From positions 1-64,000 of the forward strand of contig JAGBCB010000005.1 in assembly GCA_017938145.1 (NCBI GenBank): DNA of 64,000 nt. Direction: 5' to 3'. This document shows, piece by piece, positions 1 to 64,000 of the stretch (positions are counted from its first letter, which is position 1; each line of letters begins with the position of its first letter). A program made the position numbers and the translations under genes. This stretch comes from Lachnospiraceae bacterium (lineage in GTDB: Bacteria > Bacillota > Clostridia > Lachnospirales > Lachnospiraceae). A model generated the notes under the pieces. That model was given only the letters and a program-made list of their open reading frames with translations. It did no database searches and had not been told where the DNA came from.

Positions 1-42
1 ATAATAATCTGTTACCTGTGTTAAATTAGCTGCTCTAATCAT
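1..42 (-). CDS. N-terminus of an unidentified protein, cut by the window edge
   Basis: An ATG preceded by AAGGAGG at an 8-base spacing opens a frame reading MIRAANLTQVTDYY before the window ends. Only 14 codons are visible, so no family can be assigned. It is on the same strand as the conjugation genes and is probably the next gene of the ICE. Confidence 0.5.
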   Translation of the reverse strand, partial: MIRAANLTQVTDYY

Positions 43-152
43 GGTATCATCCTCCTTGAAAATTGATACAGAAATCCGTTTCTATATCTGTAATATCGGC
101 ACTTTATATCCAAAAGTTAATAGTGCGTAAAATTCAAATTTTCCTTCTTACT

Positions 153-713
153 TCAATTCAAAATGTGCTCAATCTGCTCCATCACTTTTTCATACAGCTT
201 TCTAGTTGTATGCTCCTTCGATTCTCCGTAAATAGTTGCATATGCCATTCCGGTAGGGTCTAAAAGTATCTCCCAATCCTCTGGTTCCGTAGAATACCAG
301 TAAGAGGTAAACTCCTCATCATCAATAACGCCCTCATACTTTGGATTACTTTTACTGCATGGCCAATAGTAGGTATGTCCATGGGTAAGCCCAAACAAAT
401 TATCATCGGACTCCCCAATATATCTTACTATCGACCATTCCTCTTTTCGATTCATCTCTTCCATGAGGGTTTTAAACTCAACAAATAGCTGCTTATCAGA
501 TTCTAAAGTAAAATACCTTGCCGCATATTCTTCCATTCTTTGCATGTACTCTTCCATACTCCTATAGCCATATGGAATCATATTTTCATCATCAGGAAGC
601 TTTTTACCCAACTCTTCAATCTGCCTACTTGGGTAGGAAAACACTTCCCCGCCCTCCCTGCGACACATAGGTAATACATCATACTTTTCATGTTCTTTTG
701 GTATATACGCCAT
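153..713 (-). CDS. Hypothetical acidic cytoplasmic protein, 186 aa
   Basis: I do not recognise the family. The protein is soluble, with no signal peptide or membrane segment, and is rich in acidic and aromatic residues (several Tyr-Trp and Trp-Tyr pairs in the second half). That composition is common among immunity and SUKH-like proteins, but no diagnostic motif is visible. The ATG at 713 has only a weak ribosome site. It follows two other small cargo genes on the same strand beyond the terminator of the transfer operon, so it looks like accessory cargo, not transfer machinery. Confidence 0.6.
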   Translation of the reverse strand: MAYIPKEHEKYDVLPMCRREGGEVFSYPSRQIEELGKKLPDDENMIPYGYRSMEEYMQRMEEYAARYFTLESDKQLFVEFKTLMEEMNRKEEWSIVRYIGESDDNLFGLTHGHTYYWPCSKSNPKYEGVIDDEEFTSYWYSTEPEDWEILLDPTGMAYATIYGESKEHTTRKLYEKVMEQIEHILN

Positions 714-761
714 AATTCATCTTAAGCTACATTAAGGCTGTGCTCACGCCATTAAAATCAA

Positions 762-1199
762 TTAGTCATCACTTGGTAAATGCCAACCATGGCTGCTGTG
801 AACAGGAAAACCTACTTCCTTCCCCGCCCATTTAATCTTACTAATCGCATTATCAAATCTTGAAAGAAGGTTCCAACACTGGTTCCTATAATCCATATCA
901 AGGTCTGGATTCACATAATCAAGCCTCACAACTTCCCTTGCCTTTTCTAATTCTTCCAGACTGGCATTTTCAAACCATTTACTACTGTACATAGCACCTT
1001 TTTCAATCTCTTTTTTGAGCGATTCCCATAATGTGCTGATAGCCTCTTTATTTTTGATGCCCAATACTGTCATAATAATTGTGGTAACACTAACTCCTGC
1101 TAACAAAAGCTGCGTCTTATGCTCTTTCACCCATGCAATGAAACTTTTCTTTTCAGGAATATCTTCGCCTTTCTGCTCGCATAACTTTTCTTCTGCCAT
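762..1199 (-). CDS. Hypothetical single-pass membrane protein
   Basis: Start chosen at the ATG at 1199 (MAEEKLCEQ), which has GGAG eight bases upstream; a longer GTG-initiated form from 1244 is possible. One hydrophobic segment (around LLLAGVSVTTIIMTVLGI) follows a short charged N-terminus, so the C-terminal two thirds probably sit on one side of the membrane. The C-terminal part contains EELEKAREVVRLDY and a Trp-rich end. Family unknown. It lies between two other small cargo genes and may be part of a toxin-immunity style cassette. Confidence 0.6.
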   Translation of the reverse strand: MAEEKLCEQKGEDIPEKKSFIAWVKEHKTQLLLAGVSVTTIIMTVLGIKNKEAISTLWESLKKEIEKGAMYSSKWFENASLEELEKAREVVRLDYVNPDLDMDYRNQCWNLLSRFDNAISKIKWAGKEVGFPVHSSHGWHLPSDD

Positions 1200-1227
1200 A
1201 CCTTCCGCTCCTTCCAATACCACATCT

Positions 1228-1695
1228 TTATTTTCGGATAACACTTGCCAAATAATCTCTTAGCTTTATAATATCCTCTCTACCAAATACCACAGTCAAA
1301 TGATTATCCGTAAGTCCTTCGTTCCAAAAGAATATCTTCCAGTCCATATATATGTCTTGTATTTCATAACCTTCCTGCACGTAGGTATATCTCGGGTCAG
1401 TACGTAAATCTTTTTGTGGATGCAGAATAAAATTAAAATCCGGCTCCAGACATAATATTTCTTTTACTTCCGTGAGTTCATTATTCAAGAGCTTTGTAAG
1501 TGATTCCTCTAACTCCTCCACCTCACAGGATAACAACACTTCATCCTCTTCCTTGTGGTAATTAAGCCAATCTCCGGAAGAAAATAGAAAATCACATCTG
1601 CACCAGTCACTATCCCAATTCTCCTTTGTAAATGGTCTGTAACCATTGATTCGTAATTTCACCTCTATACCGCTTATATCTAACTCAAGCCACAT
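1228..1695 (-). CDS. WapI/immunity-like hypothetical protein
   Basis: The start at 1695 (MWLELDISGIEVKLRINGY) has GGAGG eight bases upstream; the frame is open to 1710. The pattern of an N-terminal beta-strand, then WDSDWC, LNY and LLSCEVEEL resembles the small Firmicute proteins annotated as WapI-type immunity proteins. This assignment is from memory of the pattern, not from a search. The protein is cytoplasmic, about 155 aa, and ends with a short helix. It is the first gene beyond the terminator that closes the transfer operon. Confidence 0.55.
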   Translation of the reverse strand: MWLELDISGIEVKLRINGYRPFTKENWDSDWCRCDFLFSSGDWLNYHKEEDEVLLSCEVEELEESLTKLLNNELTEVKEILCLEPDFNFILHPQKDLRTDPRYTYVQEGYEIQDIYMDWKIFFWNEGLTDNHLTVVFGREDIIKLRDYLASVIRK

Positions 1696-1792
1696 AAACC
1701 ATCCCTCCAATCAAAAATCTTTCACTTCTATTATCGGTACTTTCCTCCCAAAAATCAATCGAAATCGTATTCTCATAAAAAGTTGCAAAAAT

Positions 1793-1831
1793 AAGGAAGC
1801 CGATCAGAAGCTTACGCTCCTGATGGCCTCC
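1793..1831 (-). terminator. Rho-independent terminator of the transfer operon
   Basis: On the minus strand a long stem (AAGGAGGCC...GGCTTCCTT with GTAA at the tip) is followed by a T-rich run. It lies directly after the stop of the coupling-protein gene. Confidence 0.8.
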
Positions 1832-1835
1832 TTAC

Positions 1836-4193
1836 TTATCCAAACATTTTAAGTAAATTCTCGATTTCTTCCTCCGAGGAATCCTTTGAGAATAACTTCA
1901 TTATCTCATCTGCACTCTTTCCCTCCATGATATACGGATATAAGAGATTGATTTGAAGATTGGAATACCCTGCGCTCTTTAGCATCTGGGCACACTCACC
2001 ACGTTTCTTACCAATCGCTCTATCCTCCGGTGTATCAGAAAGACCTTCTAAGTACCGTGACATATCAAGCATCTTACTCATCTGCTGCTTATCCTGATAC
2101 TTAAGGAAGTTTTGGTTGATAGCTTTTATCTGCGTTTCTGTAAGTTTCATCGCAGGAATTTTTTGACCGGAACGAAATGCTCTATCTAAGGCATTCACAT
2201 CCTCTTCGGTAAAAGTAATCACCTGCACACCGTTTTCTTTCATTTCGGCTACCTTTGCCCTGGCACTCTCACCGGAAATAAACATCCGCTCTTCCTTACT
2301 CTTTTCAAGCTCTCTTTCTTTTCTGCGTTTTACCGGATTATACGGATTATCTTTTCTGCAAAGCAGCTTCACAAACGGTGTATTTTCCATACGGCACTTT
2401 GTTTCATACAACGGGTCTGTGCCCTTTATTACAATGGCACACTCTCCATCCTTTTTCATAGCGAAAATATCCTCAGCGGATAAAAGACTCTTCTGCATAA
2501 CATCTTCACTACGGGATGACTGCCCCTTATAATCCTTCGCATCGGAATCACTTGCCTTATGGATGGTCTGTGTACCAAAGTGCTTACTTAAGTACTCACA
2601 GGAATCCATATCCGGCGCACCTAAAATATCAATAATGGAACAGTTACCAATTAAGTCCTTATCCATATCAAACTTAGGGAACTTTCTCTTAAGCTGAATT
2701 AAGTTCTGCACAATAATAACCGCAGACATATTTCTGCTTCGCATAGTGGAAAGCTTTTCTACAAAGGAATCCGGCAATGTAACATTGGCAAATTCGTCCA
2801 TGAGGAAAGTTAAATGCTGAGGAAGTGTTTCGTGAAGTTCCGGGTCAATGGCTGTTAAGTGATAAAGCTCATCGAAAAACAGGGAATATACCATAGACGG
2901 AATCCAGTCATAGTATCTCTTATCTTCACTGGTCACGATATACAAAATACGCTTACCGGTTTTGCTATTCTCACTCTTCTTGGAATATCCAAAGCTTTCT
3001 GCAATGTGAATCTCATCCTCAGAAAGTAACTCCTGCACACATTCAAGCTTCATGTATCTACAATGTGCATCCAAGGTTGCTACAATGGAGGATGTGGTTT
3101 CTGCAGCACCGTTATAATACTTTTCAATCGCCACAAAGCCCGGGAAGTCCTTTCCATACATTTTCTGCCATGCTTTCTGTGCTCTTGTGGCAATGGTTAA
3201 AATCTCACACTTTGCCTTATCAATAGAGCCATCTGCTTTTGTATATACGGTAGTTGCATTTAAGAGCTTTACAAAAGTTCTCCAGTTCTGCGCTGCTGGC
3301 TGATAATAATAATGAATCAGATACAAAATGGATGTAAGCAATACTTCCGCTGACTGTTCAAAGAACTGGTCACTGCCACCACCACCGGCCTCATCCTGCG
3401 GCGTGGTTGACTTCATAAGGATACTTGCAATGGACATGATGTCAGACTCATTACGGATATACACAAATGGATTGAAATGAATACTCATTGCCATGGCTTC
3501 CTCTGATTCCACGTTCATGACCATAACTTCATATCCATTGTCTTCCATAAACTGACCACTTCCCTTATAAAGCTCTCCCTTCGGGTCCGTGGCAAGGAAA
3601 TTTCCACAAAGTTGGGAAAGAATCGGACGTGCTAACCTAAAGGACTTACCGGAACCCGGAGGTCCTACTACTAGGATGTTTAGGTTTGAGGTGTTGACAT
3701 TATCAATAGATACATACACACCTTCTGCAAGCCAGTAATTCTTTGTATTTACCTTTAGTCCCCCGGGTACTACTACTTCCCCTGTTACTACTTCCACCAC
3801 ATTTGCCTCGTCATGGTTTGCAAATTTCTTCGTAAAGTCCTTTGCATTTCCCCATTTAGCAACACCGTATTCTTCTCCGGCAAAAGGATGTTCAAATCGT
3901 GTCATAATCATAATAAATGCAAGAGAAAACATTACCCAAAATGCTCCGATGAATGGAAGCGTAGCATAGGTTACACCTACAATAAAGTGATGCTCTATCA
4001 ATATGAACTGCTGAAAGTTGTTAATAAACTGCTGAAAATCATTTCCCGGCATCCATACTGCTCCGCACAGCCACCCAAGATATACGCAGATAAGTGACCC
4101 AACTGCGTATATAATAAGTGTCTGCTTTAAGGTTCTGGTATGCTTCTTTATGGACTTACTTCTATCGCCCCTTTTTGCTTTCGCTTTCGGCAT
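1836..4193 (-). CDS. traG: Type IV coupling protein (TraG/VirD4/PcfC family)
   Basis: This membrane ATPase brings the relaxase-DNA complex to the type IV secretion channel. Two membrane segments lie at about residues 25-47 and 72-97, followed by the cytoplasmic ATPase. Walker A is GPPGSGKS at 177-184 and Walker B is LTFLMDEF ending at about 468, with the Asp-Glu pair at 466-467. A late segment (PEDRAIGKKRGECAQMLKSAGYSNLQINLLYPYIMEGKS) may be a substrate-docking tail. At 785 aa it is slightly long for the family. It is the last gene of the transfer operon, five bases from the PcfB-like gene and just before a terminator. Confidence 0.95.
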   Translation of the reverse strand: MPKAKAKRGDRSKSIKKHTRTLKQTLIIYAVGSLICVYLGWLCGAVWMPGNDFQQFINNFQQFILIEHHFIVGVTYATLPFIGAFWVMFSLAFIMIMTRFEHPFAGEEYGVAKWGNAKDFTKKFANHDEANVVEVVTGEVVVPGGLKVNTKNYWLAEGVYVSIDNVNTSNLNILVVGPPGSGKSFRLARPILSQLCGNFLATDPKGELYKGSGQFMEDNGYEVMVMNVESEEAMAMSIHFNPFVYIRNESDIMSIASILMKSTTPQDEAGGGGSDQFFEQSAEVLLTSILYLIHYYYQPAAQNWRTFVKLLNATTVYTKADGSIDKAKCEILTIATRAQKAWQKMYGKDFPGFVAIEKYYNGAAETTSSIVATLDAHCRYMKLECVQELLSEDEIHIAESFGYSKKSENSKTGKRILYIVTSEDKRYYDWIPSMVYSLFFDELYHLTAIDPELHETLPQHLTFLMDEFANVTLPDSFVEKLSTMRSRNMSAVIIVQNLIQLKRKFPKFDMDKDLIGNCSIIDILGAPDMDSCEYLSKHFGTQTIHKASDSDAKDYKGQSSRSEDVMQKSLLSAEDIFAMKKDGECAIVIKGTDPLYETKCRMENTPFVKLLCRKDNPYNPVKRRKERELEKSKEERMFISGESARAKVAEMKENGVQVITFTEEDVNALDRAFRSGQKIPAMKLTETQIKAINQNFLKYQDKQQMSKMLDMSRYLEGLSDTPEDRAIGKKRGECAQMLKSAGYSNLQINLLYPYIMEGKSADEIMKLFSKDSSEEEIENLLKMFG

Positions 4194-4198
4194 ACCTC

Positions 4199-5638
4199 TT
4201 ACCTTCCTTTCGCAATCGCTTTTGCAAGCTCTTCCTTGGCACTCTTTGTTGCTTCTGCCACAATGTCAGTTCCGGTCATTTCCTTGGTCTGACCATCCGG
4301 CTTTACTACGGAGTACACGGCATCCTCTTTTACAAAGACTCTTGCAGAAATATCATCCATGGACTCTACCATGACACCCTTAACAAGACCTTCGGTAAGC
4401 TCCATACATACAACCTGCTCTCCGTCTGCCATAATCTTACTTGCAGGTACTGCAACGGTAGTGTATAAAGATTCCTCATAAACCTGCCCCATCTCTTTTT
4501 CTTTCGCATAGCCCTCTACAAATTCCTTTGCTTCCTCGCTGCTATACACTTCCGTTTTCTCCTGCCCCTCATCAGGGGCTTTACTAAAATTTCTCTCTAA
4601 AAACTCCTGATATTTAAGGAATCGTTCTTCGGATGAAGATACCGCTGTCGGTTCATCATTTATAAATCCGCCAGCCTCTAATACCTTTGGAAGTTCTTTT
4701 TCCCACTCTTCTTTTGATTTTCCCTTATCATCAAATCGCTTAATATCACTGCTTCCCTGCATTCTGATACAATACTCAGAATAAATATTTCCATGCTCAT
4801 CTTCTAAGAATCTTCTCTTAATCACATGAATCTTGTCATCCGAAGTACGCTGGGTATAATAAATCTCCTTACTGTCTGGTACTAAGCTCTCATCACGAAT
4901 CGGGAACATGCACTCATACGGAGTAAATTCTTTTACAATACCGCAGACATTCTCCTGTGTAAGAGCCATTGTCGGATCAGTTTCCATCAAAGTTCCTTTA
5001 CCCTGTCTTAAATACTCCGCAAAGTCTAATACATTGTCCTTTTCAAGCTTTTCCTTAGACTCAACCAAAAGCTCCTGATTCTGGCTCTTACCAAGCTCTA
5101 ACATCTTAAGTTCTTCCTGCGCTGCCGCCATATCTCCCTCTGCGTTTTTAATACGCTCCTTAAGTTCTGCAATTTTCGCATCGTATTCCTTATCCTTATT
5201 TTCCTCCGACTGGATTCTACGGTTCATTACCGCTTTTATCTGCTCCTGATGAATACCCATATCCTGAGCAGGCACTGCCACCGGAATATAATCATCATTC
5301 GGATTTAAGTCAGGCATGATACAATAACGCAAATCATACTTCTCACAGTAAAGGTCAAAGTCTGACTTCATAATAGGCGTACCATCCTTTTCCCTGCCTA
5401 CCATCTTTTCTTCAAACATCTCCTTCGGGAACTCCAAAAGAGGAGGCGTCCCCTTAGAAATCTCCTGCATCTTTTTCCAGTCACAGTTACCCGGCTTATT
5501 TAAGTACTTCTCATGCTTCCACTCCATCAGTGCCTTAATTGCACTTACAATGGCAGCAATAGATTCCTTTGTGCCTTTGAATGCGTAATACACGCCTTTA
5601 TATTCCATTTCTACTACCTGAGCAATTTCATCTGCCAT
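4199..5638 (-). CDS. PcfB/DUF3801-like conjugation protein
   Basis: The start at 5638 (MADEIAQVVEMEYKG) is preceded by AAGGAGA at a good distance; the frame is open to 5677 but without a better site. The N-terminal 150 residues resemble the DUF3801/PcfB region found beside coupling proteins of Tn1549-like and pCF10-like elements: a fold around YKGVYYAFKGTKE, then FDLYCEKYDLRYCIMPD. A coiled coil at about 150-220 and a long acidic tail follow. The position next to TraG fits an accessory role in presenting substrate to the coupling protein. The match is by motif memory, so confidence is moderate. Confidence 0.55.
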   Translation of the reverse strand: MADEIAQVVEMEYKGVYYAFKGTKESIAAIVSAIKALMEWKHEKYLNKPGNCDWKKMQEISKGTPPLLEFPKEMFEEKMVGREKDGTPIMKSDFDLYCEKYDLRYCIMPDLNPNDDYIPVAVPAQDMGIHQEQIKAVMNRRIQSEENKDKEYDAKIAELKERIKNAEGDMAAAQEELKMLELGKSQNQELLVESKEKLEKDNVLDFAEYLRQGKGTLMETDPTMALTQENVCGIVKEFTPYECMFPIRDESLVPDSKEIYYTQRTSDDKIHVIKRRFLEDEHGNIYSEYCIRMQGSSDIKRFDDKGKSKEEWEKELPKVLEAGGFINDEPTAVSSSEERFLKYQEFLERNFSKAPDEGQEKTEVYSSEEAKEFVEGYAKEKEMGQVYEESLYTTVAVPASKIMADGEQVVCMELTEGLVKGVMVESMDDISARVFVKEDAVYSVVKPDGQTKEMTGTDIVAEATKSAKEELAKAIAKGR

Positions 5639-5658
5639 AATAAATAATCTCCTTCCTG

Positions 5659-6888
5659 TTATCTGTTTGGTCTGCAAACCATAATTGCATTCTGTGTACG
5701 AAGCCTCTGATACACGACACCGCTACTCTCATTTAAGGCTTCAACTGCCATGCCGTTTCCGATATAAATTGCTACATGATAAATTCCCATGTATCTTCCA
5801 TTACCGTTACCGCCATAAAAAACCAAATCTCCGGGCTGTAAATCCATTGTTCCTATACTATATCCGAACTGCTCTAGCATCTTTGCTTCCTCTGCTGCAC
5901 TTGGGGGATACCCCATACCAAAACTGATATCAACTCCGGCCGCCTCCCATGCATAATACGCAAGGGAGCTGCAATCAAAGCTTGTACCACTCATTCTGTC
6001 GTATGGGTCGTAATCACATCCTACTTTTGAGAGTGCATAAGACACTGCTGCTTTTTGCGTGTCATCTGCCGAAATCCCTGCAAGTATCTCATCAATCTTT
6101 GTCTGTGACATCCCTTCATCCACATACTCTTCCGTAGCTGTAAACATGGAGAGGAAATTTGTGATTGCATTACCAATCTCCTGCAACGGCTGTAAGATAC
6201 TAAAGATAAACATCACAATAATCATCACAACTGCCGCTATCGCCATAAATGCTAAAATATACGGTGCTATCACCGCTCCAAGATATGCTACAAGCTTTCG
6301 CATATAAGTCATGGGATTTAAGTAATAAGTCAGAATTTTCATCATTCCGGTATTACCGTCTTTCATGGCATCACCGGTTACTTTTTCTCCGGACAAATCG
6401 TTTGACATCTCCGCCTTTGCTTTTAGTAGATTTGCCACAGCCACCTTTGCACCGGCTTTTTTTGCTTCCTTACTCTTTTCTTTCTTCACAGCTTCCTTTT
6501 TACTGTCAATCTCCTTTTCCTTCTCCGAACGCTGATTAGAGGAAGACTCTTTCTTTTCCTTAGAATCCTTCTCCGAAGTATTAGAAGAAGACGAAGAATC
6601 TGTACTGCCACCTTCTCCTTCAGATGGATGGATTGATTCGATATCCGTCTTAAGCAATTCTTTTTTCTCTGTATTAAGTTCTTTAATGACCTGCTTTTGA
6701 GCTTTGATAGCACGCTTATTTTTTTCTACAGAAAAACGCACTCCTCTCTCGAAAGCCTCATCTATAGAAGCAGAGGCAGCTTCATTACCACTTGTAGTAA
6801 ATCTTGCTGCCTCATCACACACAAAGCGTTTCATATCATCTACAAAGCAGTTTTTATCTTTAAATACCGCATTTGATGATTTAAACAT
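5659..6888 (-). CDS. Membrane-anchored NlpC/P60 peptidoglycan hydrolase of the conjugation machine
   Basis: It probably opens the Gram-positive wall for the mating channel. A long charged and Ser/Lys-rich N-terminal region, probably coiled-coil, leads to one strong membrane segment (around VIAPYILAFMAIAAVVMIIVM). The C-terminal NlpC/P60 domain follows, with catalytic Cys306 in FDCSSLAYYAW and His371 in YHVAIYIG. The ATG at 6888 is preferred because GGAGGAG directly precedes it, although an upstream ATG exists at 6903. It overlaps the 3' end of the VirB4 gene by eight bases, so translation is probably coupled. Confidence 0.88.
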   Translation of the reverse strand: MFKSSNAVFKDKNCFVDDMKRFVCDEAARFTTSGNEAASASIDEAFERGVRFSVEKNKRAIKAQKQVIKELNTEKKELLKTDIESIHPSEGEGGSTDSSSSSNTSEKDSKEKKESSSNQRSEKEKEIDSKKEAVKKEKSKEAKKAGAKVAVANLLKAKAEMSNDLSGEKVTGDAMKDGNTGMMKILTYYLNPMTYMRKLVAYLGAVIAPYILAFMAIAAVVMIIVMFIFSILQPLQEIGNAITNFLSMFTATEEYVDEGMSQTKIDEILAGISADDTQKAAVSYALSKVGCDYDPYDRMSGTSFDCSSLAYYAWEAAGVDISFGMGYPPSAAEEAKMLEQFGYSIGTMDLQPGDLVFYGGNGNGRYMGIYHVAIYIGNGMAVEALNESSGVVYQRLRTQNAIMVCRPNR

Positions 6889-9373
6889 TGCTCTCTCCTC
6901 CATCTGTATTCACAATCCTGTATATTTCACTGTCCCTGCTCATTCTCATATCAAACGGCACGGTCACACTTCCCATTTTTAAAAGTCCTGTACCGGATGC
7001 AGCGTTATCTACGAAATTAAACATCGCAGGGCTGATACTTGGCAGAAACTGCATAAGCTTATTCTTATCAATGGTGGATTGACTCAGCAGCACAAAGTAC
7101 TCTGTGTTTGACAGAATAGCTTGTAGTTTTCCACCATAATCATTATTAAGAAGGTCACTTAAATTCTGAGTGCTTCCGCATAAGATTCCGGAGAGCTTAC
7201 GTACTTCCTTCCAGAGCTTAAGCACAAAGTTTGCCACCTGCTCCACTGCTAAAAGTTCATGGAACTCATCAATATAAAGATGGGTCCAAATGTTCTCACT
7301 GGAATTTGCTTTAATGGACTGTCTTACCGTTTCCATCATGATTAGCATTGCAGTCACACGTAAATTTTCCTTAAGCCCGGACAAATCAAATACAATAAAG
7401 CGGTTCGATAAGTCCACGTTGGTTCTGTGGTTAAAGAGGTTCAGCGAACCATTCACGAATATCTCCATTGCTGCAGCAAGGTGTCTTCCTAAGCTGCTAC
7501 CTTCATCAAGTAGTCCTTGGTACACATCCTGTAAGGTAGGTGAATATGCACGAATCTGTTCCTCGTTACTCATTTCACTTACCCCTACCGTGTATGCGGC
7601 ACTGCTCTTTAAATAACCGGGGATATCATACTCACTTTCCTCATCCACTTCACCGTTAAGTCTCTTTCGCATGGCGTAATTTTCGGAATACACCTTTTCC
7701 ACCACACTATCAATAAGTCCCTGCTCCTCCGCTGTCATATCCCGCTTTAAGCAGGAACTGATAAGCGTAAGAATAAAGTCTGCTTTATCAGAGATAATTT
7801 CTCTAAGTCTTGCATAATCCACACCACGAAAATCCACGTCCATGGCGTTGATATAGACACCCTTTGAACCGTCAAAGTAGATAACTACTCCGTCCGTAAC
7901 TTCCGCACATTTTCCGTATTCCGGCATAGGCGATACAATAATAATCTTGTCTCTTGGGTAGGATACAAAGGTTCCCAAAATCTCTGACTTTGCAAATACG
8001 CTCTTACCGGAACCGGACTGACCAAACATCATGCCGTTATGGTTCTTAAGAAGCTTCTTATTCCCGATAATCACATTTTGTGAAAGCTGGTTCACACCAT
8101 AGTAAATACCGCCCTGTTCATAAAGCTCCTGTGTCTTATAGGGCATTAACATGGCAAGGCAGCTTGAAGAAAAATTCGTGACACGCTTATATTCCTGAAT
8201 GCCAAGCGGCAATACAGAATTAAGTGCCTCCCTCTGCTTTCCAAAACAAGGCTTAAGCTTTAGTGATTTTAGAGAGGCTGCATTATACAGCTTTTCTTCA
8301 ATCGCTCTAAGCTCCTCCTCATCCTTTGCCAGTACAAACACAAGCATTGTGGTGTTATAATAGTGGTCATCACTGGAATCTAATGCCTTTGAGAATGAAT
8401 CAAGCTTTTCCTTTTCTCCAAGAAGCTTCGTGGATGCATCTGCCAAAAAGTCATTATTATTACGGTTTCTCTGCTTCTCGTTTTCAATCTTCATACCAAC
8501 GCCCATGTACTTTCTTGCTATCTCCTGCTTAAATGCAGAAAGCTCCAAAAGTTCATTATTCACCGTGATATAGCTTGTACAGTTCACCTTCGTTAAAGTA
8601 GCAATAATATCACTCTCTAAGCTCTTTGGATGCTCCTCAACGAAGTACACCTTTCCTATACGGTTGTTCATGGTAAAACGCTCATTTTCAAAGCAGATGC
8701 TTACCGGAGAAATAATATTCATCCAGTCATGTTTCTGTTTAATCTCATCTTCAAAATGAAACTTGTATCTGGTATCTACTCCGGCATGAGTAAGGTTAAA
8801 CAAAAGCTGCATTCTCTCATCAATCCCTACTCTTCGCATCACACTTCCGGCAATACCATTTACACCGATACTGACAAATGCACTTCTAATGGCACTTTCC
8901 ATGGAGCGGAATGTTGCTTTGGCATCTGTCATGTTCTCCGCCTTTATGGTAAGCGTTAAATAGATGGTCTGATATAGCCCTTGTCTTGCATCCTCTACCT
9001 TATCCTTGATGACGGTGTTAAAATTTCTTCTAAGTCCGTCATACTTATCTCCCTTAAGGTCATATGTGATTTTTGCATTAAAGCCACGCTCATCCACGTA
9101 CTCATTTGCTACCGAGTAAGAATATCTACAGGGAATGGTTTTAAATACATTAGACAGATTGATGATGAGTTGCTTTTGCTCTGCGTCCGTTACTCCTGCA
9201 AAGTTTACGTCACTAAGCACACAAAGCTCTGAAAACAGCTTATTGGAAAGTTCGAAAATCCCGCTCTCATCAATGCTTACGATGGAGAATACATCCTGTA
9301 CCGATAACATTTCTTTGTGAAGCGGTATATCGCAAATCTTTGTCTGCTCATACTTTGATTTAGGCATCTGCAA
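6881..9373 (-). CDS. virB4: VirB4/TraE-family conjugation ATPase
   Basis: This cytoplasmic ATPase energises assembly and transport by the type IV secretion system. Walker A is GQSGSGKS at about residues 451-458 and the Walker B region is LYIDEFHEL. The N-terminal 300 residues carry the usual TraE/CagE-type region. A TTG at 9373 lies eight bases from GGGAGG and is preferred; the next ATG (9367) is fourteen bases away. The start sits at the stop of the upstream gene and the end overlaps the wall hydrolase gene, so it is in the middle of one operon. Length is normal for the family. Confidence 0.93.
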   Translation of the reverse strand: MQMPKSKYEQTKICDIPLHKEMLSVQDVFSIVSIDESGIFELSNKLFSELCVLSDVNFAGVTDAEQKQLIINLSNVFKTIPCRYSYSVANEYVDERGFNAKITYDLKGDKYDGLRRNFNTVIKDKVEDARQGLYQTIYLTLTIKAENMTDAKATFRSMESAIRSAFVSIGVNGIAGSVMRRVGIDERMQLLFNLTHAGVDTRYKFHFEDEIKQKHDWMNIISPVSICFENERFTMNNRIGKVYFVEEHPKSLESDIIATLTKVNCTSYITVNNELLELSAFKQEIARKYMGVGMKIENEKQRNRNNNDFLADASTKLLGEKEKLDSFSKALDSSDDHYYNTTMLVFVLAKDEEELRAIEEKLYNAASLKSLKLKPCFGKQREALNSVLPLGIQEYKRVTNFSSSCLAMLMPYKTQELYEQGGIYYGVNQLSQNVIIGNKKLLKNHNGMMFGQSGSGKSVFAKSEILGTFVSYPRDKIIIVSPMPEYGKCAEVTDGVVIYFDGSKGVYINAMDVDFRGVDYARLREIISDKADFILTLISSCLKRDMTAEEQGLIDSVVEKVYSENYAMRKRLNGEVDEESEYDIPGYLKSSAAYTVGVSEMSNEEQIRAYSPTLQDVYQGLLDEGSSLGRHLAAAMEIFVNGSLNLFNHRTNVDLSNRFIVFDLSGLKENLRVTAMLIMMETVRQSIKANSSENIWTHLYIDEFHELLAVEQVANFVLKLWKEVRKLSGILCGSTQNLSDLLNNDYGGKLQAILSNTEYFVLLSQSTIDKNKLMQFLPSISPAMFNFVDNAASGTGLLKMGSVTVPFDMRMSRDSEIYRIVNTDGGESNV

Positions 9374-9374
9374 T

Positions 9375-10349
9375 CTACTCACCTCCCAAAAGCATATCTG
9401 CCACATCCACATTTACATTTCTCATTATCTTTTTATCCAGTAGCCCGAAGCTGATTATGCTCTCGGCTACACCTTTTTGCTCGTGAAAACTTGGACTAAG
9501 CATGATTTCATATCCATTTGCAAGTGAAATCACTGTTTTCTCAATAATCTCCCTCGCATCATCGGAATCGCACAATAAAACAATGGAAAGCGAAATATTT
9601 AAGTAGTCTTCCTCGATACTTGCAGGAAGTCTTCTGTTATACCGCTTCTCAAGATTTAAGTTAAAATCAAGCTGTTCTTCTGTAGTTAAGGAATTTACAT
9701 CCACGCACACATACATCTGACAGCCAAGCTCACAAAGTCTCTTTATAAATCCACTCTTTAAGATGGATGGATAGGATAGCGCATAAAACGCTTCCCCGTA
9801 GCTTCTTCCGACACTAAAGTTTTCTACTCCCTCAGCTATAGGAAGGAAGCATTCTTTTTTCCAATCCTTATTACCACGCACATAAGAAGCATATGAAAAC
9901 CGGATAGACTGACCGAACTCCTCTAAAATATGATTCATTACCTCGTCTACCGAAAGCGGCGTAAGTCTTACGGCCTCTTTCATTGACTCTTCATCCTTCG
10001 ACATAAGCTGCCTAACCTCTTCGTAAATCTCTCCGGTTTCAATAAGACTTAAGTGGCAGGTCACCCTGCCACTCTCCTCTCCTAAGTGCCAGACAATACG
10101 GATTCTTCCGGAAAGGTCTAAGGCGATTCTTGCAAGCTGTGGAATATTACCTTCCACGCTAAATACTTTCAGCCAGCGGTTTTCACTTAACCTGAATGTT
10201 CCGTTTGGGTCAAACGAGATGATTCCCATGGATTCAGAAGTTTTTTTACCTGCCGGAATCAGCATTTTGTTTGCAAGTTCGATACGCCTTTTTCTTTCCT
10301 TCTCCATTCGCTTTTCTTCCTTAGCGATGGCTCTCATACCTGCACTCAT
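9375..10349 (-). CDS. Conserved conjugation-associated protein, VirB4 partner
   Basis: The gene lies between the pilin-like peptide and VirB4 in the transfer operon. The protein is 324 aa and soluble, with a basic N-terminus (KEEKRMEKERKRR) and no P-loop. Its middle (WLKVFSVEGNIPQLARIALDLSGRIRIVWHLGEESGRVTC...) resembles the N-terminal, non-ATPase part of VirB4-like proteins in layout, so it may be a split or paralogous VirB4 N-domain. That is inference from position and layout. The stop overlaps the ribosome site of VirB4, indicating translational coupling. Confidence 0.75.
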   Translation of the reverse strand: MSAGMRAIAKEEKRMEKERKRRIELANKMLIPAGKKTSESMGIISFDPNGTFRLSENRWLKVFSVEGNIPQLARIALDLSGRIRIVWHLGEESGRVTCHLSLIETGEIYEEVRQLMSKDEESMKEAVRLTPLSVDEVMNHILEEFGQSIRFSYASYVRGNKDWKKECFLPIAEGVENFSVGRSYGEAFYALSYPSILKSGFIKRLCELGCQMYVCVDVNSLTTEEQLDFNLNLEKRYNRRLPASIEEDYLNISLSIVLLCDSDDAREIIEKTVISLANGYEIMLSPSFHEQKGVAESIISFGLLDKKIMRNVNVDVADMLLGGE

Positions 10350-10363
10350 TTGTTGCTTCCTCC

Positions 10364-10585
10364 TTACGCATGATTGAACCAGTTATTAAGCAGTTCACTT
10401 ACCTTGCTCTGGAATTCAGGGAGCAATGTGTCCTTTGCAAAGATGTACAAAAGACCTGCCACACCTGCCGCTACAGCGATGATGATGAACATAACCATAA
10501 GCTGGTCGGAGCCTTCCTTCTTTGCCTGAATGAAAGACTTAGCATTTAAAATAGCCATTTCAAGCTTTCTCTTTACGTTCTGCAT
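10364..10585 (-). CDS. Pilin-like single-membrane-segment peptide, 73 aa
   Basis: This is the first gene of the transfer operon. A short basic N-terminus ends in KKEGSDQLMVMF and runs directly into a hydrophobic helix (MFIIIAVAAGVAGLLYIFA), followed by a 20-residue polar tail. A Gly just before a hydrophobic helix is the layout of class IVb/Flp-type prepilins. The element also encodes a prepilin peptidase at 18.1 kb, so Gly-Ser could be its cleavage site; that link is inferred. It could alternatively be a VirB2/VirB3-like subunit. Confidence 0.7.
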   Translation of the reverse strand: MQNVKRKLEMAILNAKSFIQAKKEGSDQLMVMFIIIAVAAGVAGLLYIFAKDTLLPEFQSKVSELLNNWFNHA

Positions 10586-10660
10586 GAGTGTTTTCCTCCT
10601 TTCCGATTTTCTATAAGAAGCTTAATTTCTTAAGAGGTTTTTCCTCTTCTTGCTCCTTAC

Positions 10661-10699
10661 ATTTAGTACTTAGGGTCAAAAAAAGCTGATTGCAAAAAA
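10661..10699 (-). repeat. Conserved leader element, copy 1 of 5
   Basis: On the minus strand this reads TTTTTTGCAATCAGC, then TTTTTTTGACCC, then TAAGTACTAAAT, lying 76 bases before the pilin-like gene and just after a terminator. Four near-identical copies occur at 19,834, 23,581, 24,631 and 27,261. Confidence 0.85.
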
Positions 10700-10702
10700 G
10701 CA

Positions 10703-10740
10703 ATAAAAAATCCCAAGAAAAATTTTTCTTTTCTCAGGAT
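10703..10740 (-). terminator. Terminator of the YolD-polymerase operon
   Basis: On the minus strand an AT-rich stem (ATCCTGAGAAA...TTTCTTGGGAT) is followed by TTTTTT. It separates the polymerase operon from the transfer operon. The 303-base gap from 10,586 to 10,888 holds this terminator, the leader repeat and a G-rich tract. Confidence 0.65.
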
Positions 10741-10813
10741 GATGTGTTTTGGCTTATCTTTTATAGTTTTTTGTCAGCCGAAAGTATTTAGTTTTATTTG
10801 TGTACCATTCCTA

Positions 10814-10838
10814 CCCCCTTACCCCCGCCCATCTCCCC
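10814..10838 (-). other. Potential G-quadruplex tract
   Basis: The minus strand carries four runs of three to five G (GGGG, GGG, GGGGG, GGGGG) separated by loops of one to four bases. It lies just 3' of the YolD-like gene. It stands out from the AT-rich surroundings. Confidence 0.5.
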
Positions 10839-10888
10839 GGGGGATGGATACTCTGCAAATTTGGCAAAAAAATAAAAGCCATGTATTT

Positions 10889-11311
10889 CTACACGACTTC
10901 TATTCCTACAATCTGCTCCATTTTAATTTTCATACCGCTGTCCATGATAATAATTTTCTCAATCTCATCTATCTTTTTTATACTTCCTACGTCCGTTAAA
11001 TATGCACCACCTTTTTTCAGTGCATCCGGTCTAAAGTAAGTAATCGTCACATTCCATTTTTCAGATAGATTCTGTGATATCTCATAAAGCTTCTCATTGA
11101 TTTTCTCTATGGCACTATCATCAAGAATAATCTTTTCATCCGTAAGTCTTGCTGTCTCTTCGATGGCTTCCTCATGACCAGATAAAGCTGCAAAGGGAGC
11201 AAACTGCGCTGCCCTGTCATGAAGTGACATATGCGCACGCTCCGTGGACTGATGGTGTGGCAGACTAATAATATCATCATATCTATGCTCGTCTTTATAA
11301 TATCCGCTCAT
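10889..11311 (-). CDS. YolD-like protein partner of the Y-family polymerase
   Basis: The N-terminal half contains PHHQSTERAHMSLHDRAAQF and APFAAL, the signature of the YolD-like family, whose members accompany UmuC/UvrX-type polymerases in Firmicutes and their mobile elements. A helical segment and a beta-rich C-terminus follow. The ATG at 11311 overlaps the stop region of the polymerase gene (ends 11308), so the two are translationally coupled. The exact role of YolD proteins is not settled; an accessory role in mutagenic repair is likely. Confidence 0.85.
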   Translation of the reverse strand: MSGYYKDEHRYDDIISLPHHQSTERAHMSLHDRAAQFAPFAALSGHEEAIEETARLTDEKIILDDSAIEKINEKLYEISQNLSEKWNVTITYFRPDALKKGGAYLTDVGSIKKIDEIEKIIIMDSGMKIKMEQIVGIEVV

Positions 11312-12831
11312 GCCTTATGCCCTCCAATCTGTCCGTTTCTCTCCCTGGTCATTGCTCCCTCTTCAAAATTCATACCCTTAAGGACAGCATTCTTTCCAAA
11401 CTTCTTTTGAATATCTAAAACTGCATGCTGTATTTTTTTCTCTTTCTCACGTTCCTTTTTTTCCTGCTCTCTTTCCTCTTCTAAGGCAGAATAATCCGTA
11501 AATAAGGTAAGCTGCTCAAAGGCTGGTGTATCGCATACATCCCGCTCCGGCACTACCCTTGCAGCCACAATATTTACTCTTCTGACAAGTAAGTCCCAAT
11601 TTATAATCCTATCATATAATTCCTCTACCGCTTTCATGATCATCTTCGTGGAAGATGTCTGATGCGGTAAGTTAATTGTACCGTGAGCATGTTTTGGTAT
11701 CTGTCTGCCATAATGGTCAGTTGTAACCTCTCCATGATATTTATTTCTGATTGCAGGGTCGGTTAAATTGTCAATGTCATACCCTATGGTAAGTACCATC
11801 TGGTCAGTGACAAGCTTCTTATCTACCAAATCAAGCACCAGTAAATCCGTCATTTCTTTTACAATGAGCTTTGCTTTCTCTGCGGTGTAAGCACAGTGAA
11901 GTACCTGACCGGAGCCAAGACTGTTCTTTTGCGGTTTATACGATTTTATCTCTGCAATCGTAGTAGGCTCCCATCCCCACGCATGGTCAATAAGTAGCTC
12001 TGCATTGATTCCAAAGAGCTTATATAAAAATGCCTCGTTATAATATTCATTTGGCTTACCTAAAGAACACCGTGCTATATCACCCATAGTATAAAGCCCA
12101 TTTGCCATAAGCTTCTTTGCATACCCCGGACCTACTCTCCAAAAATCCGTAAGCGGTGAGTGATTCCATAATAATCTCCGGTAAGACATCTCATCAAGTT
12201 CTGCGATACGTACTCCGTCCTTATCTGCCGGCATCTTCTTAGCCACAATGTCCATTGCCACTTTACACAGATACATATTTGTACCGATACCTGCAGTTGC
12301 GGTCACTCCTGTTTCAGAAAGCACATCCCTTATCATCTTAAGCGCAAGCTCATGAGCAGTCATCTTATATGTTTTTAAGTAGGTTGTGGCATCAATGAAA
12401 ACTTCATCAATAGAGTACACATGCATATCTTCCGGAGCAATATAGCGCAAATAAATGTCAAAAATTCTAGTACTGTACTCCATGTAATACGCCATTCTAG
12501 GAGCTGCTGCTATATATGCAACCTCTAAGGAAGGGTCTTTCGCAAGCTCCACTGCATTAAAAGATGCTCCGGACAATCTCTTTCCCGGTGCCTTTGCTTT
12601 TCTGTCAATATTTACTTCTCTTACTTTTTGTACCACTTCAAAGAGCCTTGGTCTACCCGGAATACCAAAACTTTTTAGAGATGGCGATACTGCAAGACAA
12701 ATCGTTTTTTCTGTCCTGCTTGCATCTGCTACAACCAAATTTGTGGTAAGCGGGTCAAGTCCTCTCTCAATGCACTCCACGGAGGCATAAAATGATTTTA
12801 AGTCTATTGCAATATAAGTTCTCTCTGTCAT
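11308..12831 (-). CDS. Y-family translesion DNA polymerase (UmuC/UvrX type)
   Basis: It copies damaged template during the SOS response, or during single-strand entry of the element. The N-terminal catalytic palm has AIDLKSFYASVE with the metal-binding Asp, and VYSIDEVFIDAT with the conserved SIDE acids. SFGIPGRPRLFEV and the thumb/little-finger segments follow; 507 aa is longer than chromosomal DinB and fits the UmuC/UvrX group. The C-terminal tail is charged and probably coiled-coil. The start has GGAGG nearby. A LexA-type box lies about 75 bases upstream between this gene and the divergent gene at 12,997. Confidence 0.92.
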   Translation of the reverse strand: MTERTYIAIDLKSFYASVECIERGLDPLTTNLVVADASRTEKTICLAVSPSLKSFGIPGRPRLFEVVQKVREVNIDRKAKAPGKRLSGASFNAVELAKDPSLEVAYIAAAPRMAYYMEYSTRIFDIYLRYIAPEDMHVYSIDEVFIDATTYLKTYKMTAHELALKMIRDVLSETGVTATAGIGTNMYLCKVAMDIVAKKMPADKDGVRIAELDEMSYRRLLWNHSPLTDFWRVGPGYAKKLMANGLYTMGDIARCSLGKPNEYYNEAFLYKLFGINAELLIDHAWGWEPTTIAEIKSYKPQKNSLGSGQVLHCAYTAEKAKLIVKEMTDLLVLDLVDKKLVTDQMVLTIGYDIDNLTDPAIRNKYHGEVTTDHYGRQIPKHAHGTINLPHQTSSTKMIMKAVEELYDRIINWDLLVRRVNIVAARVVPERDVCDTPAFEQLTLFTDYSALEEEREQEKKEREKEKKIQHAVLDIQKKFGKNAVLKGMNFEEGAMTRERNGQIGGHKA

Positions 12832-12893
12832 CTCATCTGCCTCCTTCTTTTTCTACTTGGGTACATTACCAAAATTTACACCACATCTTGTAG

Positions 12894-12922
12894 TTGAAAT
12901 CGAATGTATGTTCGTGTATAAT
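12894..12922 (+). promoter_or_regulatory. Sigma-A promoter with LexA (SOS) box in the spacer
   Basis: TTGAAA at 12894-12899 and TATAAT at 12917-12922 are separated by 17 bases. The spacer contains CGAATGTATGTTCG (12901-12914), one base away from the Gram-positive LexA consensus CGAAC-N4-GTTCG. LexA bound here would block the plus-strand promoter and probably the divergent polymerase operon too. Confidence 0.85.
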
Positions 12923-12958
12923 TGTATCAGATTCTCTAAAATTTTTCAATAGGAGCTG

Positions 12959-13000
12959 ATGGAATTGAAAACATTCGATGAATGGAGTGAGGCATCATGA
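12959..13000 (+). CDS. Possible 13-codon leader ORF before the SOS gene
   Basis: The frame MELKTFDEWSEAS opens at 12959 after AGGAG and ends in a TGA that overlaps the ATG of the next gene (ATGA). The ribosome site is only three bases from this ATG, so initiation may instead be at the TTG two codons later. It could couple translation to the downstream gene or be chance. Confidence 0.3.
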   Translation: MELKTFDEWSEAS

Positions 13001-13275
13001 GTCAAATCCTCTCCCTTAACTCCCATGATTATTTACCCATGCAGATAGTTCCTGTCATCGCTTCTTTCAATGATGACGGACAAGTCAAGCCTTTGTATGT
13101 CGGTATCAATGGTGAACGATACAAAGTTGACTCTTATTGGGTGCGGCGAAGCTTCTCCAATCAGATAGAGTTTCACTGCAAACTCATCATAGAGAACATG
13201 CTAAAGCCGGTCATTATGACCTATTATTTGAATGAATGTATCTGGACTATACCAAACAGCCCGGATAATAATTAA
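12997..13275 (+). CDS. Small SOS-controlled protein divergent from the polymerase operon
   Basis: This 92-aa soluble protein (MSQILSLNSHDYLPMQIVPV...) is one of the few plus-strand genes in the ICE. GGAGTGAGG precedes the ATG. The LexA-box promoter directly upstream implies DNA-damage induction. The body has LYVGINGERYKVDSYW, a short beta-rich module of the type often found beside UmuC-like genes in Firmicutes; I cannot name the family. A role with the Y-family polymerase is inferred from the shared control region. Confidence 0.75.
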   Translation: MSQILSLNSHDYLPMQIVPVIASFNDDGQVKPLYVGINGERYKVDSYWVRRSFSNQIEFHCKLIIENMLKPVIMTYYLNECIWTIPNSPDNN

Positions 13276-13321
13276 GGCCGATGGCAATCATATCACTATC
13301 ATGATAACCATCGGCTCTAAT
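13273..13321. terminator. Dyad between convergent genes, possible bidirectional terminator
   Basis: GCCGATGG and CCATCGGC form an 8-bp stem with additional inner pairing, flanked by A/T-rich ends (AATTA and TAATTA). It lies between the SOS gene and the convergent gene ending at 13,328. Confidence 0.6.
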
Positions 13322-13327
13322 TATATC

Positions 13328-13765
13328 CTATTCTTTTGATTTCTGCTCGTGCAAATCTGCTCTAAAATCTAAAATCTTCTTAAGACACTCAAAAAACTTC
13401 ACGTCTCTATAATATTCACTATCCTCAATATGCTTAAAACACGCCATTAGTTCTGCAAGATAATCCTCTTTATGATGATAGTCGTCAAGGTATTCTGCAA
13501 TTCCTCTTGAAGTTTCCTCCTCCGGAACCTCCTCGTATCTGTCAATTGAATAACGTAGGTGAAACGACATTTCCTGCAATATGATATCTATCAATTCAGT
13601 AGCAGTCTTGAATTCATGGAAATAATCATAATACTGGTAACGTTCATCAAAGCTATACACAAACCACTTACCTTCCACCATTGAGTGTGCAACATCAAGC
13701 TTATTCGCTGCCAAGAACTCCTTGTTTGAATCGACAAATAGCGAAATTACCTTATCCTCATCCAT
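13328..13765 (-). CDS. Hypothetical acidic protein, 145 aa
   Basis: The start at 13765 (MDEDKVISLFVD) is chosen because AAGGGG lies seven bases upstream; the frame is open to 13789. No signal peptide, membrane segment or catalytic motif is visible. The sequence is Asp/Glu- and Tyr-rich with EEVPEEETSRGIAEYLDDYHHKEDY in the middle. It has no obvious link with the conjugation genes on either side and I cannot assign a function. Confidence 0.65.
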   Translation of the reverse strand: MDEDKVISLFVDSNKEFLAANKLDVAHSMVEGKWFVYSFDERYQYYDYFHEFKTATELIDIILQEMSFHLRYSIDRYEEVPEEETSRGIAEYLDDYHHKEDYLAELMACFKHIEDSEYYRDVKFFECLKKILDFRADLHEQKSKE

Positions 13766-13918
13766 ATTCATTCCCCTTTTCAAATACATAATAAATATAT
13801 CATATACTATATTTCATAAAATGTCTGTAACGTTTCACGAAAATTTTATATTACATCTTAATCCCGCTATTCTCACCAATGTCATCATAAGCATCTAAGA
13901 AAAAATCTCCTCACACAA

Positions 13919-15379
13919 TTACTGATACGTACTTCCATCAATGCTTGTATGAAACCATGTAAGCAAACTCTGCCTACTGGTAAGCTTCTTCTGTGCGACA
14001 TTTCCTGCGTGATCCGATACGATAATCAAATAGTAATCTACAGCTTTTTCATCCTCGGGCAGTGTATAATACATATCAAAAAATGACCATGTATCGGACT
14101 CCTGAAATGTCGCCCTTGTGCTGCTTCCATAAATCACGGTTCTGTCCGTACCAGTTACCTTATATAAAATCACGTTCTTAAGACCTGATGTATGGGTCGG
14201 ATAATTGCTGCTTCGATATGGATAATCATCAATATTTTGGTCAATGATATTATCCTCTAAATAACCGGATATGAGCGTGCCATTGTGAACGATACTTGAC
14301 TCCGTACCTAATATGGTCGGTTTTGTAATGTCATATTTTGTGGTTATTGTACAACTGCTTGTATGACCCACATTATCTGTTGCTATAATTGTCCATGTGT
14401 AAATCCCCTCGTATCTGGCAGTCAAAGTATACGTTGCACTCGAAGTACCACTGCCGACAATCGTACCCATTCCATCCAATATCGCAATACTACTCATCCC
14501 GGATAAAGAATCGGTTGCAGACACACTAATCCTTGGAGCTACATTTGTCCAATCCGAATTTGTATTACCTGTACCTGATATGGATGGGCTTGTATGGTCA
14601 AGATAAATTCTATCGGATGTACTTGATGAACTATTCCCTTCTTCGTCATAAAAATATGCTGTGTAGTAATATACTCCTTCATCGTACTCTGTGTAATATT
14701 CCGTAACGCTTGCTGTTGTTCCACCATAATCATAGCTTGCTACACATTCACTTCCACCGCTTGCACTGGTTCTGTATAAGGAAATGGAACTTAGTCCGCT
14801 TCCTGCATCATAACCGGAAATCATAACCGTTCCATACCACGAACTCCAACTGTTTGGTGTTGCACTAATGCTTCCTGCAGGAGCGGTAATATCCTTTTTC
14901 TCCTGATACGAACAAGAATAACAGTCTCTATAATGCCATCCATCGCCGCCATCATACCAGCTTCCCATGTTATGACTTTCATACTTATCGTCATAACAGC
15001 GTACACAGTATGCTACATGCTGCGTATCCGAATATATACTCCATGACCCATAATCATGTCCTAATGGTCCATCCGGCATATATAGTTCATACCACTGCTG
15101 ACAGATAGAACAATATCCTCTCCAATGCTGATATCCTTCGGAGGTACACGTAGCACTTGTCTCAAGGTATGTCCATGTATCTCCAAAATCATGACCATCA
15201 CAATAGCTCCAAGGACTATCATACCAACATACCATGCTATTGTTACAGTACTCTGTTCCACATCCGCAGTCATCTACGGAACCACCACAATGCCCCGCCT
15301 TTGCTTCTATCGGATTCTGCAAAAACATCACAACAGCCAAGGCAATAATACTCACAATTCCTTTCCATTTTTTCTTCAT
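13919..15379 (-). CDS. Secreted Cys-rich protein with Ig-like modules
   Basis: A clear signal peptide (MKKKWKGIVSIIALAVVMF...AKA) is followed by a Cys-rich region of about 130 residues with repeated paired cysteines and Trp/Tyr (CSICQQWYELY, CVRCYDDKY, CYSCSYQEK), a likely set of metal or disulfide modules. Two or three bacterial Ig-like modules follow, with phrases such as ISGYDAGSGLSSISLYR and ISVSATDSLSGMSSIAIL. No LPXTG anchor is present, so it may stay attached through partners. It is the distal gene of the CpaF/prepilin-peptidase cluster and is a candidate surface adhesin for mating contact. Confidence 0.8.
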   Translation of the reverse strand: MKKKWKGIVSIIALAVVMFLQNPIEAKAGHCGGSVDDCGCGTEYCNNSMVCWYDSPWSYCDGHDFGDTWTYLETSATCTSEGYQHWRGYCSICQQWYELYMPDGPLGHDYGSWSIYSDTQHVAYCVRCYDDKYESHNMGSWYDGGDGWHYRDCYSCSYQEKKDITAPAGSISATPNSWSSWYGTVMISGYDAGSGLSSISLYRTSASGGSECVASYDYGGTTASVTEYYTEYDEGVYYYTAYFYDEEGNSSSSTSDRIYLDHTSPSISGTGNTNSDWTNVAPRISVSATDSLSGMSSIAILDGMGTIVGSGTSSATYTLTARYEGIYTWTIIATDNVGHTSSCTITTKYDITKPTILGTESSIVHNGTLISGYLEDNIIDQNIDDYPYRSSNYPTHTSGLKNVILYKVTGTDRTVIYGSSTRATFQESDTWSFFDMYYTLPEDEKAVDYYLIIVSDHAGNVAQKKLTSRQSLLTWFHTSIDGSTYQ

Positions 15380-15389
15380 TGGACACCTC

Positions 15390-16283
15390 CTAGTCCTCTA
15401 AAATGCCATCATAATCTAATGTATATGTTACATACTTGATTACTGTAGCACCATCCTTATCTTTCCCTGCCACCGTAAGCGTAATATAAATAATCTGGTC
15501 TACACCTGCATCATTTGTCTTTATCTGAAATGTACAATCTTTCTTAGTTAAGGTATATGCTCCTACTTCTTTCTCTAAATCCTCCATCATACGTTCAAGT
15601 TCTAAGCATTCTCCCTCTAGTGCATAGACTCTTTGATTCAAAAGTAAATCCCACTTATGAGAAACATCATCCGTCATAAAATCATATGGAATTCCTCTGT
15701 AAGAGAAGTACGCTTTTAAGAAATCGTAGCCATTCTTACACTTACTGACGGAAAAGGATATTACATCCGTAATATCCTCTCCCGCTACATTGCTCACTCT
15801 ACCAGTGGAAGCATCATAGATATATTTAGCCTCTGCAATCGCATGAAACTGAGGGTCATCTTTTGCATTATCAATAATAGTGGATTCACAACGCCTTACA
15901 CCAAATAAGTGACAGGATGCCATTACATCAATGAGTGCTTCTACTTTTTCCACCGTCAAAACTTCCACCGTCAGATCCTTCGTATACACAAAGGCTGCCT
16001 CTTTATTCTCCTCCGGATTCTCAAAGTAGATAACCTCTGGTTCCTTCTCTTCTTCCTCATGTTTGTCACATCCGCTACACTTACATACACCATCAGACTC
16101 TTCTTTTTGACATCCACAATCACAGGCAAAACCTACTGCATCTTCCGGCACTTCAATCTCAGCTCCAACGTCTGTTATCTCGTGGGATGGTTGCGTACTT
16201 TTTTCTTCTTCGAGGTAAAAAAAAATCCCCATAATCGCTGCTACCACTAATCCTGTTACGATATAAATAATATTTCTCTTCAT
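15390..16283 (-). CDS. Membrane-anchored protein with a Cys-rich zinc-like cluster
   Basis: The start at 16283 (MKRNIIYIVTGLVVA) has GGAGG eight bases upstream. An N-terminal membrane helix is followed by the cluster CDCGCQKEESDGVCKCSGCDKHEEEEKE, six Cys and one His in about 25 residues, suggesting metal binding on the far side of the membrane. The C-terminal 170 residues are mixed alpha/beta with no known motif. It lies between the 598-codon gene and the secreted Ig-like protein, with 10-18 base gaps, so it probably belongs to the same surface assembly. Confidence 0.75.
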   Translation of the reverse strand: MKRNIIYIVTGLVVAAIMGIFFYLEEEKSTQPSHEITDVGAEIEVPEDAVGFACDCGCQKEESDGVCKCSGCDKHEEEEKEPEVIYFENPEENKEAAFVYTKDLTVEVLTVEKVEALIDVMASCHLFGVRRCESTIIDNAKDDPQFHAIAEAKYIYDASTGRVSNVAGEDITDVISFSVSKCKNGYDFLKAYFSYRGIPYDFMTDDVSHKWDLLLNQRVYALEGECLELERMMEDLEKEVGAYTLTKKDCTFQIKTNDAGVDQIIYITLTVAGKDKDGATVIKYVTYTLDYDGILED

Positions 16284-16300
16284 GCTAATATCCTCCATTT

Positions 16301-18094
16301 CTACTGTGAAAGTTCAATCATTATCTTTTTAATCTGTTCTTCATAAAATGCTACAAGCTGCCCCTGTACACCACTATCAAGATTTTTTATCTTTCTCATC
16401 TCCGGTGTAAGGACTGCCACAGAAAGGGATGCATTCTTCGAAGAATAAAGAAAAATATCCTTCTCATTTACATACAGCCCAATCTTTTTTATAAATGCTC
16501 CCCGGCACAGATAGTCATACACTGCCTGACGGACATTGTTCACTGCAAACAAAGCTTCATCCACTACCACATGATTTTTATTTAGGAACTGAATCTTAAT
16601 CTGAATACGCTGCATATCCTCAACGGATACTAATACTCCATCATTGTAATCTGTTGCCTTAAAGCGGATGTTTGGGTCAAGCGATTCCGGTGTCGGGTCA
16701 ATCTCTCCTGTAAATCTCATAGGCATTACCTGCATAAAATCCGTTGTCTGCTCCATGTGATTTACCTCGTCTTTAAATAAATCCTGCTCTGTAAAATACT
16801 TAATCTTCTGCACCAGTTCCTCAAGCTTTCGCTTTGCCGCACCGTCAACAATGTGGTTGTCCATAATCTGCCTTAAGTCCTCAAGCATTCCTGATGTATC
16901 AGATGAAATCACACGTCCAATAAGCTGCTTCTTACTATCTGCATAAGCCATGTTATAGCTTTCCATGTATGCAATATAGCTCTCTACCAGAGGAAGTGCC
17001 CTGTAATAATCCGTATGTCTCTTCTCCTCTAAGGAAAAGCAGGTAAGTACCAATTTGTTATAATACGTCTTAAATGCTAAGTATTCCTGCACATTGGTTG
17101 TTGTACCCATGAACTTTTGAAAGCAAGATGTGATAAAATTGAAATACATCTGCATAGACTTTTTCTCCTGCAATGTAAACTCTTTTAACTCATACTCACC
17201 GGATAGCAAATCAACGGAAACAAACTGTATAAATTCCTCCGTAATCTCCGTTAGTTCCATAAGCGACTTATCCTGATTATGATAACTGCCACCGGACACA
17301 TTTTTCTTAAGTCCGAAATACACATTGTTCTTGCGTTTTAAAATGCAATATGCTCCGATATCCTTACACGGAAGCTGCTCTGTAAATACAAGCACAGAAT
17401 CATAAAAGGGTATCTCCTCGCACATGGTATCTGCTCTTTTTTTCTCCTCGTCACGCAGTCTTTCTTCTACAGCCATGCGTTCCTTCTTTGCAGATAATAC
17501 CTTACTTACCTTTTCTGAAACTTCTGCAAACAGATTCGGTTTTACTACGGGAACCTGCTTTACTTCTTCCTCTTCGCTCTCACTAGATGCGCTCTCTTCA
17601 ATAACCACAGGAAGTCTTGCAATCCTGCGCTCAATTTCCGTAACTTCCACCGTATACGCCTTAATAAAAGCTTCATTTTTCTCAATCGTAAGTTCTATGA
17701 CTTCCTTCTGATACGCATCTGCGGTAAGTGCATTTGCCTTTGATAAACGAATAATATTCGTAGTTCTGGCAATCTGTGAGTTAAACTCTTTTATCAACTC
17801 TCTAAGCGACCTTGCATCATAATTATCTGCTCCGGCTGTAAGTAATACCTTAATCTTGATATATGCAACTGCACTGTTTGTGATATCCTTAATGGATGCT
17901 CCCTTTTGTTTTGTAAAAATTTCGTTGTATATACCAAGCTGGCTCTGCAACTCGGATGGCGACATTCTACGATGCATTACAAGAAGCGTTTCTGCATCCT
18001 TGCTTGTATATGCCGCCCCTGGTGTTACATTTAGAACTCCTGCCATATCCTTAAGAAGCTGATTTAAAATATTCATTGTTCTCGCTTCCGTCAT
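16301..18094 (-). CDS. Large hypothetical protein of the CpaF/prepilin cluster
   Basis: It encodes about 597 aa, predicted soluble, with helical and probably coiled-coil segments at about residues 100-220, an acidic SESEEEEVKQ linker and a mixed C-terminal region. No P-loop, signal peptide or membrane segment is seen, so it is not a TadB/TadC platform protein. The ATG at 18094 lies nine bases from GGAGG and overlaps the end of the prepilin peptidase gene; a GTG one codon earlier is possible. Function unknown, but its position implies work with the secretion ATPase. Confidence 0.75.
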   Translation of the reverse strand: MTEARTMNILNQLLKDMAGVLNVTPGAAYTSKDAETLLVMHRRMSPSELQSQLGIYNEIFTKQKGASIKDITNSAVAYIKIKVLLTAGADNYDARSLRELIKEFNSQIARTTNIIRLSKANALTADAYQKEVIELTIEKNEAFIKAYTVEVTEIERRIARLPVVIEESASSESEEEEVKQVPVVKPNLFAEVSEKVSKVLSAKKERMAVEERLRDEEKKRADTMCEEIPFYDSVLVFTEQLPCKDIGAYCILKRKNNVYFGLKKNVSGGSYHNQDKSLMELTEITEEFIQFVSVDLLSGEYELKEFTLQEKKSMQMYFNFITSCFQKFMGTTTNVQEYLAFKTYYNKLVLTCFSLEEKRHTDYYRALPLVESYIAYMESYNMAYADSKKQLIGRVISSDTSGMLEDLRQIMDNHIVDGAAKRKLEELVQKIKYFTEQDLFKDEVNHMEQTTDFMQVMPMRFTGEIDPTPESLDPNIRFKATDYNDGVLVSVEDMQRIQIKIQFLNKNHVVVDEALFAVNNVRQAVYDYLCRGAFIKKIGLYVNEKDIFLYSSKNASLSVAVLTPEMRKIKNLDSGVQGQLVAFYEEQIKKIMIELSQ

Positions 18095-18570
18095 CACATA
18101 AATCCTCCAATCATAAAGAAACTAATCACCACCGCATAACCGGGAGCTATGGCTATGGCACTGTCCTTTTCTAACTTCTCTCCCTTTAATTTTGCTTCCA
18201 CAAAACCTACTAAGGCAGCAATCACAAGTATAATGGCAATGGAGATACACTGACTGCTGATATCCAAAAGCGAAAAACCACCTTTCATCTGCGCCAAATA
18301 AACTGCACCAAATAAAAGGAGCAAATCACTATCTCCACCACCCCATGCTTTTGTAAGTGCAAAAGTAATATAAAACACCGAAAAAAGCACAATGTAGGCA
18401 AGTAATACTTTAGGTTCCACTTCGCCCACCATAATGCAATAGCCAACCCACAGCCCGGTAAGCATCATACAGGGAAAGGTGTAAATCATTCTGTCTTTTA
18501 AATCCCACCATGCACACAGGATTAAATATATCCCTGTACACACAGCAAGAATGATATGATAGATTTCCAA
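18094..18570 (-). CDS. Type IV prepilin peptidase (A24, TadV/CpaA type)
   Basis: This membrane aspartic protease trims prepilins. It has several membrane helices over 158 aa and both catalytic acids in the expected places: Asp in CAWWDLKDRMIY near residue 23 and the GxGD-type motif GGGDSDLL near residue 78. The methylase domain of large PilD enzymes is absent, as in TadV/CpaA. It directly follows the CpaF-like ATPase gene without a gap. Likely substrates are small pilin-like proteins of this element, for example the one at 10.4 kb. Confidence 0.9.
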   Translation of the reverse strand: MEIYHIILAVCTGIYLILCAWWDLKDRMIYTFPCMMLTGLWVGYCIMVGEVEPKVLLAYIVLFSVFYITFALTKAWGGGDSDLLLLFGAVYLAQMKGGFSLLDISSQCISIAIILVIAALVGFVEAKLKGEKLEKDSAIAIAPGYAVVISFFMIGGFM

Positions 18571-19812
18571 CTACTCATCCTCCTTCTCATACACAGTCTT
18601 AAACCTTAGACATTTTTCCTTTTCATCCCATCCGTCAACCTCAACTATTTCATCAATGGAAAAGTGGCTCATATGGATAAGGACAAAAGGAGCACTGCCA
18701 AACATTTCTTCCAATGTCTCCATTGGATAATCGGATACATATCTTGCACACTGCGCAAGTCTGGTCACAGAGCTTCTTGCATCGTTCGAGTGAATGGTTC
18801 CAAAAAATCTTGCACCAGTACTCATCGCTGTAGTAAATACATACAGTGCCTCCCCACCCTTAATTTCTCCAATGACGAAATTATCAATGTCCTGCAAAAG
18901 TCCAAGTCTAAGCTCGTCCTCTAAGCTATACTCTGTAACTGCATCATTTTTTCTTACGGTCATCGTGTGTTCAAACTGCGCCTGTGGATGCTCATGAGAA
19001 TATAACTCATCGGACTCCTGCGATACCAAAATGGATTCATCATATGGAATCATATCAATCATGTTGTTAAGAAGCGTTGATTTACCGGAACCACCACGTC
19101 CGGATATTAAAAAACTATATCCTGCCATGATTCTGTCCCCAAGATATTCAATCATCTCATCATCAAGCATTCCGTTTTCCTTTAGATAATCCCAAGTAAG
19201 CTTTTCCTTTGGCATCTTACGAATGTGGATATTGCTTTTTTCTGTAGATGTAATGCACGGTAACTGCACATCTATACGCAGATAATAAGCATCTACACCT
19301 TTTCTGTCCGTACAATGCCCAAGTGCATTCTCCTCAGATTTTCCAAGCTTATGAATGCGTAAAATTCTCTCATACCACGACTTATAATCCTCTTCGCTAA
19401 AGAATTTCACATCTGCCACATATCTTGTGCCATTTGCCTTTACGGTTATATGGTCATACCCATAAACCTTAATGTCTGATACATCCTTTGCTAAGATAAG
19501 CGGCGTAAGCACGTAATACCCGAAAACACACTGCCTAAACATCTCAAGAAGCTGTCGCTTTACTTCCATACCGGTCATGGGAAATGCTCTCTCCACGTAA
19601 TCCTTTGCACGGTTCATAAGCATAATGAAATCCTGTTCTGTTCCGGTTATACTCTTTACTACAAGTGCCGGATTTAAGTCACACACATTTGCTTTGAGCT
19701 GCAAAAACATCTCATTCATTTCCCTTTGACCATATATGGAATCCGCATGGTATACCTTTGATACCAAATTGAGTCTGCCATCTGTTTTTTTCTTATAGTT
19801 AAGTCTTGGCAT
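18571..19812 (-). CDS. CpaF/TadA/VirB11-family secretion ATPase
   Basis: This hexameric ATPase powers a type II/IV secretion or pilus system. The N-terminal domain leads to Walker A (GRGGSGKS, about residue 240), the Asp-box/Walker B region (LGLLQDIDNFVIGEIKGGEA) and the His-box region (GARFFGTIHSNDARSSVTRL). The ATG at 19812 (MPRLNYKKK) is preferred, eleven bases from AGGAGG; the frame is open to 19824. It heads the cluster with the prepilin peptidase and lies after the relaxase gene and leader repeat copy 2. Confidence 0.93.
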   Translation of the reverse strand: MPRLNYKKKTDGRLNLVSKVYHADSIYGQREMNEMFLQLKANVCDLNPALVVKSITGTEQDFIMLMNRAKDYVERAFPMTGMEVKRQLLEMFRQCVFGYYVLTPLILAKDVSDIKVYGYDHITVKANGTRYVADVKFFSEEDYKSWYERILRIHKLGKSEENALGHCTDRKGVDAYYLRIDVQLPCITSTEKSNIHIRKMPKEKLTWDYLKENGMLDDEMIEYLGDRIMAGYSFLISGRGGSGKSTLLNNMIDMIPYDESILVSQESDELYSHEHPQAQFEHTMTVRKNDAVTEYSLEDELRLGLLQDIDNFVIGEIKGGEALYVFTTAMSTGARFFGTIHSNDARSSVTRLAQCARYVSDYPMETLEEMFGSAPFVLIHMSHFSIDEIVEVDGWDEKEKCLRFKTVYEKEDE

Positions 19813-19833
19813 AGCTTTTTTCACCTCCTATGA

Positions 19834-19867
19834 AGTACTTAGGGTCAAAAAAAGCTGATTGCAAAAA
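19834..19867 (-). repeat. Conserved leader element, copy 2 of 5
   Basis: This copy starts right at the relaxase stop codon and ends only about 22 bases before the CpaF start codon, leaving room for little more than the ribosome site. That spacing argues against a simple promoter at this copy and favours a leader-RNA or processing role. Confidence 0.85.
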
Positions 19868-21670
19868 TTACAGAGATTTTTTCCGAACATTGGTCTTGTG
19901 AATGACACACTCCCTAAGACCGTACTCTTCGGCAAGCTTATAGATTTCATTATTGAATGCTTTCGCCTCTAACTCCTTAGAATCTATACTCCGAATTACC
20001 TTATCCTTTTTATCCATGACATCAATCTTAGTTGTCACTACTGGCTTTCCATCTACAGTGTCCGGCATCGTCATTACCCGGATAATGACATCATCCACAT
20101 TCTTTGCAGTGATATATCTGATTTCACTTACATATACGTTATATTCCTTAGCCTGCCGAACTGCCTCTTTATGACCAACTGCATCAAAGAAGGAAAGAAT
20201 ATGTCCTTTGTCCGCAAACCGTCCTTCTCTAGTAAATCTCAAAATATCTCTGTACTGTGCAGACAGCTCACTAACCTGTGCCTTAGCATAAGCAAGCTGC
20301 CCTCGCTGATCTGCAACAAAATCTGCCACCTCTTCCACCGTCTTACCGTAGGACAACTCTAAACGCTCTGCTAACTCCTTGTACTTGATGAAATCTGCCA
20401 CATACTCTGTTCTACCGTACATATCAAATAAATATGCCTTAACCATATACTCCTTCATTTCATCATAGATACTGATAATCGGCTGATTGCGTTTTATGTT
20501 CTCCCGAAGCTCTTTCATCTCTGCTGTAAGCTTCTGCTTTCTTGCTAAAATCTCAGCCTCGGCAGCCTTCACGCTGTCCGTACCATTCGAATAATAATGA
20601 ACCAGCTCATACACATAAGCGGTCTCATTTAGTTCCCTCGTCATCTTCTGAATCTGCCAGTTGTCGATATAAGTTTCTTCCCACGGATTACGCCCAAGTC
20701 TGATAAGCCTGAGAGCCTTTTTCTTCTCATCCTTTGTCATATCCTGATACCGCTTCATTTTCGTTGGCGTGAAATTTACCATTTCTCTCTGCGGAAGATA
20801 ATGAGAATGCTCTCCAACTCCCTTCCAGATAAGCGGGTCCATCTTAGTTGCAAGTCTTCTCACAATCGCCTTTGTCGTATAATTATCTCCAAGCTGATTT
20901 GTTCGCATGGCTTTTACCATATCATCCATTTCTACGGAAATATGTTTCCCAACATTAACTTCAAGGCCATCCGCACGAAGATAGGCAATAAAGGATGCAA
21001 TATCATCCGTCTGTTCAATCGCATGGTCAATAAGCTTACGAAGCAACACTTTTCTTTTGGCAATCGGCATCTTATCTACAACCGGTTCTCTTCTCCACTT
21101 TTCATTTGGAGTAAAACCATATTTTTCTGCTAACTGATTTAATGTAGGCTCAAATGTTTTCTTCATAAATGACCTATCCATATGAATCTTCTTCCCATCC
21201 AAGCCAACCGTATTTACCACAAAATGAATATGCAGATTTTCCGTATTGGTGTGTACCGCATAAACCACCTGATGCTCCGGGAATAACTTCGCCATAAAAT
21301 CATTTAAAAGAAGCATAAGTCTACCTGCATTCTTTGGGTCTGATTCTTCTTCTGACAATGATACAATTCCATGCATTGCCACTCGTCCGTCTAACTTTCC
21401 ATAAAACTCTTTTACCTGCATCATCTCACTTGTGGCGTTATCAAAGTCCATAATGTGCCTACCGCCCACATATAATCCGTCCACCGTCTTAATCTCATCC
21501 GTCACATATAAAAGCTGATTATTAAGCTGATTGACATTATCAATATCAATCATCACACCCACCTTTTCCGGATTCTCAATATAATCAATAGAACTGGAAA
21601 TCTGTTTTGAAGCAGACTTGCCACTTGCTGCGGTAATATTCCAAATCTTTGCTACAATTCCTTTTGCCAT
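19868..21670 (-). CDS. MOBP-type relaxase (MobA/VirD2-like)
   Basis: It nicks oriT and leads the transferred strand. A candidate nucleophile Tyr is in SIDYIENP (about residue 32). The metal-binding histidine motif is in YAVHTNTENLHIHFVVNTVG, with HxH spacing, at about residues 135-155. A long helical C-terminal part follows. The start at 21670 (MAKGIVAKIWNI) has GGAGG five bases upstream and was chosen over the longer frame from 21691. It follows two SpoVG-like genes after a strong stem-loop. The predicted partner, a MobC-like protein, is at 25.4 kb and the candidate nic site at 27.48 kb. Confidence 0.92.
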   Translation of the reverse strand: MAKGIVAKIWNITAASGKSASKQISSSIDYIENPEKVGVMIDIDNVNQLNNQLLYVTDEIKTVDGLYVGGRHIMDFDNATSEMMQVKEFYGKLDGRVAMHGIVSLSEEESDPKNAGRLMLLLNDFMAKLFPEHQVVYAVHTNTENLHIHFVVNTVGLDGKKIHMDRSFMKKTFEPTLNQLAEKYGFTPNEKWRREPVVDKMPIAKRKVLLRKLIDHAIEQTDDIASFIAYLRADGLEVNVGKHISVEMDDMVKAMRTNQLGDNYTTKAIVRRLATKMDPLIWKGVGEHSHYLPQREMVNFTPTKMKRYQDMTKDEKKKALRLIRLGRNPWEETYIDNWQIQKMTRELNETAYVYELVHYYSNGTDSVKAAEAEILARKQKLTAEMKELRENIKRNQPIISIYDEMKEYMVKAYLFDMYGRTEYVADFIKYKELAERLELSYGKTVEEVADFVADQRGQLAYAKAQVSELSAQYRDILRFTREGRFADKGHILSFFDAVGHKEAVRQAKEYNVYVSEIRYITAKNVDDVIIRVMTMPDTVDGKPVVTTKIDVMDKKDKVIRSIDSKELEAKAFNNEIYKLAEEYGLRECVIHKTNVRKKSL

Positions 21671-21690
21671 AATGTCCTCCATAAACAGCA

Positions 21691-21714
21691 ATAGCCGCCA
21701 CGAATGGCGACTAT
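21691..21714 (-). promoter_or_regulatory. Stem-loop just before the relaxase ribosome site
   Basis: On the minus strand ATAGTCGCCA-TTCG-TGGCGGCTAT forms a 10-pair stem with a UUCG-type tetraloop, about 15 bases upstream of the relaxase Shine-Dalgarno site. There is no T-run, so it is not a canonical terminator. It may set mRNA stability or reduce readthrough between spoVG and the relaxase. Confidence 0.7.
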
Positions 21715-21724
21715 CACTTTTGTC

Positions 21725-21982
21725 TTACTCTAATTTTTCATACTCTGCAAGGACACGAACTTCGATATCCTCCCTGAGAGCAGGTTTCATAGGAAAGCAA
21801 ATGTTCTTATACTCTCCACTCTGATTTTTTCGAGATGGATAACCAACAAACTTCTTTCCATCCTTACTCTCTAATACTCTGATTCCACATACCACGAAAT
21901 CCCCATCGAATGTAATACTGCCGTATGCAAGGCAGCTATCTTCACTTGTGCCTCTTGTGAGTCTAACTTCTGTTACCTGCAT
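21725..21982 (-). CDS. SpoVG-family protein, paralogue 2
   Basis: This 85-aa protein matches the SpoVG pattern: an opening VTEVRL, a central FVVCGIRVLES and then VGYPSRKNQSGEYKNICFP. SpoVG is a small site-specific nucleic-acid-binding protein in Firmicutes. It lies 12 bases after the first paralogue and just before the relaxase gene, so it may regulate transfer genes or coat nucleic acid. That role is inferred. It lacks the C-terminal extension of its neighbour. Confidence 0.88.
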   Translation of the reverse strand: MQVTEVRLTRGTSEDSCLAYGSITFDGDFVVCGIRVLESKDGKKFVGYPSRKNQSGEYKNICFPMKPALREDIEVRVLAEYEKLE

Positions 21983-21994
21983 TATACATTCTCC

Positions 21995-22360
21995 TTATCT
22001 GCCTTTGCCTTTCTTCGGAGCGGGTGCGGCTTCTTTTGCGCCCTCGGTCTGGGCTTTCTCCTGAGCCTGTCCCTGCTCCTGATTCGCTTCCTGCTCCTGC
22101 TTTGCCACCATATCCTTATATTCCTTAAGGATAGCACCGGTGATATCCGCATATAATTCCTTGCTTAAAGGGAAAGCGATATCCTCATAACTACCGTCCT
22201 GTTTCTCTCTGGAAGGAAAAGCTACAAAATGATTACCTTTCTTATCTTCCATTACTCTGACACCACGTACCGCAAATGCATCATCAAGTGCAAAGCTACC
22301 TATTGCTTTAACAGCAGTACTGGAATTGATTAAGTTAAGTCTTACTTCTGATACCTGCAT
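21995..22360 (-). CDS. SpoVG-family protein, paralogue 1, with charged tail
   Basis: Residues 1-85 are SpoVG-like (VSEVRLNLINSSTAVKAIGS, FAVRGVRVMEDKKGNHFVAF, PSREKQDGSYEDIAFP). A tail of about 35 residues, rich in Gln, Glu, Ala and Lys, ends APAPKKGKGR and may bind nucleic acid or protein. The gene follows the DUF5688-like gene by about 15 bases. Two tandem SpoVG paralogues upstream of a relaxase are distinctive of this type of element. Confidence 0.88.
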   Translation of the reverse strand: MQVSEVRLNLINSSTAVKAIGSFALDDAFAVRGVRVMEDKKGNHFVAFPSREKQDGSYEDIAFPLSKELYADITGAILKEYKDMVAKQEQEANQEQGQAQEKAQTEGAKEAAPAPKKGKGR

Positions 22361-22374
22361 AATATAAATCCTCC

Positions 22375-23409
22375 TTATCTGTGATGACGAGGGCGACTAC
22401 CCTCTGTATTTGTCTGTGCTGTTTCATAGAACTCTCTGTTTTCTGCCGCAGAAAGTCCTAACTCCTGTGTAGAAGTATCTGCCAAGGTAAGAGTCTTCTC
22501 CTCGGCATTAAACAAATACACATGGTCGGAAAGCTGCTCTTCCGGGGTAACCTGACCTTCATTGATTTCAGCTACCATCTGTGCAAGATGCTCCGGATTT
22601 CCCATCTTAGCAGATACTGCGATGCTTTCATGAATAGATGAAGGTAAAATATAAAGATTTGTACCCATCTTTTCAGCCAAATCAGAAAGTACATCTTCAT
22701 AGAACATGGACGCAGCACCGTTTACCTTGGAAGTATTAGAGATAACAAACATCTGCTCATCCGCAGGTCTGTCATCAAAAAGCACTTCCATCATCTCTTC
22801 ATCCATGCCATCCTTACTGAAAATCTCTCTCATAACATCATTCATGGACTGAACTGTAACCGGAAGCAATTCTCTTGTATTCTTCATAGCAAGCTCATGA
22901 ACTTCCTCTTTCGTCATGTTCCAGAATGGAAGATGGTCATTCTGAATGGTAATGGTTGCTGTTCCGGCATCCTCCCTGCTGATAAGCACCTTATAAATCA
23001 GTGCCAAATCCTCACGGTTGGTGTGCGGAACATTCTGAAGCATATCTGCATTCTTTTCTCTGTTGACTACCACCATGATAATTCTGTCTCTGACAAAATC
23101 CACATCCTTAAAGTTCTTCGCAATATCGCCGACTTCTTCCGCAGGCTGCATACCACCTAAATATACATCTGCCATTTCCTCCATGATGTCATCAAGGTCA
23201 CTTCCATGCTGATACTCCATATAGAAGCCATCTAAGTAAATGTTCGGGGTTACATTCTCGCCTTCCGGTAATACGGTAAGTGCAGTAAGCACTCTGCCAT
23301 TATTCTTGGTCACTTCATTTATAGCAACCTTCGCATCGCCATACCACTCAGGCAAAGCATCCAAAATATGCTCTCTGCAATAATCCTGAAATTCTTCAAA
23401 GCTAAGCAT
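22375..23409 (-). CDS. DUF5688-family protein
   Basis: The opening (MLSFEEFQDYCREHILDALP), the NIYLDGFY segment and the repeated region around IYKVLISREDAGTATITIQN match the DUF5688 proteins that are common in Lachnospiraceae conjugative elements. Function unknown. It is soluble, 344 aa, with no catalytic motif I can name. The ATG at 23409 overlaps the end of the 44-codon gene upstream, so expression is coupled. Its place in an operon with SpoVG and the relaxase suggests a role in transfer or establishment. Confidence 0.8.
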   Translation of the reverse strand: MLSFEEFQDYCREHILDALPEWYGDAKVAINEVTKNNGRVLTALTVLPEGENVTPNIYLDGFYMEYQHGSDLDDIMEEMADVYLGGMQPAEEVGDIAKNFKDVDFVRDRIIMVVVNREKNADMLQNVPHTNREDLALIYKVLISREDAGTATITIQNDHLPFWNMTKEEVHELAMKNTRELLPVTVQSMNDVMREIFSKDGMDEEMMEVLFDDRPADEQMFVISNTSKVNGAASMFYEDVLSDLAEKMGTNLYILPSSIHESIAVSAKMGNPEHLAQMVAEINEGQVTPEEQLSDHVYLFNAEEKTLTLADTSTQELGLSAAENREFYETAQTNTEGSRPRHHR

Positions 23410-23536
23410 CCTCGTTTTCCTCCTTCTTTTCAGTTTTCATTGCTGCAAATGCTGTATCATAGGCAACTAAAGCAGCATGTCCTGTATCTTCTCTCTTCTC
23501 AACAGATACAGTTACATTGTCAATCACATAATCCAT
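23402..23536 (-). CDS. Small protein, 44 aa, first gene of the relaxase operon
   Basis: The frame MDYVIDNVTVSVEKREDTGH... ends KEENEDA. AAAGGAGAAG precedes the ATG at a good distance, and the stop overlaps the start of the DUF5688-like gene. The strong ribosome site, the coupling and the position right after leader repeat copy 3 support a real gene. No family is recognised; the peptide is soluble and charged. Confidence 0.7.
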   Translation of the reverse strand: MDYVIDNVTVSVEKREDTGHAALVAYDTAFAAMKTEKKEENEDA

Positions 23537-23580
23537 ACGCTTCTTCTCCTTTCAAATTTTTCTGTAGGATTTGCTCTTAC

Positions 23581-23619
23581 ACTTAGTTCTTAGGGTCAAA
23601 AAAAGCTGATTGCAAAAAA
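23581..23619 (-). repeat. Conserved leader element, copy 3 of 5
   Basis: The element carries one change in the otherwise constant core (TAAGAACTAAGT instead of TAAGTACTAAGT). It lies 45 bases before the start of the 44-codon gene, which opens the operon ending in the relaxase. Confidence 0.85.
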
Positions 23620-23629
23620 TGCGAGTATT

Positions 23630-24583
23630 TTATCTAATCTTTTTTCTTACTCCCTGCGACACTTTTTCCTGCTCTGTCTCGATTTTTTCTGCCTTATCGA
23701 CCTTTTTCGACAATTCTCTTTCGAGGTCAGCAGTAATCTTATCCGCTGTGGTTTTAATCAAATCCAAGTTTTCCTTAAGTTCCGTTACTTCTCTGTCCTT
23801 ACTCCACCCGGAAATATAACCAAACGAATACTCCGAAGTATCAAGTCCTAACATCTGCGCCACCCAATATGCTACCGATTCTGCTTGTACTTCCTTTGTC
23901 TCTCTGTCCCACTTATCTTCCTTACCTCCATGACCAAGAGTTGCGTGTGCAATCTCATGAATCATGGTTTTAATGGTTTGAAGCTGAGACATATCATTTC
24001 TGACAACAATACACTGACCAGCCGGACTAAAATATCCATTTGCGCCACCTTTAATCTCTTCAAAAGAAATAGGCACCGGACTGACTGCAATCAGAACATC
24101 TCTCATGGTCTCAAAGTCATCCACTCCTGCCTCCAACATATTCGCCAAAGTAGGAAGCGGTTCTCCACTGGTCTGTGACACATCAAATACATACGCTGGA
24201 CGAAATCCCTGAAATTCTCTCGTAACCTTTTCTGTTACCTGCTTACCGTTTGCGTCCACTACCGGATGATTCTGCGCATCAAATACCGGCTCATCCACAT
24301 CTGCTTTATAAGTCATGGGTGCAATAATCATGATTCCATGCTCATGCTTATTCACAACACGATTAAAATCCGTCTGCCATTTCTTAAAACCACACACATG
24401 AGACGCTTCCGGACACTGTGAAACAATCAGAATGCAGTTATTGATGCTATAGTGCGGAAACTTTGACATCGTAGAAATATAATCCTCATATTTACCGGAC
24501 TCAAAAATCTCTCGCACACCTGCCTCAAGCTTTGCCTGAATTTCGCTCATTCGCTCTTCTCTCGAAACACGCTCTTTGCCCAT
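23630..24583 (-). CDS. ArdC-like antirestriction/zinc-peptidase protein
   Basis: The N-terminal part (REERMSEIQAKLEAGVREIF, YSINNCILIVSQCP, FKKWQTDFNRVV) matches the ArdC N-terminal single-strand-DNA-binding domain. The C-terminal part has the zinc motif TMIHEIAHATLGH, followed by an acidic partner in EVQAESVAYWVAQMLG. ArdC proteins protect entering DNA from type I restriction. The start at 24583 follows AAAGGAGGG; a longer TTG form from 24604 is unlikely. It sits on the side of the candidate oriT predicted to enter first, which fits antirestriction. Confidence 0.85.
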   Translation of the reverse strand: MGKERVSREERMSEIQAKLEAGVREIFESGKYEDYISTMSKFPHYSINNCILIVSQCPEASHVCGFKKWQTDFNRVVNKHEHGIMIIAPMTYKADVDEPVFDAQNHPVVDANGKQVTEKVTREFQGFRPAYVFDVSQTSGEPLPTLANMLEAGVDDFETMRDVLIAVSPVPISFEEIKGGANGYFSPAGQCIVVRNDMSQLQTIKTMIHEIAHATLGHGGKEDKWDRETKEVQAESVAYWVAQMLGLDTSEYSFGYISGWSKDREVTELKENLDLIKTTADKITADLERELSKKVDKAEKIETEQEKVSQGVRKKIR

Positions 24584-24630
24584 CAGATTTCCCTCCTTTC
24601 CCAAGACTAAAAATAGAATCTTCTATCTTC

Positions 24631-24669
24631 ACTTAGTACTTAGGGTCAAAATGAGCTGATTGCAAAAAA
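24631..24669 (-). repeat. Conserved leader element, copy 4 of 5
   Basis: This copy has a small change in the T-run (CATTTTGACCC). Its upstream T-tract is also the tail of the RadC-like gene's terminator, so element and terminator are fused. The ArdC-like gene starts 48 bases later. Confidence 0.85.
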
Positions 24670-24706
24670 TCCCAAGAACAAATTCATAGAATCTGCCTTG
24701 GGATTT
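24668..24706 (-). terminator. Terminator after the RadC-like gene
   Basis: On the minus strand AATCCCAAG and CTTGGGATT form a stem followed by TTTT. It starts five bases after the RadC-like stop codon. Confidence 0.85.
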
Positions 24707-24710
24707 ACAC

Positions 24711-25271
24711 TTAACGTCTTCTGTGTCTGATGGGAACTGTTGTGTCTTCTGCCACTGTTGAATCATCCGCAACCGCCATCTGCGGAAAATCAATGTTCCT
24801 ATAATCTACCAAATATTTATTGTGCTCAAAACTAAGCATATCTTTTTCCTTGAAACTAAAATAGCTTTCATTATTACCACCAACGATAATGTGGTCTACA
24901 AGCGGAATGCCCATCAACTCACTAAGCTTTAACATCCGATCAGTCAACATACAATCCTCTTTGCTTGGATTTAACTTGCCTGATGGATGGTTATGCAAAA
25001 TTAGCATAGATGAGGCATTCGCAAGTATCGCACTCTTAAACAGTTCCCTTGGATGAGCCAAAGTCTGGTCAACTGCTCCCATGCTGACAAAGTTACAATT
25101 CACAGGAATACCGTTGGCTTTTAAATTTATAACGCACATCACTTCTCTGTCCATTTCACACAGATGCTTTCCTAATAATTCTACCGCTGCAATCGGATTC
25201 CCAATAGGCTTATCACTAAGAATAGGAGCCTCCTTCACAAGACGAATGGATACAACTTCTAACTTATTCAT
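24711..25271 (-). CDS. RadC-like JAB-domain protein
   Basis: The MPN/JAB metalloprotease-like fold is indicated by LILHNHPSGKLNPSKED, the JAMM-type HxHPSG...D motif, and by DREVMCVINLKANGIPVNC upstream. RadC-like proteins of this short form, without the helix-hairpin-helix N-domain, are frequent next to antirestriction genes on plasmids and ICEs; their enzyme activity is not established. GAGGAG lies seven bases before the ATG. It follows the 36-codon gene and ends at a terminator. Confidence 0.88.
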   Translation of the reverse strand: MNKLEVVSIRLVKEAPILSDKPIGNPIAAVELLGKHLCEMDREVMCVINLKANGIPVNCNFVSMGAVDQTLAHPRELFKSAILANASSMLILHNHPSGKLNPSKEDCMLTDRMLKLSELMGIPLVDHIIVGGNNESYFSFKEKDMLSFEHNKYLVDYRNIDFPQMAVADDSTVAEDTTVPIRHRRR

Positions 25272-25374
25272 CCTCCTGCTCCTCCTCTTCGGACAATCCT
25301 ACCCGGATAAAGAATTCTCCTTCATGTGACTCCATGAACTCAAATAATTCTTCCAATGTCATTTCCTGTTCCAT
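25264..25374 (-). CDS. Small acidic protein, 36 aa
   Basis: The frame MEQEMTLEELFEFMESHEGE... ends SEEEEQEDE. It starts in a TAATG overlap with the stop of the MobC-like gene and its own stop overlaps the start of the RadC-like gene, a tightly packed coupled arrangement. GAGGAGG lies just upstream. Fourteen of 36 residues are Glu. Function unknown; strong acidity could suggest DNA mimicry, which is speculation. Confidence 0.65.
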   Translation of the reverse strand: MEQEMTLEELFEFMESHEGEFFIRVGLSEEEEQEDE

Positions 25375-25712
25375 TAGTCCTCCTCTTCTGACTTTTGGTC
25401 ATCGTGACCAAAAGTGTCCATTCCGGTTAATATCCTCTTTACTTCATCTAACTTTGAATATACAAGCAGCTTATCCTCCGATGTCATTTCTTCTTTCAGC
25501 GCAATCACTCTAAGACTTAAATCAATCTGAGAAATTTTTGATATAAGCTCCTTATACTTTACCGATGGTATAAGCAACCGTTTCTGCCCACTTATCAGAT
25601 ATCGAATATATTGGGAGCGGTTCATTCCCAATTCCTCACGCAACACATCAAGCCTACTAAGGTCAGCATCAGACACCGATAAGAATAATCTGTTATTTTT
25701 CTCCTGTGCCAT
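25374..25712 (-). CDS. mobC: MobC/ribbon-helix-helix relaxosome accessory protein
   Basis: The start at 25712 (MAQEKNNRLFLSVSDADLSRL) has GGAGG six bases upstream; the frame is open to 25772 inside the preceding gene. The N-terminal half (RLFLSVSDADLSRLDVLREEL, GMNRSQYIRYLISG) has the beta-strand plus two-helix pattern of ribbon-helix-helix MobC proteins, which help the relaxase open oriT. The C-terminus contains the copy of the 23-bp palindrome, translated in frame as FGHDDQKSE. The candidate oriT is 1.8 kb away in the same region. Confidence 0.75.
   Translation of the reverse strand: MAQEKNNRLFLSVSDADLSRLDVLREELGMNRSQYIRYLISGQKRLLIPSVKYKELISKISQIDLSLRVIALKEEMTSEDKLLVYSKLDEVKRILTGMDTFGHDDQKSEEED
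25398..25420. repeat. 23-bp palindrome, copy 1 of 6
   Basis: Arms CTTTTGGTCA and TGACCAAAAG flank the centre TCG. This copy lies within the coding end of the MobC-like gene. Confidence 0.85.
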
Positions 25713-27228
25713 CTGCGCCCTCCATATTCTCAAAGCCATCATCAAATTCCTCGGTAATCGGAGAATGAACATCTACTCCGCTATCTGCGTTAATCTGATG
25801 TATTCTCTCTACCGCAGTCTGTTCTCTCTCTTTATTGATTTCTCGCTGCGATTTTTTCCTATCCACAAACATCTTTTTAGCAACATCATTATCCTCAAAA
25901 ACTGCTACACGCTCCACCCCAATAAGGTTATGTGCTCGTCTGATTGCTTCATCAATCTGCAAGTTCTCCAATGCTTCTTTAAATGCTACAAGCTCATCCA
26001 CAGGCATCATCTGAAATCTACATACTTTTCCACCATACTCTGCTTCTACATACCACTCTCCACAGATAAGCTCCCTTACTGCTTCTCTCTTAATACGTGC
26101 TTCACTAGATTTTAGTGCCTGTAATAAAAACCCTCTTACATTATGATAGTTTTCATGCTCTCCCGGGTTTTCCAAAAGAGTTATAACATATCCTGCTTCT
26201 AATCCTAAGTCTCCGGCAAGCTCCAAGCATTCTGCGAAATCTGTTCCCTTATACTCTGACCACCCGGCATAAAATGCAAGCTTCTGTTGGTTACTTAAGG
26301 CCGGATTGGTAAGCACATTGTTAATAGTGCGTAAACGATTTTCATAAATCTCTTTGCCAGTCATTTTTCTACGCTTCAAATACCGCATTTTTTCTTCACT
26401 TACCGTGCCTGCATCCACAAGCCGCAATCTACTTTCATCTGCTACACGTCTCTTAAAAATATCTGTCCCAAACAATGCTCTGCCAGTATTTCTAATATGG
26501 GTTGCAATATCAAGCTTTTTTTCTTCCCCGGCTACCACTTCATAAATGGAATCCTTCTGCCCTCCATACTTGCTTAGAAGTTCCGGTACATCAAGTGTCC
26601 TTGCTGGGTCATCCAAGAAACAATCCATAATCAAAGCATCCTTCGGTACTGAATGGATGGATGGAATAACTAACACCTTACTATCCATCTCAGATAGAAT
26701 TCTCTCACTGGTTATATCCATGAATCTCAAACACGCATCCGCAAGTTCTTTTTCAAGTGCAGCTCTAAGTTCTTCCATCTCCTGCTTATGCTTCTCTTCC
26801 AAAGCAGTCATTTCTTTCTTCATCTGCGAAAGCTTACTTTTGGCATCCTTAAGTTTACGATTTAAGTCCTGCACAATCGGCGATTCTGTAGTAGTAAGCT
26901 TTCCAACATCACTTTCTGCATTCTTTCCCCGTGGAGCAGGCGCAGGTCCGGTAAACATCTTATAGCAATCCTCACCAATAAGAGCGGCTGTCTTTTCTAC
27001 AAACTCCCTGTACTTCCAGATATCAATACTTGCTTTATCATCTGTGATAATCACATAGGGCATTTTTCCTGCAAAGATATCATTGGAATAAACAGAACCA
27101 GTGCTCTTTGCTTTATGCATCACTTCCACCACAAAAGTTGCTATCTGGTCTTTTGTCCTCGGCTCTTGTCCAAGAAACTTATACAACTCTAAATACGGAA
27201 CCATAGCTTTAAATTCATCATTGTACAT
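25693..27228 (-). CDS. Large hypothetical protein next to oriT
   Basis: About 511 aa from the ATG at 27228 (MYNDEFKAMVPYLELYKFLG), ten bases from GGAG; the frame is open to 27237. It is soluble, with a probable coiled coil at about residues 125-190 (LNRKLKDAKSKLSQMKKEMTALEEK type) and many Arg/Lys in the central part. I do not recognise the family. It is the first gene after leader repeat copy 5 and the candidate oriT, and the MobC-like gene starts inside its 3' end. A relaxosome or DNA-processing role is plausible from position only. Confidence 0.75.
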   Translation of the reverse strand: MYNDEFKAMVPYLELYKFLGQEPRTKDQIATFVVEVMHKAKSTGSVYSNDIFAGKMPYVIITDDKASIDIWKYREFVEKTAALIGEDCYKMFTGPAPAPRGKNAESDVGKLTTTESPIVQDLNRKLKDAKSKLSQMKKEMTALEEKHKQEMEELRAALEKELADACLRFMDITSERILSEMDSKVLVIPSIHSVPKDALIMDCFLDDPARTLDVPELLSKYGGQKDSIYEVVAGEEKKLDIATHIRNTGRALFGTDIFKRRVADESRLRLVDAGTVSEEKMRYLKRRKMTGKEIYENRLRTINNVLTNPALSNQQKLAFYAGWSEYKGTDFAECLELAGDLGLEAGYVITLLENPGEHENYHNVRGFLLQALKSSEARIKREAVRELICGEWYVEAEYGGKVCRFQMMPVDELVAFKEALENLQIDEAIRRAHNLIGVERVAVFEDNDVAKKMFVDRKKSQREINKEREQTAVERIHQINADSGVDVHSPITEEFDDGFENMEGADGTGEK

Positions 27229-27260
27229 AATTCTCAATCTCCTTTCTTATGACTCCAATA

Positions 27261-27295
27261 AGTACTTAGGGTCAAAAAAAGCTGATTGCAAAAAA
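27261..27295 (-). repeat. Conserved leader element, copy 5 of 5
   Basis: This copy starts 33 bases before the start codon of the large gene that follows oriT. Together with the other four copies it marks the start of every major conjugation transcription unit in the window. Confidence 0.85.
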
Positions 27296-27312
27296 TTACA
27301 CATAAAAACAAG

Positions 27313-27453
27313 TTCGGCAGCATCGAACAATCACCATTCGACACCTCCGAACACACAAATTCTCACTTATGGCCGTTCGGCACCACCGAACAGCTTCAAA
27401 CCCTTGTAAAATCTAAGAATTCGACACCTCCGAACAAATTCGGCACAATCGAA
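27313..27453. repeat. Cluster of five TTCG-N7-CGAA dyads
   Basis: Fifteen-base units begin with TTCGGCA or TTCGACA and end with CGAA, at 27313, 27337, 27376, 27420 and 27439. Unit spacing is irregular (24, 39, 44 and 19 bases), and CGAA is usually followed by C. Such a cluster beside a nic-like site is typical of binding sites for a relaxosome protein, a replication initiator or a repressor. Confidence 0.8.
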
Positions 27454-27470
27454 CAAACAACCAATAAAAA

Positions 27471-27509
27471 GATAACAGGATACGCCTAAAGTTGCATGAA
27501 CTTTACGCC
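27471..27509 (-). other. oriT: Candidate origin of transfer (oriT) with MOBP-type nic motif
   Basis: On the minus strand an inverted repeat (TAAAGTT, five-base loop, AACTTTA) is followed after four bases by TATCCTG and then T. That is the order seen at MOBP origins such as RP4, where a relaxosome-binding repeat precedes TATCCTG and the nick falls after the G. The predicted nick is between 27,476 and 27,475 on the minus strand. Further inverted repeats (GCATGAA/TTCATGC, TGCCC/GGGCA, TTTAGGG/CCCTAAA) fill 27,494-27,560. The element encodes a MOBP relaxase and a MobC-like protein. Confidence 0.65.
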
Positions 27510-27579
27510 AAAATCACTTCATGCCCAGGGCATTCACTTTAGGGTATCCCCTAAAACCCAATCATCCACTACCGAAGCA

Positions 27580-27602
27580 CTTTTGGTCATCGTGACCAAA
27601 AG
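27580..27602. repeat. 23-bp palindrome, copy 2 of 6
   Basis: Same arms and centre as copy 1; intergenic, about 100 bases from the candidate nic site. Confidence 0.85.
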
Positions 27603-27620
27603 ATATATGCACAAGCAAAA

Positions 27621-27653
27621 GAAAAAGCACCTACCATTTACTGATAGATGCTC
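27621..27653 (-). terminator. Terminator after the ribbon-helix-helix-like gene
   Basis: On the minus strand GCATCTATCA and TGGTAGGTGC pair around GTAAA, followed by TTTTTC. It lies 25 bases after the stop of the gene at 27,678-28,403. The rest of the 449-base gap from 27,229 is taken by the leader repeat, the dyads, the candidate oriT and a palindrome. Confidence 0.75.
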
Positions 27654-27677
27654 TCATCTTCTTTCACTTAACTATCT

Positions 27678-28403
27678 TTATTCTTCCGGCAAATACACAT
27701 ATCCGAAATGGAACTGAGAATTGGAAATAATCTGCTTTAAATTTGCATCGGTACTTCTAACCTTTAACATTGCAGCCTTAAGATTATTCTCCTCTTGAAT
27801 ATCCGTAATCTTAATCCAAATCTTTGCAGGCTCACCATTAGCAAACTCTTCCGGTTCACTACCATCTTCCCCCGGACATCTCTGTGCATCCCTATCAGAT
27901 GCAATCTCTAATACGGTAGCAGAATATGCGATATCATTTACACCTTCGCCAACAGCAAACAAAAGTTTTACCTTTTCTCCTGCTTTGCACATGGAGTTAT
28001 AATAATTTACTTTCTTTTTTGCCATACCAAAGTGTAATGATTCTGTAGAAAACCATGTATAGCCCAAGCCATTCTCGTCGCAGTTTCTCATATAAGCTTC
28101 TACCGTTTCATAACCGTCCATAGCATTTCCGTCAACATCATGTGTAGTTCCTAACTTCATAAAGATATAATCATTAATCTCTCTGCTATCCATTCTCTGT
28201 ACTAACACTTGCTTTGCTACCTCCACTCCTAAAGATTTCTTTTTCAACTCTGTATAAAGCTCTTCATCCTGACAAAGCATGTAAATCTCAAGCATTTCTG
28301 ATAAAGCTGTGGATTTTGTAATCCCTTTGATTTTTACAAACTCGTCAAATATCTGTTGTGTTCTTTCGTCTGCGTATAGAGACATATAACCCGGTCTTCC
28401 CAT
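27678..28403 (-). CDS. Ribbon-helix-helix-like regulator fused to an unknown sensory domain
   Basis: The start at 28403 (MGRPGYMSLYADERTQQIF) has AAGGAGG six bases upstream. Residues 1-45 have a basic tip, a short strand and two helices, as in ribbon-helix-helix or Arc-like DNA-binding proteins. A linker and a C-terminal domain of about 140 residues follow, with FGMAKKKVNYYNSMCKAGEKVKLLF and IWIKITDI, a beta-rich layout I cannot assign with confidence. The promoter region carries two direct operator-like repeats, so autoregulation is likely. It lies next to the candidate oriT. Confidence 0.65.
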   Translation of the reverse strand: MGRPGYMSLYADERTQQIFDEFVKIKGITKSTALSEMLEIYMLCQDEELYTELKKKSLGVEVAKQVLVQRMDSREINDYIFMKLGTTHDVDGNAMDGYETVEAYMRNCDENGLGYTWFSTESLHFGMAKKKVNYYNSMCKAGEKVKLLFAVGEGVNDIAYSATVLEIASDRDAQRCPGEDGSEPEEFANGEPAKIWIKITDIQEENNLKAAMLKVRSTDANLKQIISNSQFHFGYVYLPEE

Positions 28404-28421
28404 AATCATCCTCCTTTTTGT

Positions 28422-28504
28422 ATGTGTACCGCAACTCTCTATACGAGTATATTACAACATCATTTCATATTTGTCAACACAAATGTACCGCAAACTTCTA
28501 AACG
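28422..28504 (-). promoter_or_regulatory. Sigma-A promoter flanked by two direct operator repeats
   Basis: On the minus strand TTGACA (28472-28477) and TAATAT (28449-28454) are 17 bases apart, a near-consensus promoter for the gene at 28,403. Two 24-bp direct repeats sharing TTGCGGTACA (28422-28445 and 28481-28504) bracket it, 59 bases apart. This layout fits repression by looping or cooperative binding. Confidence 0.8.
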
Positions 28505-28508
28505 ACTT

Positions 28509-28531
28509 ACTTTTGGTCATCATGACCAAAA
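28509..28531. repeat. 23-bp palindrome, copy 3 of 6
   Basis: Arms CTTTTGGTCA and TGACCAAAAG with centre TCA, giving a perfect 11-base dyad; intergenic. Confidence 0.85.
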
Positions 28532-28545
28532 GATATCCTTCCATG

Positions 28546-28582
28546 CAAAAGAGGTTCGCCCCAAATTGTTGAGCAAACCTCC
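28546..28582 (-). terminator. Terminator after the 106-aa-class hypothetical gene
   Basis: On the minus strand GGAGGTTTGC pairs with GCGAACCTC and is followed by TTTTG. Confidence 0.65.
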
Positions 28583-28601
28583 GCATCCACATAACCATAT
28601 A

Positions 28602-28919
28602 TTATTGTTTCTTGATTGCTTCCCTATATTTTCCCACAAGTAGCGGAATGGCTCTGTTAATCCAAAATTCTCCGCACAATACGCCAGAGGACATACCACC
28701 ATGGGCAAATTCTTCTACGTAAGGGGCAGAATTTACACGTAACTGCTCCCCAGTTACTTGCACATATAACCTGCATATATCATCTGTAAGCCACGTTTCA
28801 GAATATGGAAACTCCACCTTAGAAAAATATCTCTCAAGATACTCCCAAAAATATGGGTCGCCTCTTGCACCGAAGGTCTCCGGTCTTTCTATAAACAAAT
28901 CTGATAAATACCTTGCCAT
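28602..28919 (-). CDS. Hypothetical protein, 105 aa
   Basis: The start at 28919 (MARYLSDLFIERPETFGARG) lies seven bases from AAGGA. The protein is soluble with several Trp/Tyr residues and an APYVEEFAHGGMSSGVLCGEFW segment. I do not recognise the family; similar small proteins often occur as immunity-like cargo. It is directly downstream of a long structured inverted repeat that may be its 5' leader. Confidence 0.6.
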   Translation of the reverse strand: MARYLSDLFIERPETFGARGDPYFWEYLERYFSKVEFPYSETWLTDDICRLYVQVTGEQLRVNSAPYVEEFAHGGMSSGVLCGEFWINRAIPLLVGKYREAIKKQ

Positions 28920-28938
28920 CAAATCATCCTTTCAAGCT

Positions 28939-29064
28939 CACGAAACACTTGACATGAGCCTCCTTCGCATGTGGATTGAAGACAACACAGCGATCCTATG
29001 CCTACGGCACAGGTTGCCTTGACAGATAAGTCTACCACATGCTACTCATGTAAAGTGTTTCGTG
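28939..29064. repeat. 126-base nested inverted-repeat element
   Basis: Outer 20-base arms (28939-28958 and 29045-29064) match at 19 of 20 positions. Inside are an 8-base perfect stem, GCATGTGG (28967-28974) with CCACATGC (29035-29042), and an inner hairpin, CCTATGCC (28995-29002) with GGCACAGG (29006-29013). It lies between the lipoprotein gene and the 105-aa gene. It could be a structured leader RNA or a small non-autonomous mobile element. Confidence 0.75.
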
Positions 29065-29799
29065 TTATTCTGCTGATTCAAATCCCATTATCTGAAAATC
29101 ACTTGCTCTGTAATACACATCTTCAAAAAATGACAGAGTGGTTTTACCGTCTTCTTGCCCTATTCCAAGCACCATTCCTGTGCTTTCCGCAGTCAATGTA
29201 AGTACAATCTGATTACTTTCTTTATTATACTCCCATGTTCCCTGCTTATCTTGGTAAGAACCGGTTCCATCTTCATTTAGCTTAATTACATAGGTCTCAA
29301 TTTTTACCGCCTCTGCTGTTTTACTTACAATCTTATTTGCTTTCCATTCTCCAGCAAAAGAGGAATATACTTTCTTAGCTATTACATTTGCATCCGCTGT
29401 TGGAGTACAGATATTTACTTCAATATCAGATGTATCGGACACTTCAAACACATAACATACTTGAAGTGAAGCTCCATTTTTTACTTCCTGAATCAGTGCA
29501 GCTTCATTACCATTGATATCCGACACATCCATAAGCTCTACATTATTCTGATATGCTTTTACAGAATAGGAGCAGTATGAGTACAAACCATCTGCATTGT
29601 CATTTTTATAATTTGCCATAACCTTAATGACAGTCTTGCCATCCTCTGATGCACACAAAGTTGCATCCAACAATTCAAGAGTTGTCCTCTCATAATTTGC
29701 CACAGATGTAAGCTCTGTTTGTGTTGCAACATCTCCACACGCAACAAGTCCCATCATCATCACAAATACCGTGCAAAAACTCAATAATTTTTTCAACAT
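29065..29799 (-). CDS. Lipoprotein, DUF5067-like
   Basis: The start at 29799 (MLKKLLSFCTVFVMMMGLVACG) has GGAGG five bases upstream. The signal sequence ends in the lipobox LVAC, so the mature protein begins with a lipid-modified Cys at about residue 21 and sits on the outer face of the membrane. A DUF5067-like beta-sandwich follows (VIKVMANYKNDNADGLYSY...CSYSVKAYQNNVELM). The C-terminal part resembles small lipocalin-type folds (GTWEYNKESNQIVLTL). A cargo gene of unknown role. Confidence 0.75.
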   Translation of the reverse strand: MLKKLLSFCTVFVMMMGLVACGDVATQTELTSVANYERTTLELLDATLCASEDGKTVIKVMANYKNDNADGLYSYCSYSVKAYQNNVELMDVSDINGNEAALIQEVKNGASLQVCYVFEVSDTSDIEVNICTPTADANVIAKKVYSSFAGEWKANKIVSKTAEAVKIETYVIKLNEDGTGSYQDKQGTWEYNKESNQIVLTLTAESTGMVLGIGQEDGKTTLSFFEDVYYRASDFQIMGFESAE

Positions 29800-29818
29800 A
29801 TGTACCTCCATTTTCACT

Positions 29819-29841
29819 TATGGTCACGATGACCAAAAGTT
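29819..29841. repeat. 23-bp palindrome, copy 4 of 6
   Basis: Here the centre is CGA and one arm has a single change (CTTATGGTCA), so this copy lies in the opposite sense to copies 1 and 2. It overlaps the stop of the next gene. Confidence 0.8.
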
Positions 29842-30202
29842 ATTCTCCAAATGCCCGGTGCCAGAATTCTTGTCGTTTTTTCTCCATCGCAATCTTTTCA
29901 TCTGATTTTAGCAAATCATATAGCTCATCGTAATCCAGCTCCGCTAATGGTGTTTTCTTAACCGGTTCCAACAAATGATACTCTTTCCAATACTCCCACA
30001 AGTCATTAAATAACTCTACGCTATCCGTATAAATATCACTGGAAGAAAAGGACTGACCATCAAACCACCTAAGATGTACAAATCCAAACTTACCTGCATC
30101 TGCTACTGCCATATCTCCGTACAGTTCGTACATCTCCTCAAATGCGGTAGCCACCTTTTGGCACTTAACATGTTCCTCTTGTGTAATAACTTTAAATTTC
30201 AT
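29840..30202 (-). CDS. Hypothetical protein, 120 aa
   Basis: The start at 30202 (MKFKVITQEEHVKCQKVATAF) has GGAGG upstream. The protein is acidic and helical, with Trp-rich patches (LWEYWKEYHLLEPV, QEFWHRAF). No signal peptide or catalytic motif. Family unknown; it separates the lipoprotein from the defence operon and is probably cargo. Confidence 0.6.
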   Translation of the reverse strand: MKFKVITQEEHVKCQKVATAFEEMYELYGDMAVADAGKFGFVHLRWFDGQSFSSSDIYTDSVELFNDLWEYWKEYHLLEPVKKTPLAELDYDELYDLLKSDEKIAMEKKRQEFWHRAFGE

Positions 30203-30292
30203 TGGTAATACCTCCATCTTTTTCTTTTAAGTATAAACCATTTTACATACTTGAAAAGCCATTAGAGGTATACCTAAGTACCCTTATTGCTC

Positions 30293-31492
30293 CTATTTTT
30301 TTCGCTGCTTTACATACTCTCTGTATTCGTCTCTTATCATCGAATAAGAAATCAGATTGACAACTAGCTTAACGATTTCTGCATCTTCCAAGTTCCATAA
30401 TCTATCATTCGTTACAGTTCCCAAGTAGAACTTATTGCCGCGAATAATCTTAGGATATCTGTCTGCCACAAACATTCGTAGTTCGTCAATCTTCCCACTA
30501 CCAAGATTTCCTACCGCAATTTTACCATGATGAAGAAAATCAACTTTATTACCGCTTACAAAAACATTATCTTCTACCACCAACTGTAATGCGTGATGTG
30601 TTTCCTTTTCATTATCGTGGGCTACCACTATACACGTCTTCACCTCATTCGGCTTCGTGCTCTTCCAATAAGTTGTGATACCTATGGAATAGAATTCTGT
30701 GCTTCCATCCACCTCTACAAGAAAGGAACGATAAGGACCATAAAAACTTCCTCCGGATGCATTCCCATAACTTAGCATTCGCACCCCGTAATCTTCAATC
30801 AATCGAAATAGTCCATAATCTCCACTTTTCATACGAACTCTGGTATCTAATAAACATTCCAAAAAATTGAATGCCGGAACTGCCAACTCCATCGGTGTGA
30901 GCTTACTAATTTCATAACCGTACTCATCCGCTTCATAACTCTTAAACTCATTCTCCAAATGTGTCTTAAGACTCTCAAAAGGAATACGCTCTGGCAATGT
31001 TCCGATATCCCACTCTGTGTATTCCCCGGCAATCATTTCTTCATACGTCGGAAAATCTTCTATCGGGATGTACTTATCTGATTCATACTTGAAACACTTT
31101 TGCTCCACACCATTGTTACACATTACATAAGTGGCTCCTATCAAGTCTGCATAATCCACCATCTGATAATATGTTTTTTCATCCAGGTACACATCCGGAG
31201 CTTTACACTCGATTACCGAAAGCGGATATATATCGCCTTTCTCATCTACTGCGTGAATAACTATATCCGCTCTTCTTTTCGACTTTATCCCATAATGAGA
31301 TAAATGCTGTTCAACACTAATCATCCCAGCCGGAACATTAAGCTCATTGATAAGATATGAAATTGCCATTTGTCTTACAGTTTCTTCCGGCGTAATAAAT
31401 ATTAACTTCTGACGGATTGGGTCAAGATAGCATTCCTTACCATGACGTATATATATTGGTGGAAGCTTCGGCTCTTTTTTATTATTTTCCAT
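30293..31492 (-). CDS. HsdR-N-domain nuclease-like protein at the end of the defence operon
   Basis: Residues 25-190 match the type I restriction R-subunit N-terminal nuclease domain. The PD-(D/E)xK core is visible as the acid in RRADIVIH and the pair in VIECKAP. The helicase motor of HsdR is absent. The C-terminal 200 residues (VRMKSGDYGLFRLIEDYGVRM...) are unassigned. It is the last gene of the operon starting near 46.4 kb, 16 bases after the duplicated protein, so it is probably a restriction or abortive-infection effector of the same system, or an independent restriction protein of DUF4357/HSDR_N type. Confidence 0.75.
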   Translation of the reverse strand: MENNKKEPKLPPIYIRHGKECYLDPIRQKLIFITPEETVRQMAISYLINELNVPAGMISVEQHLSHYGIKSKRRADIVIHAVDEKGDIYPLSVIECKAPDVYLDEKTYYQMVDYADLIGATYVMCNNGVEQKCFKYESDKYIPIEDFPTYEEMIAGEYTEWDIGTLPERIPFESLKTHLENEFKSYEADEYGYEISKLTPMELAVPAFNFLECLLDTRVRMKSGDYGLFRLIEDYGVRMLSYGNASGGSFYGPYRSFLVEVDGSTEFYSIGITTYWKSTKPNEVKTCIVVAHDNEKETHHALQLVVEDNVFVSGNKVDFLHHGKIAVGNLGSGKIDELRMFVADRYPKIIRGNKFYLGTVTNDRLWNLEDAEIVKLVVNLISYSMIRDEYREYVKQRKK

Positions 31493-31507
31493 ATAATCAG
31501 TCCTTTA

Positions 31508-32731
31508 TTATAACCTTTGCAACTCTCTCTTAATCGTTTCAACCTGTGTTATTGCTTTTCTGATTCTCTTTTGCGCTTTATTGATTTGCAGATGCACCAA
31601 TCCATCCATAAATTCACTATCGAACCACATATCAATTACAGAAGCAAGCTTGCCATACTTAAGCTGCACGCTCTTTTTATTTGACAAATTCCTTAGTTCA
31701 ATATTCAGCCTTTGTAAAGCATTTTGTGCATTCTGTAATTCCATATCCGCTTCTGATAAGGAAGAATATTTCCATATAGACGTAAAAAATCCTTTGCTCA
31801 TCATATCAATAATACTAACATTACTACTATTATTCGTTGCTGCTTGTGCCTGATGTAAACACTGCAATGCGTAATCTGCCGATTCGATTGCTGACTGGAT
31901 TTCCCACTTAAGATCAGCCACATCCGCAGCTTCTTCCTCTTCTTCTCGCAAATTCTCCGGCAACCTAATATTTTGCTGCTTCGCAACCTCAATAATTATA
32001 TCATCACTAACGTTTCCATACAGTTCTTCCAACGATTCCTCTGTCAATAATAGACACGACAAGAATACTGCCTGCTTAACGGTATCTTCATTGCACAGCC
32101 CGGAAATTTCCACCAAGTTTTCATCAGTAAAACGAACACCCGCATCTAAAGCTCTGCTGATAAACTGACTTGCCTCATATTCATCATTCCAAAATAATTC
32201 TTGAACGACCTCAAGTACTTCATCTTCATTTCCATAATCGCTAATGGCCCGTGACCGTGCTATAGCATACTCTGTATTCCACTCATAAAAAGCATCGTAA
32301 AATCTGCTCCATGTAATAGGAGTTGTTACATCCGGACAAAGCTGCTCCTCATACTCACCGACAATATCTGCTGGTGCTGGTATCTGATACCGTTTCGCTA
32401 TATCAATTATCAATTCATCATCAATACAGCCATACAACTCTTCGAGGTCCTGTGATGTAAAACCATCTGCTGATTGATACAATGCTTTCTTAAAACTCTC
32501 TTCTGCGCACAGGTCAACAATTTCCGCTAGATTCTCTCCGGAGAATTTCACGCCACTCTGCACAGCCCTATTCAGAAGCCTTGTGGCACCCTTCTCATCT
32601 TCAAACGCAATAATATTAAGCGCATCAACTATTTCATCTGGTGCACCCATATCTTCAAGGGAGGATATCTTACTAACAGCGGTGCTTACAGCCCAATCAT
32701 TTATTCTCTCGTAATACTCTTCCCATGTCAT
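31508..32731 (-). CDS. Internally duplicated unknown protein in the defence operon
   Basis: Two copies of a roughly 125-residue module are visible. The first runs from WEEYYERINDWAVSTAVSKI to DELIIDIAKRYQIPAP; the second from WSRFYDAFYEWNTEYAIARS to DDIIIEVAKQQNIRLPEN. Both share an LLNRA/FISRA-AxxxGVxF-ENLxEI core and an LEELYG tail. A helical C-terminal region of about 140 residues follows. I do not recognise the family. The start at 32731 is eight bases from GGAGG. Placed between the GmrSD-like gene and the HsdR-N gene, it is a candidate regulator or new defence component. Confidence 0.7.
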   Translation of the reverse strand: MTWEEYYERINDWAVSTAVSKISSLEDMGAPDEIVDALNIIAFEDEKGATRLLNRAVQSGVKFSGENLAEIVDLCAEESFKKALYQSADGFTSQDLEELYGCIDDELIIDIAKRYQIPAPADIVGEYEEQLCPDVTTPITWSRFYDAFYEWNTEYAIARSRAISDYGNEDEVLEVVQELFWNDEYEASQFISRALDAGVRFTDENLVEISGLCNEDTVKQAVFLSCLLLTEESLEELYGNVSDDIIIEVAKQQNIRLPENLREEEEEAADVADLKWEIQSAIESADYALQCLHQAQAATNNSSNVSIIDMMSKGFFTSIWKYSSLSEADMELQNAQNALQRLNIELRNLSNKKSVQLKYGKLASVIDMWFDSEFMDGLVHLQINKAQKRIRKAITQVETIKRELQRL

Positions 32732-32756
32732 AAGCATATCCTCCCTCGAAATCTTT

Positions 32757-34601
32757 CTACTTCAAACTCATTCCAAATTGCTCTATTGTAGTCTCGGCAT
32801 CTCTATCTGCAACAGGTTTTCCCATTGCCATTTCTATTAAATTCAATAACTCCTTTGCTCTATCAATAAAATATGTATCAAAGTCGTCTGCTACTAAGGC
32901 ATCATAATTTACCTTGTGTGATTCAATTCTATCACGTAAATCATCTTCTGATAGTCCAGTAACCTTTTTGAGAATCGTCTTTGTATATACACTCGGTGCG
33001 TTTCCTCCAATAGAACGATTTGTCTCAGCTAAAATCGGAGTCTTGTTGACCACTGAATTGTATTTCTGTCTTTTTATACCAACTTTTTCGCAGTATGCTT
33101 CTGGAAAAATGTGATGAATGTCCGGAGATTGTATCATACTGTTTACAATGTCAATCGTGGTATTATTCATAAAATCTCTACACTTTTCTTTGTAGAGCAA
33201 CGCCATAATTCCTTTATATGCAGCACTCAAACGTGTTTGTAAGGTAAGCAAACGTGTAGATGAGAAAAATGCCGAATTCACCGTTCTTGCCTGATTTGGC
33301 TTACCATGTACTTCATCAATCACATCTTCTATGTCGTTGGCATACCTTGTTTCATTTGCACCACCATACATTTCTCCTAAAATACCGCACCAATACCACT
33401 TTGTAAGTATAGATACCGTATTAGGCTCGCAACATTTGCTCTTTCCAAGTACGGCACAAATAGCAGCTAATGGTATCAGCTGCGTTGTATATGGCAAATC
33501 CCTCATCCGAAATACATATTGGTATTTTAATAAAAATTCCTTTGCCAGTTTGAATCCAGTAAGTACCTCTTCTCGATTCTGTATGTATGCATTAAAATCT
33601 AACGCCAATACATCTTTTTTCTTACAACTAACAGCCCCGATTTTCCCTGCCTGCTTATCCATATAGCTTGAATATAATGTTACTGTTGTAAGGAAGGTAG
33701 TCTCATCAATCCCATCTAACAAATCGGTTCTTAAAGTATCTTCTCTTCCCTGAATTCCTTTTTTTATTATTTCCCAGTCTTTGCGCAAGTCAAAACCGTC
33801 ATTTGTAGCAGGGTCAGCATATGTAGCAAAAGTAGCTGTTACCAACTCAAACACCGTAAGTGGAACTCCACCAGTATTTACATTCTCAAATACTTTACAT
33901 ACTGCTTCTCTAGGTGTAGACTTATCCAATGTAATTACAGGAAGTTTATAATTAGTAATCACTGCTATTACATCACTTTGGAATCTTTTCATCAATTCTA
34001 TGGCTTCAGTGTCGCCTGTATAATGCATCATGTAACCAAACTGCCATTCCATAAGAGCATTACTATCAAACACGATGTTTACCGGGAACATCTTTTGTTC
34101 ATATTCTTTTGCTCTATCTGACAAGTCCAGTTTTATATCTCTATCGAAGTTTTCTTTAACCTTTCTATCCTCCGGAATCGACAAAACTGCATCAAACCTA
34201 TCGGCATCATCGTCCAGACACTCTTTCATAGACAAATAGTAAAATCGCTTAATTGCCTTATTCTTGTCAGTTTTTGTCTCAACACATTTTTTAGAATAAA
34301 TGGATTGAAAAATAGATGTTAGTCTCTGCTGTCCATCTAACACAAGAAACTCTGGAACTGCATTGGGTTCATCAACTCCGGAAATGGTTCTATATTTAAA
34401 CTTAATATCCGGATTGCCATACTGCAAACGCATAATAGCACCCATTGGATATCCTTGGGATAAGCTTGCAATTATACCTCTAATACGATTATCATCCCAT
34501 GTCCAATCACGCTGAAACTCCGGCAACTGAATTTTCCCGGATGACACATCTGATAACAACAAGCTTAAGTTTGTGTCTAACGAACTCGGTGATATAACCA
34601 T
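32757..34601 (-). CDS. GmrSD-like fused restriction enzyme (DUF262 + DUF1524)
   Basis: GmrSD enzymes cut modified (glucosylated hydroxymethyl) phage DNA, and the DUF262 domain is ParB/Srx-like and uses nucleotide. Here the N-terminal DUF262 region has GKIQLPEFQRDWTWDD and FLVLDGQQRLTS. The C-terminal DUF1524 HNH-like nuclease has DIHHIFPEAYCE. One chain of 614 aa holds both, as in fused GmrSD. GGAGG precedes the ATG. It lies 27 bases downstream of hsdR, so the type I and type IV systems are probably co-expressed. Confidence 0.85.
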   Translation of the reverse strand: MVISPSSLDTNLSLLLSDVSSGKIQLPEFQRDWTWDDNRIRGIIASLSQGYPMGAIMRLQYGNPDIKFKYRTISGVDEPNAVPEFLVLDGQQRLTSIFQSIYSKKCVETKTDKNKAIKRFYYLSMKECLDDDADRFDAVLSIPEDRKVKENFDRDIKLDLSDRAKEYEQKMFPVNIVFDSNALMEWQFGYMMHYTGDTEAIELMKRFQSDVIAVITNYKLPVITLDKSTPREAVCKVFENVNTGGVPLTVFELVTATFATYADPATNDGFDLRKDWEIIKKGIQGREDTLRTDLLDGIDETTFLTTVTLYSSYMDKQAGKIGAVSCKKKDVLALDFNAYIQNREEVLTGFKLAKEFLLKYQYVFRMRDLPYTTQLIPLAAICAVLGKSKCCEPNTVSILTKWYWCGILGEMYGGANETRYANDIEDVIDEVHGKPNQARTVNSAFFSSTRLLTLQTRLSAAYKGIMALLYKEKCRDFMNNTTIDIVNSMIQSPDIHHIFPEAYCEKVGIKRQKYNSVVNKTPILAETNRSIGGNAPSVYTKTILKKVTGLSEDDLRDRIESHKVNYDALVADDFDTYFIDRAKELLNLIEMAMGKPVADRDAETTIEQFGMSLK

Positions 34602-34627
34602 AATTCTCCTCCTTACATTGCATCCTC

Positions 34628-37537
34628 TTAATAATACTGTTCGATGTAGCTATATGCTTTATCGAATACTTCTTTATCCTTTATCTTGTACTTTACCCAC
34701 ACCACACTTCGCAAAGCTTTTTTTACATCTTGCTTTCCGCTCGTAGTATCTTGCCATCCATCAAAGCGTACAAATTTAACAATATTATCTATATCTGCTA
34801 CTATACGCTCTACAATAATCGGTGTACTTTGATTTTTTACACCATTAAATAATTCCGTCAAGGCAGCAATACCCTTATCAATTTCTTCTTCGGGAACCAC
34901 TTCTTTTTCTGCTCGTGCAGCCTCCTTAGCTAATTCCAAAAGTAATTTAAGAAATTCTATACTTGTAACCAAGCCCTGTTCATGCTTTTCACGCAGGATT
35001 TCAAGCTTTTCTCCAAGTTTCACAAATTTCGGATTATTTCCATGCTCTAAGATTTTTGCAACTAGATTTATCTCAAGCTTTTTCGTTTCTTTTTTTAAAT
35101 CCTTTTTCTTTTCGATAAATTCATCTATCAAATCTGCATCCAAGGATAGAATCTCAAGGCTATCATCTGCTTCTCCCACATAAATATTTTCATGAACTAA
35201 TTCTATGGTTTTCGGGCCGAGTGCAGCCCATATCAAACCGCCTCTTCCATCTGTAGGTTTTATTGATTCATATACTCTTGAAAGCCATTGATAATCATAT
35301 TTATATGGTAATAGGGAGCTGTCCGGCGATAAAGCATTCCACGCCCGATTTACAACTCGATAATCTGCACCAAATGAATCCTTTTCTTTATTAGTCGGCA
35401 AACATTCCTGTGCAGCCATTAATCCTTCCCAACCTTCAAGCATCCTATTAACGCCGATGAAATATGCCAAGCACCGTCTCATTAGTCCGGGAAGAGCTTT
35501 TTTTACTTCATCAATATTTGTAATGATTTTCTTCATACTGGTTTCATCAAAATCCAACGCTTGCGCAACATTATCAAAAATACCAATATAATCTACAATC
35601 AAACCATATGTCTTTCCTTCGTCATATGTACGATTGGTTCTACATATTGCCTGCAATAAATTATGGTCTTTCATCGGTTTGTCCAAGTACATTACCTGTA
35701 AAATTGGCGCATCGAAACCAGTCAATAATTTTGCTGTTACAATAACCAGCTTAAGCGGGCTTGTTGGCTCCCTGAAATAATCCAGTAATTTAGCTTCCTC
35801 ATCCCTATCTCTACGGAACTCCTTATATCTATCCTCCTTATCATTATTCGTATCCATAACAATCGTACTTGCTTCCGGTCCAAGAAGTTTATCCAATTCT
35901 TCTTTGTACATTAAGCAACATTCACGGTCATAGCATACTACTTGTCCCTTATAACCATTAGGCTCAATCTTTGTTTGATAATGATTAGCAATATGCTCAC
36001 AAACTTTACGAATACGGTCTCTATTATACATTATTGCACGCATATTAACTCTACGTGACAATTCCCCTTTTTCCTCTTTAGATAATCCCTCTGTCAAAAT
36101 ATCAAACTCTGCATCAAGTTTGTCCTTATCAACACGCAATTCAACAGGAACAGGTTCAAAATGCAACGGAAGCGTGGCTTTATCACGAATAGAATCCGAA
36201 AATGAATATCTACTCATATATCCGGTTTTATCCTCGATTGCTCCAAAAGTGTTAAAAGTATTTTTATCAATACGATTAATCGGAGTACCTGTCAATCCAA
36301 AGAAAAACGCATTAGGTAATGCAAGTCTCATCTTTTCTCCGAGGTCGCCTTCTTGAGTTCTATGCGCTTCATCTACCATAACAATAATATTATCACGTGT
36401 ATTAAGCTCCTGCTCAACTTCTCCAAACTTGAAAATAGTTGTAATCAGAATCTTTCGCATATCACCCCGGAAAAATTCCATCAATTCGTCTTTTGTTGAT
36501 GCACTGGCAAGATTAGGTATATCTGACGCATTGAAAGTTGCTGTAATCTGTGTTTCCAAGTCAATACGGTCATCCACTATTACCACTGTAGGATTTTTTA
36601 ATTCTGGCATCATACGCAATTTTTGAGCAGCAAATACCATAAGCAGCGATTTTCCGGAACCTTGAAAGTGCCATATCAATCCCTTTTTAGGATAACCGGC
36701 AATAACTCTACTTACAATCAAATTTGCTCCTTCAAACTGCTGATATCGACATATAATTTTATACTTTCTATATTTTTTATCAGTAGCATACATTGTAAAG
36801 AACTGAAAAATATCCATTACATTATTAGGCGTAAGCATATTTTCCATACTCATTTTAACATCTGCTAATGTTCCTTCTTCCTTATGGTCCGCTGTATGCC
36901 ATGGCCCCCACATATTCATAGGCATGTTTATAGAGCCGTATCGATAGCACTTGCCCTCTGTTGCAAAATTAAATACATTTGTAACAAACATCTGTGGAAT
37001 ACTTTTCTCGTATGATAAAATGTCTTTTGCGCCATCTAACCATGTAATGGCATTTCTAACAGGAGTTTTTAGCTCACCTATTGCCACAGGAAATCCGTTT
37101 ATAAGCAACACAATATCCAGTCGCTTTCCATCTTCTTTTTTAGGAAATACCCACTGGTTTGTAACTACATACTGATTCAACTTTAAATCTTCCTTGGTAA
37201 TAGTTCCGAAAAACCGTATCGGAACCATTCTTCCATCTTTACCAAACGGATATGAATTCTCTTCAAAAATAAACTTCTTAAACAACTCATTTTGCGTAAC
37301 TAAATTATGTGGTTGCACCGTTAAAATAAGTGTACGCAATTTATAAATTACTTCGTCCGCACGTGATGGTTCTTCCGCAATTTCGGGATTTAATCGAATT
37401 AATGCATCCTTTACCATCGGCTCCACCATTACATCCGAATATGCACGTTCAAGATTTTCTGATGGTATGTAGGTCCATCCATTTTTTTGAAGAACTGATA
37501 GTATCATCTGCTCCACAGTGTTATCTTCGTTAAACAT
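34628..37537 (-). CDS. hsdR: Type I restriction enzyme R subunit
   Basis: It combines nuclease and DNA translocase. The N-terminal PD-(D/E)xK domain shows the acid in DIVLLINGFPVAIGELKTP at about residue 150. The helicase has Walker A in FQGSGKSL (about 294), DEAH in MVDEAHRTQEG (about 389), GLTGTP and the later ICRTNRTYDEGK region. At 969 aa it has the usual length. The ATG overlaps the 3' end of the second silent HsdS cassette, and AGGAGG lies nine bases before it. It needs HsdM and HsdS from the genes upstream. Confidence 0.95.
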   Translation of the reverse strand: MFNEDNTVEQMILSVLQKNGWTYIPSENLERAYSDVMVEPMVKDALIRLNPEIAEEPSRADEVIYKLRTLILTVQPHNLVTQNELFKKFIFEENSYPFGKDGRMVPIRFFGTITKEDLKLNQYVVTNQWVFPKKEDGKRLDIVLLINGFPVAIGELKTPVRNAITWLDGAKDILSYEKSIPQMFVTNVFNFATEGKCYRYGSINMPMNMWGPWHTADHKEEGTLADVKMSMENMLTPNNVMDIFQFFTMYATDKKYRKYKIICRYQQFEGANLIVSRVIAGYPKKGLIWHFQGSGKSLLMVFAAQKLRMMPELKNPTVVIVDDRIDLETQITATFNASDIPNLASASTKDELMEFFRGDMRKILITTIFKFGEVEQELNTRDNIIVMVDEAHRTQEGDLGEKMRLALPNAFFFGLTGTPINRIDKNTFNTFGAIEDKTGYMSRYSFSDSIRDKATLPLHFEPVPVELRVDKDKLDAEFDILTEGLSKEEKGELSRRVNMRAIMYNRDRIRKVCEHIANHYQTKIEPNGYKGQVVCYDRECCLMYKEELDKLLGPEASTIVMDTNNDKEDRYKEFRRDRDEEAKLLDYFREPTSPLKLVIVTAKLLTGFDAPILQVMYLDKPMKDHNLLQAICRTNRTYDEGKTYGLIVDYIGIFDNVAQALDFDETSMKKIITNIDEVKKALPGLMRRCLAYFIGVNRMLEGWEGLMAAQECLPTNKEKDSFGADYRVVNRAWNALSPDSSLLPYKYDYQWLSRVYESIKPTDGRGGLIWAALGPKTIELVHENIYVGEADDSLEILSLDADLIDEFIEKKKDLKKETKKLEINLVAKILEHGNNPKFVKLGEKLEILREKHEQGLVTSIEFLKLLLELAKEAARAEKEVVPEEEIDKGIAALTELFNGVKNQSTPIIVERIVADIDNIVKFVRFDGWQDTTSGKQDVKKALRSVVWVKYKIKDKEVFDKAYSYIEQYY

Positions 37538-38114
37538 ATGAGAATTCCTCCTGTCTTAGTATTTTTTGTAATAAATATTTTGATTTATCGCTCTGCTTTA
37601 CAAAGGCTGCAAACTGTTCCTGCTCTTGCTTCGGTGGTACCGGAATCATCAAATCTGCAATATTCTTAAGGGTCAAATTGATTTGAGCAATTCCCTTTTT
37701 CTGCACATTATATTGATTTTCAACATAAGGCGACGCAAGAGCAGAAAGCAGATACGTTTTTAAAATGGCTGTGTTTTTCTTAAGTCTAATAATAGCCAGT
37801 GCCTGATTTGTGTTTGCAGGTAATATGTCTGTGGGAACAACCGCAGTACGACCAATCGCCCCCGCTATCGAAAACAAAATATCTCCTTCCAAAAGCTTGG
37901 AACGGCTGAGTTTCTCGTGGCATTCTGATGTAATATGCATTAAGTCAGAACTTAAAATCTGACCTGTAGCTGTAATATTCTCAACCTTCACGAAGTTCAC
38001 ACCCTCGGCCACAAAATTAAAGCCAAGTGTGGTAGGTGTAGTTCCCTTAGTCACCACATCGGACATTTCGCCTATGCTCTGTAGAGGATAATCTCTCTTA
38101 CCAAACTGCTCCAT
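37530..38114 (-). pseudogene. Silent HsdS recognition cassette 2
   Basis: This single target-recognition domain begins at the conserved MEQFGKRDYPLQSIGEM, which continues the SQFME motif encoded just upstream in another frame, and ends in QSDKSKY and a short tail. There is no ribosome site before its first ATG, so it is probably a donor cassette, not an expressed gene. The boundary cores are CCATAAAT at 38111 (one change from CGATAAAT) and ATTTATCG at 37583. It could alternatively be translated by readthrough from cassette 1. Confidence 0.7.
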
Positions 38115-38689
38115 AAATTGAGATTTGAACCTGTCAGCTCAACACCAAATTTTGATTTATCGCTCTGATTTACCAGTTGCTCATACGCTGTTTGCTCCTC
38201 TAAAGGTGGTATAGGAATTTCATAAGCATGTACCACTTTGTCAGTAACAGCCGGATAATTTGCGCCACTAGCCTGATTTATCATAGACTGTGTAAAAGGT
38301 ACACTATTAATGACTCCCCACATATATCCCGTAGTAACCCCCGTACATCTTAAAACACAAAATCCTGTTGAACCGACTACATTATCATCTGAATATGGAT
38401 TTATAGCGATATTTTGCAAATTCGGTCGTACTGTAGAATACATGATGTCTCCTTGCTTTAATACATACTGTGCTCTCGAAGGAGCATCTTTAAGTATATA
38501 TGGCGTCAATCCAGTCACCGTTTTTGATGAATTATCAATCGATGAAATATCTAAATACTGTATCTCATCTGACCTTTCAAATATTTTCACCACACGGCTA
38601 ATCTTCTTTTCAATTACATCTCCAATCTTTTTTACAGGATATCCCTTGCCATAAAACATCTCGATAAATTGAGAATTGCAACTAAGCAA
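38072..38689 (-). pseudogene. Silent HsdS recognition cassette 1
   Basis: A single recognition domain begins at the conserved SQFIEMFYGKGYPVKKIGDVI and ends in PPLEEQTAYEQLVNQSDKSKF; translation then runs out of frame past the junction with cassette 2. The only upstream start is a TTG without a good ribosome site, right after the recombinase stop. Boundary cores are CGATAAAT at 38662 and ATTTATCG at 38155. It looks like a stored target-recognition domain available for exchange into the expressed hsdS. Confidence 0.7.
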
Positions 38690-39662
38690 GGTATCTCTTG
38701 CATGAGTTTTTTACATTCGACTGATTAACCATAGCATACTGCATTGTTGTATCAATACTTTGATGCCCTAATAACACTTGAACCTGCTCTACTGGCATTC
38801 CTTTATCTATTGCCACCGTCGCCAATGTTCTTCTAAATTTGTGCGGATGTACCTTATGTATATTCAATTCTCTTCCCATTTTACGCAATCTAATTTCCAC
38901 CCCACTAATCTGCAGACGGTCATATGGTTTTAAGAGCGACACAAACAACGCATCATTATCGTCTTCTCTACTCGCCAAGTACTTCTGCAAATGAATTTTG
39001 GTTCTTGCATCAAAATATACTTTTCGTTCTTTATTTCCCTTTCCAAATACAATACACTCTCTATTATCAAAATCAACATCCGCTCGGTTTAACTTAACAA
39101 GCTCTCCTACTCGCATTCCTGTGGATGCTAATAAATCTATTATAGCAAGGTCACGTGGATTATCACAATAATCACGCATAATCTCTAATGATTCATCAGA
39201 ATACGTTTCTTTAACCGTTTTACCAGTCTTCACCTTATGAATTCTGCGAACCGGACTCTTAACTATGTAATCCTCATCTTCTAACCAAGAAAAGAATGTG
39301 GACAAAATGCGTCTTACATTATCTAATGTTACTTTACTTACCGTACCTCTTCTCTGATATGTATCAAGATATAATCGCAAATCTTCTGTTGTGATTTGCC
39401 TTTCTGGTTTACATATTTCTTCCAACATATTTCGTATCGTAGACTCATAATACCTCAATGATTTTTCTGAGCACCCCTCAACACGTTTAGCTGCTATAAA
39501 TAGCGGAAGCAACTCTACTTTACATTGCATCTGATCCGGCGTGGTACTTTGTACCACACCGGATAGATGTTTTGTCAACACCTCATCCAACCGCTTCAAC
39601 TGTAAATCCGTCAAATCACCTACTAAATCCTTTTTAATTTCTGCTATTACTTCATATACCAT
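38682..39662 (-). CDS. Tyrosine recombinase within the hsdS locus
   Basis: An N-terminal SAM-like arm-binding domain precedes the catalytic domain. The conserved residues are present in order: Arg in GMRVGELV (about residue 184), His and Arg in HPHKFRRT (about 271-275), His in LLGHQSIDTT and the nucleophile Tyr in MQYAMV. At 326 aa it is XerD-like. GGAGGAG precedes the ATG. Its position between the expressed hsdS and the silent cassettes matches the recombinases that shuffle HsdS domains in other Firmicutes, and it is unlikely to be the ICE integrase. Confidence 0.9.
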   Translation of the reverse strand: MVYEVIAEIKKDLVGDLTDLQLKRLDEVLTKHLSGVVQSTTPDQMQCKVELLPLFIAAKRVEGCSEKSLRYYESTIRNMLEEICKPERQITTEDLRLYLDTYQRRGTVSKVTLDNVRRILSTFFSWLEDEDYIVKSPVRRIHKVKTGKTVKETYSDESLEIMRDYCDNPRDLAIIDLLASTGMRVGELVKLNRADVDFDNRECIVFGKGNKERKVYFDARTKIHLQKYLASREDDNDALFVSLLKPYDRLQISGVEIRLRKMGRELNIHKVHPHKFRRTLATVAIDKGMPVEQVQVLLGHQSIDTTMQYAMVNQSNVKNSCKRYLA

Positions 39663-39723
39663 ATATAGCTCCTCCTTTTTAGTTGATTTTATACTATCGG
39701 AGGATTATCATGGCATTATCAAC

Positions 39724-40851
39724 TTATCCAAGGTAGTCTGCTATGATTTTTTTATATGTCGCATCCAACTCTGCAATCGACTGTTCCAGTTCAAATTTTG
39801 ATTTATCGCTCTGTTCCAAAAAGACTGCAAACCGCTGTACCAAAGCCAAATCCGGAACCGGAAGCTTTACAGCATTTAACATTGCTCCAGTAATTTGATT
39901 TATCGTGGACGTACTCGTTGATATTTGCTTTCTGAAAGCAGGCATTTCAAAAAATGTTTTCAAGTATGAATAATATTCACTGCGAATAATCATCATAAAT
40001 GCACCGAAAGTAGTGGGTTCTGTGATTCCTTTTATTAAAGCCGTTTTACCCACCAATGCAGCACTACCGTTCCTCGAACACATCAATATGTCATTTTCCT
40101 GCACAAGTAATTTTTCTTTAATTTCGCAAGCCACATAGACATTATCTTCAAATAACAATGAACCATTTTGAATATTGCTTGAGCGCAAAACAAGTATACC
40201 TTCCCCCGACTCTACGACATCAGTTGGCTTATACGTTAATCCATTCCAATATGTAGATATTTTGCTTAGCGGTTTTACCGGAAAGCCTTTAGTATTTTTT
40301 TCCGCATCACCAAACAACTCGATAAATTGAGATTTCACCAGTTCTTCCGTCTTTATAAGCAATTTTTTATACGCTTCCTTCGTATCATTCATCGCCCATA
40401 AAACACTTGCTAATGTGCGCTGTTCCTCTATGCTTGGCAGCTCTAATTCAAGATTTTTTAAGTCTTTCCAATTTATCGTAGGCGATAGCGAACCAACTGA
40501 TAACTTAATAGCAGCATCCAAAAAGTAATCCGAACTAATGAATAAAGGAAAAAAATCTTTATCTATCACTTCTTCCCTTGGACGTAGAACCATACCATGT
40601 GCAGAAAAAATGCCATCAAACGGAGCAATCGCAACCTTTTTCTGATAAGCTCTTCGCTTACCAAATAATACATCGCCTTTTTTCATCACAAGTTTTTCAC
40701 CAATAGGAGCTACGTCTGACCCATATCTTTTAACGGTTAAGCATCCAGAATCTAAATGTTCCAAACCAAGATATGTATATTTATCCTCTTCTGTTGGTTT
40801 TTTCTTCTCTGTACTATTAATTGCAATTTCTTCAAAACGATATTTAGGCAC
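39724..40851 (-). CDS. hsdS: Expressed full-length type I specificity subunit HsdS
   Basis: Two target-recognition domains are joined by conserved helices. Domain 1 spans about residues 1-160. The central helix region is EEQRTLASVLWAMNDTKEAY ending LVKSQFIELFGD. Domain 2 spans about 195-345, followed by QSDKSKFELEQSIAELDATYKK. A GTG at 40851 lies eight bases from GGGAGG and is preferred to the GTG at 40860. Domain 2 is bounded by recombination-type cores at 40320 and 39801. It determines which DNA sequence is methylated and cut with HsdM and HsdR. Confidence 0.88.
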   Translation of the reverse strand: MPKYRFEEIAINSTEKKKPTEEDKYTYLGLEHLDSGCLTVKRYGSDVAPIGEKLVMKKGDVLFGKRRAYQKKVAIAPFDGIFSAHGMVLRPREEVIDKDFFPLFISSDYFLDAAIKLSVGSLSPTINWKDLKNLELELPSIEEQRTLASVLWAMNDTKEAYKKLLIKTEELVKSQFIELFGDAEKNTKGFPVKPLSKISTYWNGLTYKPTDVVESGEGILVLRSSNIQNGSLLFEDNVYVACEIKEKLLVQENDILMCSRNGSAALVGKTALIKGITEPTTFGAFMMIIRSEYYSYLKTFFEMPAFRKQISTSTSTINQITGAMLNAVKLPVPDLALVQRFAVFLEQSDKSKFELEQSIAELDATYKKIIADYLG

Positions 40852-41434
40852 AGGAAACACCTCCCATCATTATCCATGAGAACTGGTATTTCCATTTTTT
40901 TATCTGAGCGATAAATTGAGATTTCACCAGTTCATCCGTTTTTACAAGCAACTTCTTATATGCCTGTCTAGTGTTATCAATAGACCACAGTAATTCTGCT
41001 AATTCTTTCTGTTTTTCCATATCCGGAAGTTCAAACTCATAATTTTTTAGGTGCTCCCACTTTACACGAGGAGACAATGAACCTGCGGATTTCCCCACTG
41101 CATACTCAAACAAGTCATCATTTTGTATGATAAATGGTAGTAATTCCGGCAATATCTTATCCGGGTTAGCTTCAATAACTGTAATATCTCCCGAGCAAAT
41201 ACCATCAAAAGGTGCAACCGCTGCTTTCTTTAAATATGCTCTTCTACGTCCAAATAATACATCCCCCTTACGGAACATCTTAGTAAACGTATTTTCTGCA
41301 TCCTCGCTCCACTGTGTTAAATTCACATCCATAGGTGTCAAATGTTCTAATCCTACTATTGGAAAACCTTCTTTACTTCCTTTACAAGTTTCTTTTCGCT
41401 CGTTTGCTACGTCACCTAAATATACCTTAGACAT
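40844..41434 (-). CDS. Half-length HsdS ending in a scrambled tail
   Basis: One recognition domain and the central helix (KQKELAELLWSIDNTRQAYKKLL and VKTDELVKSQFI) are intact. The sequence then continues as AQIKKWKYQFSWIMMGGVSCA, unlike any HsdS. The change falls exactly at the octamer core (40909-40916), where the minus strand reads ATTTATCGCTC, the reversed form of a cassette end. This looks like a product of inversion at the core. It overlaps the start of the full hsdS and the end of hsdM. Half HsdS subunits can still function as dimers. Confidence 0.8.
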   Translation of the reverse strand: MSKVYLGDVANERKETCKGSKEGFPIVGLEHLTPMDVNLTQWSEDAENTFTKMFRKGDVLFGRRRAYLKKAAVAPFDGICSGDITVIEANPDKILPELLPFIIQNDDLFEYAVGKSAGSLSPRVKWEHLKNYEFELPDMEKQKELAELLWSIDNTRQAYKKLLVKTDELVKSQFIAQIKKWKYQFSWIMMGGVSCA

Positions 41435-42926
41435 CTGACTCACCCACCTCTCCTAAAAGTGCATTCAGTATACCATATTGCTCATGCAACTTTTTTGATG
41501 CATTCTCCCAAGCCGCATATCTCTCATGGAGCGTCCGGTTATCTACCGCAACCTCTGTTCCTGTTCCCTTAGCATATAGAGGAATGTTCAATGAAAAATT
41601 ATTATCCTCTATTTCCTTAATTGTTACTACCTTCGCAAAATCAGCATCCGACTCATACTTTGCATAAGCATCTGCTATCTTACGTATATGATTTTCCTCC
41701 AAATAGCTCTGTGCATTTTTACGTTCTACTTCATTGACTGCGTTAATAAATAAAACTTTTCCTCTGCGCTCCGCTTTCTTGTTTTTTCGACAAATCAAAA
41801 TACAAGCTTCCATAGGTGAATTGTAGAACAAATTAGGTCCTAACCCAATTACACATTCAACATAATCTCCTCGCACCATCTTTTCTCTCATATCTGTTTC
41901 TTCATTTCTGAATAATACTCCGTGAGGAAAGAGAATAGCACATCGACCTGTTTTTTCATCCATGCTCTTAAGGATATGCTGCAAGAATGCATAATCTGCT
42001 CGTCCCTGCGGCGGTACACCTAAAAAGTTCCGTCCATATTTATCACTTGCAAAAGCTTCTCTATCCCATTGGCTTATAGAATATGGAGGATTCGCAAGTA
42101 CAAGATTAAAGCTTTTCAGCTCCCCATTCTCCACAAACGCCGGAGCCTTTAATGTATCACCATTCACTATGTTAAAGTCTTTAACGCCATGCAAGAACAA
42201 ATTCATCTTTCCGATTGCAGATGTAAGAGCGTTAATCTCCTGCCCGTACACAGCCACATTTCGCCACTCTTTTTCTTTCTGCTTTAAATATGCAATACAT
42301 GAGATAAGCATACCTGCGCTACCGCATGTAGGGTCATAAATTGATTCCCCAGACTCCGGTTGTAGCATTTCTGTCATCAAGTGTACGACTGTTCTATTTG
42401 TATAAAATTCCTGTGCTGTATGTCCACTATCGTCAGCAAACTTTTTAATCAAATATTCATAGCCTTGTCCTAACTCATCTTCAGGACAATTTGCTATAGA
42501 AAGTGTCTTAGTGCTAAAATGCTCAATTAAGTCCTTCAGCAATCTATCTGGCAAACGATTCTTATTTGTCCATGCACCATCACCAAAAATGCCCTGTAGC
42601 TTATCAGAATTTGCATTTTCAATTTTACGGAATGCATTTACTATAGCTACACCTATATTTTCCGATGTCATTCTCACATCATTCCAATGTGCGCCAACAG
42701 GGACAACGAAACGGTGATTCTCTTCCCATTCAAGAGCTTCTTCATCCCCATCATATTCCGCTAGAATTTGCTCACATTCCTCATCATACACATCGCAGAT
42801 TCTTTTAAAGAATAGGAGCGGAAATATGTACTGCTTATATGCCCCTGCATCAATGCTGGTTCTGAGCAGTACAGCTGAATTCCAAAGGTAGGATTGTAAT
42901 TCTTCGATTGTAATTCTCTTACTCAT
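41427..42926 (-). CDS. hsdM: Type I methyltransferase subunit HsdM, copy A
   Basis: This adenine-N6 methyltransferase has SAM-binding motif I in IYDPTCGSAGML and catalytic motif IV NPPY in LVLANPPYSISQWD. The N-terminal HsdM helical domain (ELQSYLWNSAVLLRTSIDAGA) is present. The start at 42926 follows GGAGG by eight bases and overlaps the stop of HsdM copy B. Directly downstream is the half-length HsdS. Having two intact HsdM genes in tandem is unusual for one type I locus. Confidence 0.92.
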   Translation of the reverse strand: MSKRITIEELQSYLWNSAVLLRTSIDAGAYKQYIFPLLFFKRICDVYDEECEQILAEYDGDEEALEWEENHRFVVPVGAHWNDVRMTSENIGVAIVNAFRKIENANSDKLQGIFGDGAWTNKNRLPDRLLKDLIEHFSTKTLSIANCPEDELGQGYEYLIKKFADDSGHTAQEFYTNRTVVHLMTEMLQPESGESIYDPTCGSAGMLISCIAYLKQKEKEWRNVAVYGQEINALTSAIGKMNLFLHGVKDFNIVNGDTLKAPAFVENGELKSFNLVLANPPYSISQWDREAFASDKYGRNFLGVPPQGRADYAFLQHILKSMDEKTGRCAILFPHGVLFRNEETDMREKMVRGDYVECVIGLGPNLFYNSPMEACILICRKNKKAERRGKVLFINAVNEVERKNAQSYLEENHIRKIADAYAKYESDADFAKVVTIKEIEDNNFSLNIPLYAKGTGTEVAVDNRTLHERYAAWENASKKLHEQYGILNALLGEVGESDV

Positions 42927-44427
42927 GAAAATATCCTCCTTCAAGTAATAATTTTCTCATTTTCTCTTCTGCTTCAACTACCTCTTCCAAAGCTTCAAAA
43001 TACTGACGACGTACTTCTTCCGGTGAAATGGTTTCTTCTCCCTGTTTCTCAATATAATTATTAATCGCAAGTGTATAATCTTTTTCTCTTATATCTTCTA
43101 GCGTAACCACCTTAACGGTATCAACGACATCTTCGTACTCCGTATAGAGTCTATAGATTTCCCGAATATTATCTTCGGTCATAATATTCTGTGCTCTTTG
43201 CGGTGTGTAGATGTTTGACGCATCTATCATACATATCCTGCCTTTGTGATTATGCTCTTTATTATTATTCAAAAACAGAATACATGCTGATACTCCGGTA
43301 CTATAAAATACTCCACTTACTAATGTAATTATGCACTCTAACTTATCGGACTCAACAAGCTGTCTCCTAATATCACCCTCTTTGCCGCTTCGGAATAGAA
43401 CGCCCTGCGGTAAGACGACTGCACATCTTCCACTAGAAGTATTCATAGATTTCACCATATGTTGTAGCCAAGCAAAGTCTCCGTTCGAATCAGTAGGACT
43501 TCCCCACATATTGCGACCATAAATATCACTTGCAAATTGTTCTGCTCCCCAGTTTTTTAATGAAAACGGTGGATTTGCAATTACACAATCAAACTTCTGC
43601 AACTCTCCTCCGTCCAAGAAATTAGGTGAACGTAATGTATCGCCCTGTGTCACCTTAAAATCCTTCGCCCCATGCAAAAACAGGTTCATTCTTGCTATTG
43701 CAGAGGTAGCCAAATTTTTCTCCTGACCATATATCTTTCCATATGTCAGCTTATCATTTTTCATATATCGAATTGCTTCAATCAACATTCCACCGGTTCC
43801 GGCTGCAGGGTCGTATACAGATTCTCCTGCTTTCGGTGCCATTAACATAACTAATAACTTGACAATTGCTCTAGGGGTATAGAATTCCCCTGCATTTTTC
43901 TTTGACAAATCAGCAAATTTCTTTATCAAAAACTCATAGCTATCACCCATAACATCTGAACTATAATTGTTGTTCCCGACTTTGATTTTTGACATATGCT
44001 CAATCAAATCTTTCAATCGTTCATCAGATAACTTTGATTTATCTGTCCAGTTCGCATCATCAAAACTGCTAAACACTCCATTTAAAGTATCGGGGTTGGC
44101 TCGTTCTATACCGTACATCGCATTTACTATTGCCATTCCAACATTTTCACTTTGTTCTCTTACATCTGACCAATGACAACCTTCCGGTATAATAAATCTA
44201 TGGTTCTCCGGAAAGGAAGCATATTCCTCATCCCCATCAGATTCCTCCAATGCAACTTCTGTCTCTTCGTCATATACATCCGATAAACGTTTAAAAAACA
44301 AAAGCGGTGTGACATAACTTTTATATTCATCTTGGTTGATTGGCCCTCGGAGAATATTACACGCTTCAAATAAATGACTGTATAGTTTCTGACTTGTTGT
44401 TTCTTCCGTTGTATATACTTCTGCCAT
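42919..44427 (-). CDS. hsdM: Type I methyltransferase subunit HsdM, copy B
   Basis: Motif I is VYDPAAGTGGML and motif IV is NPPF in CVIANPPFSLKNWG, both intact. The N-terminal HsdM domain (QKLYSHLFEACNILRGPINQDE) is present. It is clearly diverged from copy A across the whole length, so this is not a recent duplication. AGGAG lies nine bases before the ATG. One model is that each HsdM works with a different HsdS in the operon; another is that the two form a mixed complex. Confidence 0.92.
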   Translation of the reverse strand: MAEVYTTEETTSQKLYSHLFEACNILRGPINQDEYKSYVTPLLFFKRLSDVYDEETEVALEESDGDEEYASFPENHRFIIPEGCHWSDVREQSENVGMAIVNAMYGIERANPDTLNGVFSSFDDANWTDKSKLSDERLKDLIEHMSKIKVGNNNYSSDVMGDSYEFLIKKFADLSKKNAGEFYTPRAIVKLLVMLMAPKAGESVYDPAAGTGGMLIEAIRYMKNDKLTYGKIYGQEKNLATSAIARMNLFLHGAKDFKVTQGDTLRSPNFLDGGELQKFDCVIANPPFSLKNWGAEQFASDIYGRNMWGSPTDSNGDFAWLQHMVKSMNTSSGRCAVVLPQGVLFRSGKEGDIRRQLVESDKLECIITLVSGVFYSTGVSACILFLNNNKEHNHKGRICMIDASNIYTPQRAQNIMTEDNIREIYRLYTEYEDVVDTVKVVTLEDIREKDYTLAINNYIEKQGEETISPEEVRRQYFEALEEVVEAEEKMRKLLLEGGYFHE

Positions 44428-44483
44428 ATTATCACGCTCCTATAATCTATTTTTATCAAACTTTATGTCCAATTATCCGGACA

Positions 44484-45806
44484 CTACTGAAACAACGACA
44501 ATCCGCTACCATTAGTATTTAATTCATCAAGTCTATTATAGCAGGCTGCCAGTTCTTCATTGATTTCCTCAAGACTTCTGATAGTCGTCACATTTTCTGT
44601 CTTTTGAAATCTTGCGATAGTCCATTCACCGACATTTATAACATCTTCATTTGCAACTGTAAAAGAAATGTCTTCCACAACTTGCTTATTCTCTAATATA
44701 TCTTTCAGAAGTTGCTTATTCTCTTCTGTAAATGTTGGCTCCATTCTTCGTTCTCTCTGAATCAACTTGGCTGCATCTACAAATAAAACATCTTTATTAC
44801 CCTGTTCAAATACAAGCATAGTTGTATTGATAGTTGTGTAGTTATATACAGAAGGGAGCGATACAACTGCCTTAAGCATACCTCGTTTTACAGCATTCTC
44901 TCTAAAAATTGATAACGCTTTAGACTGCTTAAACAAAAATCCCTGCGGAACGATTACTACCATTCGTCCTTTCTCATTAAGACATTCTAAGCCGCTTGCC
45001 AATAGCAAACACTCCATTTCCTTGCACTGTACATTATCCATCCATTCTCTGCATCGCACCGTTTGATAGCCAATCAGCTCATTTACTTTCATCCCGAAAG
45101 GAATATCCATAATCACTTTGTCATGCATTCCGGAAGTATTAACACTGGTAAAATCCTCCGTAGCCAGAGTAAAATTCTTTATATCTGACAAAATCAGATA
45201 CATGGCTGTATTTTGAATGGCTTCCAAACGAATATCATTACCATAAAAATCAACTTCTTTTCCTCTGATACACTCCACTGCGGAATAACCATAACCTACT
45301 GTACCGTCAAGCACAGACTCTCCGTCATGCACATCCGCTGCTATTCTCATAAGCTCTGCTACTGTATAACTGGAAACCTTCTCATTTCCTCGGTCTTTAC
45401 TAATAATATAGAGCATATACTGCGCCAGTTCTCCATAGTTATCTAATTCTGCTATTGCTGAAATCACGCCAAGAAACGTCTTCTTCCATTGTTCTTCCTG
45501 ACATCTTGAAGGACTAAGCACATCCTGTAGCAATCCTTGACGCAAAGAATATGTTTCTTCTAGTACTTCAACACCTTTTCTCAAGGTTTCAATATCATCA
45601 ATATTGGTAGGACGCAACAGACTCTTTGTCAATTCTAATACTACTCCCATGTATCCTGGGTTCATACATGCATTTTCATCAATCATTTTCTTAAGGCACA
45701 TCACATATAGCATAGTTCCCACATACTGTGTCGCATCATATCCAGCTTTATGCCATAGACCCATCAAGTCATATACAGGTTTGATTGTTCTTTCATCACT
45801 CTTCAT
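44484..45806 (-). CDS. HsdM-like subunit with degenerate catalytic motif
   Basis: The layout is that of an N6-methyltransferase, but the key motifs differ. Motif I reads VLDGTVGYGYSAVE (family usually DPxxGxGG) and motif IV reads IMDIPFGMKV where NPPF/Y is expected. Methyl transfer is therefore doubtful. The start at 45806 (MKSDERTIKPVYDLMG) has GGAGG eight bases upstream. It is two bases from the single-domain HsdS-like gene before it, forming an M-S pair at the head of the operon. It may be a structural or regulatory subunit, or a separate system. Confidence 0.8.
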   Translation of the reverse strand: MKSDERTIKPVYDLMGLWHKAGYDATQYVGTMLYVMCLKKMIDENACMNPGYMGVVLELTKSLLRPTNIDDIETLRKGVEVLEETYSLRQGLLQDVLSPSRCQEEQWKKTFLGVISAIAELDNYGELAQYMLYIISKDRGNEKVSSYTVAELMRIAADVHDGESVLDGTVGYGYSAVECIRGKEVDFYGNDIRLEAIQNTAMYLILSDIKNFTLATEDFTSVNTSGMHDKVIMDIPFGMKVNELIGYQTVRCREWMDNVQCKEMECLLLASGLECLNEKGRMVVIVPQGFLFKQSKALSIFRENAVKRGMLKAVVSLPSVYNYTTINTTMLVFEQGNKDVLFVDAAKLIQRERRMEPTFTEENKQLLKDILENKQVVEDISFTVANEDVINVGEWTIARFQKTENVTTIRSLEEINEELAACYNRLDELNTNGSGLSLFQ

Positions 45807-45807
45807 C

Positions 45808-46395
45808 TTACTTACCTCCAAGTACGCTATTAAGTTTCTCTCTTTCTAATGCAATTATCTGTGCCATGACTTCTTCTTTGAGAGAAATGTTACGGAAATA
45901 TTCAGCTACCTGCTTCTGTTCCTCAAGTTCCATATTTTTCACTACTACATCCTTAATCTTTCCCATAGTCAACATCGGAACCGCTGCACCACTAACCATA
46001 TCCATTACTTGTTCAAGATAAACGCCTGAATTAAGAAATGCAGCCAAATACTCTGACAAGAATATTTTACTTGTATTTCTGATTATGATGCAAAAGGAGG
46101 TAATCAACAATCCTTCATCTTCTTCTGTGATATATGCTGCGTCATATGGGGAAGATAGCTTTACTACGATATCTCCTGCTTTTGTAAGCTTCTTGTCATC
46201 AAACTCCGACTTGTATTCTAACTCATATAATTCATCATGCATAATTTTTCCTCCCTTTATTGCTTTCGGTGGAATAACCTGCACCTTGCCAACTACTACT
46301 TCGTTCTTCTTTTCATTTGCCTCTATTCTTGATGTAATCTGACCACCGATAAAGGCTAAACCTTTTACTTCACTTAACTTAATCTGATTTTTCAT
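45808..46395 (-). CDS. Single-domain HsdS-like specificity protein
   Basis: One recognition domain (GGKIMHDELYELEYKSEFDDKKL, AGDIVVKLSSPYDAAYI, EEDEGLLITSFCIIIRNTSK) is followed by a long C-terminal helix (EEQKQVAEYFRNISLKEEVMAQIIALERE). Start at 46395 (MKNQIKLSEVKGLAF) after AAAGGA. It is the first gene of the defence operon and is paired with the degenerate M-like gene. Dimerisation could give a two-part recognition unit. It lacks the octamer cores found in the other hsdS genes. Confidence 0.82.
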   Translation of the reverse strand: MKNQIKLSEVKGLAFIGGQITSRIEANEKKNEVVVGKVQVIPPKAIKGGKIMHDELYELEYKSEFDDKKLTKAGDIVVKLSSPYDAAYITEEDEGLLITSFCIIIRNTSKIFLSEYLAAFLNSGVYLEQVMDMVSGAAVPMLTMGKIKDVVVKNMELEEQKQVAEYFRNISLKEEVMAQIIALEREKLNSVLGGK

Positions 46396-46457
46396 GATAA
46401 TATCCTTTCTGTGGTTGATATATTTTTTAATGTTCAAAACCGGTTTGTAAAAGAAAT

Positions 46458-46523
46458 GGCACGGTACCAGTGCCTATTCCTTTTTGTTAAGCCTATCATA
46501 GCACCAAATATTTATCTTGTCAA
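46458..46523 (-). promoter_or_regulatory. Promoter and adjacent dyad of the defence operon
   Basis: On the minus strand TTGACA (46518-46523) and TATGAT (46495-46500) are 17 bases apart. About 20 bases downstream an inverted repeat, GGCACTGG...CCGTGCC (46458-46474), lies in the leader and may be an operator. Confidence 0.8.
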
Positions 46524-46590
46524 TAACATTTTTCAAAAAATCAATAAATATTTTGATATATTTTTTTATGTTCATCACAAGGAAGTGAAC

Positions 46591-46664
46591 TATTTCTCAC
46601 AAATGTTACTTATTTCTCTCATTTTCATTGACACACCTGCTTCAATGTGATATATTTCTCTCAT
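46591..46664 (+). promoter_or_regulatory. Promoter with three TATTTCTC operator-like repeats
   Basis: TTGACA (46628-46633) and TATATT (46651-46656) are 17 bases apart and drive the plus-strand pair. Three direct repeats, TATTTCTCACAA at 46591 and TATTTCTCTCAT at 46611 and 46653, surround and overlap the promoter, a likely site for the Xre regulator encoded downstream. The 297-base gap between the divergent genes is filled by these two promoters and their operators. Confidence 0.75.
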
Positions 46665-46692
46665 AAGAGACATTTAATTCACATGGAGGTAT

Positions 46693-47133
46693 ATGATGAA
46701 TAAGAAGAAAATACTTAGTGTAACTGACCAAATGAATTTGTTTTGCTTTTACTCCGGTATAGCTTGGCTTATCGGTGGAATTGTACTATTTTTTGATGGA
46801 ATTATATTTACAATCATTGAGATTCTTGCCATGCTTGCAATCTGTATTACTCATATTGTTGTTATGAAAGCAAAGAAGGAGAAGCAGGACGAGCTTTCCA
46901 TAAAGAACTATCACGTAGCTCGTTCTCATGCCTTGTCCATCATGCACGTAATATATATGGTTATCCTAATTGCTCTACAAATTATTACGACCATACCTGC
47001 AAATGCTACATTGTCCCTTGAAATCAAGGATATGCTTATCCCTGCCTTCTTCATCTCACTCGGCATCGAATACATCATTGTTGGCTTCTTATTCCGTAAG
47101 TATGAAAGGGATGGTGAAGAATGTATATATTAA
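46693..47133 (+). CDS. Four-helix membrane protein upstream of an Xre regulator
   Basis: Four hydrophobic segments are visible (about residues 15-35, 36-55, 80-100, 110-130). Such DUF3796-like or similar small membrane proteins are often co-transcribed with a short Xre regulator in Firmicutes and may sense envelope stress; I cannot name the family. GGAGG lies a few bases before the ATG. The regulator gene overlaps its last codons. Confidence 0.75.
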
Positions 47134-47348
47134 AGACACGAATTCATGAATTTCGGAAAGAAATGAATATTCAGCAGGCAGAACTTGCAGAAATGGTTGG
47201 TGCCCGCCGTGAAACAATAGGCAAACTAGAAAATGGCAAATACAACCCCTCTCTCAAACTTGCTATGGATATCGCTAACGTATTCCACAAACCAGTTGAA
47301 GAAGTCTTTCGTTTCGAGAAAATAACAAACGATGACGATGAAGATTAA
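47121..47348 (+). CDS. Short Xre-family helix-turn-helix regulator
   Basis: Nearly the whole 75-aa protein is an Xre/Cro-C1 helix-turn-helix ([40 protein letters not shown]), with an acidic tail. It overlaps the membrane protein gene by 13 bases. It probably binds the direct repeats at its own promoter and may influence the divergent defence operon. Confidence 0.88.
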
Positions 47349-47350
47349 AC

Positions 47351-47373
47351 CTTTGGTCATCGTGACCAAAAGC
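47351..47373. repeat. 23-bp palindrome, copy 5 of 6
   Basis: Arms match the family with one end base changed; centre TCG. It lies right after the stop codon of the Xre gene. Confidence 0.85.
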
Positions 47374-47384
47374 CCTAATATACC

Positions 47385-47424
47385 AAAAAGAGAAGTGGAA
47401 CATCTACATGATCCGCTTCTCTTT
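47385..47424. terminator. Bidirectional terminator between convergent genes
   Basis: AAAAAGAGAAG and CTTCTCTTTT pair with additional inner pairing (GGA/TCC). T-runs follow in both directions, serving the Xre gene and the convergent small gene. Confidence 0.75.
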
Positions 47425-47435
47425 TCTCTTTCTTC

Positions 47436-47708
47436 TTACATAACTAACCTATCATATTTTTCTTCTGCGGTTAGCTCTTCACTCTTCAAAATACCCATGA
47501 ACTCTTGATAATTACTCGTATCTTTATCTAAATCATCCGTATAGTGAAATCTTGTAGCCGCATTTCTTCTAAGTACTTCCCATAAAAAATATACTTCGTA
47601 ACATTCCCCTTCATCAAAGGTGCATCCGGTCATGCACACACAAGCTCTTTCCAACCGCATGATTGCTTCCGCAACCTTAATTAAATCTATGTAATCTCTT
47701 TTATCCAT
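47436..47708 (-). CDS. Hypothetical small protein, 90 aa
   Basis: The start at 47708 (MDKRDYIDLIKVAEAIMRLE) follows GAGG by five bases; a GTG two codons earlier is possible. It is helical and soluble, with a CVCMTGCTFDEGEC segment rich in Cys. Family unknown. It follows the small membrane protein gene in a three-gene run before repA. Confidence 0.6.
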   Translation of the reverse strand: MDKRDYIDLIKVAEAIMRLERACVCMTGCTFDEGECYEVYFLWEVLRRNAATRFHYTDDLDKDTSNYQEFMGILKSEELTAEEKYDRLVM

Positions 47709-47720
47709 ACACACCTCTTG

Positions 47721-48140
47721 TTACTCTTCAACCTTAATAACCTTAATATCATTTGCTGCTTTCTTCTCTAACCATGGCACCAGCGCATTTGCAAAAATGC
47801 CAAGTTCTATAAAGACAGCTATAGCCAAGATTATTATTTTTATAATTATCTTTATCACACTATTGTCTATCCAATCCACTAAAGCCCAAAACATGGCAGT
47901 GAGCATTACAACACTTGCGATACATGGAATTGCAGATATCACAGGTGAAAAGCTCAAAAACACATACACAAGCACGAACAATCCACACATTCCAAGTGTC
48001 ACCCAAAAGTTTGCATCAGGAAATAATTTCTGATGTAGCGGAATACTCCACACTATTGCAGGAATAATATTTATAAGTGGAAATCCATACTTTTTCTGAT
48101 AATTCGATGTCGTCTTAGTCTGTACATAATACTTCGCCAT
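47721..48140 (-). CDS. Hypothetical multi-pass membrane protein, 139 aa
   Basis: Four hydrophobic segments (around IINIIPAIVWSIPL, VTLGMCGLFVLVYVFLSF, ISAIPCIASVVMLTAMFWAL and IIKIIIKIIILAIAVFIELG) span most of the protein. GGGAGG lies eight bases before the ATG. No family recognised. It sits between a lone nucleotidyltransferase gene and another cargo gene. Confidence 0.65.
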   Translation of the reverse strand: MAKYYVQTKTTSNYQKKYGFPLINIIPAIVWSIPLHQKLFPDANFWVTLGMCGLFVLVYVFLSFSPVISAIPCIASVVMLTAMFWALVDWIDNSVIKIIIKIIILAIAVFIELGIFANALVPWLEKKAANDIKVIKVEE

Positions 48141-48161
48141 GTTCTGTGCCTCCCTAGCTGT

Positions 48162-48512
48162 TTATCGTCCTCTGTGGACTCTTTTGGTTTGCTCCTTCCA
48201 ATTATCATCACATCTGTGTAAATACTCTTCTATCGTTCCGGAGCATTCTGCCTTAATAGGGTTGATATCCAATAACACTCCATTCAGCCAATGCTTTTCT
48301 TCATGTAACACATTAAAGATATCATCCTCTCTTGCAGAACCTTCATATTCGACCAAGATATCTAAATCGGAATCTTCTGTTGCCGTTCCGTTTACCCGGC
48401 TTCCGTATGCCCGAATTCCCACATAAGAAAACTCAGGTGCATCAAAACCGGCATCCTCTATGATATCAATAATCCAATCCCTTACTTCGTCAATATCTAC
48501 GCCTATATTCAT
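48162..48512 (-). CDS. Nucleotidyltransferase (MNT-like antitoxin) domain protein
   Basis: The MNT signature GSRVNGTATEDSDLDILVEYEG gives the GSxxxG and DxD catalytic elements at about residues 31-50. The start at 48512 (MNIGVDIDEVRDWIIDIIED) follows AAGGAG; the longer frame to 48569 lacks a site. These proteins usually AMPylate and silence a partner HEPN toxin, but no HEPN gene is adjacent, so it is an orphan or acts on another partner. Confidence 0.82.
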   Translation of the reverse strand: MNIGVDIDEVRDWIIDIIEDAGFDAPEFSYVGIRAYGSRVNGTATEDSDLDILVEYEGSAREDDIFNVLHEEKHWLNGVLLDINPIKAECSGTIEEYLHRCDDNWKEQTKRVHRGR

Positions 48513-48546
48513 TTTGCATTCACTCCTTCCATTATACATCATTTGG

Positions 48547-49527
48547 TCAACCCACTCCATACAAATCATGATTCACTTCGGCATTATAGTAGTGATTCAT
48601 AGTATTTGGAGCATTATACAAAGCTGTAATCAGATATGCCTTAATGTTGCTAACCTTGGTTGTATTACGCTCCATACAGCCAATCACATACTGCAAGTGA
48701 GAAGAATTGAGCTTAAGGAATTTACTCTTTACGAGTGCATACGGATAATCCTCTCCTGCAATACGGATGGTCTTTCTTGGAACACATACGACTTCACAAA
48801 TTAACTGATACAACTCCTCATAGTACTCCCTATCACTCCATGTAGGACAGCTCATAAGTGCATCATATTCTATGTTTTCCCGAATCAGTTCCATATATGC
48901 TTCTGCCTCATCCATCACATCCACTCTGCCTGATGGAATGATATGATTAGTATTATTCAAATTGGTATTATTAAAATCATTATTATTAGGGTCTAATTTC
49001 TTGACAGGTGCCAGTCCATTTTCCAGACAAGTACCAGTCTGCAAATTATCCTCGTCCTCTTTCTGTACCGGTCTATTTTTTGTACTGGTTGAATTTTTAG
49101 ACTCGTCAACTGTCTGTGGTACAGTTTTCTTACTGGTCTGATTTTTAGACCGGTCTACCTGCTCCGGCTTCTCCTGTGACACAAAATTCTTCACGTAAAT
49201 AATATTAGCCTTGCCACTCTCCTGCACCATATCAATAAGCCCGATTTCATTCAATTCCTTTAATGCCCCAACTGCAGTCATCTTGCTGCAGTTGAGGTCT
49301 TCCATGATACTCTTAATGGCGTATTTGATGTAAACTCTATTCTCTTCATCAAACCAACCACTTCGAGCAGACAGTGCCATACGGTCAAGCATAAGTCCGT
49401 AAAGAAGTTTTGCATTATTGGTTATATCTTTAAAACGAGCATCAGTAATCAGAGCTTTAGGTAAGCGATAGAATGTAAACTGCTCCGCTTCCTGCCCATA
49501 ATAAAATGCTAAATCTAATCTTTGCAC
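48547..49527 (-). CDS. repA: RepA_N-type replication initiator
   Basis: The N-terminal winged-helix domain (FTFYRLPKALITDARFKDI, TNNAKLLYGLMLDRMALSA, VYIKYAIKSIMEDLNCSKMT) is typical of RepA_N initiators of Firmicute plasmids and Tn1549-like ICEs. A linker rich in Lys, Ser, Thr and Asn follows, then a C-terminal helical domain. A GTG at 49527 (VQRLDLAFYYG) lies 12 bases from AGGAGG; the ATG at 49557 is within the parB end. With ParA and ParB it suggests the excised circle can replicate and partition for some time. Confidence 0.85.
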   Translation of the reverse strand: MQRLDLAFYYGQEAEQFTFYRLPKALITDARFKDITNNAKLLYGLMLDRMALSARSGWFDEENRVYIKYAIKSIMEDLNCSKMTAVGALKELNEIGLIDMVQESGKANIIYVKNFVSQEKPEQVDRSKNQTSKKTVPQTVDESKNSTSTKNRPVQKEDEDNLQTGTCLENGLAPVKKLDPNNNDFNNTNLNNTNHIIPSGRVDVMDEAEAYMELIRENIEYDALMSCPTWSDREYYEELYQLICEVVCVPRKTIRIAGEDYPYALVKSKFLKLNSSHLQYVIGCMERNTTKVSNIKAYLITALYNAPNTMNHYYNAEVNHDLYGVG

Positions 49528-49529
49528 GG

Positions 49530-50426
49530 TTATACTTGACCTCCTTTCTTCTTCCAATCATCGAGAAGTTTAACAATAATCTCCTCAATATCACTGTTAC
49601 TCATGTTCGGCTCAAAATAAGAATCTAATCTCTTCTGATTGAACACTACCTTACGTACTGGCTGCTTAACGTAGGTAAGCATATCCTTAATATACGCTTC
49701 ATTCAAATATCCTTTTTTATCTGCCTCTCTAATGCGAGAAGCCTGTTCAACGCTGATTACACACCCAAGTTCTATGAGCACCTTATATACAATGTCCTGC
49801 TGTTCCGCATCCAAATATGAGATTTCAAGTCCCTGCATAACACCCAGCTTCTTATTGTCAACAAGCTCAAGTAATCCGTCACTCAATCTTGCCAAACAAA
49901 TATATCTCTGAATGGTCTTTCTGCTTTCGCCAGACTCCTCACTCATTTTCTCTAAGCTGATGCCACCTGCGGCTCCTTGATGCTTCATAGCTTCATATTT
50001 CATGCTATATGCTTTCGCTTTCTCACTGATGGAAATATCCTCTCGCTGAATATTGGAATCCACCATAATAATTGTCGCTTCATCATCTGTATACTCACGT
50101 ACCATAAAAGGCATTTCTGTTTTACCTGCAAGTTCCGAAGCACGTCTTCTACGATGACCTGAAATAATTTCATAGCCACCTCCACGTCTCGGTCTTGCAA
50201 TCCCCGGCACTAACACGCCATGAGATTTTACGCTTTCTACGGTCTCTTCCATTTTCTCATCATCCAGTACTCTAAACGGATGATTTTCAAATGTATGTAG
50301 TTCGCTCAGAGGGACATTTATAATCTGCCCCTCTGACTTTTGGTCATCATGACCAATAGTTTCCGTCCCAAACATTTCATCGTAGGTCGATAACTTAATT
50401 TTCTCTCCAAGATTTCTTTTAGCCAT
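49530..50426 (-). CDS. parB: ParB-family partition protein
   Basis: The N-terminal ParB/Sulfiredoxin-type region has NVPLSELHTFENHPFRVLDD and GYEIISGHRRRRASELAGK. The helix-turn-helix has SEESGESRKTIQRYICLARL. A C-terminal domain follows. It binds centromere-like sites and works with ParA. GGAGG precedes the ATG, which overlaps the parA end. Close to the N-terminus the coding sequence contains copy 6 of the 23-bp palindrome, translated as IGHDDQKSEG. Confidence 0.93.
   Translation of the reverse strand: MAKRNLGEKIKLSTYDEMFGTETIGHDDQKSEGQIINVPLSELHTFENHPFRVLDDEKMEETVESVKSHGVLVPGIARPRRGGGYEIISGHRRRRASELAGKTEMPFMVREYTDDEATIIMVDSNIQREDISISEKAKAYSMKYEAMKHQGAAGGISLEKMSEESGESRKTIQRYICLARLSDGLLELVDNKKLGVMQGLEISYLDAEQQDIVYKVLIELGCVISVEQASRIREADKKGYLNEAYIKDMLTYVKQPVRKVVFNQKRLDSYFEPNMSNSDIEEIIVKLLDDWKKKGGQV
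50337..50359. repeat. 23-bp palindrome, copy 6 of 6
   Basis: Arms CTTTTGGTCA and TGACCAATAG (one change) with centre TCA; within the start of parB. Confidence 0.8.
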
Positions 50427-51201
50427 TGTTTGCCACCTCCTCTGTCAGTGTTTCATATGCCGCAGCTACCTTGCCCTTGGCATCGTGCTTATAAATACTC
50501 ATGCCCATTGCCGGAGTCTCTGCTGCTCTAACCGACATAGGAATTGCTGTCTCAAAGATGTGAATGCTCGAACCATACACATTATACAAAACATCTGTAA
50601 TCTCGCTTGCATAGTTGGTTCTGTAGTCCACCATAGTGAGCAAGATACCCATGATATGCAATTTCGGGTTCATTTTACGCTTTACTCTACTGATGGTCTT
50701 CAAGAGCTGTTCCAAGCCCTTAATTGGCAAATATGCAGCCTGTACCGGGATAATTACTTCGTCCGCAGCCACAAGTGCATTCAATGTAAGCTGACCTAAG
50801 TTTGGAGAGCAGTCTATAAGGATATAATCATACTTCGCACCAATCAGTGCAATGTAATCCTTTAATACTGTTTCACTGCTCATAATCCCAATAAGGGATG
50901 TTTCTACACCGGATAACTCGATATTGGCTGGCATAAGGTCAACACCCTCTTCATGATGAAGAATACCTGCTTCTAAATCGAAATCCTCTTCGTTTAATAC
51001 CCATTCCATAATCTGAGCCAACGTAGTCTCTAATCTGTCCGGTTCCTGATATCCTAACGCTTCTGTCAATGAGCCCTGCGGGTCATTGTCAATTAACAAT
51101 ACTTTCTTGCCTAATCTAGCAAGTCCGATTCCTAAGTTTAATGTAGTGGTAGTCTTTGCCACTCCACCTTTCTGATTTGCACAAATAATTACTTTACTCA
51201 T
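50419..51201 (-). CDS. parA: ParA/Soj-family partition ATPase
   Basis: The deviant Walker A is KGGVAKTTTT at residues 11-20. Walker A' (YDYILIDCSPNLGQL) and the later dimer-interface region follow. This 260-aa cytosolic ATPase positions the element through ParB. The ATG at 51201 has AAGGAGA upstream. parB starts within its last codons. It follows the small DUF3970-like gene by about 20 bases. Confidence 0.95.
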   Translation of the reverse strand: MSKVIICANQKGGVAKTTTTLNLGIGLARLGKKVLLIDNDPQGSLTEALGYQEPDRLETTLAQIMEWVLNEEDFDLEAGILHHEEGVDLMPANIELSGVETSLIGIMSSETVLKDYIALIGAKYDYILIDCSPNLGQLTLNALVAADEVIIPVQAAYLPIKGLEQLLKTISRVKRKMNPKLHIMGILLTMVDYRTNYASEITDVLYNVYGSSIHIFETAIPMSVRAAETPAMGMSIYKHDAKGKVAAAYETLTEEVANNG

Positions 51202-51221
51202 ATGGTCTAATCTCCTTTTCT

Positions 51222-51464
51222 CTATTCGTTTACTTCTGTTGCTTTTTCAATTTCCAAATACTTGCGGAAATAATTGTTTGTCCCCTTATTCCGATAAAAT
51301 TCTGAGGATTCTGTAATCTGCACATTGGGCAACTGTGCCAGTTGCTCTTCCAACCACTCCATATCCTCCTTAGTTCCCTGCAATCTCATCTTAACCATGT
51401 CGCCACCTCCAAGACCTTCCGGATAGATGACCATATGAGCTGCACTTAACGCTGTGTTTCTCAT
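51222..51464 (-). CDS. DUF3970-like small protein, first gene of the par operon
   Basis: From 51398 (MVKMRLQGTKEDMEWLEEQL) it is the short DUF3970-type domain, preceded by GGAGG. A longer form from 51464 (MRNTALSAAHMVIYPEGLGG) has the stronger site AAAGGAGG at nine bases and is in frame, so I give the long form; the short form may also be made. Function unknown; it is frequently found next to ParA genes on Firmicute elements. Confidence 0.6.
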   Translation of the reverse strand: MRNTALSAAHMVIYPEGLGGGDMVKMRLQGTKEDMEWLEEQLAQLPNVQITESSEFYRNKGTNNYFRKYLEIEKATEVNE

Positions 51465-51513
51465 TCGGGCTTGCCTCCTTTCTCGTGTACTTCATACTGT
51501 TCCATATCGCATT

Positions 51514-51573
51514 TTCGTATAACGTTTCGTATACATCTCGTCCTAATTCGTATACGCTACCGGAATATACGAA
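51514..51573. repeat. TTCGTATA repeats before the par operon
   Basis: Direct copies start at 51514, 51526 and 51547, and an inverted copy (TATACGAA) lies at 51566. They occupy the probable control region of the parA operon and look like operators or iterons. Confidence 0.65.
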
Positions 51574-51613
51574 AAAAGGACCTTCCAATAGATTTCTCTA
51601 AAGGAAAGTCCTT
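51573..51613 (-). terminator. Terminator upstream of the par operon
   Basis: On the minus strand AAGGACTTTCC and GGAAGGTCCTT pair and are followed by TTTTT. It would shield the ICE from lysS readthrough. Confidence 0.8.
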
Positions 51614-51614
51614 A

Positions 51615-51758
51615 ATCTCAAAGTAATTTCGTTATTAAAAATTGAAACATATTCGTTAGTTGAGCTTATATTTCTTTATCTCAACTTTCAAATTTGGTAC
51701 AGTAATTGGTACACCTACAGAGTTTCTTGTTCCCGCAAACCCGCATAAATACTGGGTT
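51615..51758. other. Probable right junction of the ICE
   Basis: The last ICE-type feature is the terminator at 51,573-51,613; the stop of lysS is at 51,759. The stretch between holds an inverted repeat (AGTTGAG/CTCAACT), GTACCAATTACTGTACC and a weak hairpin (AAACCC/GGGTTT) at the lysS stop. It is a plausible attachment region, but the other end and an integrase are outside the window. Confidence 0.4.
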
Positions 51759-53261
51759 TTACTTGTCTAATGACTTCATTGTAGGGAACAATAAAACGTC
51801 TCTGATGGCCGGGCTGTCAGTTAATAACATAACCAGTCTGTCGATACCGTAACCGATACCGCCTGTCGGAGGCATACCGATTTCCAGTGCATTTAAGAAA
51901 TCTTCATCTGTAGTGTTTGCTTCTTCGTCACCGGCTGCAAGAGCTGCTTCCTGCGCCTTGAACCGCTCGCGCTGGTCGATTGGGTCATTTAACTCGGAGT
52001 ATGCGTTACACATTTCCCAAGTGTTGATGAACAGCTCGAAACGCTCTACGTAACCTTCCTTGTCAGGCTTCTTCTTAGTTAAAGGAGAAATCTCGATTGG
52101 GTGGTCCATAATGAAGGTTGGCTGGATTAAGTGTTCTTCTACAAACTCTTCGAAGAAGAGATTTAAGATGTCGCCCTTTTCGTGGCGCTTTTCGTAGTGA
52201 ACGCCCTTTTCGTCTGCAATCTTCTTAGCTTCTGCTGTATCTGCAATGGCATCAAAGTCTACGCCTGCATACTTCTTAACCGCTTCAATCATGGTAAGAC
52301 GTTCGAACGGCTTGCCAAGGTCGATGGTGTGCTCGCCGTAGGTAATTGTGGTAGTACCGCAAACTTCTTTAGCGAGATAACGGAACATGTCTTCTGTTAA
52401 ATCCATCATGCCGTGGTAGTCGGTGTATGCCTGATATAATTCCATTAAAGTGAATTCCGGATTGTGTCTGGTATCCAGACCTTCGTTACGGAATACACGG
52501 CCGATTTCGTAAACACGCTCAAGACCGCCTACGATAAGTCTCTTTAAGTAGAGCTCTAAGGAAATACGGAGCTTAACGTCTTCGTCTAATGCGTTGTAGT
52601 GGGTAACGAACGGTCTTGCCGCTGCGCCGCCTGCATTAGCAACCAGCATAGGAGTTTCTACTTCCATGAAATCCTTGGCGTCTAAGTACTGACGGATTTT
52701 GCTGATAATCTTGGAACGCTTGATGAAGGTGTCCTTTACTTCCGGATTCATTACTAAGTCAGTATAACGCTGACGGTAACGGATGTCGGTATTGGTTAAG
52801 CCGTGATACTTTTCAGGAAGAATCTGAAGGCTCTTGCTGAGCAAGATAACAACAGTAGCATGGATGGACTTTTCACCGGTCTTGGTTTCGAATACTTCAC
52901 CTTCGATACCTACGATGTCGCCCACGTCAAACTTCTTGAAGTCTGCGTATGGTTCTTCGCCAACGCTGTCTCTTGCTACATAAACCTGGATGTTGCCCGG
53001 CTTATCCTGCACGTTACAGAAGGAAGCCTTACCCATAACACGCTTGGACATTAAACGGCCTGCGATGCGTACGGTAGTGCCCTGTAACTGCTCAAAGTTT
53101 TCCTTAATATCTGTGCTGTGATGTGTTACATCATACTTTGTAATCTGAAATGGGTCCTTGCCTGCTTCCTGTAATGCGGCAAGCTTTTCTCTTCTAACCT
53201 TTAAGAGCTGGTTTAAGTCCTGCTCCTGAGGCTGCTGTGGCTTGTTGTTCTGTTCGCTCAT
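51759..53261 (-). CDS. lysS: Lysyl-tRNA synthetase, class II
   Basis: It charges tRNA-Lys. The N-terminal OB-fold anticodon-binding domain covers about residues 55-160 (VRIAGRLMSKRVMGKASFCN). The class II core follows, with motif 2 in VFRNEGLDTRHNPEFTLMEL and motif 3 in GIGYGIDRLVMLL. At 500 aa it is of normal length. GAGGACAAAA precedes the ATG. It is the first clear chromosomal gene next to the ICE and lies directly downstream of greA in the same direction. Confidence 0.97.
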   Translation of the reverse strand: MSEQNNKPQQPQEQDLNQLLKVRREKLAALQEAGKDPFQITKYDVTHHSTDIKENFEQLQGTTVRIAGRLMSKRVMGKASFCNVQDKPGNIQVYVARDSVGEEPYADFKKFDVGDIVGIEGEVFETKTGEKSIHATVVILLSKSLQILPEKYHGLTNTDIRYRQRYTDLVMNPEVKDTFIKRSKIISKIRQYLDAKDFMEVETPMLVANAGGAAARPFVTHYNALDEDVKLRISLELYLKRLIVGGLERVYEIGRVFRNEGLDTRHNPEFTLMELYQAYTDYHGMMDLTEDMFRYLAKEVCGTTTITYGEHTIDLGKPFERLTMIEAVKKYAGVDFDAIADTAEAKKIADEKGVHYEKRHEKGDILNLFFEEFVEEHLIQPTFIMDHPIEISPLTKKKPDKEGYVERFELFINTWEMCNAYSELNDPIDQRERFKAQEAALAAGDEEANTTDEDFLNALEIGMPPTGGIGYGIDRLVMLLTDSPAIRDVLLFPTMKSLDK

Positions 53262-53313
53262 ATTTTTGTCCTCTATGCGGCAGACTGCTCTACCGTTACC
53301 TTTCTTCTATATC

Positions 53314-53796
53314 TTAGATAGAACGCTGAAAATCGATAATCTTGTACTGGATCATACCGGATGGGGATTCTACTTCAACCATATCATCCTTTTTCTTACC
53401 GATAAGTGCTATTCCCAGAGGAGATTCATTGGAAATAAGGCCCTTTAAGCTGTTTGCTTCGGTAGAACCAACAATGGTGAATTCCATTTCGTCTTCAAAT
53501 TCTACGTCTAAAATTTTAACAAGGCAGCCAACGCTGATTTTGTCGCCTGTTACATCTTCTTCATCAATTACCTCTGCATTTTTTAAGATTTTTTCGAGTT
53601 CTTCGATTCTTGCTTCGATATCTCTCTGCTCATCTTTTGCTGCATCGTATTCTGCATTTTCGGATAGGTCGCCCTGTTCTCTTGCTTCTCTGATTTTTCC
53701 AGCAACTTCCTGGCGTCTTACTACCTTTAAATCATGTAATTCATCTTCCAGCTTTTTTAAACCCGCATAGGTCATGATGTTTTTCTTTTCTGCCAT
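53314..53796 (-). CDS. greA: Transcription elongation factor GreA
   Basis: It rescues backtracked RNA polymerase. The start at 53796 (MAEKKNIMTYAGLKKLEDEL) follows the usual GreA opening; the frame is open to 53979 but the extension is not conserved in type. The N-terminal coiled coil has EAREQGDLSENAEYDAAKDE with the catalytic acids, and the C-terminal FKBP-like domain has NESPLGIALIGKKKDDMVEV. The gene is about 50 bases upstream of lysS and probably shares its transcript. Confidence 0.96.
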   Translation of the reverse strand: MAEKKNIMTYAGLKKLEDELHDLKVVRRQEVAGKIREAREQGDLSENAEYDAAKDEQRDIEARIEELEKILKNAEVIDEEDVTGDKISVGCLVKILDVEFEDEMEFTIVGSTEANSLKGLISNESPLGIALIGKKKDDMVEVESPSGMIQYKIIDFQRSI

Positions 53797-53904
53797 CTCC
53801 CATAAATTCCTTTCAATTTTAAAATAACATGAAATATGCCCCTGCACACTCATGCGGGGCTTCCTTTTCTTCTGTCGATCGTCTTTGTAGTCCGGTATCA
53901 CAGT

Positions 53905-53933
53905 ATTATAGCGCATCGGGACCTCTTTGTCAA
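53905..53933 (-). promoter_or_regulatory. Sigma-A promoter of greA-lysS
   Basis: On the minus strand consensus TTGACA (53928-53933) and TATAAT (53905-53910) are 17 bases apart. A GCCCC/GGGGC hairpin lies in the leader near 53,840-53,865. Confidence 0.85.
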
Positions 53934-54009
53934 ACATAAAATTGCAGATAAATGCCGTTATTTGCCAAAATTTTAACAATAATTTTTCTCATTTTTAAAT
54001 AATTTAAAC

Positions 54010-54038
54010 TTTACACTTCTTCAATAAAGTGATAAACT
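54010..54038 (+). promoter_or_regulatory. Probable promoter of the PFOR gene
   Basis: TTTACA (54010-54015) and TAAACT (54033-54038) are 17 bases apart. AGGAGG follows near 54,090. The -10 match is only fair. The 308-base gap from 53,797 holds this and the divergent greA promoter. Confidence 0.5.
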
Positions 54039-54104
54039 GTTTCTATACGGGTTTTCGTATCAAAAAATTTATATTTTATATATTTTATAGGAGGTTTACT
54101 ACAA

Positions 54105-57100
54105 ATGGCTAGAAAATTCAAGACCATGGATGGTAACACCGCAGCGGCTCACGTATCCTATGCGTTTACAGACGTTGCAGCTATCTATCCAATCACACCA
54201 TCTTCTCCAATGGCTGACTACACAGATATGTGGGCTACCCAGGGAAGAAAGAACATCTTCGGTCACGAAGTAATGTTAACAGAAATGCAGTCCGAAGGCG
54301 GTGCTGCAGGTGCCGTTCACGGTTCCTTAATGGCAGGTGCCCTTACAACCACTTATACTGCATCCCAGGGCTTACTGCTCATGATTCCTAACATGTACAA
54401 AATTGCGGGCGAAATGCTTCCGAGCGTTATCCACGTAAGTGCTCGTACCATTGCCAGCCACGCACTTTCTATTTTCGGTGACCATTCCGACGTTTATGCA
54501 TGCCGTCAGACAGGTTATGCAATGCTTTGTGCTAACAACGTTCAGGAAACAATGGACCTCGGTGCGGTAGCTCACCTTTCCGCTATTGAGGGCCGCGTTC
54601 CATTCCTTCATTTCTTTGATGGTTTCCGTACTTCCCACGAAATCCAGAAGATTGAAATCTGGGACTACGAAGACTTAAAGGAAATGTGCAACATGGAAGC
54701 TGTTGACGAATTCCGTCGTTCCGCTTTAAATCCGGAGCATCCTGCTCAGAAGGGTACTGCTCAGAACTCTGACGTATTCTTCCAGGCAAGAGAAGCTTGT
54801 AACAAGGTTTATGATGCACTTCCTGAAGTTACTCAGAAGTACATGGACAAGGTTAACGCAAAGATTGGTACAAACTATCAGTTATTCAACTACTACGGTG
54901 CAGCTGATGCTGAACGCGTTATCGTTGCTATGGGTTCCGTTTGTGATACCATCGACGAAACCATCGACTATTTAGTAGCTCGCGGCGAAAAGGTTGGTGT
55001 TGTTAAGGTTCGTCTTTACAGACCATTCTCCGCTAAGCATTTAATCGACGCTATCCCTGATACTGTTAAGTACATCTCCGTACTCGACAGAACCAAGGAG
55101 CCTGGTGCTCTCGGTGAGCCTTTATTCTTAGACGTAGTTGCAGCTGTTAAGGAATCCAAGTTCGCTAACATTCCTGTATTCAGCGGCCGTTATGGTCTTG
55201 CAGGTAAGGACACCACACCTGGCCAGATTATCGCTGTATTCCACAATACAGAAAAGACACGTTTCACCATCGGTATCAACGATGACGTTACCGGTCTTTC
55301 CCTTGAAATTAAAGAAAATCCTGCTACCGCTCCTGAAGGCACCACAGCTTGTAAGTTCTGGGGTCTCGGTGCAGACGGTACCGTAGGTGCTAATAAGAAC
55401 TCCATCAAGATTATCGGTGACCATACCGACAAGTACGCTCAGGCTTACTTCGACTATGACTCCAAGAAGTCCGGTGGTGTTACCATTTCCCACTTACGTT
55501 TCGGTGACAAGAAGATTCAGTCCACTTACCTTATTAACAAGGCTGACTTCGTAGCATGTCATACACCTGCATATGTAAGAAAGTACAACATGGTTCAGGA
55601 TCTTAAGGACGGCGGTACATTCTTACTTAACTGTGCATGGGATATGGACGAACTTGAAAAGCAGCTTCCTGGTCAGGTTAAGCGTTACATGGCAGAGCAC
55701 AACATTAAGTTCTACACCATTAACGGTATCCAGATCGGTAAGGAAGTTGGTCTCGGCGGACGTATCAACACAATCCTCCAGGCTGCATTCTTCAAGCTTG
55801 CTAACATCATTCCAATCGAAGATGCTGTTAAGTATATGAAGGACGCTGCTACCGCTTCTTACTCCAAGAAGGGTGACGACGTTGTTAAGATGAACCACGA
55901 TGCTATCGACCGCGGTGTTGAAGGCGTTGTAGAAGTTAAGGTTCCTGAATCCTGGAAGAACGCTGCAGATGAAGATTTAGCATCCAAGGCAACTGATGGC
56001 TTTGACGATGTTGTTAAGTATGTAAACGCAGTTCAGAAGAGAATCAATGCTCAGGACGGTAACAGCCTCCCTGTATCTGCATTTGTTGACTACGCTGACG
56101 GTACTACACCATCCGGCTCCGCTGCATACGAAAAGCGCGGTGTTGCTATCGACGTTCCTGTATGGAATCCTGAAAATTGTATCCAGTGTAACTTCTGTTC
56201 CTATGTATGTCCTCATGCCGTTATCCGTCCGGTTGTTATGACCGAGGAAGAAGCAGCAGCTGCTCCTACCGACAAGATGCTCGACATGACCGGTATGCCT
56301 GGCAAGAAGTTTGCAATGTCCATTTCCGTACTTGACTGTACCGGTTGCGGTTCCTGTGCTAACGTATGTCCTGGCAAGAAGGGTGAAAAGGCTCTCGTTA
56401 TGAAGAGTCTCGAAGAGAACTTAGATGCTCAGAAGTTATTTGACTACGGTGTAGAAAAGGAAACTCCTGCAGACGTATTAGAAAAGTTCAAAGAAACAAC
56501 CGTTAAGGGTTCCCAGTTCAAGAAGCCTTACCTTGAGTTCTCCGGCGCTTGTGCAGGTTGTGGTGAAACTCCTTACGCTAAGTTAGTTACCCAGTTATTC
56601 GGTGACAGAATGTACCTTGCAAATGCAACAGGTTGTTCCTCCATCTGGGGCGGTTCCTGTCCATCCAACCCATACACCAGAAACAAGGCTGGTCAGGGTC
56701 CTGCATGGGGCAACTCCTTATTCGAAGACAACGCTGAATTCGGTTTAGGTATGTTCATGGCTCAGAGAGCTCTCAGAAAGCGCATCGTTGACGCTGCTGA
56801 AAGACTCCAGGCTGTTGCTGAAAAGGATGATGTTAAGGCAGCTTTAGCTGATTACCTTGCAACTTCCGAATCCTCCACAGCAAACGCTCCTGCTACTAAG
56901 AAGCTCATCGCTGCATTAGAAGCTTGCGGATGCGACAACGAAGACAGAAAGTACATCCTTGCTAACAAGGATTTCGCTGCTAAGAAGAGCCAGTGGATCT
57001 TTGGTGGTGACGGTTGGGCATACGATATCGGTTACGGCGGTTTAGACCACGTACTCGCTTCCAACCAGGATGTTAACATTATGGTATTCGATACCGAAGT

Positions 57101-57632
57101 TTACTCCAACACAGGCGGTCAGTCCTCTAAGGCTACACCTACCGGCGCTATCGCTCAGTTCGCAGCAGCAGGTAAGGAAGTTAAGAAGAAAGACCTTGCA
57201 GCAATCGCAATGAGCTACGGATACGTATACGTTGCACAGATCGCTCAGGGTGCTGACTACGCACAGTGCGTAAAGGCAATCGCAGAAGCTGAAAGCTACC
57301 CGGGTCCATCCCTCATCATCGCTTACGCTCCATGTATCAACCATGGTATCAAGGGCGGTATGAAGAATGCTCAGACCGAAGAAAAGAACGCAGTTGCTTC
57401 CGGTTACTGGCACCTGTTCCGTTTCGACCCTCGTCTTGCAGAAGAAGGCAAGAACCCATTCCAGTTAGATTCCAAGGAGCCAACCGCTTCCTATAAGGAA
57501 TTCATCGAATCCGAGGTTCGTTACAACAGACTTTCCCGTTCCAACCCAGAGCGTGCACAGTACCTGTTCGAAAAGGCAGAAGCTGACGCTAAGGCTAAGT
57601 ACGAGATGTTAGCGGCAAAGGCTGGCAAGTAG
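54105..57632 (+). CDS. nifJ: Pyruvate:ferredoxin (flavodoxin) oxidoreductase
   Basis: It oxidises pyruvate to acetyl-CoA and CO2 while reducing ferredoxin, the central step of fermentative energy metabolism. This one-chain homodimer form has 1175 aa. Two ferredoxin-type clusters are CIQCNFCSYVCPHA (about 692-705) and CTGCGSCANVCPG (about 745-757), with a further CAGCGETPY site near 817. The thiamine-diphosphate motif is GDGWAYDIGYGGLDH (about 968) running to NTGGQSSKATPTGA. Codon choice is much more biased (GCT, GTT, AAG, TTC) than in neighbouring genes, a sign of very high expression. Confidence 0.98.
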   Translation: MARKFKTMDGNTAAAHVSYAFTDVAAIYPITPSSPMADYTDMWATQGRKNIFGHEVMLTEMQSEGGAAGAVHGSLMAGALTTTYTASQGLLLMIPNMYKIAGEMLPSVIHVSARTIASHALSIFGDHSDVYACRQTGYAMLCANNVQETMDLGAVAHLSAIEGRVPFLHFFDGFRTSHEIQKIEIWDYEDLKEMCNMEAVDEFRRSALNPEHPAQKGTAQNSDVFFQAREACNKVYDALPEVTQKYMDKVNAKIGTNYQLFNYYGAADAERVIVAMGSVCDTIDETIDYLVARGEKVGVVKVRLYRPFSAKHLIDAIPDTVKYISVLDRTKEPGALGEPLFLDVVAAVKESKFANIPVFSGRYGLAGKDTTPGQIIAVFHNTEKTRFTIGINDDVTGLSLEIKENPATAPEGTTACKFWGLGADGTVGANKNSIKIIGDHTDKYAQAYFDYDSKKSGGVTISHLRFGDKKIQSTYLINKADFVACHTPAYVRKYNMVQDLKDGGTFLLNCAWDMDELEKQLPGQVKRYMAEHNIKFYTINGIQIGKEVGLGGRINTILQAAFFKLANIIPIEDAVKYMKDAATASYSKKGDDVVKMNHDAIDRGVEGVVEVKVPESWKNAADEDLASKATDGFDDVVKYVNAVQKRINAQDGNSLPVSAFVDYADGTTPSGSAAYEKRGVAIDVPVWNPENCIQCNFCSYVCPHAVIRPVVMTEEEAAAAPTDKMLDMTGMPGKKFAMSISVLDCTGCGSCANVCPGKKGEKALVMKSLEENLDAQKLFDYGVEKETPADVLEKFKETTVKGSQFKKPYLEFSGACAGCGETPYAKLVTQLFGDRMYLANATGCSSIWGGSCPSNPYTRNKAGQGPAWGNSLFEDNAEFGLGMFMAQRALRKRIVDAAERLQAVAEKDDVKAALADYLATSESSTANAPATKKLIAALEACGCDNEDRKYILANKDFAAKKSQWIFGGDGWAYDIGYGGLDHVLASNQDVNIMVFDTEVYSNTGGQSSKATPTGAIAQFAAAGKEVKKKDLAAIAMSYGYVYVAQIAQGADYAQCVKAIAEAESYPGPSLIIAYAPCINHGIKGGMKNAQTEEKNAVASGYWHLFRFDPRLAEEGKNPFQLDSKEPTASYKEFIESEVRYNRLSRSNPERAQYLFEKAEADAKAKYEMLAAKAGK

Positions 57633-57654
57633 TCAATAAATAAGTTTTTCATTG

Positions 57655-57685
57655 CAGGGGCTCCCAAATTGGGGGCCCCTGTTTT
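57655..57685 (+). terminator. Terminator of the PFOR gene
   Basis: CAGGGGCTCCC and GGGGGCCCCTG pair around AAATT and are followed by TTTT. Confidence 0.9.
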
Positions 57686-57714
57686 AGGTTGTATATGCCT
57701 TTACTTCTTCTTTT

Positions 57715-58175
57715 CTTCCTACCCCTCCCGGCAGGGGACGTTTTCTCCTTTTCTTCTTCTGACTCAGCCACTTTTCACGGGGTCTTGCCAAGGGGGCGTC
57801 GAAGCTTTCGTTCGATTAATGGCTGTGAGTGCCGGAGAACTATAACTCGGTGCATCCAACAGTAAAAGTATTCTTCTATATTTGTCCATTCAAAACATCC
57901 TTCGGATGTTCTTAAAAAGAGGCATGTAGGTACTCTTTGGCAAACACGTTTGCCAGAGCTACCTAACATACCTCTTTTTAGTGCTCACGCACTTTTGAAT
58001 GTCCAAATCAGCTACACTACCTCTTGTTTCCTGCACCTCAAACAGATAGCTCCTCCGGCACTCACAGCCATCATAAAAAGCTTCTCCTCCCTTGGAGCCT
58101 GCCGGAAAAGTGCTGAACGTCAATCAGAAGAAAAGGAGAAAACGTTTGGAACCTGCCTGGGAGGGAATGACGCCA
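57715..58175. mobile_element. Giant imperfect palindrome (about 450 bp), MITE-like
   Basis: The two halves pair along almost their full length around TGGCAAA-CACG-TTTGCCA, centred at about 57,946. Successive matching segments include AAAAAGAGG/CCTCTTTTT, TTTGTCCATTCAAAA/TTTTGAATGTCCAAA, GGCTGTGAGTGCCGGAG/CTCCGGCACTCACAGCC and ACGTTTTCTCCTTTTCTTCT with its partner near 58,110-58,145. No ORF of known type lies inside. It fills the 666-base gap between the PFOR terminator and the next gene and may be a non-autonomous insertion or a structured RNA. Confidence 0.75.
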
Positions 58176-58258
58176 TACACACAAGGAAGGAATTGTAAAA
58201 CAGCATTTTTTGCAAAAAGCAAGGCACATTCTGCATTTTTAGTTGTCTGATAACCTGT

Positions 58259-58264
58259 TATAAT
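58259..58264 (+). promoter_or_regulatory. Minus-10 element before the NlpC/P60-like gene
   Basis: A consensus TATAAT lies 35 bases before the start codon, with only a weak TTTTTA 17 bases upstream of it. Confidence 0.45.
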
Positions 58265-58298
58265 TTCCTAAATGAATTGTTTGGCGGGAGGTACTTTC

Positions 58299-58922
58299 AT
58301 GGAGAATAATCAAATTACAGACAATAACACCTGGGGTAAACAGGTTATCGAAAAAGCACTGGAATATGCCAATTATAAATGGACCGCAACCGAAGCAAAT
58401 GTGTTACACGGAATCGACTCCGATGGACGATTTGTGGATACCCCTGACATAACCTGGCGTGGAGAAGTTCTTAATTGCGGCTGGTGGAAGGTAAACGAAA
58501 TAAATGTGGGTATCCCTTACGGCTGGGGAAATGCATCCACCTTAGAAGAATTTGAGCAGGGCATCAAAAACGGCAAGTTTGCCGGAAATGTCCCGGAAGA
58601 TAAGAAAAGATATGGTAGTTACAACACCGTCGGTGTTGATTGCTCCGGTTTGCTTACGGTATGCTGGGAATTACCTAAAAAGATTGCTACTAGGGACATC
58701 CCGGAATATGCCTATGTAATAGAAAGTCTTGATAAAATTGAACAGGGCGATGTTTTTGCCAAAATAGGCAGCCATGTTATGTTTTTCAAGGAATTTGTAA
58801 ATGCAGAGAAAACAGAAGTAATAATTATTGATGCCACAAGAAGTACCGGGAAAGTATCTGTACGGACAGAGAATGTGGCCCAACTTTTTGAAAAAGGCTA
58901 TCAAATTTATCGTAAAAAATAA
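58299..58922 (+). CDS. NlpC/P60-like papain-fold protein, 207 aa
   Basis: The start at 58299 (MENNQITDNNTWGKQVIEKA) has GGGAGG seven bases upstream. The catalytic-type Cys is in VGVDCSGLLTVCW and the His in IGSHVMFFKEF, so the papain-like arrangement is present. There is no signal peptide, so it is probably intracellular, unlike wall hydrolases; the substrate may be a recycled muropeptide or another amide. The pattern ALEYANYKWTATEANVLHGI at the start suggests a distinct subfamily. It stands alone between the giant palindrome and a terminator. Confidence 0.75.
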   Translation: MENNQITDNNTWGKQVIEKALEYANYKWTATEANVLHGIDSDGRFVDTPDITWRGEVLNCGWWKVNEINVGIPYGWGNASTLEEFEQGIKNGKFAGNVPEDKKRYGSYNTVGVDCSGLLTVCWELPKKIATRDIPEYAYVIESLDKIEQGDVFAKIGSHVMFFKEFVNAEKTEVIIIDATRSTGKVSVRTENVAQLFEKGYQIYRKK

Positions 58923-58964
58923 CCTGTCACAATATGATATGGGTGTGTTTTGGTCAACTGTTTG

Positions 58965-58999
58965 AAATCCGGTTGCAGTAAAGTGCGACCGGATTTTTT
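58965..58999 (+). terminator. Terminator of the NlpC/P60-like gene
   Basis: AATCCGGTTGCA pairs with TGCGACCGGATT and is followed by TTTTTT. Confidence 0.88.
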
Positions 59000-59035
59000 G
59001 TATAAAACCACCAAAAAATAACAGAATTTTTCTAC

Positions 59036-59064
59036 TTGCACGCAATGCGTTACTGGCATATAAT
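59036..59064 (+). promoter_or_regulatory. Promoter of the Rpn-type nuclease gene
   Basis: TTGCAC (59036-59041) and TATAAT (59059-59064) are 17 bases apart. Confidence 0.8.
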
Positions 59065-59176
59065 AAATACAAGATTTCGCGAAAGTCTTTTTCTTCGGCA
59101 GTTTCTGCCGGATATTCCCAAACAAATATATTGCAAAGAAAACAAAAAATACGTATAATGAAAGTGAGGAAACTAA

Positions 59177-60004
59177 TTGAACGAACTGAAAAAATTATAT
59201 AAGGAACTGAATTTTACAGATGATTTTATGTTTGCCAAGGTACTGGTAAATAACCCGGAAATATGCCGCAGGCTGTTGGAACTTCTGCTGGATATTAAAA
59301 TTAAATCTGTGTCGGTGCCGGAAAAGCAAAAGGTCATAGAAATTTTGTCCGACAGTAAGGGCATCCGCCTGGATGTTTATGTGGATGATGAAGATGGCAC
59401 CGTATATAACATTGAGATGCAGACAACCTTAAAAGCAGACTTGCCAAAGCGAAGCCGCTACTACCAAGGGATGATTGATTTAAACCTGATAGAACGTGGT
59501 GCCAAGTATAAGGAACTGAAGCTTAGCTTTGTTATCTTTATCTGCCTGGAGGATCCGTTTCACCGGGAACTGCCGGTATATCGGTTTGAAAATATCTGTA
59601 TTCAGGACCATAGTATTTTATTAAAAGATGAAGCAATCAAAGTGTTTATTAATGCGGACGGAGATTTGACCGGCGTGCCGGAGGATTTGGCTGATTTTTT
59701 GCGTTATCTGAAAGGAGAAGCGCAAAAAGGAGAACTGGTACAGATGATAGAGCAGGAGGTCAAAAAAGCCAAAACGCATACAGGATGGGAGGCTGAATAC
59801 ATGACATTGTATTTACGAGACCAGGAAAATCAGGAAATCGGCATGGAGAGGGGCTTGAAAATTGGCTTAGAACAAGGTCTTGTCGTGTTAATAAACTCTC
59901 TCAAAGAGTTTATCCCGGAGGAAGAAGCCTTATATCAGGCTATTATCAAAAATGAAGCCTATAAGGACACCTCGAGAGAAACGGTGCAGAAATACTTCCG
60001 ATAA
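59177..60004 (+). CDS. Rpn/PD-(D/E)XK family nuclease (transposase-like)
   Basis: The N-terminal 200 residues match the Rpn/PDDEXK_2 family, nucleases linked to RecA-independent recombination and often mislabelled as transposases. The sequence FTDDFMFAKVLVNNPEICRRLL, the acid in IRLDVYVDDEDG and the acid in VYNIEMQT give the core. The C-terminal part has repeats of GMERGLKIGLEQGL, typical of the family. Initiation is probably at TTG, seven bases from GTGAGG. The family is often present in many copies per Lachnospiraceae genome. Confidence 0.85.
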   Translation: MNELKKLYKELNFTDDFMFAKVLVNNPEICRRLLELLLDIKIKSVSVPEKQKVIEILSDSKGIRLDVYVDDEDGTVYNIEMQTTLKADLPKRSRYYQGMIDLNLIERGAKYKELKLSFVIFICLEDPFHRELPVYRFENICIQDHSILLKDEAIKVFINADGDLTGVPEDLADFLRYLKGEAQKGELVQMIEQEVKKAKTHTGWEAEYMTLYLRDQENQEIGMERGLKIGLEQGLVVLINSLKEFIPEEEALYQAIIKNEAYKDTSRETVQKYFR

Positions 60005-60080
60005 CAAAGTGCGAGAAGACTATTATACTCTGTATCAAATCGATTAAACATAAGATGTTTACTCCATCTTTGGGTTATCG

Positions 60081-60200
60081 GTGCATTTTATAGAAAAAAA
60101 GAATCCGTCACTTGCCAAAAAAATCAAAAAAATCGGCACTGGTATTGCTGTGGCATTTACCATTGTATTACTTATCCTGGCCATTTTTGTGGTCAAATAA
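60081..60200 (+). CDS. Possible 39-codon membrane peptide
   Basis: A frame from GTG at 60081 ends in a single hydrophobic helix (TGIAVAFTIVLLILAIFVVK) after a basic stretch (AKKIKKIG). The layout is sensible for a small membrane peptide, but no ribosome site is visible. The 375-base gap from 60,005 to 60,379 holds this frame, a terminator and a promoter. Confidence 0.35.
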   Translation: MHFIEKKNPSLAKKIKKIGTGIAVAFTIVLLILAIFVVK

Positions 60201-60222
60201 AAATCACAATATACAACCCATC

Positions 60223-60270
60223 ATTTCGCACCGATGTTCCACGAAGGGGAAACCGGTGCGAATTTTGTAT
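60223..60270 (+). terminator. Terminator
   Basis: TTCGCACCG pairs with CGGTGCGAA and is followed by TTTTG, between the possible small peptide and the two-component operon. Confidence 0.75.
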
Positions 60271-60310
60271 TAATATGGCGGCAAAGATTCGGTAAAGAAC
60301 GATAAAATAG

Positions 60311-60340
60311 TTGGAAGCCGGTACCAAAATATGATACAAT
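60311..60340 (+). promoter_or_regulatory. Probable promoter of the KdpDE-like operon
   Basis: TTGGAA (60311-60316) and TACAAT (60335-60340) are 18 bases apart, 40 bases before the start. Confidence 0.6.
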
Positions 60341-60379
60341 AAAAAGGTCGTATGAATACATAATCTGTGGAGCATGACT

Positions 60380-61426
60380 ATGAAACTGCAATTAAACATA
60401 AAAGATGCCCTGTTTACCATAATCACACTGCTGCTTTTACTGTTTTTAAACATTTGGATGCAGGACATATTCGATACCAAAACTCTGATACCAATGATAT
60501 TTGTCCTTGGTGTTTTTTTAATTTCTTTAAAGACGCAAGGCTATTTCTGGGGCATTACCGCCTCACTACTCAGTGTTTTGGCGGTAAACTATGCTTTTAC
60601 ATATCCTTACTATGCTTTCGACTTAATCTCACCGGAATGTGTAGCTTCTGCCCTGGTCATGCTGATTGTTGCCATCTTAACCGGCACTCTCACTACCCAG
60701 ATAAAAAAGCAGGAAAAAATGAAGGCGGAAACCGAAAAAGAACGCATGCGGGCCAACTTGCTTCGAGCCGTGTCCCACGATTTAAGAACACCTCTTACCA
60801 CCATTTATGGTTCCAGTTCCGCCATTATGGAAAACTATGACTCTTTAAACAAAGAGCAACAGCTCAAGCTTCTTGGTGAAATGCGACAGGATTCCGAATG
60901 GCTCATCCGCATGGTTGAAAATCTGCTTTCCATTACAAGAATTGACGGCGGCAATGTTCAGCTCACTAAGCGGCCAACTGTTTTGGAAGAGCTTATTGAT
61001 GCAGTGCTTATAAAATTCCGCAAGCGATGTCCAAACCAGGCAGTGGAAGTGGAAATTCCTGAGGAATTCATCAGTATTCCCATGGACGCCATGCTTATTG
61101 AACAAGTTCTCATCAATATATTGGAAAATGCGGTGGACCATGCCACCGGCATGACAGAGTTAAAACTTTCTGTTACAACAAAAGATACCTTTGCACTCTT
61201 TTGCATTAGCGATAACGGTTGCGGCATTTCTGCCGACCGCATCGACAAAATTTTTACCGGCTATTTAGACCGGGATACCTCTCCTGCCGACGGAAGCCGC
61301 AACAATATGGGTATCGGTCTTTCCGTGTGTGCCGCCATCATCAAGGCACATGGCGGTGAAATCCACGCATATAATAACAGTTCCGGAGGTGCATCCTTCT
61401 CCTTTTCACTGAAACTGGAACCTTAG
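60380..61426 (+). CDS. KdpD-like sensor histidine kinase, truncated form
   Basis: An N-terminal DUF4118 membrane region of four helices (about residues 10-115) leads to HisKA with the phospho-acceptor His in RAVSHDLRTPLTTIYG, then HATPase with ENAVDHATG, SDNGCGI and NMGIGLSVC. It resembles KdpD but lacks its N-terminal KdpD and USP-like sensor domains, as in many Clostridia. GGAG lies seven bases before the ATG at 60380, which I prefer to that at 60374. No kdpFABC genes are in the window, so its target need not be potassium uptake. Confidence 0.88.
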   Translation: MKLQLNIKDALFTIITLLLLLFLNIWMQDIFDTKTLIPMIFVLGVFLISLKTQGYFWGITASLLSVLAVNYAFTYPYYAFDLISPECVASALVMLIVAILTGTLTTQIKKQEKMKAETEKERMRANLLRAVSHDLRTPLTTIYGSSSAIMENYDSLNKEQQLKLLGEMRQDSEWLIRMVENLLSITRIDGGNVQLTKRPTVLEELIDAVLIKFRKRCPNQAVEVEIPEEFISIPMDAMLIEQVLINILENAVDHATGMTELKLSVTTKDTFALFCISDNGCGISADRIDKIFTGYLDRDTSPADGSRNNMGIGLSVCAAIIKAHGGEIHAYNNSSGGASFSFSLKLEP

Positions 61427-61453
61427 TTACTCCTAAGAAAGGAACATAAATCC

Positions 61454-62170
61454 ATGAATAATAACCGATACAAAATTCTTGTTATTGAAGACGAAAGCAA
61501 TATCCGCAGCTTTGCCAAAACCATTTTGGAAGCCAACGATTACCAGGTTCTTACGGCAGATACCTGCGGAAGCGGAATCATGATGTTTTCTTCCCATCGT
61601 CCGGATTTGGTTTTGCTTGATTTGGGTTTACCGGACAAAGACGGTTTGGAATTTATCCGCACCATCCGCAAGCAGCAGGAATCCACACCTGTTTTAGTTC
61701 TTTCTGCCCGCACCGGAGAAACGGATAAAGTAGAAGCTCTCGACCTGGGTGCCAACGATTATATTACCAAACCCTTTGGTACTGCGGAGCTTATGGCAAG
61801 AGTCCGGGCTGCTCTCCGCATCAGCCAGTACAGCAGCAATCCTTCTCTGATGCCCGACGGAAAATTCAAATTACATGACCTGGTCATCGACTATGACCGG
61901 CGCATCATAACCATCGCAGGAGAAGAAATCAAGCTGACCCAGACAGAATACAATATTCTGGTTTTGCTGGCACGGCATACGGGCAAAGTACTCACTTATG
62001 CCACCATTATACGTGAAGTATGGGGGCCATCCGATGACGGCGGCGTTAAAAAATTACAGGTAAACATGGCCAACCTGCGTAAAAAGCTGGGAGAAAAGCC
62101 CGGCGACAACCGCTATATCATTAACGAGCTCGGTGTGGGCTATCGAATGTGTGAAGAAAGTCAGGAATAA
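61454..62170 (+). CDS. KdpE-like OmpR-family response regulator
   Basis: The receiver domain has the phospho-acceptor Asp in LVLLDLGLPDKDG (about residue 53), the acidic pair in VIEDESNIRSF and Lys in YITKPFG. The C-terminal winged-helix has TQTEYNILVLLARHTGKVL and VNMANLRKKLGEKPG. It follows the kinase gene by 27 bases and forms its partner. It may regulate the downstream sodium-pump genes, only 62 bases further on. Confidence 0.92.
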   Translation: MNNNRYKILVIEDESNIRSFAKTILEANDYQVLTADTCGSGIMMFSSHRPDLVLLDLGLPDKDGLEFIRTIRKQQESTPVLVLSARTGETDKVEALDLGANDYITKPFGTAELMARVRAALRISQYSSNPSLMPDGKFKLHDLVIDYDRRIITIAGEEIKLTQTEYNILVLLARHTGKVLTYATIIREVWGPSDDGGVKKLQVNMANLRKKLGEKPGDNRYIINELGVGYRMCEESQE

Positions 62171-62232
62171 GGCTGACTTCAGATAAATCACGGAGAATCC
62201 TTCTCCAAAAATAACAACTTAAGGAGGACTTT

Positions 62233-63489
62233 ATGGAAGTCTTATATGATCATCTGTTGGGAATCCCGGCAGAAAGCTTTATCAAAATGATAGTCATGTG
62301 GATTATCGGTGGTGTTCTCATTTATCTTGCCATCAAGAAAGAAATGGAACCAACTCTTTTATTACCAATGGGCTTTGGTGCCATTTTAGTTAACCTGCCT
62401 CTTTCCGGTGCTGTTACCCAGCTGACAGACGCTGCAAAGAATGCTTTGTCTGCTGCAGGAATCAACTCTTTTGGCATGACATCCGCCGCAATTGAAGAAA
62501 CCCTTTTAAACTTAGGTTTCACCGGACACATTTTTGAGGAAGGTCCTATCGACGTTTTATTCAACGCAGGTATCGCAAACGAATTATTCCCATTAATTCT
62601 TTTCATCGGTATCGGTGCCATGATTGACTTCGGTCCTCTTCTTTCCAATCCAAAGCTTATGCTCTTCGGTGCAGCTGCCCAGTTCGGTATTTTCTTTACC
62701 CTCGGCGCTGCTGTGTTACTTGGTTTCGAACTTAAGGATGCTGCTTCCATCGCTATCATCGGTGCAGCAGACGGTCCTACCTCCATTTTCGTTGCTAACT
62801 ATTTTAACTCCAACTATACCGGTGCTATTTTAGTCGCCGCCTACTCCTACATGGCGTTAGTTCCGATCGTACAGCCACCTATCATCAAGCTGTGCACCAC
62901 AAAGAAGGAACGTCAGATTCATATGGAATACAAGCCGGCTAATGTTTCTAAAGCAACCAAGATTTTATTCCCTATCGTAGTTACCATCATTACCGGTATC
63001 GTGGCTCCACGTGCTGTTGCCCTTATCGGCTTCTTAATGTTCGGTAACCTGATTCGTGAATGTGGCGTTTTAAATTCCCTTTCCGAAACTGCACAGAACG
63101 CACTTGCTAACTTAGTTACCATCTTCCTTGGCATCACCGTTGCTACCAAGATGCAGGCAGATATGTTCTTAAAGAAAGAAACTATCCTCATCCTGTTACT
63201 CGGTCTCGTTGCTTTCGTATTTGATACCGTGGGTGGTGTGTTCTTTGCTAAATTTTTAAATCTCTTTACTAAGAAGAAGATTAACCCAATGATTGGTGCA
63301 GCCGGTATTTCCGCATTCCCAATGTCTGCCCGTGTTGTACATAAGATGGGCTTAGAAGAAGACAACCAGAACTTCCTTCTTATGCACTCCATCGGTGTTA
63401 ACGTATCCGGCCAGATTGCTTCCGTTATTGCCGGCGGCTTAATCTTAAAGATTGTGCCTGAAATTCTTGCAAGCTTAGGCTTGATGTAG
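62233..63489 (+). CDS. Sodium-pumping decarboxylase beta subunit (OadB/GcdB/MmdB type)
   Basis: This membrane subunit couples decarboxylation of a carboxybiotin intermediate to sodium export. Roughly eleven hydrophobic segments are visible over 418 aa. Family hallmarks include the conserved acids in IGAADGPTSIFVAN and MIDFGPLL, and the GAAGISAFPMSARV and HSIGVNVSGQIASVIAGG segments. GGAGG lies nine bases before the ATG. The alpha (carboxyltransferase) and biotin subunits are not in the window, so the specific substrate is open. Confidence 0.93.
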   Translation: MEVLYDHLLGIPAESFIKMIVMWIIGGVLIYLAIKKEMEPTLLLPMGFGAILVNLPLSGAVTQLTDAAKNALSAAGINSFGMTSAAIEETLLNLGFTGHIFEEGPIDVLFNAGIANELFPLILFIGIGAMIDFGPLLSNPKLMLFGAAAQFGIFFTLGAAVLLGFELKDAASIAIIGAADGPTSIFVANYFNSNYTGAILVAAYSYMALVPIVQPPIIKLCTTKKERQIHMEYKPANVSKATKILFPIVVTIITGIVAPRAVALIGFLMFGNLIRECGVLNSLSETAQNALANLVTIFLGITVATKMQADMFLKKETILILLLGLVAFVFDTVGGVFFAKFLNLFTKKKINPMIGAAGISAFPMSARVVHKMGLEEDNQNFLLMHSIGVNVSGQIASVIAGGLILKIVPEILASLGLM

Positions 63490-63503
63490 GAAAGGAGAAT
63501 ACC

Positions 63504-63656
63504 ATGAATTTAGATTTATTTTTAACAACTATTCCTTATGCATTAAAGGGTTGGCTTGCAATTTTCATTGTAACACTCATTATTGTATGCTGCATTTCCC
63601 TGTTAAATAAGGCAGGCGCTCCAAAGAAAGAAAAGAAAGACGAAAGCGCTGAATAA
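63504..63656 (+). CDS. Small membrane protein, likely partner of the decarboxylase
   Basis: A 50-aa frame from ATG at 63504 (MNLDLFLTTIPYALKGWLAI) has AAAGGAG upstream and follows the beta subunit by 14 bases. One membrane helix (WLAIFIVTLIIVCCISLL) is followed by a highly charged tail (KKEKKDESAE). Position and layout match the small OadG-like gamma subunits that hold the complex together, though the length is short. Confidence 0.75.
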   Translation: MNLDLFLTTIPYALKGWLAIFIVTLIIVCCISLLNKAGAPKKEKKDESAE

Positions 63657-63684
63657 TTTTTGATAATTTCATAATCACTTATAC

Positions 63685-63725
63685 AAAAGAGTCAGGAGTG
63701 AAGGCACTCCTGACTCTTTTCTTTT
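63685..63725 (+). terminator. Terminator of the decarboxylase operon
   Basis: GAGTCAGGAGT and ACTCCTGACTC form an 11-pair stem followed by TTTTCTTTT. Confidence 0.92.
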
Positions 63726-63739
63726 CGAAAGGAGAACCT

Positions 63740-64000
63740 ATGACAATTTCATTGACTGATTTTCTTTCACAATTGGTATCCAGTCCGGTGCTGGCCCTTA
63801 CCGTTGCACTGACCCTTGGCGTAGTCCTGGTAAACGGGTGGACCGACGCACCAAATGCGATTGCCACTTGTGTATCTACAAAATCCATATCCCCAAGAGC
63901 TGCTATTTTAATGGCGGCAGTCTTTAACTTCCTGGGTGTTCTGATAATGACCATGGTCAATGCCAGCGTAGCCGCAACCATCTACAAAATGGTTGATTTT
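63740..64000 (+). CDS. Inorganic phosphate transporter, PiT family (partial)
   Basis: From ATG at 63740, after AAAGGAG, 87 codons run off the window. The membrane segments and the family signature NGWTDAPNAIATCVSTKSIS (PiT motif with GxxDAPNA) are clear. PiT proteins import phosphate together with protons or sodium. Only the N-terminal part is visible. Confidence 0.9.
   Translation, partial: MTISLTDFLSQLVSSPVLALTVALTLGVVLVNGWTDAPNAIATCVSTKSISPRAAILMAAVFNFLGVLIMTMVNASVAATIYKMVDF

Follow-up and report, generated by a model that had tools for sequence, protein, structure and literature searches.

A probable tvr-type array of same-strand HsdS domain cassettes around a tyrosine recombinase in a Lachnospiraceae bacterium

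Results

The window analyzed here is a 64-kb stretch (positions 1–64,000, forward strand) of contig JAGBCB010000005.1 from Lachnospiraceae bacterium (assembly GCA_017938145.1, 3.24 Mb and 78% complete according to its own record). The region 37,538–41,434 and its flanks carry a complete type I restriction-modification set, with hsdR, hsdM and hsdS all encoded on the minus strand. ORF and domain matches identified two hsdM genes (42919..44427, with N6_Mtase and HsdM_N domains, and 41427..42944), a full-length HsdS in the expressed position, composed of TRD1b and TRD2 (39724..40860), and hsdR (34628..37537). A tyrosine recombinase of 326 aa (38682..39662, minus strand), assigned by a PF00589 match, lies in the middle of the cassettes, as the initial annotation had it; it is separated from hsdS by a gap of 61 bp, and its gene is flanked on both sides by hsdS modules (PF01420). 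Downstream of it are two silent TRD2-type cassettes on the minus strand (38072..38689, a mechanical frame, and 37530..38114, an ORF with a domain match), for which no ribosome-binding site was seen by eye, in agreement with the earlier remark that both lack start signals. The five TRDs of the locus are mutually distinct (19–42% pairwise identity) and all lie on one strand of the window, which bears out the single direction proposed for the cassettes; the frames of the TRDs, the recombinase, hsdM and hsdR are all open.

A further cassette had been missed by the earlier reading, namely the region 40909–40320, in which a TRD1 is placed between two direct S sites. This TRD1b cassette (40320..40916, minus strand; 589 bp from octamer to octamer, the span including the second S octamer) has its own ribosome-binding site and a GTG start (40851 or 40860), which overlaps the end of the frame of the preceding half-HsdS, TRD1a (40844..41443, minus strand). 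The TRD1a frame passes site S1 and runs into the leader of the TRD1b cassette, where it stops at 40844–40846. The segment CTCAGATAAA that follows S1 was considered as a scar of an inverted TRD2, but this was rejected; we read it as the cassette leader, because the leaders of the ten TRD1 cassettes found are comparable and end at a start codon.

The cassettes are bounded by seven sites, detected by sequence search on the minus strand: four S sites at TRD2 starts and three E sites at TRD2 ends. S1 (TCTCAATTTATCG, 40909..40921) and S2 (40320..40332), the start of the active TRD2, which encodes SQFIE, are direct repeats that flank the mobile TRD1 at a distance of 589 bp. S3 (38662..38674) lies 7 bp past the recombinase stop codon, and S4 (38111..38123) has an octamer with one changed base (TCTCAATTTATGG), with the exchange region TCTCAATTT intact. 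E1 (39795..39810) is the end of the active TRD2 and encodes QSDKSK, while E2 (38149..38164) and E3 (37577..37592) belong to the silent cassettes. We reproduced the previously reported positions of the octamer CGATAAAT (40909, 40320 and 38662), of its variant CCATAAAT (38111) and of its reverse complement (39801, 38155 and 37583). The octamer occurs ten times in the window compared to 2.99 expected, a count reached in none of 100 shuffles; eight of the ten lie inside the 3.9-kb locus, where six form S or E sites and the other two (39898, 40471) fall within TRD coding sequence. Six of the seven sites match their patterns exactly, and longer versions of the site, i.e. TCTCAATTTATSG (four copies) and AGCGATAAATCAAAAT (three copies), occur only here, at S and E positions; our search for the site sequences elsewhere in the 3.24-Mb assembly found none. 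E1–E3 are identical across 16 bp and 76–87% alike across 38 bp, and the repeats common to the cassettes are short (27–38 bp) and imperfect. As read off the sequence, S and E share one orientation in their exchange regions (AAATCTCAATTT and AAATCAAAATTT, 10/12 positions alike).

Synonymous codons are frozen within the sites and vary in the flanking codons: CAA 41/41, TTT 43/43, ATC 40/41 and GAG 35/35 in S, and AAA 69/69, TCA 65/65, AAA 69/69 and TTT 52/52 in E. As a control we used hsdM/hsdR codon usage from the same loci (CAA 0.33, TTT 0.56, ATC 0.36, GAG 0.41, AAA 0.49, TCA 0.16) in place of a family-wide HsdS search, since the latter gave too few recombinase-free full-length matches (6/200 genomes matched, including the genome studied here). 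Because the synonyms are frozen in the site and free next door, the conserved coding sequence appears to double as a recombination site, which upholds the corresponding proposal of the initial annotation.

The motifs of the recombinase are presumably those of the catalytic RHRY set. Its gene is preceded by a leader (39652..39735, minus strand) with a predicted hairpin, in which UCCUCC pairs with the ribosome-binding site GGAGGA and the start region (z -3.0, 2/200 shuffles as stable; a 75-nt cut gives z -0.98). According to this fold the leader can cover the ribosome-binding site of the recombinase, and it may thereby control its synthesis. The leader also contains a small upstream ORF, but we rejected it as a functional element, since it is not conserved and its ATG belongs to the predicted stem, in which CATG pairs with CATG.

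We compared 111 annotated recombinase loci, 38 of them in the clade of this recombinase (the window included) and 73 outside it. The recombinase tree, a quick one without a mixture model and with long branches, leaves out nine of these loci (six without hsdS in the fetched stretch and three with a recombinase frame below 300 aa). The layout of the hsdS modules (same-strand versus inverted) follows this tree, with 5 changes as opposed to 32.5 in shuffles (0/500 as low). Counting HsdS frames that start within 5.5 kb of the recombinase, none of the 94 in the clade's 38 loci is inverted, compared to 43/175 in the other 73. The recombinase shares 63–65% identity with its counterparts in three loci which, from their gene content, we read as tvr, and falls on a separate branch; among plasmid and phage records within E 1e-60, the best matches have 52–64% identity. 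The three genomes of the same genus that were searched lack a close recombinase (best match 37% identity), and a search of the assembly for an alternative arrangement of the locus revealed only the one seen here.

Cassette positions differ between some close relatives: a screen of 15 close pairs of loci, with a filter for up/down movement, detected moved cassettes in six pairs (L023/L025, L025/L028, L044/L046, L045/L046, L055/L067 and L060/L067). These represent three groups of relatives and are not independent; by the same filter the remaining nine pairs show no such movement. In some relatives the same cassette is active in one locus and silent in the other, with breakpoints at S/E sites. 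L023 and L025 have the same 590-bp TRD1 cassette at different places: one locus carries it past the recombinase, the other carries it between TRD1a and TRD2, and the corresponding sites of the partner locus are empty. A cassette of the TRD1b type likewise occupies different places in L023/L028 and L025, and TRD2s are swapped among L044–L046. The breakpoints at S fall between the variable base preceding TCTCAATTT and the A/C variant following it. The exchange interval at S is therefore TCTCAATTT, which adjoins the inverted octamer and shares only ATTT with it; breakpoints at E were narrowed, by eye, to about GATAAATCAAAAT. Domain exchange between like sites, as the initial annotation had envisaged, is thus seen among some close relatives. 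In L031, TRD2 and the recombinase are tandemly duplicated, with an S octamer at the start of either copy, which fits the integration of a circle. On the other side, the site that follows the recombinase in L028 carries a single additional A within its exchange region. Among loci with less similar recombinases, no cassette had moved between sides at 88% identity or more except in L136/L137, loci read as tvr, which show the same movement; outside the close pairs there are only three matches of at least 85% identity over at least 300 bp. Of 17 contig ends within 4 kb of a recombinase, ten are no more than 150 bp away from a site, where chance would give 15.4% (binomial P 5e-5), but such breaks could stem from repeated cassettes and not from mixed populations.

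Discussion

Since exchange at S is confined to TCTCAATTT and none of the 94 HsdS frames is inverted, we consider it highly probable that the cassettes are shuffled by being cut out and reinserted at direct sites of like class (S x S, E x E), the mode shown for the pneumococcal SpnIV tvr locus. According to this model, the recombinase would bind pseudo-palindromic sites (AAAT-NNNN-ATTT), with a strong arm (ATTTATCG) on the right in S sites and on the left in E sites; the inverted octamer would then represent the arm bound by the recombinase, which in either type of site faces the TRD2. Strand exchange would take place in the site centre, pairing directly oriented sites of one class, and release a circle, e.g. 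TRD2 plus the recombinase (1658 bp) by S2 x S3. Reinsertion through the other site class, with the E site of the circle at E2, would put silent cassette 1 behind TRD1b and move TRD2 to a silent place, leaving nothing inverted. S1 x S2 exchange would excise the 589-bp TRD1b cassette and restore TRD1a-TRD2, so that two TRD1s and three TRD2s could yield up to six HsdS proteins.

The initial annotation had also allowed inversion between opposite cores, which the comparison speaks against. In a shufflon-like scheme the TRD2 cassettes would flip between S and E cores, switching HsdS off or re-ordering the modules after several flips. The octamer is indeed inverted at both ends of each TRD2 (13/16 bp alike with flanks), and recombinases of the same tree occur in loci with inverted hsdS. 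If flipping were free, however, flipped TRD2s should be common, and the clade has 0/94; moreover, TCTCAATTT lies beside the octamer, the centre differs between S and E in the inverted sense (CTCA versus TTTG), and L060, L067, L076 and L087 have differing S and E octamers (ATTTATCG and ATTTGTCG). Inversion at this locus is thus unlikely, and we regard the shufflon-like scheme as very improbable.

Alternatively, the conserved hsdS repeats might undergo homologous recombination or gene conversion, and the recombinase would be irrelevant or decayed. In favour of this are the active and silent TRD2 copies in L020, L029 and L032, which are 99.8–100% alike over 502–566 bp and which, under the excision model, would need sister-chromosome copying or another route; residual shuffling without TvrR is also described for tvr (PMC6265443). 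Against it, the shared repeats are short and imperfect, the breakpoints at S are located within the frozen site, frozen synonyms fit a protein-bound site, and the recombinase has an open frame, the presumed RHRY motifs and a tree that follows layout. We consider this explanation improbable, and give similarly little credence to a formerly shuffling array now locked in this strain. The changed base in S4 and the single arrangement in the assembly would agree with such a remnant, but the TRD, recombinase, hsdM and hsdR frames are open and six of the seven sites match exactly; besides, L023 has an S site changed even more (ATTTCTGG), yet the cassette fronting that site lies elsewhere in L025.

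Excision and reintegration on one strand has a precedent: the layout does differ from the usual inverted hsdS pair, as the initial annotation noted, but same-strand shuffling is not new, being described for the pneumococcal tvr locus (Kwun et al. 2018, PMC6265443). According to the same source, tvr (SpnIV) of Streptococcus pneumoniae also has all its hsdS modules on a single strand, grouped about a tyrosine recombinase gene, a fixed TRD adjoining hsdM, and a short core shared in the same direction by its MPR and TER repeats, as is the case for the S and E centres here. The MPR repeats beside the mobile N-terminal TRD correspond to S1 and S2. The tvr TER is about 70 bp long; its counterpart here is the E repeat behind the C-terminal TRDs. 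A predicted hairpin over the ribosome-binding site here contrasts with a transcriptional attenuator in tvr (PMC6265443). Our locus also differs in its two silent C-terminal cassettes downstream, its two hsdM genes, its sites of other sequence, the separate branch of its recombinase and its mobile TRD1 cassette with a coupled start. The tvrAT toxin-antitoxin pair next to the tvr recombinase is absent from the 61-bp gap; the corresponding interval of L136 holds a frame of the Fic/Doc family and, upstream, a small frame that has no Pfam match. We take tvrAT to be a regulatory add-on and not a defining part, and hence call the locus "tvr-type" rather than tvr.

The inverting SpnIII/ivr loci and their relatives in Streptococcus suis and others likewise combine a type I system, spare TRDs and a related tyrosine recombinase, but their modules rearrange by inversion between inverted repeats (PMC7394358, PMC6265443), whereas the locus studied here has no module on the opposite strand.

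Integron gene cassettes also travel in circular form under the action of a tyrosine recombinase, as proposed here for the TRDs. They are genes, whereas the modules of the present locus are protein domains and its sites are embedded in coding sequence.

A broader reading, which we offer tentatively and hold to be rather doubtful as a whole, is that the recombinase clade, which carries labels of several bacterial phyla, would exchange domain cassettes through two classes of sites; a mobile TRD1 would be inserted behind the resident TRD1 with a coupled start instead of replacing it, providing two specificity subunits at once, and the recombinase would be held down by RNA hiding its ribosome-binding site. 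The cell would then make, alongside the full HsdS encoded by TRD1b-TRD2, a half-HsdS from TRD1a, perhaps acting as a dimer on a symmetric site.

Conclusions

A switching mode known from a pneumococcal locus now appears to be met in gut bacteria; among the matches listed for openly readable papers, tvr-type shuffling is described only for pneumococcus. A published survey of phase-variable hsdS searched for inverted repeats (PMC7394358), so that same-strand loci such as this one could be missed; the terms "direct repeat", "same strand", "same orientation" and "SpnIV" are absent from its main text. If our reading is true, spare DNA-recognition modules are cut out and put back at matching short sites, changing the DNA sequence that is methylated and attacked. 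Gut Clostridia, Bacteroidota and others would in this way alter both their methylation pattern and their restriction barrier by moving domain cassettes. Since same-strand and inverted layouts occupy different parts of the recombinase tree, these loci also offer natural material for studying what determines whether modules are excised or inverted.

Locus organization and surroundings

The nearest known system is tvr, the translocating hsdS locus SpnIV of pneumococcus, for which circles and recombinase dependence have been demonstrated (PMC6265443). In the window, the minus strand carries two hsdM genes, a half hsdS (TRD1a, the fixed half-HsdS), a full hsdS (TRD1b-TRD2, a mobile TRD1 cassette and the second recognition domain), a tyrosine recombinase, two TRD2-type cassettes and hsdR; an evident start signal was not found for these two cassettes.

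Just upstream of the locus (44484-46437) lie genes for another N6-methylase, which is divergent (445 aa), and for a specificity-like protein of half length (209 aa). They may form a methylation pair that is separate or accessory, and the mad2 and mad5 models are among the PADLOC matches here. Also upstream, at 48547-50426, genes for ParB and for a RepA_N replication initiator carrying DUF6017 suggest that the locus sits in an integrative element or one derived from a plasmid. Downstream of hsdR, at 30293-34601, three further proteins are encoded: one of 614 aa with a GmrSD_N domain, one of 409 aa and one of 399 aa matching HSDR_N_2; the locus thus lies among defence genes.

Strand layout

The initial annotation envisaged domain exchange between like cores and also inversion between opposite cores; the strand layout does not bear out the inversion: in an HsdS profile search near the recombinase (frames of at least 60 aa, E up to 1e-5), all 94 of 94 HsdS frames in the window's clade (38 loci, window included, grouped by tyrosine recombinase) lie on the recombinase strand. 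The set's 73 remaining loci, many of which are short stretches, have 132 HsdS frames on the recombinase strand and 43 on the opposite one. In a quickly built recombinase tree with 102 rows (60 same-strand, including 14 whose hsdS is cut off or seen on a single side, and 42 inverted), layout needs 5 changes versus 32.5 in shuffles (0/500 as low), and all 38 clade rows fall in the same-strand group. Clade record titles name Bacillota, Bacteroidota, Verrucomicrobiota, Lentisphaerota and one MAG titled gammaproteobacterium; because many records are MAGs, these labels may be wrong in places.

Probable recombination sites

The octamer noticed previously, a short core inverted between the sites at TRD2 starts (S1-S4) and TRD2 ends (E1-E3), was found at the reported coordinates when the sequence was re-checked. 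It is enriched in the 64-kb window (10 observed versus 2.99 expected; 0/100 shuffles as high), and 2 of its 8 copies within the locus are plain coding matches rather than sites. The longer S and E versions have 4 and 3 copies, respectively, all within the locus, in the 3.24-Mb assembly (listed 78% complete); the S copy at 38111 carries a changed base in the octamer. Along the gene direction, S reads GAAAT-CTCA-ATTTATCG and E reads CGATAAAT-CAAA-ATTTGAAC. Both contain AAAT-N4-ATTT, over which their centres share direction (10/12 alike), with the octamer as the right arm in S and the left arm in E; the left arm of S is not frozen (AAA 26, AAG 17). The octamer is a putative recombinase-binding arm. 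The same site plan occurs in L136, a compared locus read as tvr, with repeats CAAATCCCGATTTAACGAGATGTTTGGGGA and GTCGACAAATCACAATT; tvr repeats are reported to have a common core of ~11 bp in one direction (PMC6265443). Four other same-strand loci (L060, L067, L076, L087) show a one-base difference between S and E octamers, ATTTATCG / ATTTGTCG, which is of use in site-specificity tests.

That coding sequence doubles as site is reflected in codon choice. Sites were collected by peptide pattern in the 38 clade loci, window included, so that sites encoding another peptide are uncounted; this yielded 43 S and 69 distinct E sites, from 30 and 32 loci, respectively. Codons are nearly invariant in synonym in both S (CAA 41/41, TTT 43/43, ATC 40/41, GAG 35/35) and E (AGC 51/51, GAT 64/69, AAA 69/69, TCA 65/65, AAA 69/69, TTT 52/52), while directly flanking codons are mixed: six for Leu, four for Val and a 26/17 split for Lys. 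As a control, the site codons make up 0.16-0.66 of their synonym families in the hsdM and hsdR genes of these loci.

Cassette movement

Relatives differ in where the cassettes lie. L023, L025 (Flintibacter muris) and L028 have a backbone ~96-98% alike, and a 590-bp TRD1 cassette found after the recombinase in L023 and L028 lies between TRD1a and TRD2 in L025. The L025 site after the recombinase retains the left flank native to it, and its right side is the variant ATTTCTGG, which follows the cassette in L023; the exchange point therefore falls within TCTCAATTT, a region with one additional A in L028. In Bacteroidota L044-L046, TRD2 cassettes swap active and silent positions and position-bound flanks are unmoved. 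A module lies on opposite sides of the recombinase in 6/15 close pairs, which represent three groups of relatives and are not independent, with no such shift in 9/15; within the window's clade 4/8 close pairs are shifted. In L031 (3418-6789), TRD2 and recombinase are duplicated in tandem (1.7 kb, 99.7% alike), giving two recombinase genes, with an S octamer at the start of each copy. In L020, L029 and L032 one TRD2 occupies both active and silent places (502-566 bp, 99.8-100%). In L042 (5030-7945), L043 and L050, from relatives that include Streptococcus anginosus, the active hsdS and the recombinase are separated by hsdR, which could thus travel on an excised circle.

Contig ends cluster at the sites: of 21 ends compiled by hand from 16 clade loci, 17 are no more than 4 kb away from the recombinase, and 10/17 are at most 150 bp from a site versus 15.4% expected (from 21 long loci). 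This fits mixed arrangements, and fits repeated cassettes too.

Expression

The exact-octamer pattern with S-to-S spacing of 450-700 bp returned 20 intervals, 10 of them TRD1 cassettes. In 10/10 of these the upstream frame crosses the site and ends at most 8 nt from the candidate cassette start codon; stop and start overlap in 7/10 (the window not among them), and in the same 7 the ribosome-binding site encodes the frame's terminal RRCA. Given this read-through and the nearby stop/start, TRD1 insertion appears to preserve translation coupling and to leave a half-HsdS of TRD1a.

The recombinase leader of the window (39652-39735) has a predicted RNA fold pairing the ribosome-binding site (-20.2 kcal/mol, z -3.0, 2/200 shuffles; z only -0.98 as a 75-nt cut). 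Mean z is -2.40 over 34 distinct clade leaders (17 below -2) versus -0.42 for a rule-based choice of other hsd starts (10/108 below -2), and an AGGAGG-like site (at least 5 of 6) is mostly paired in 17/25 clade leaders versus 34/108 controls under the same selection. The fold hiding the ribosome-binding site is strongest in L021-L034; a comparable fold was not found in Bacteroidota L044-L046 and L051. Aligning 15 of 19 leaders gives 11 pairs, of which 4 are maintained through changes on both sides; the covariation term is only -0.11. The fold may play the role of the tvr attenuator.

Relation to tvr

Among the literature matches listed, from a search of freely accessible papers, there was no tvr-type description outside pneumococcus. 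The window differs from tvr in lacking the toxin-antitoxin pair tvrAT and in its recombinase, which is on another branch, and we therefore class it as tvr-type, a variant.
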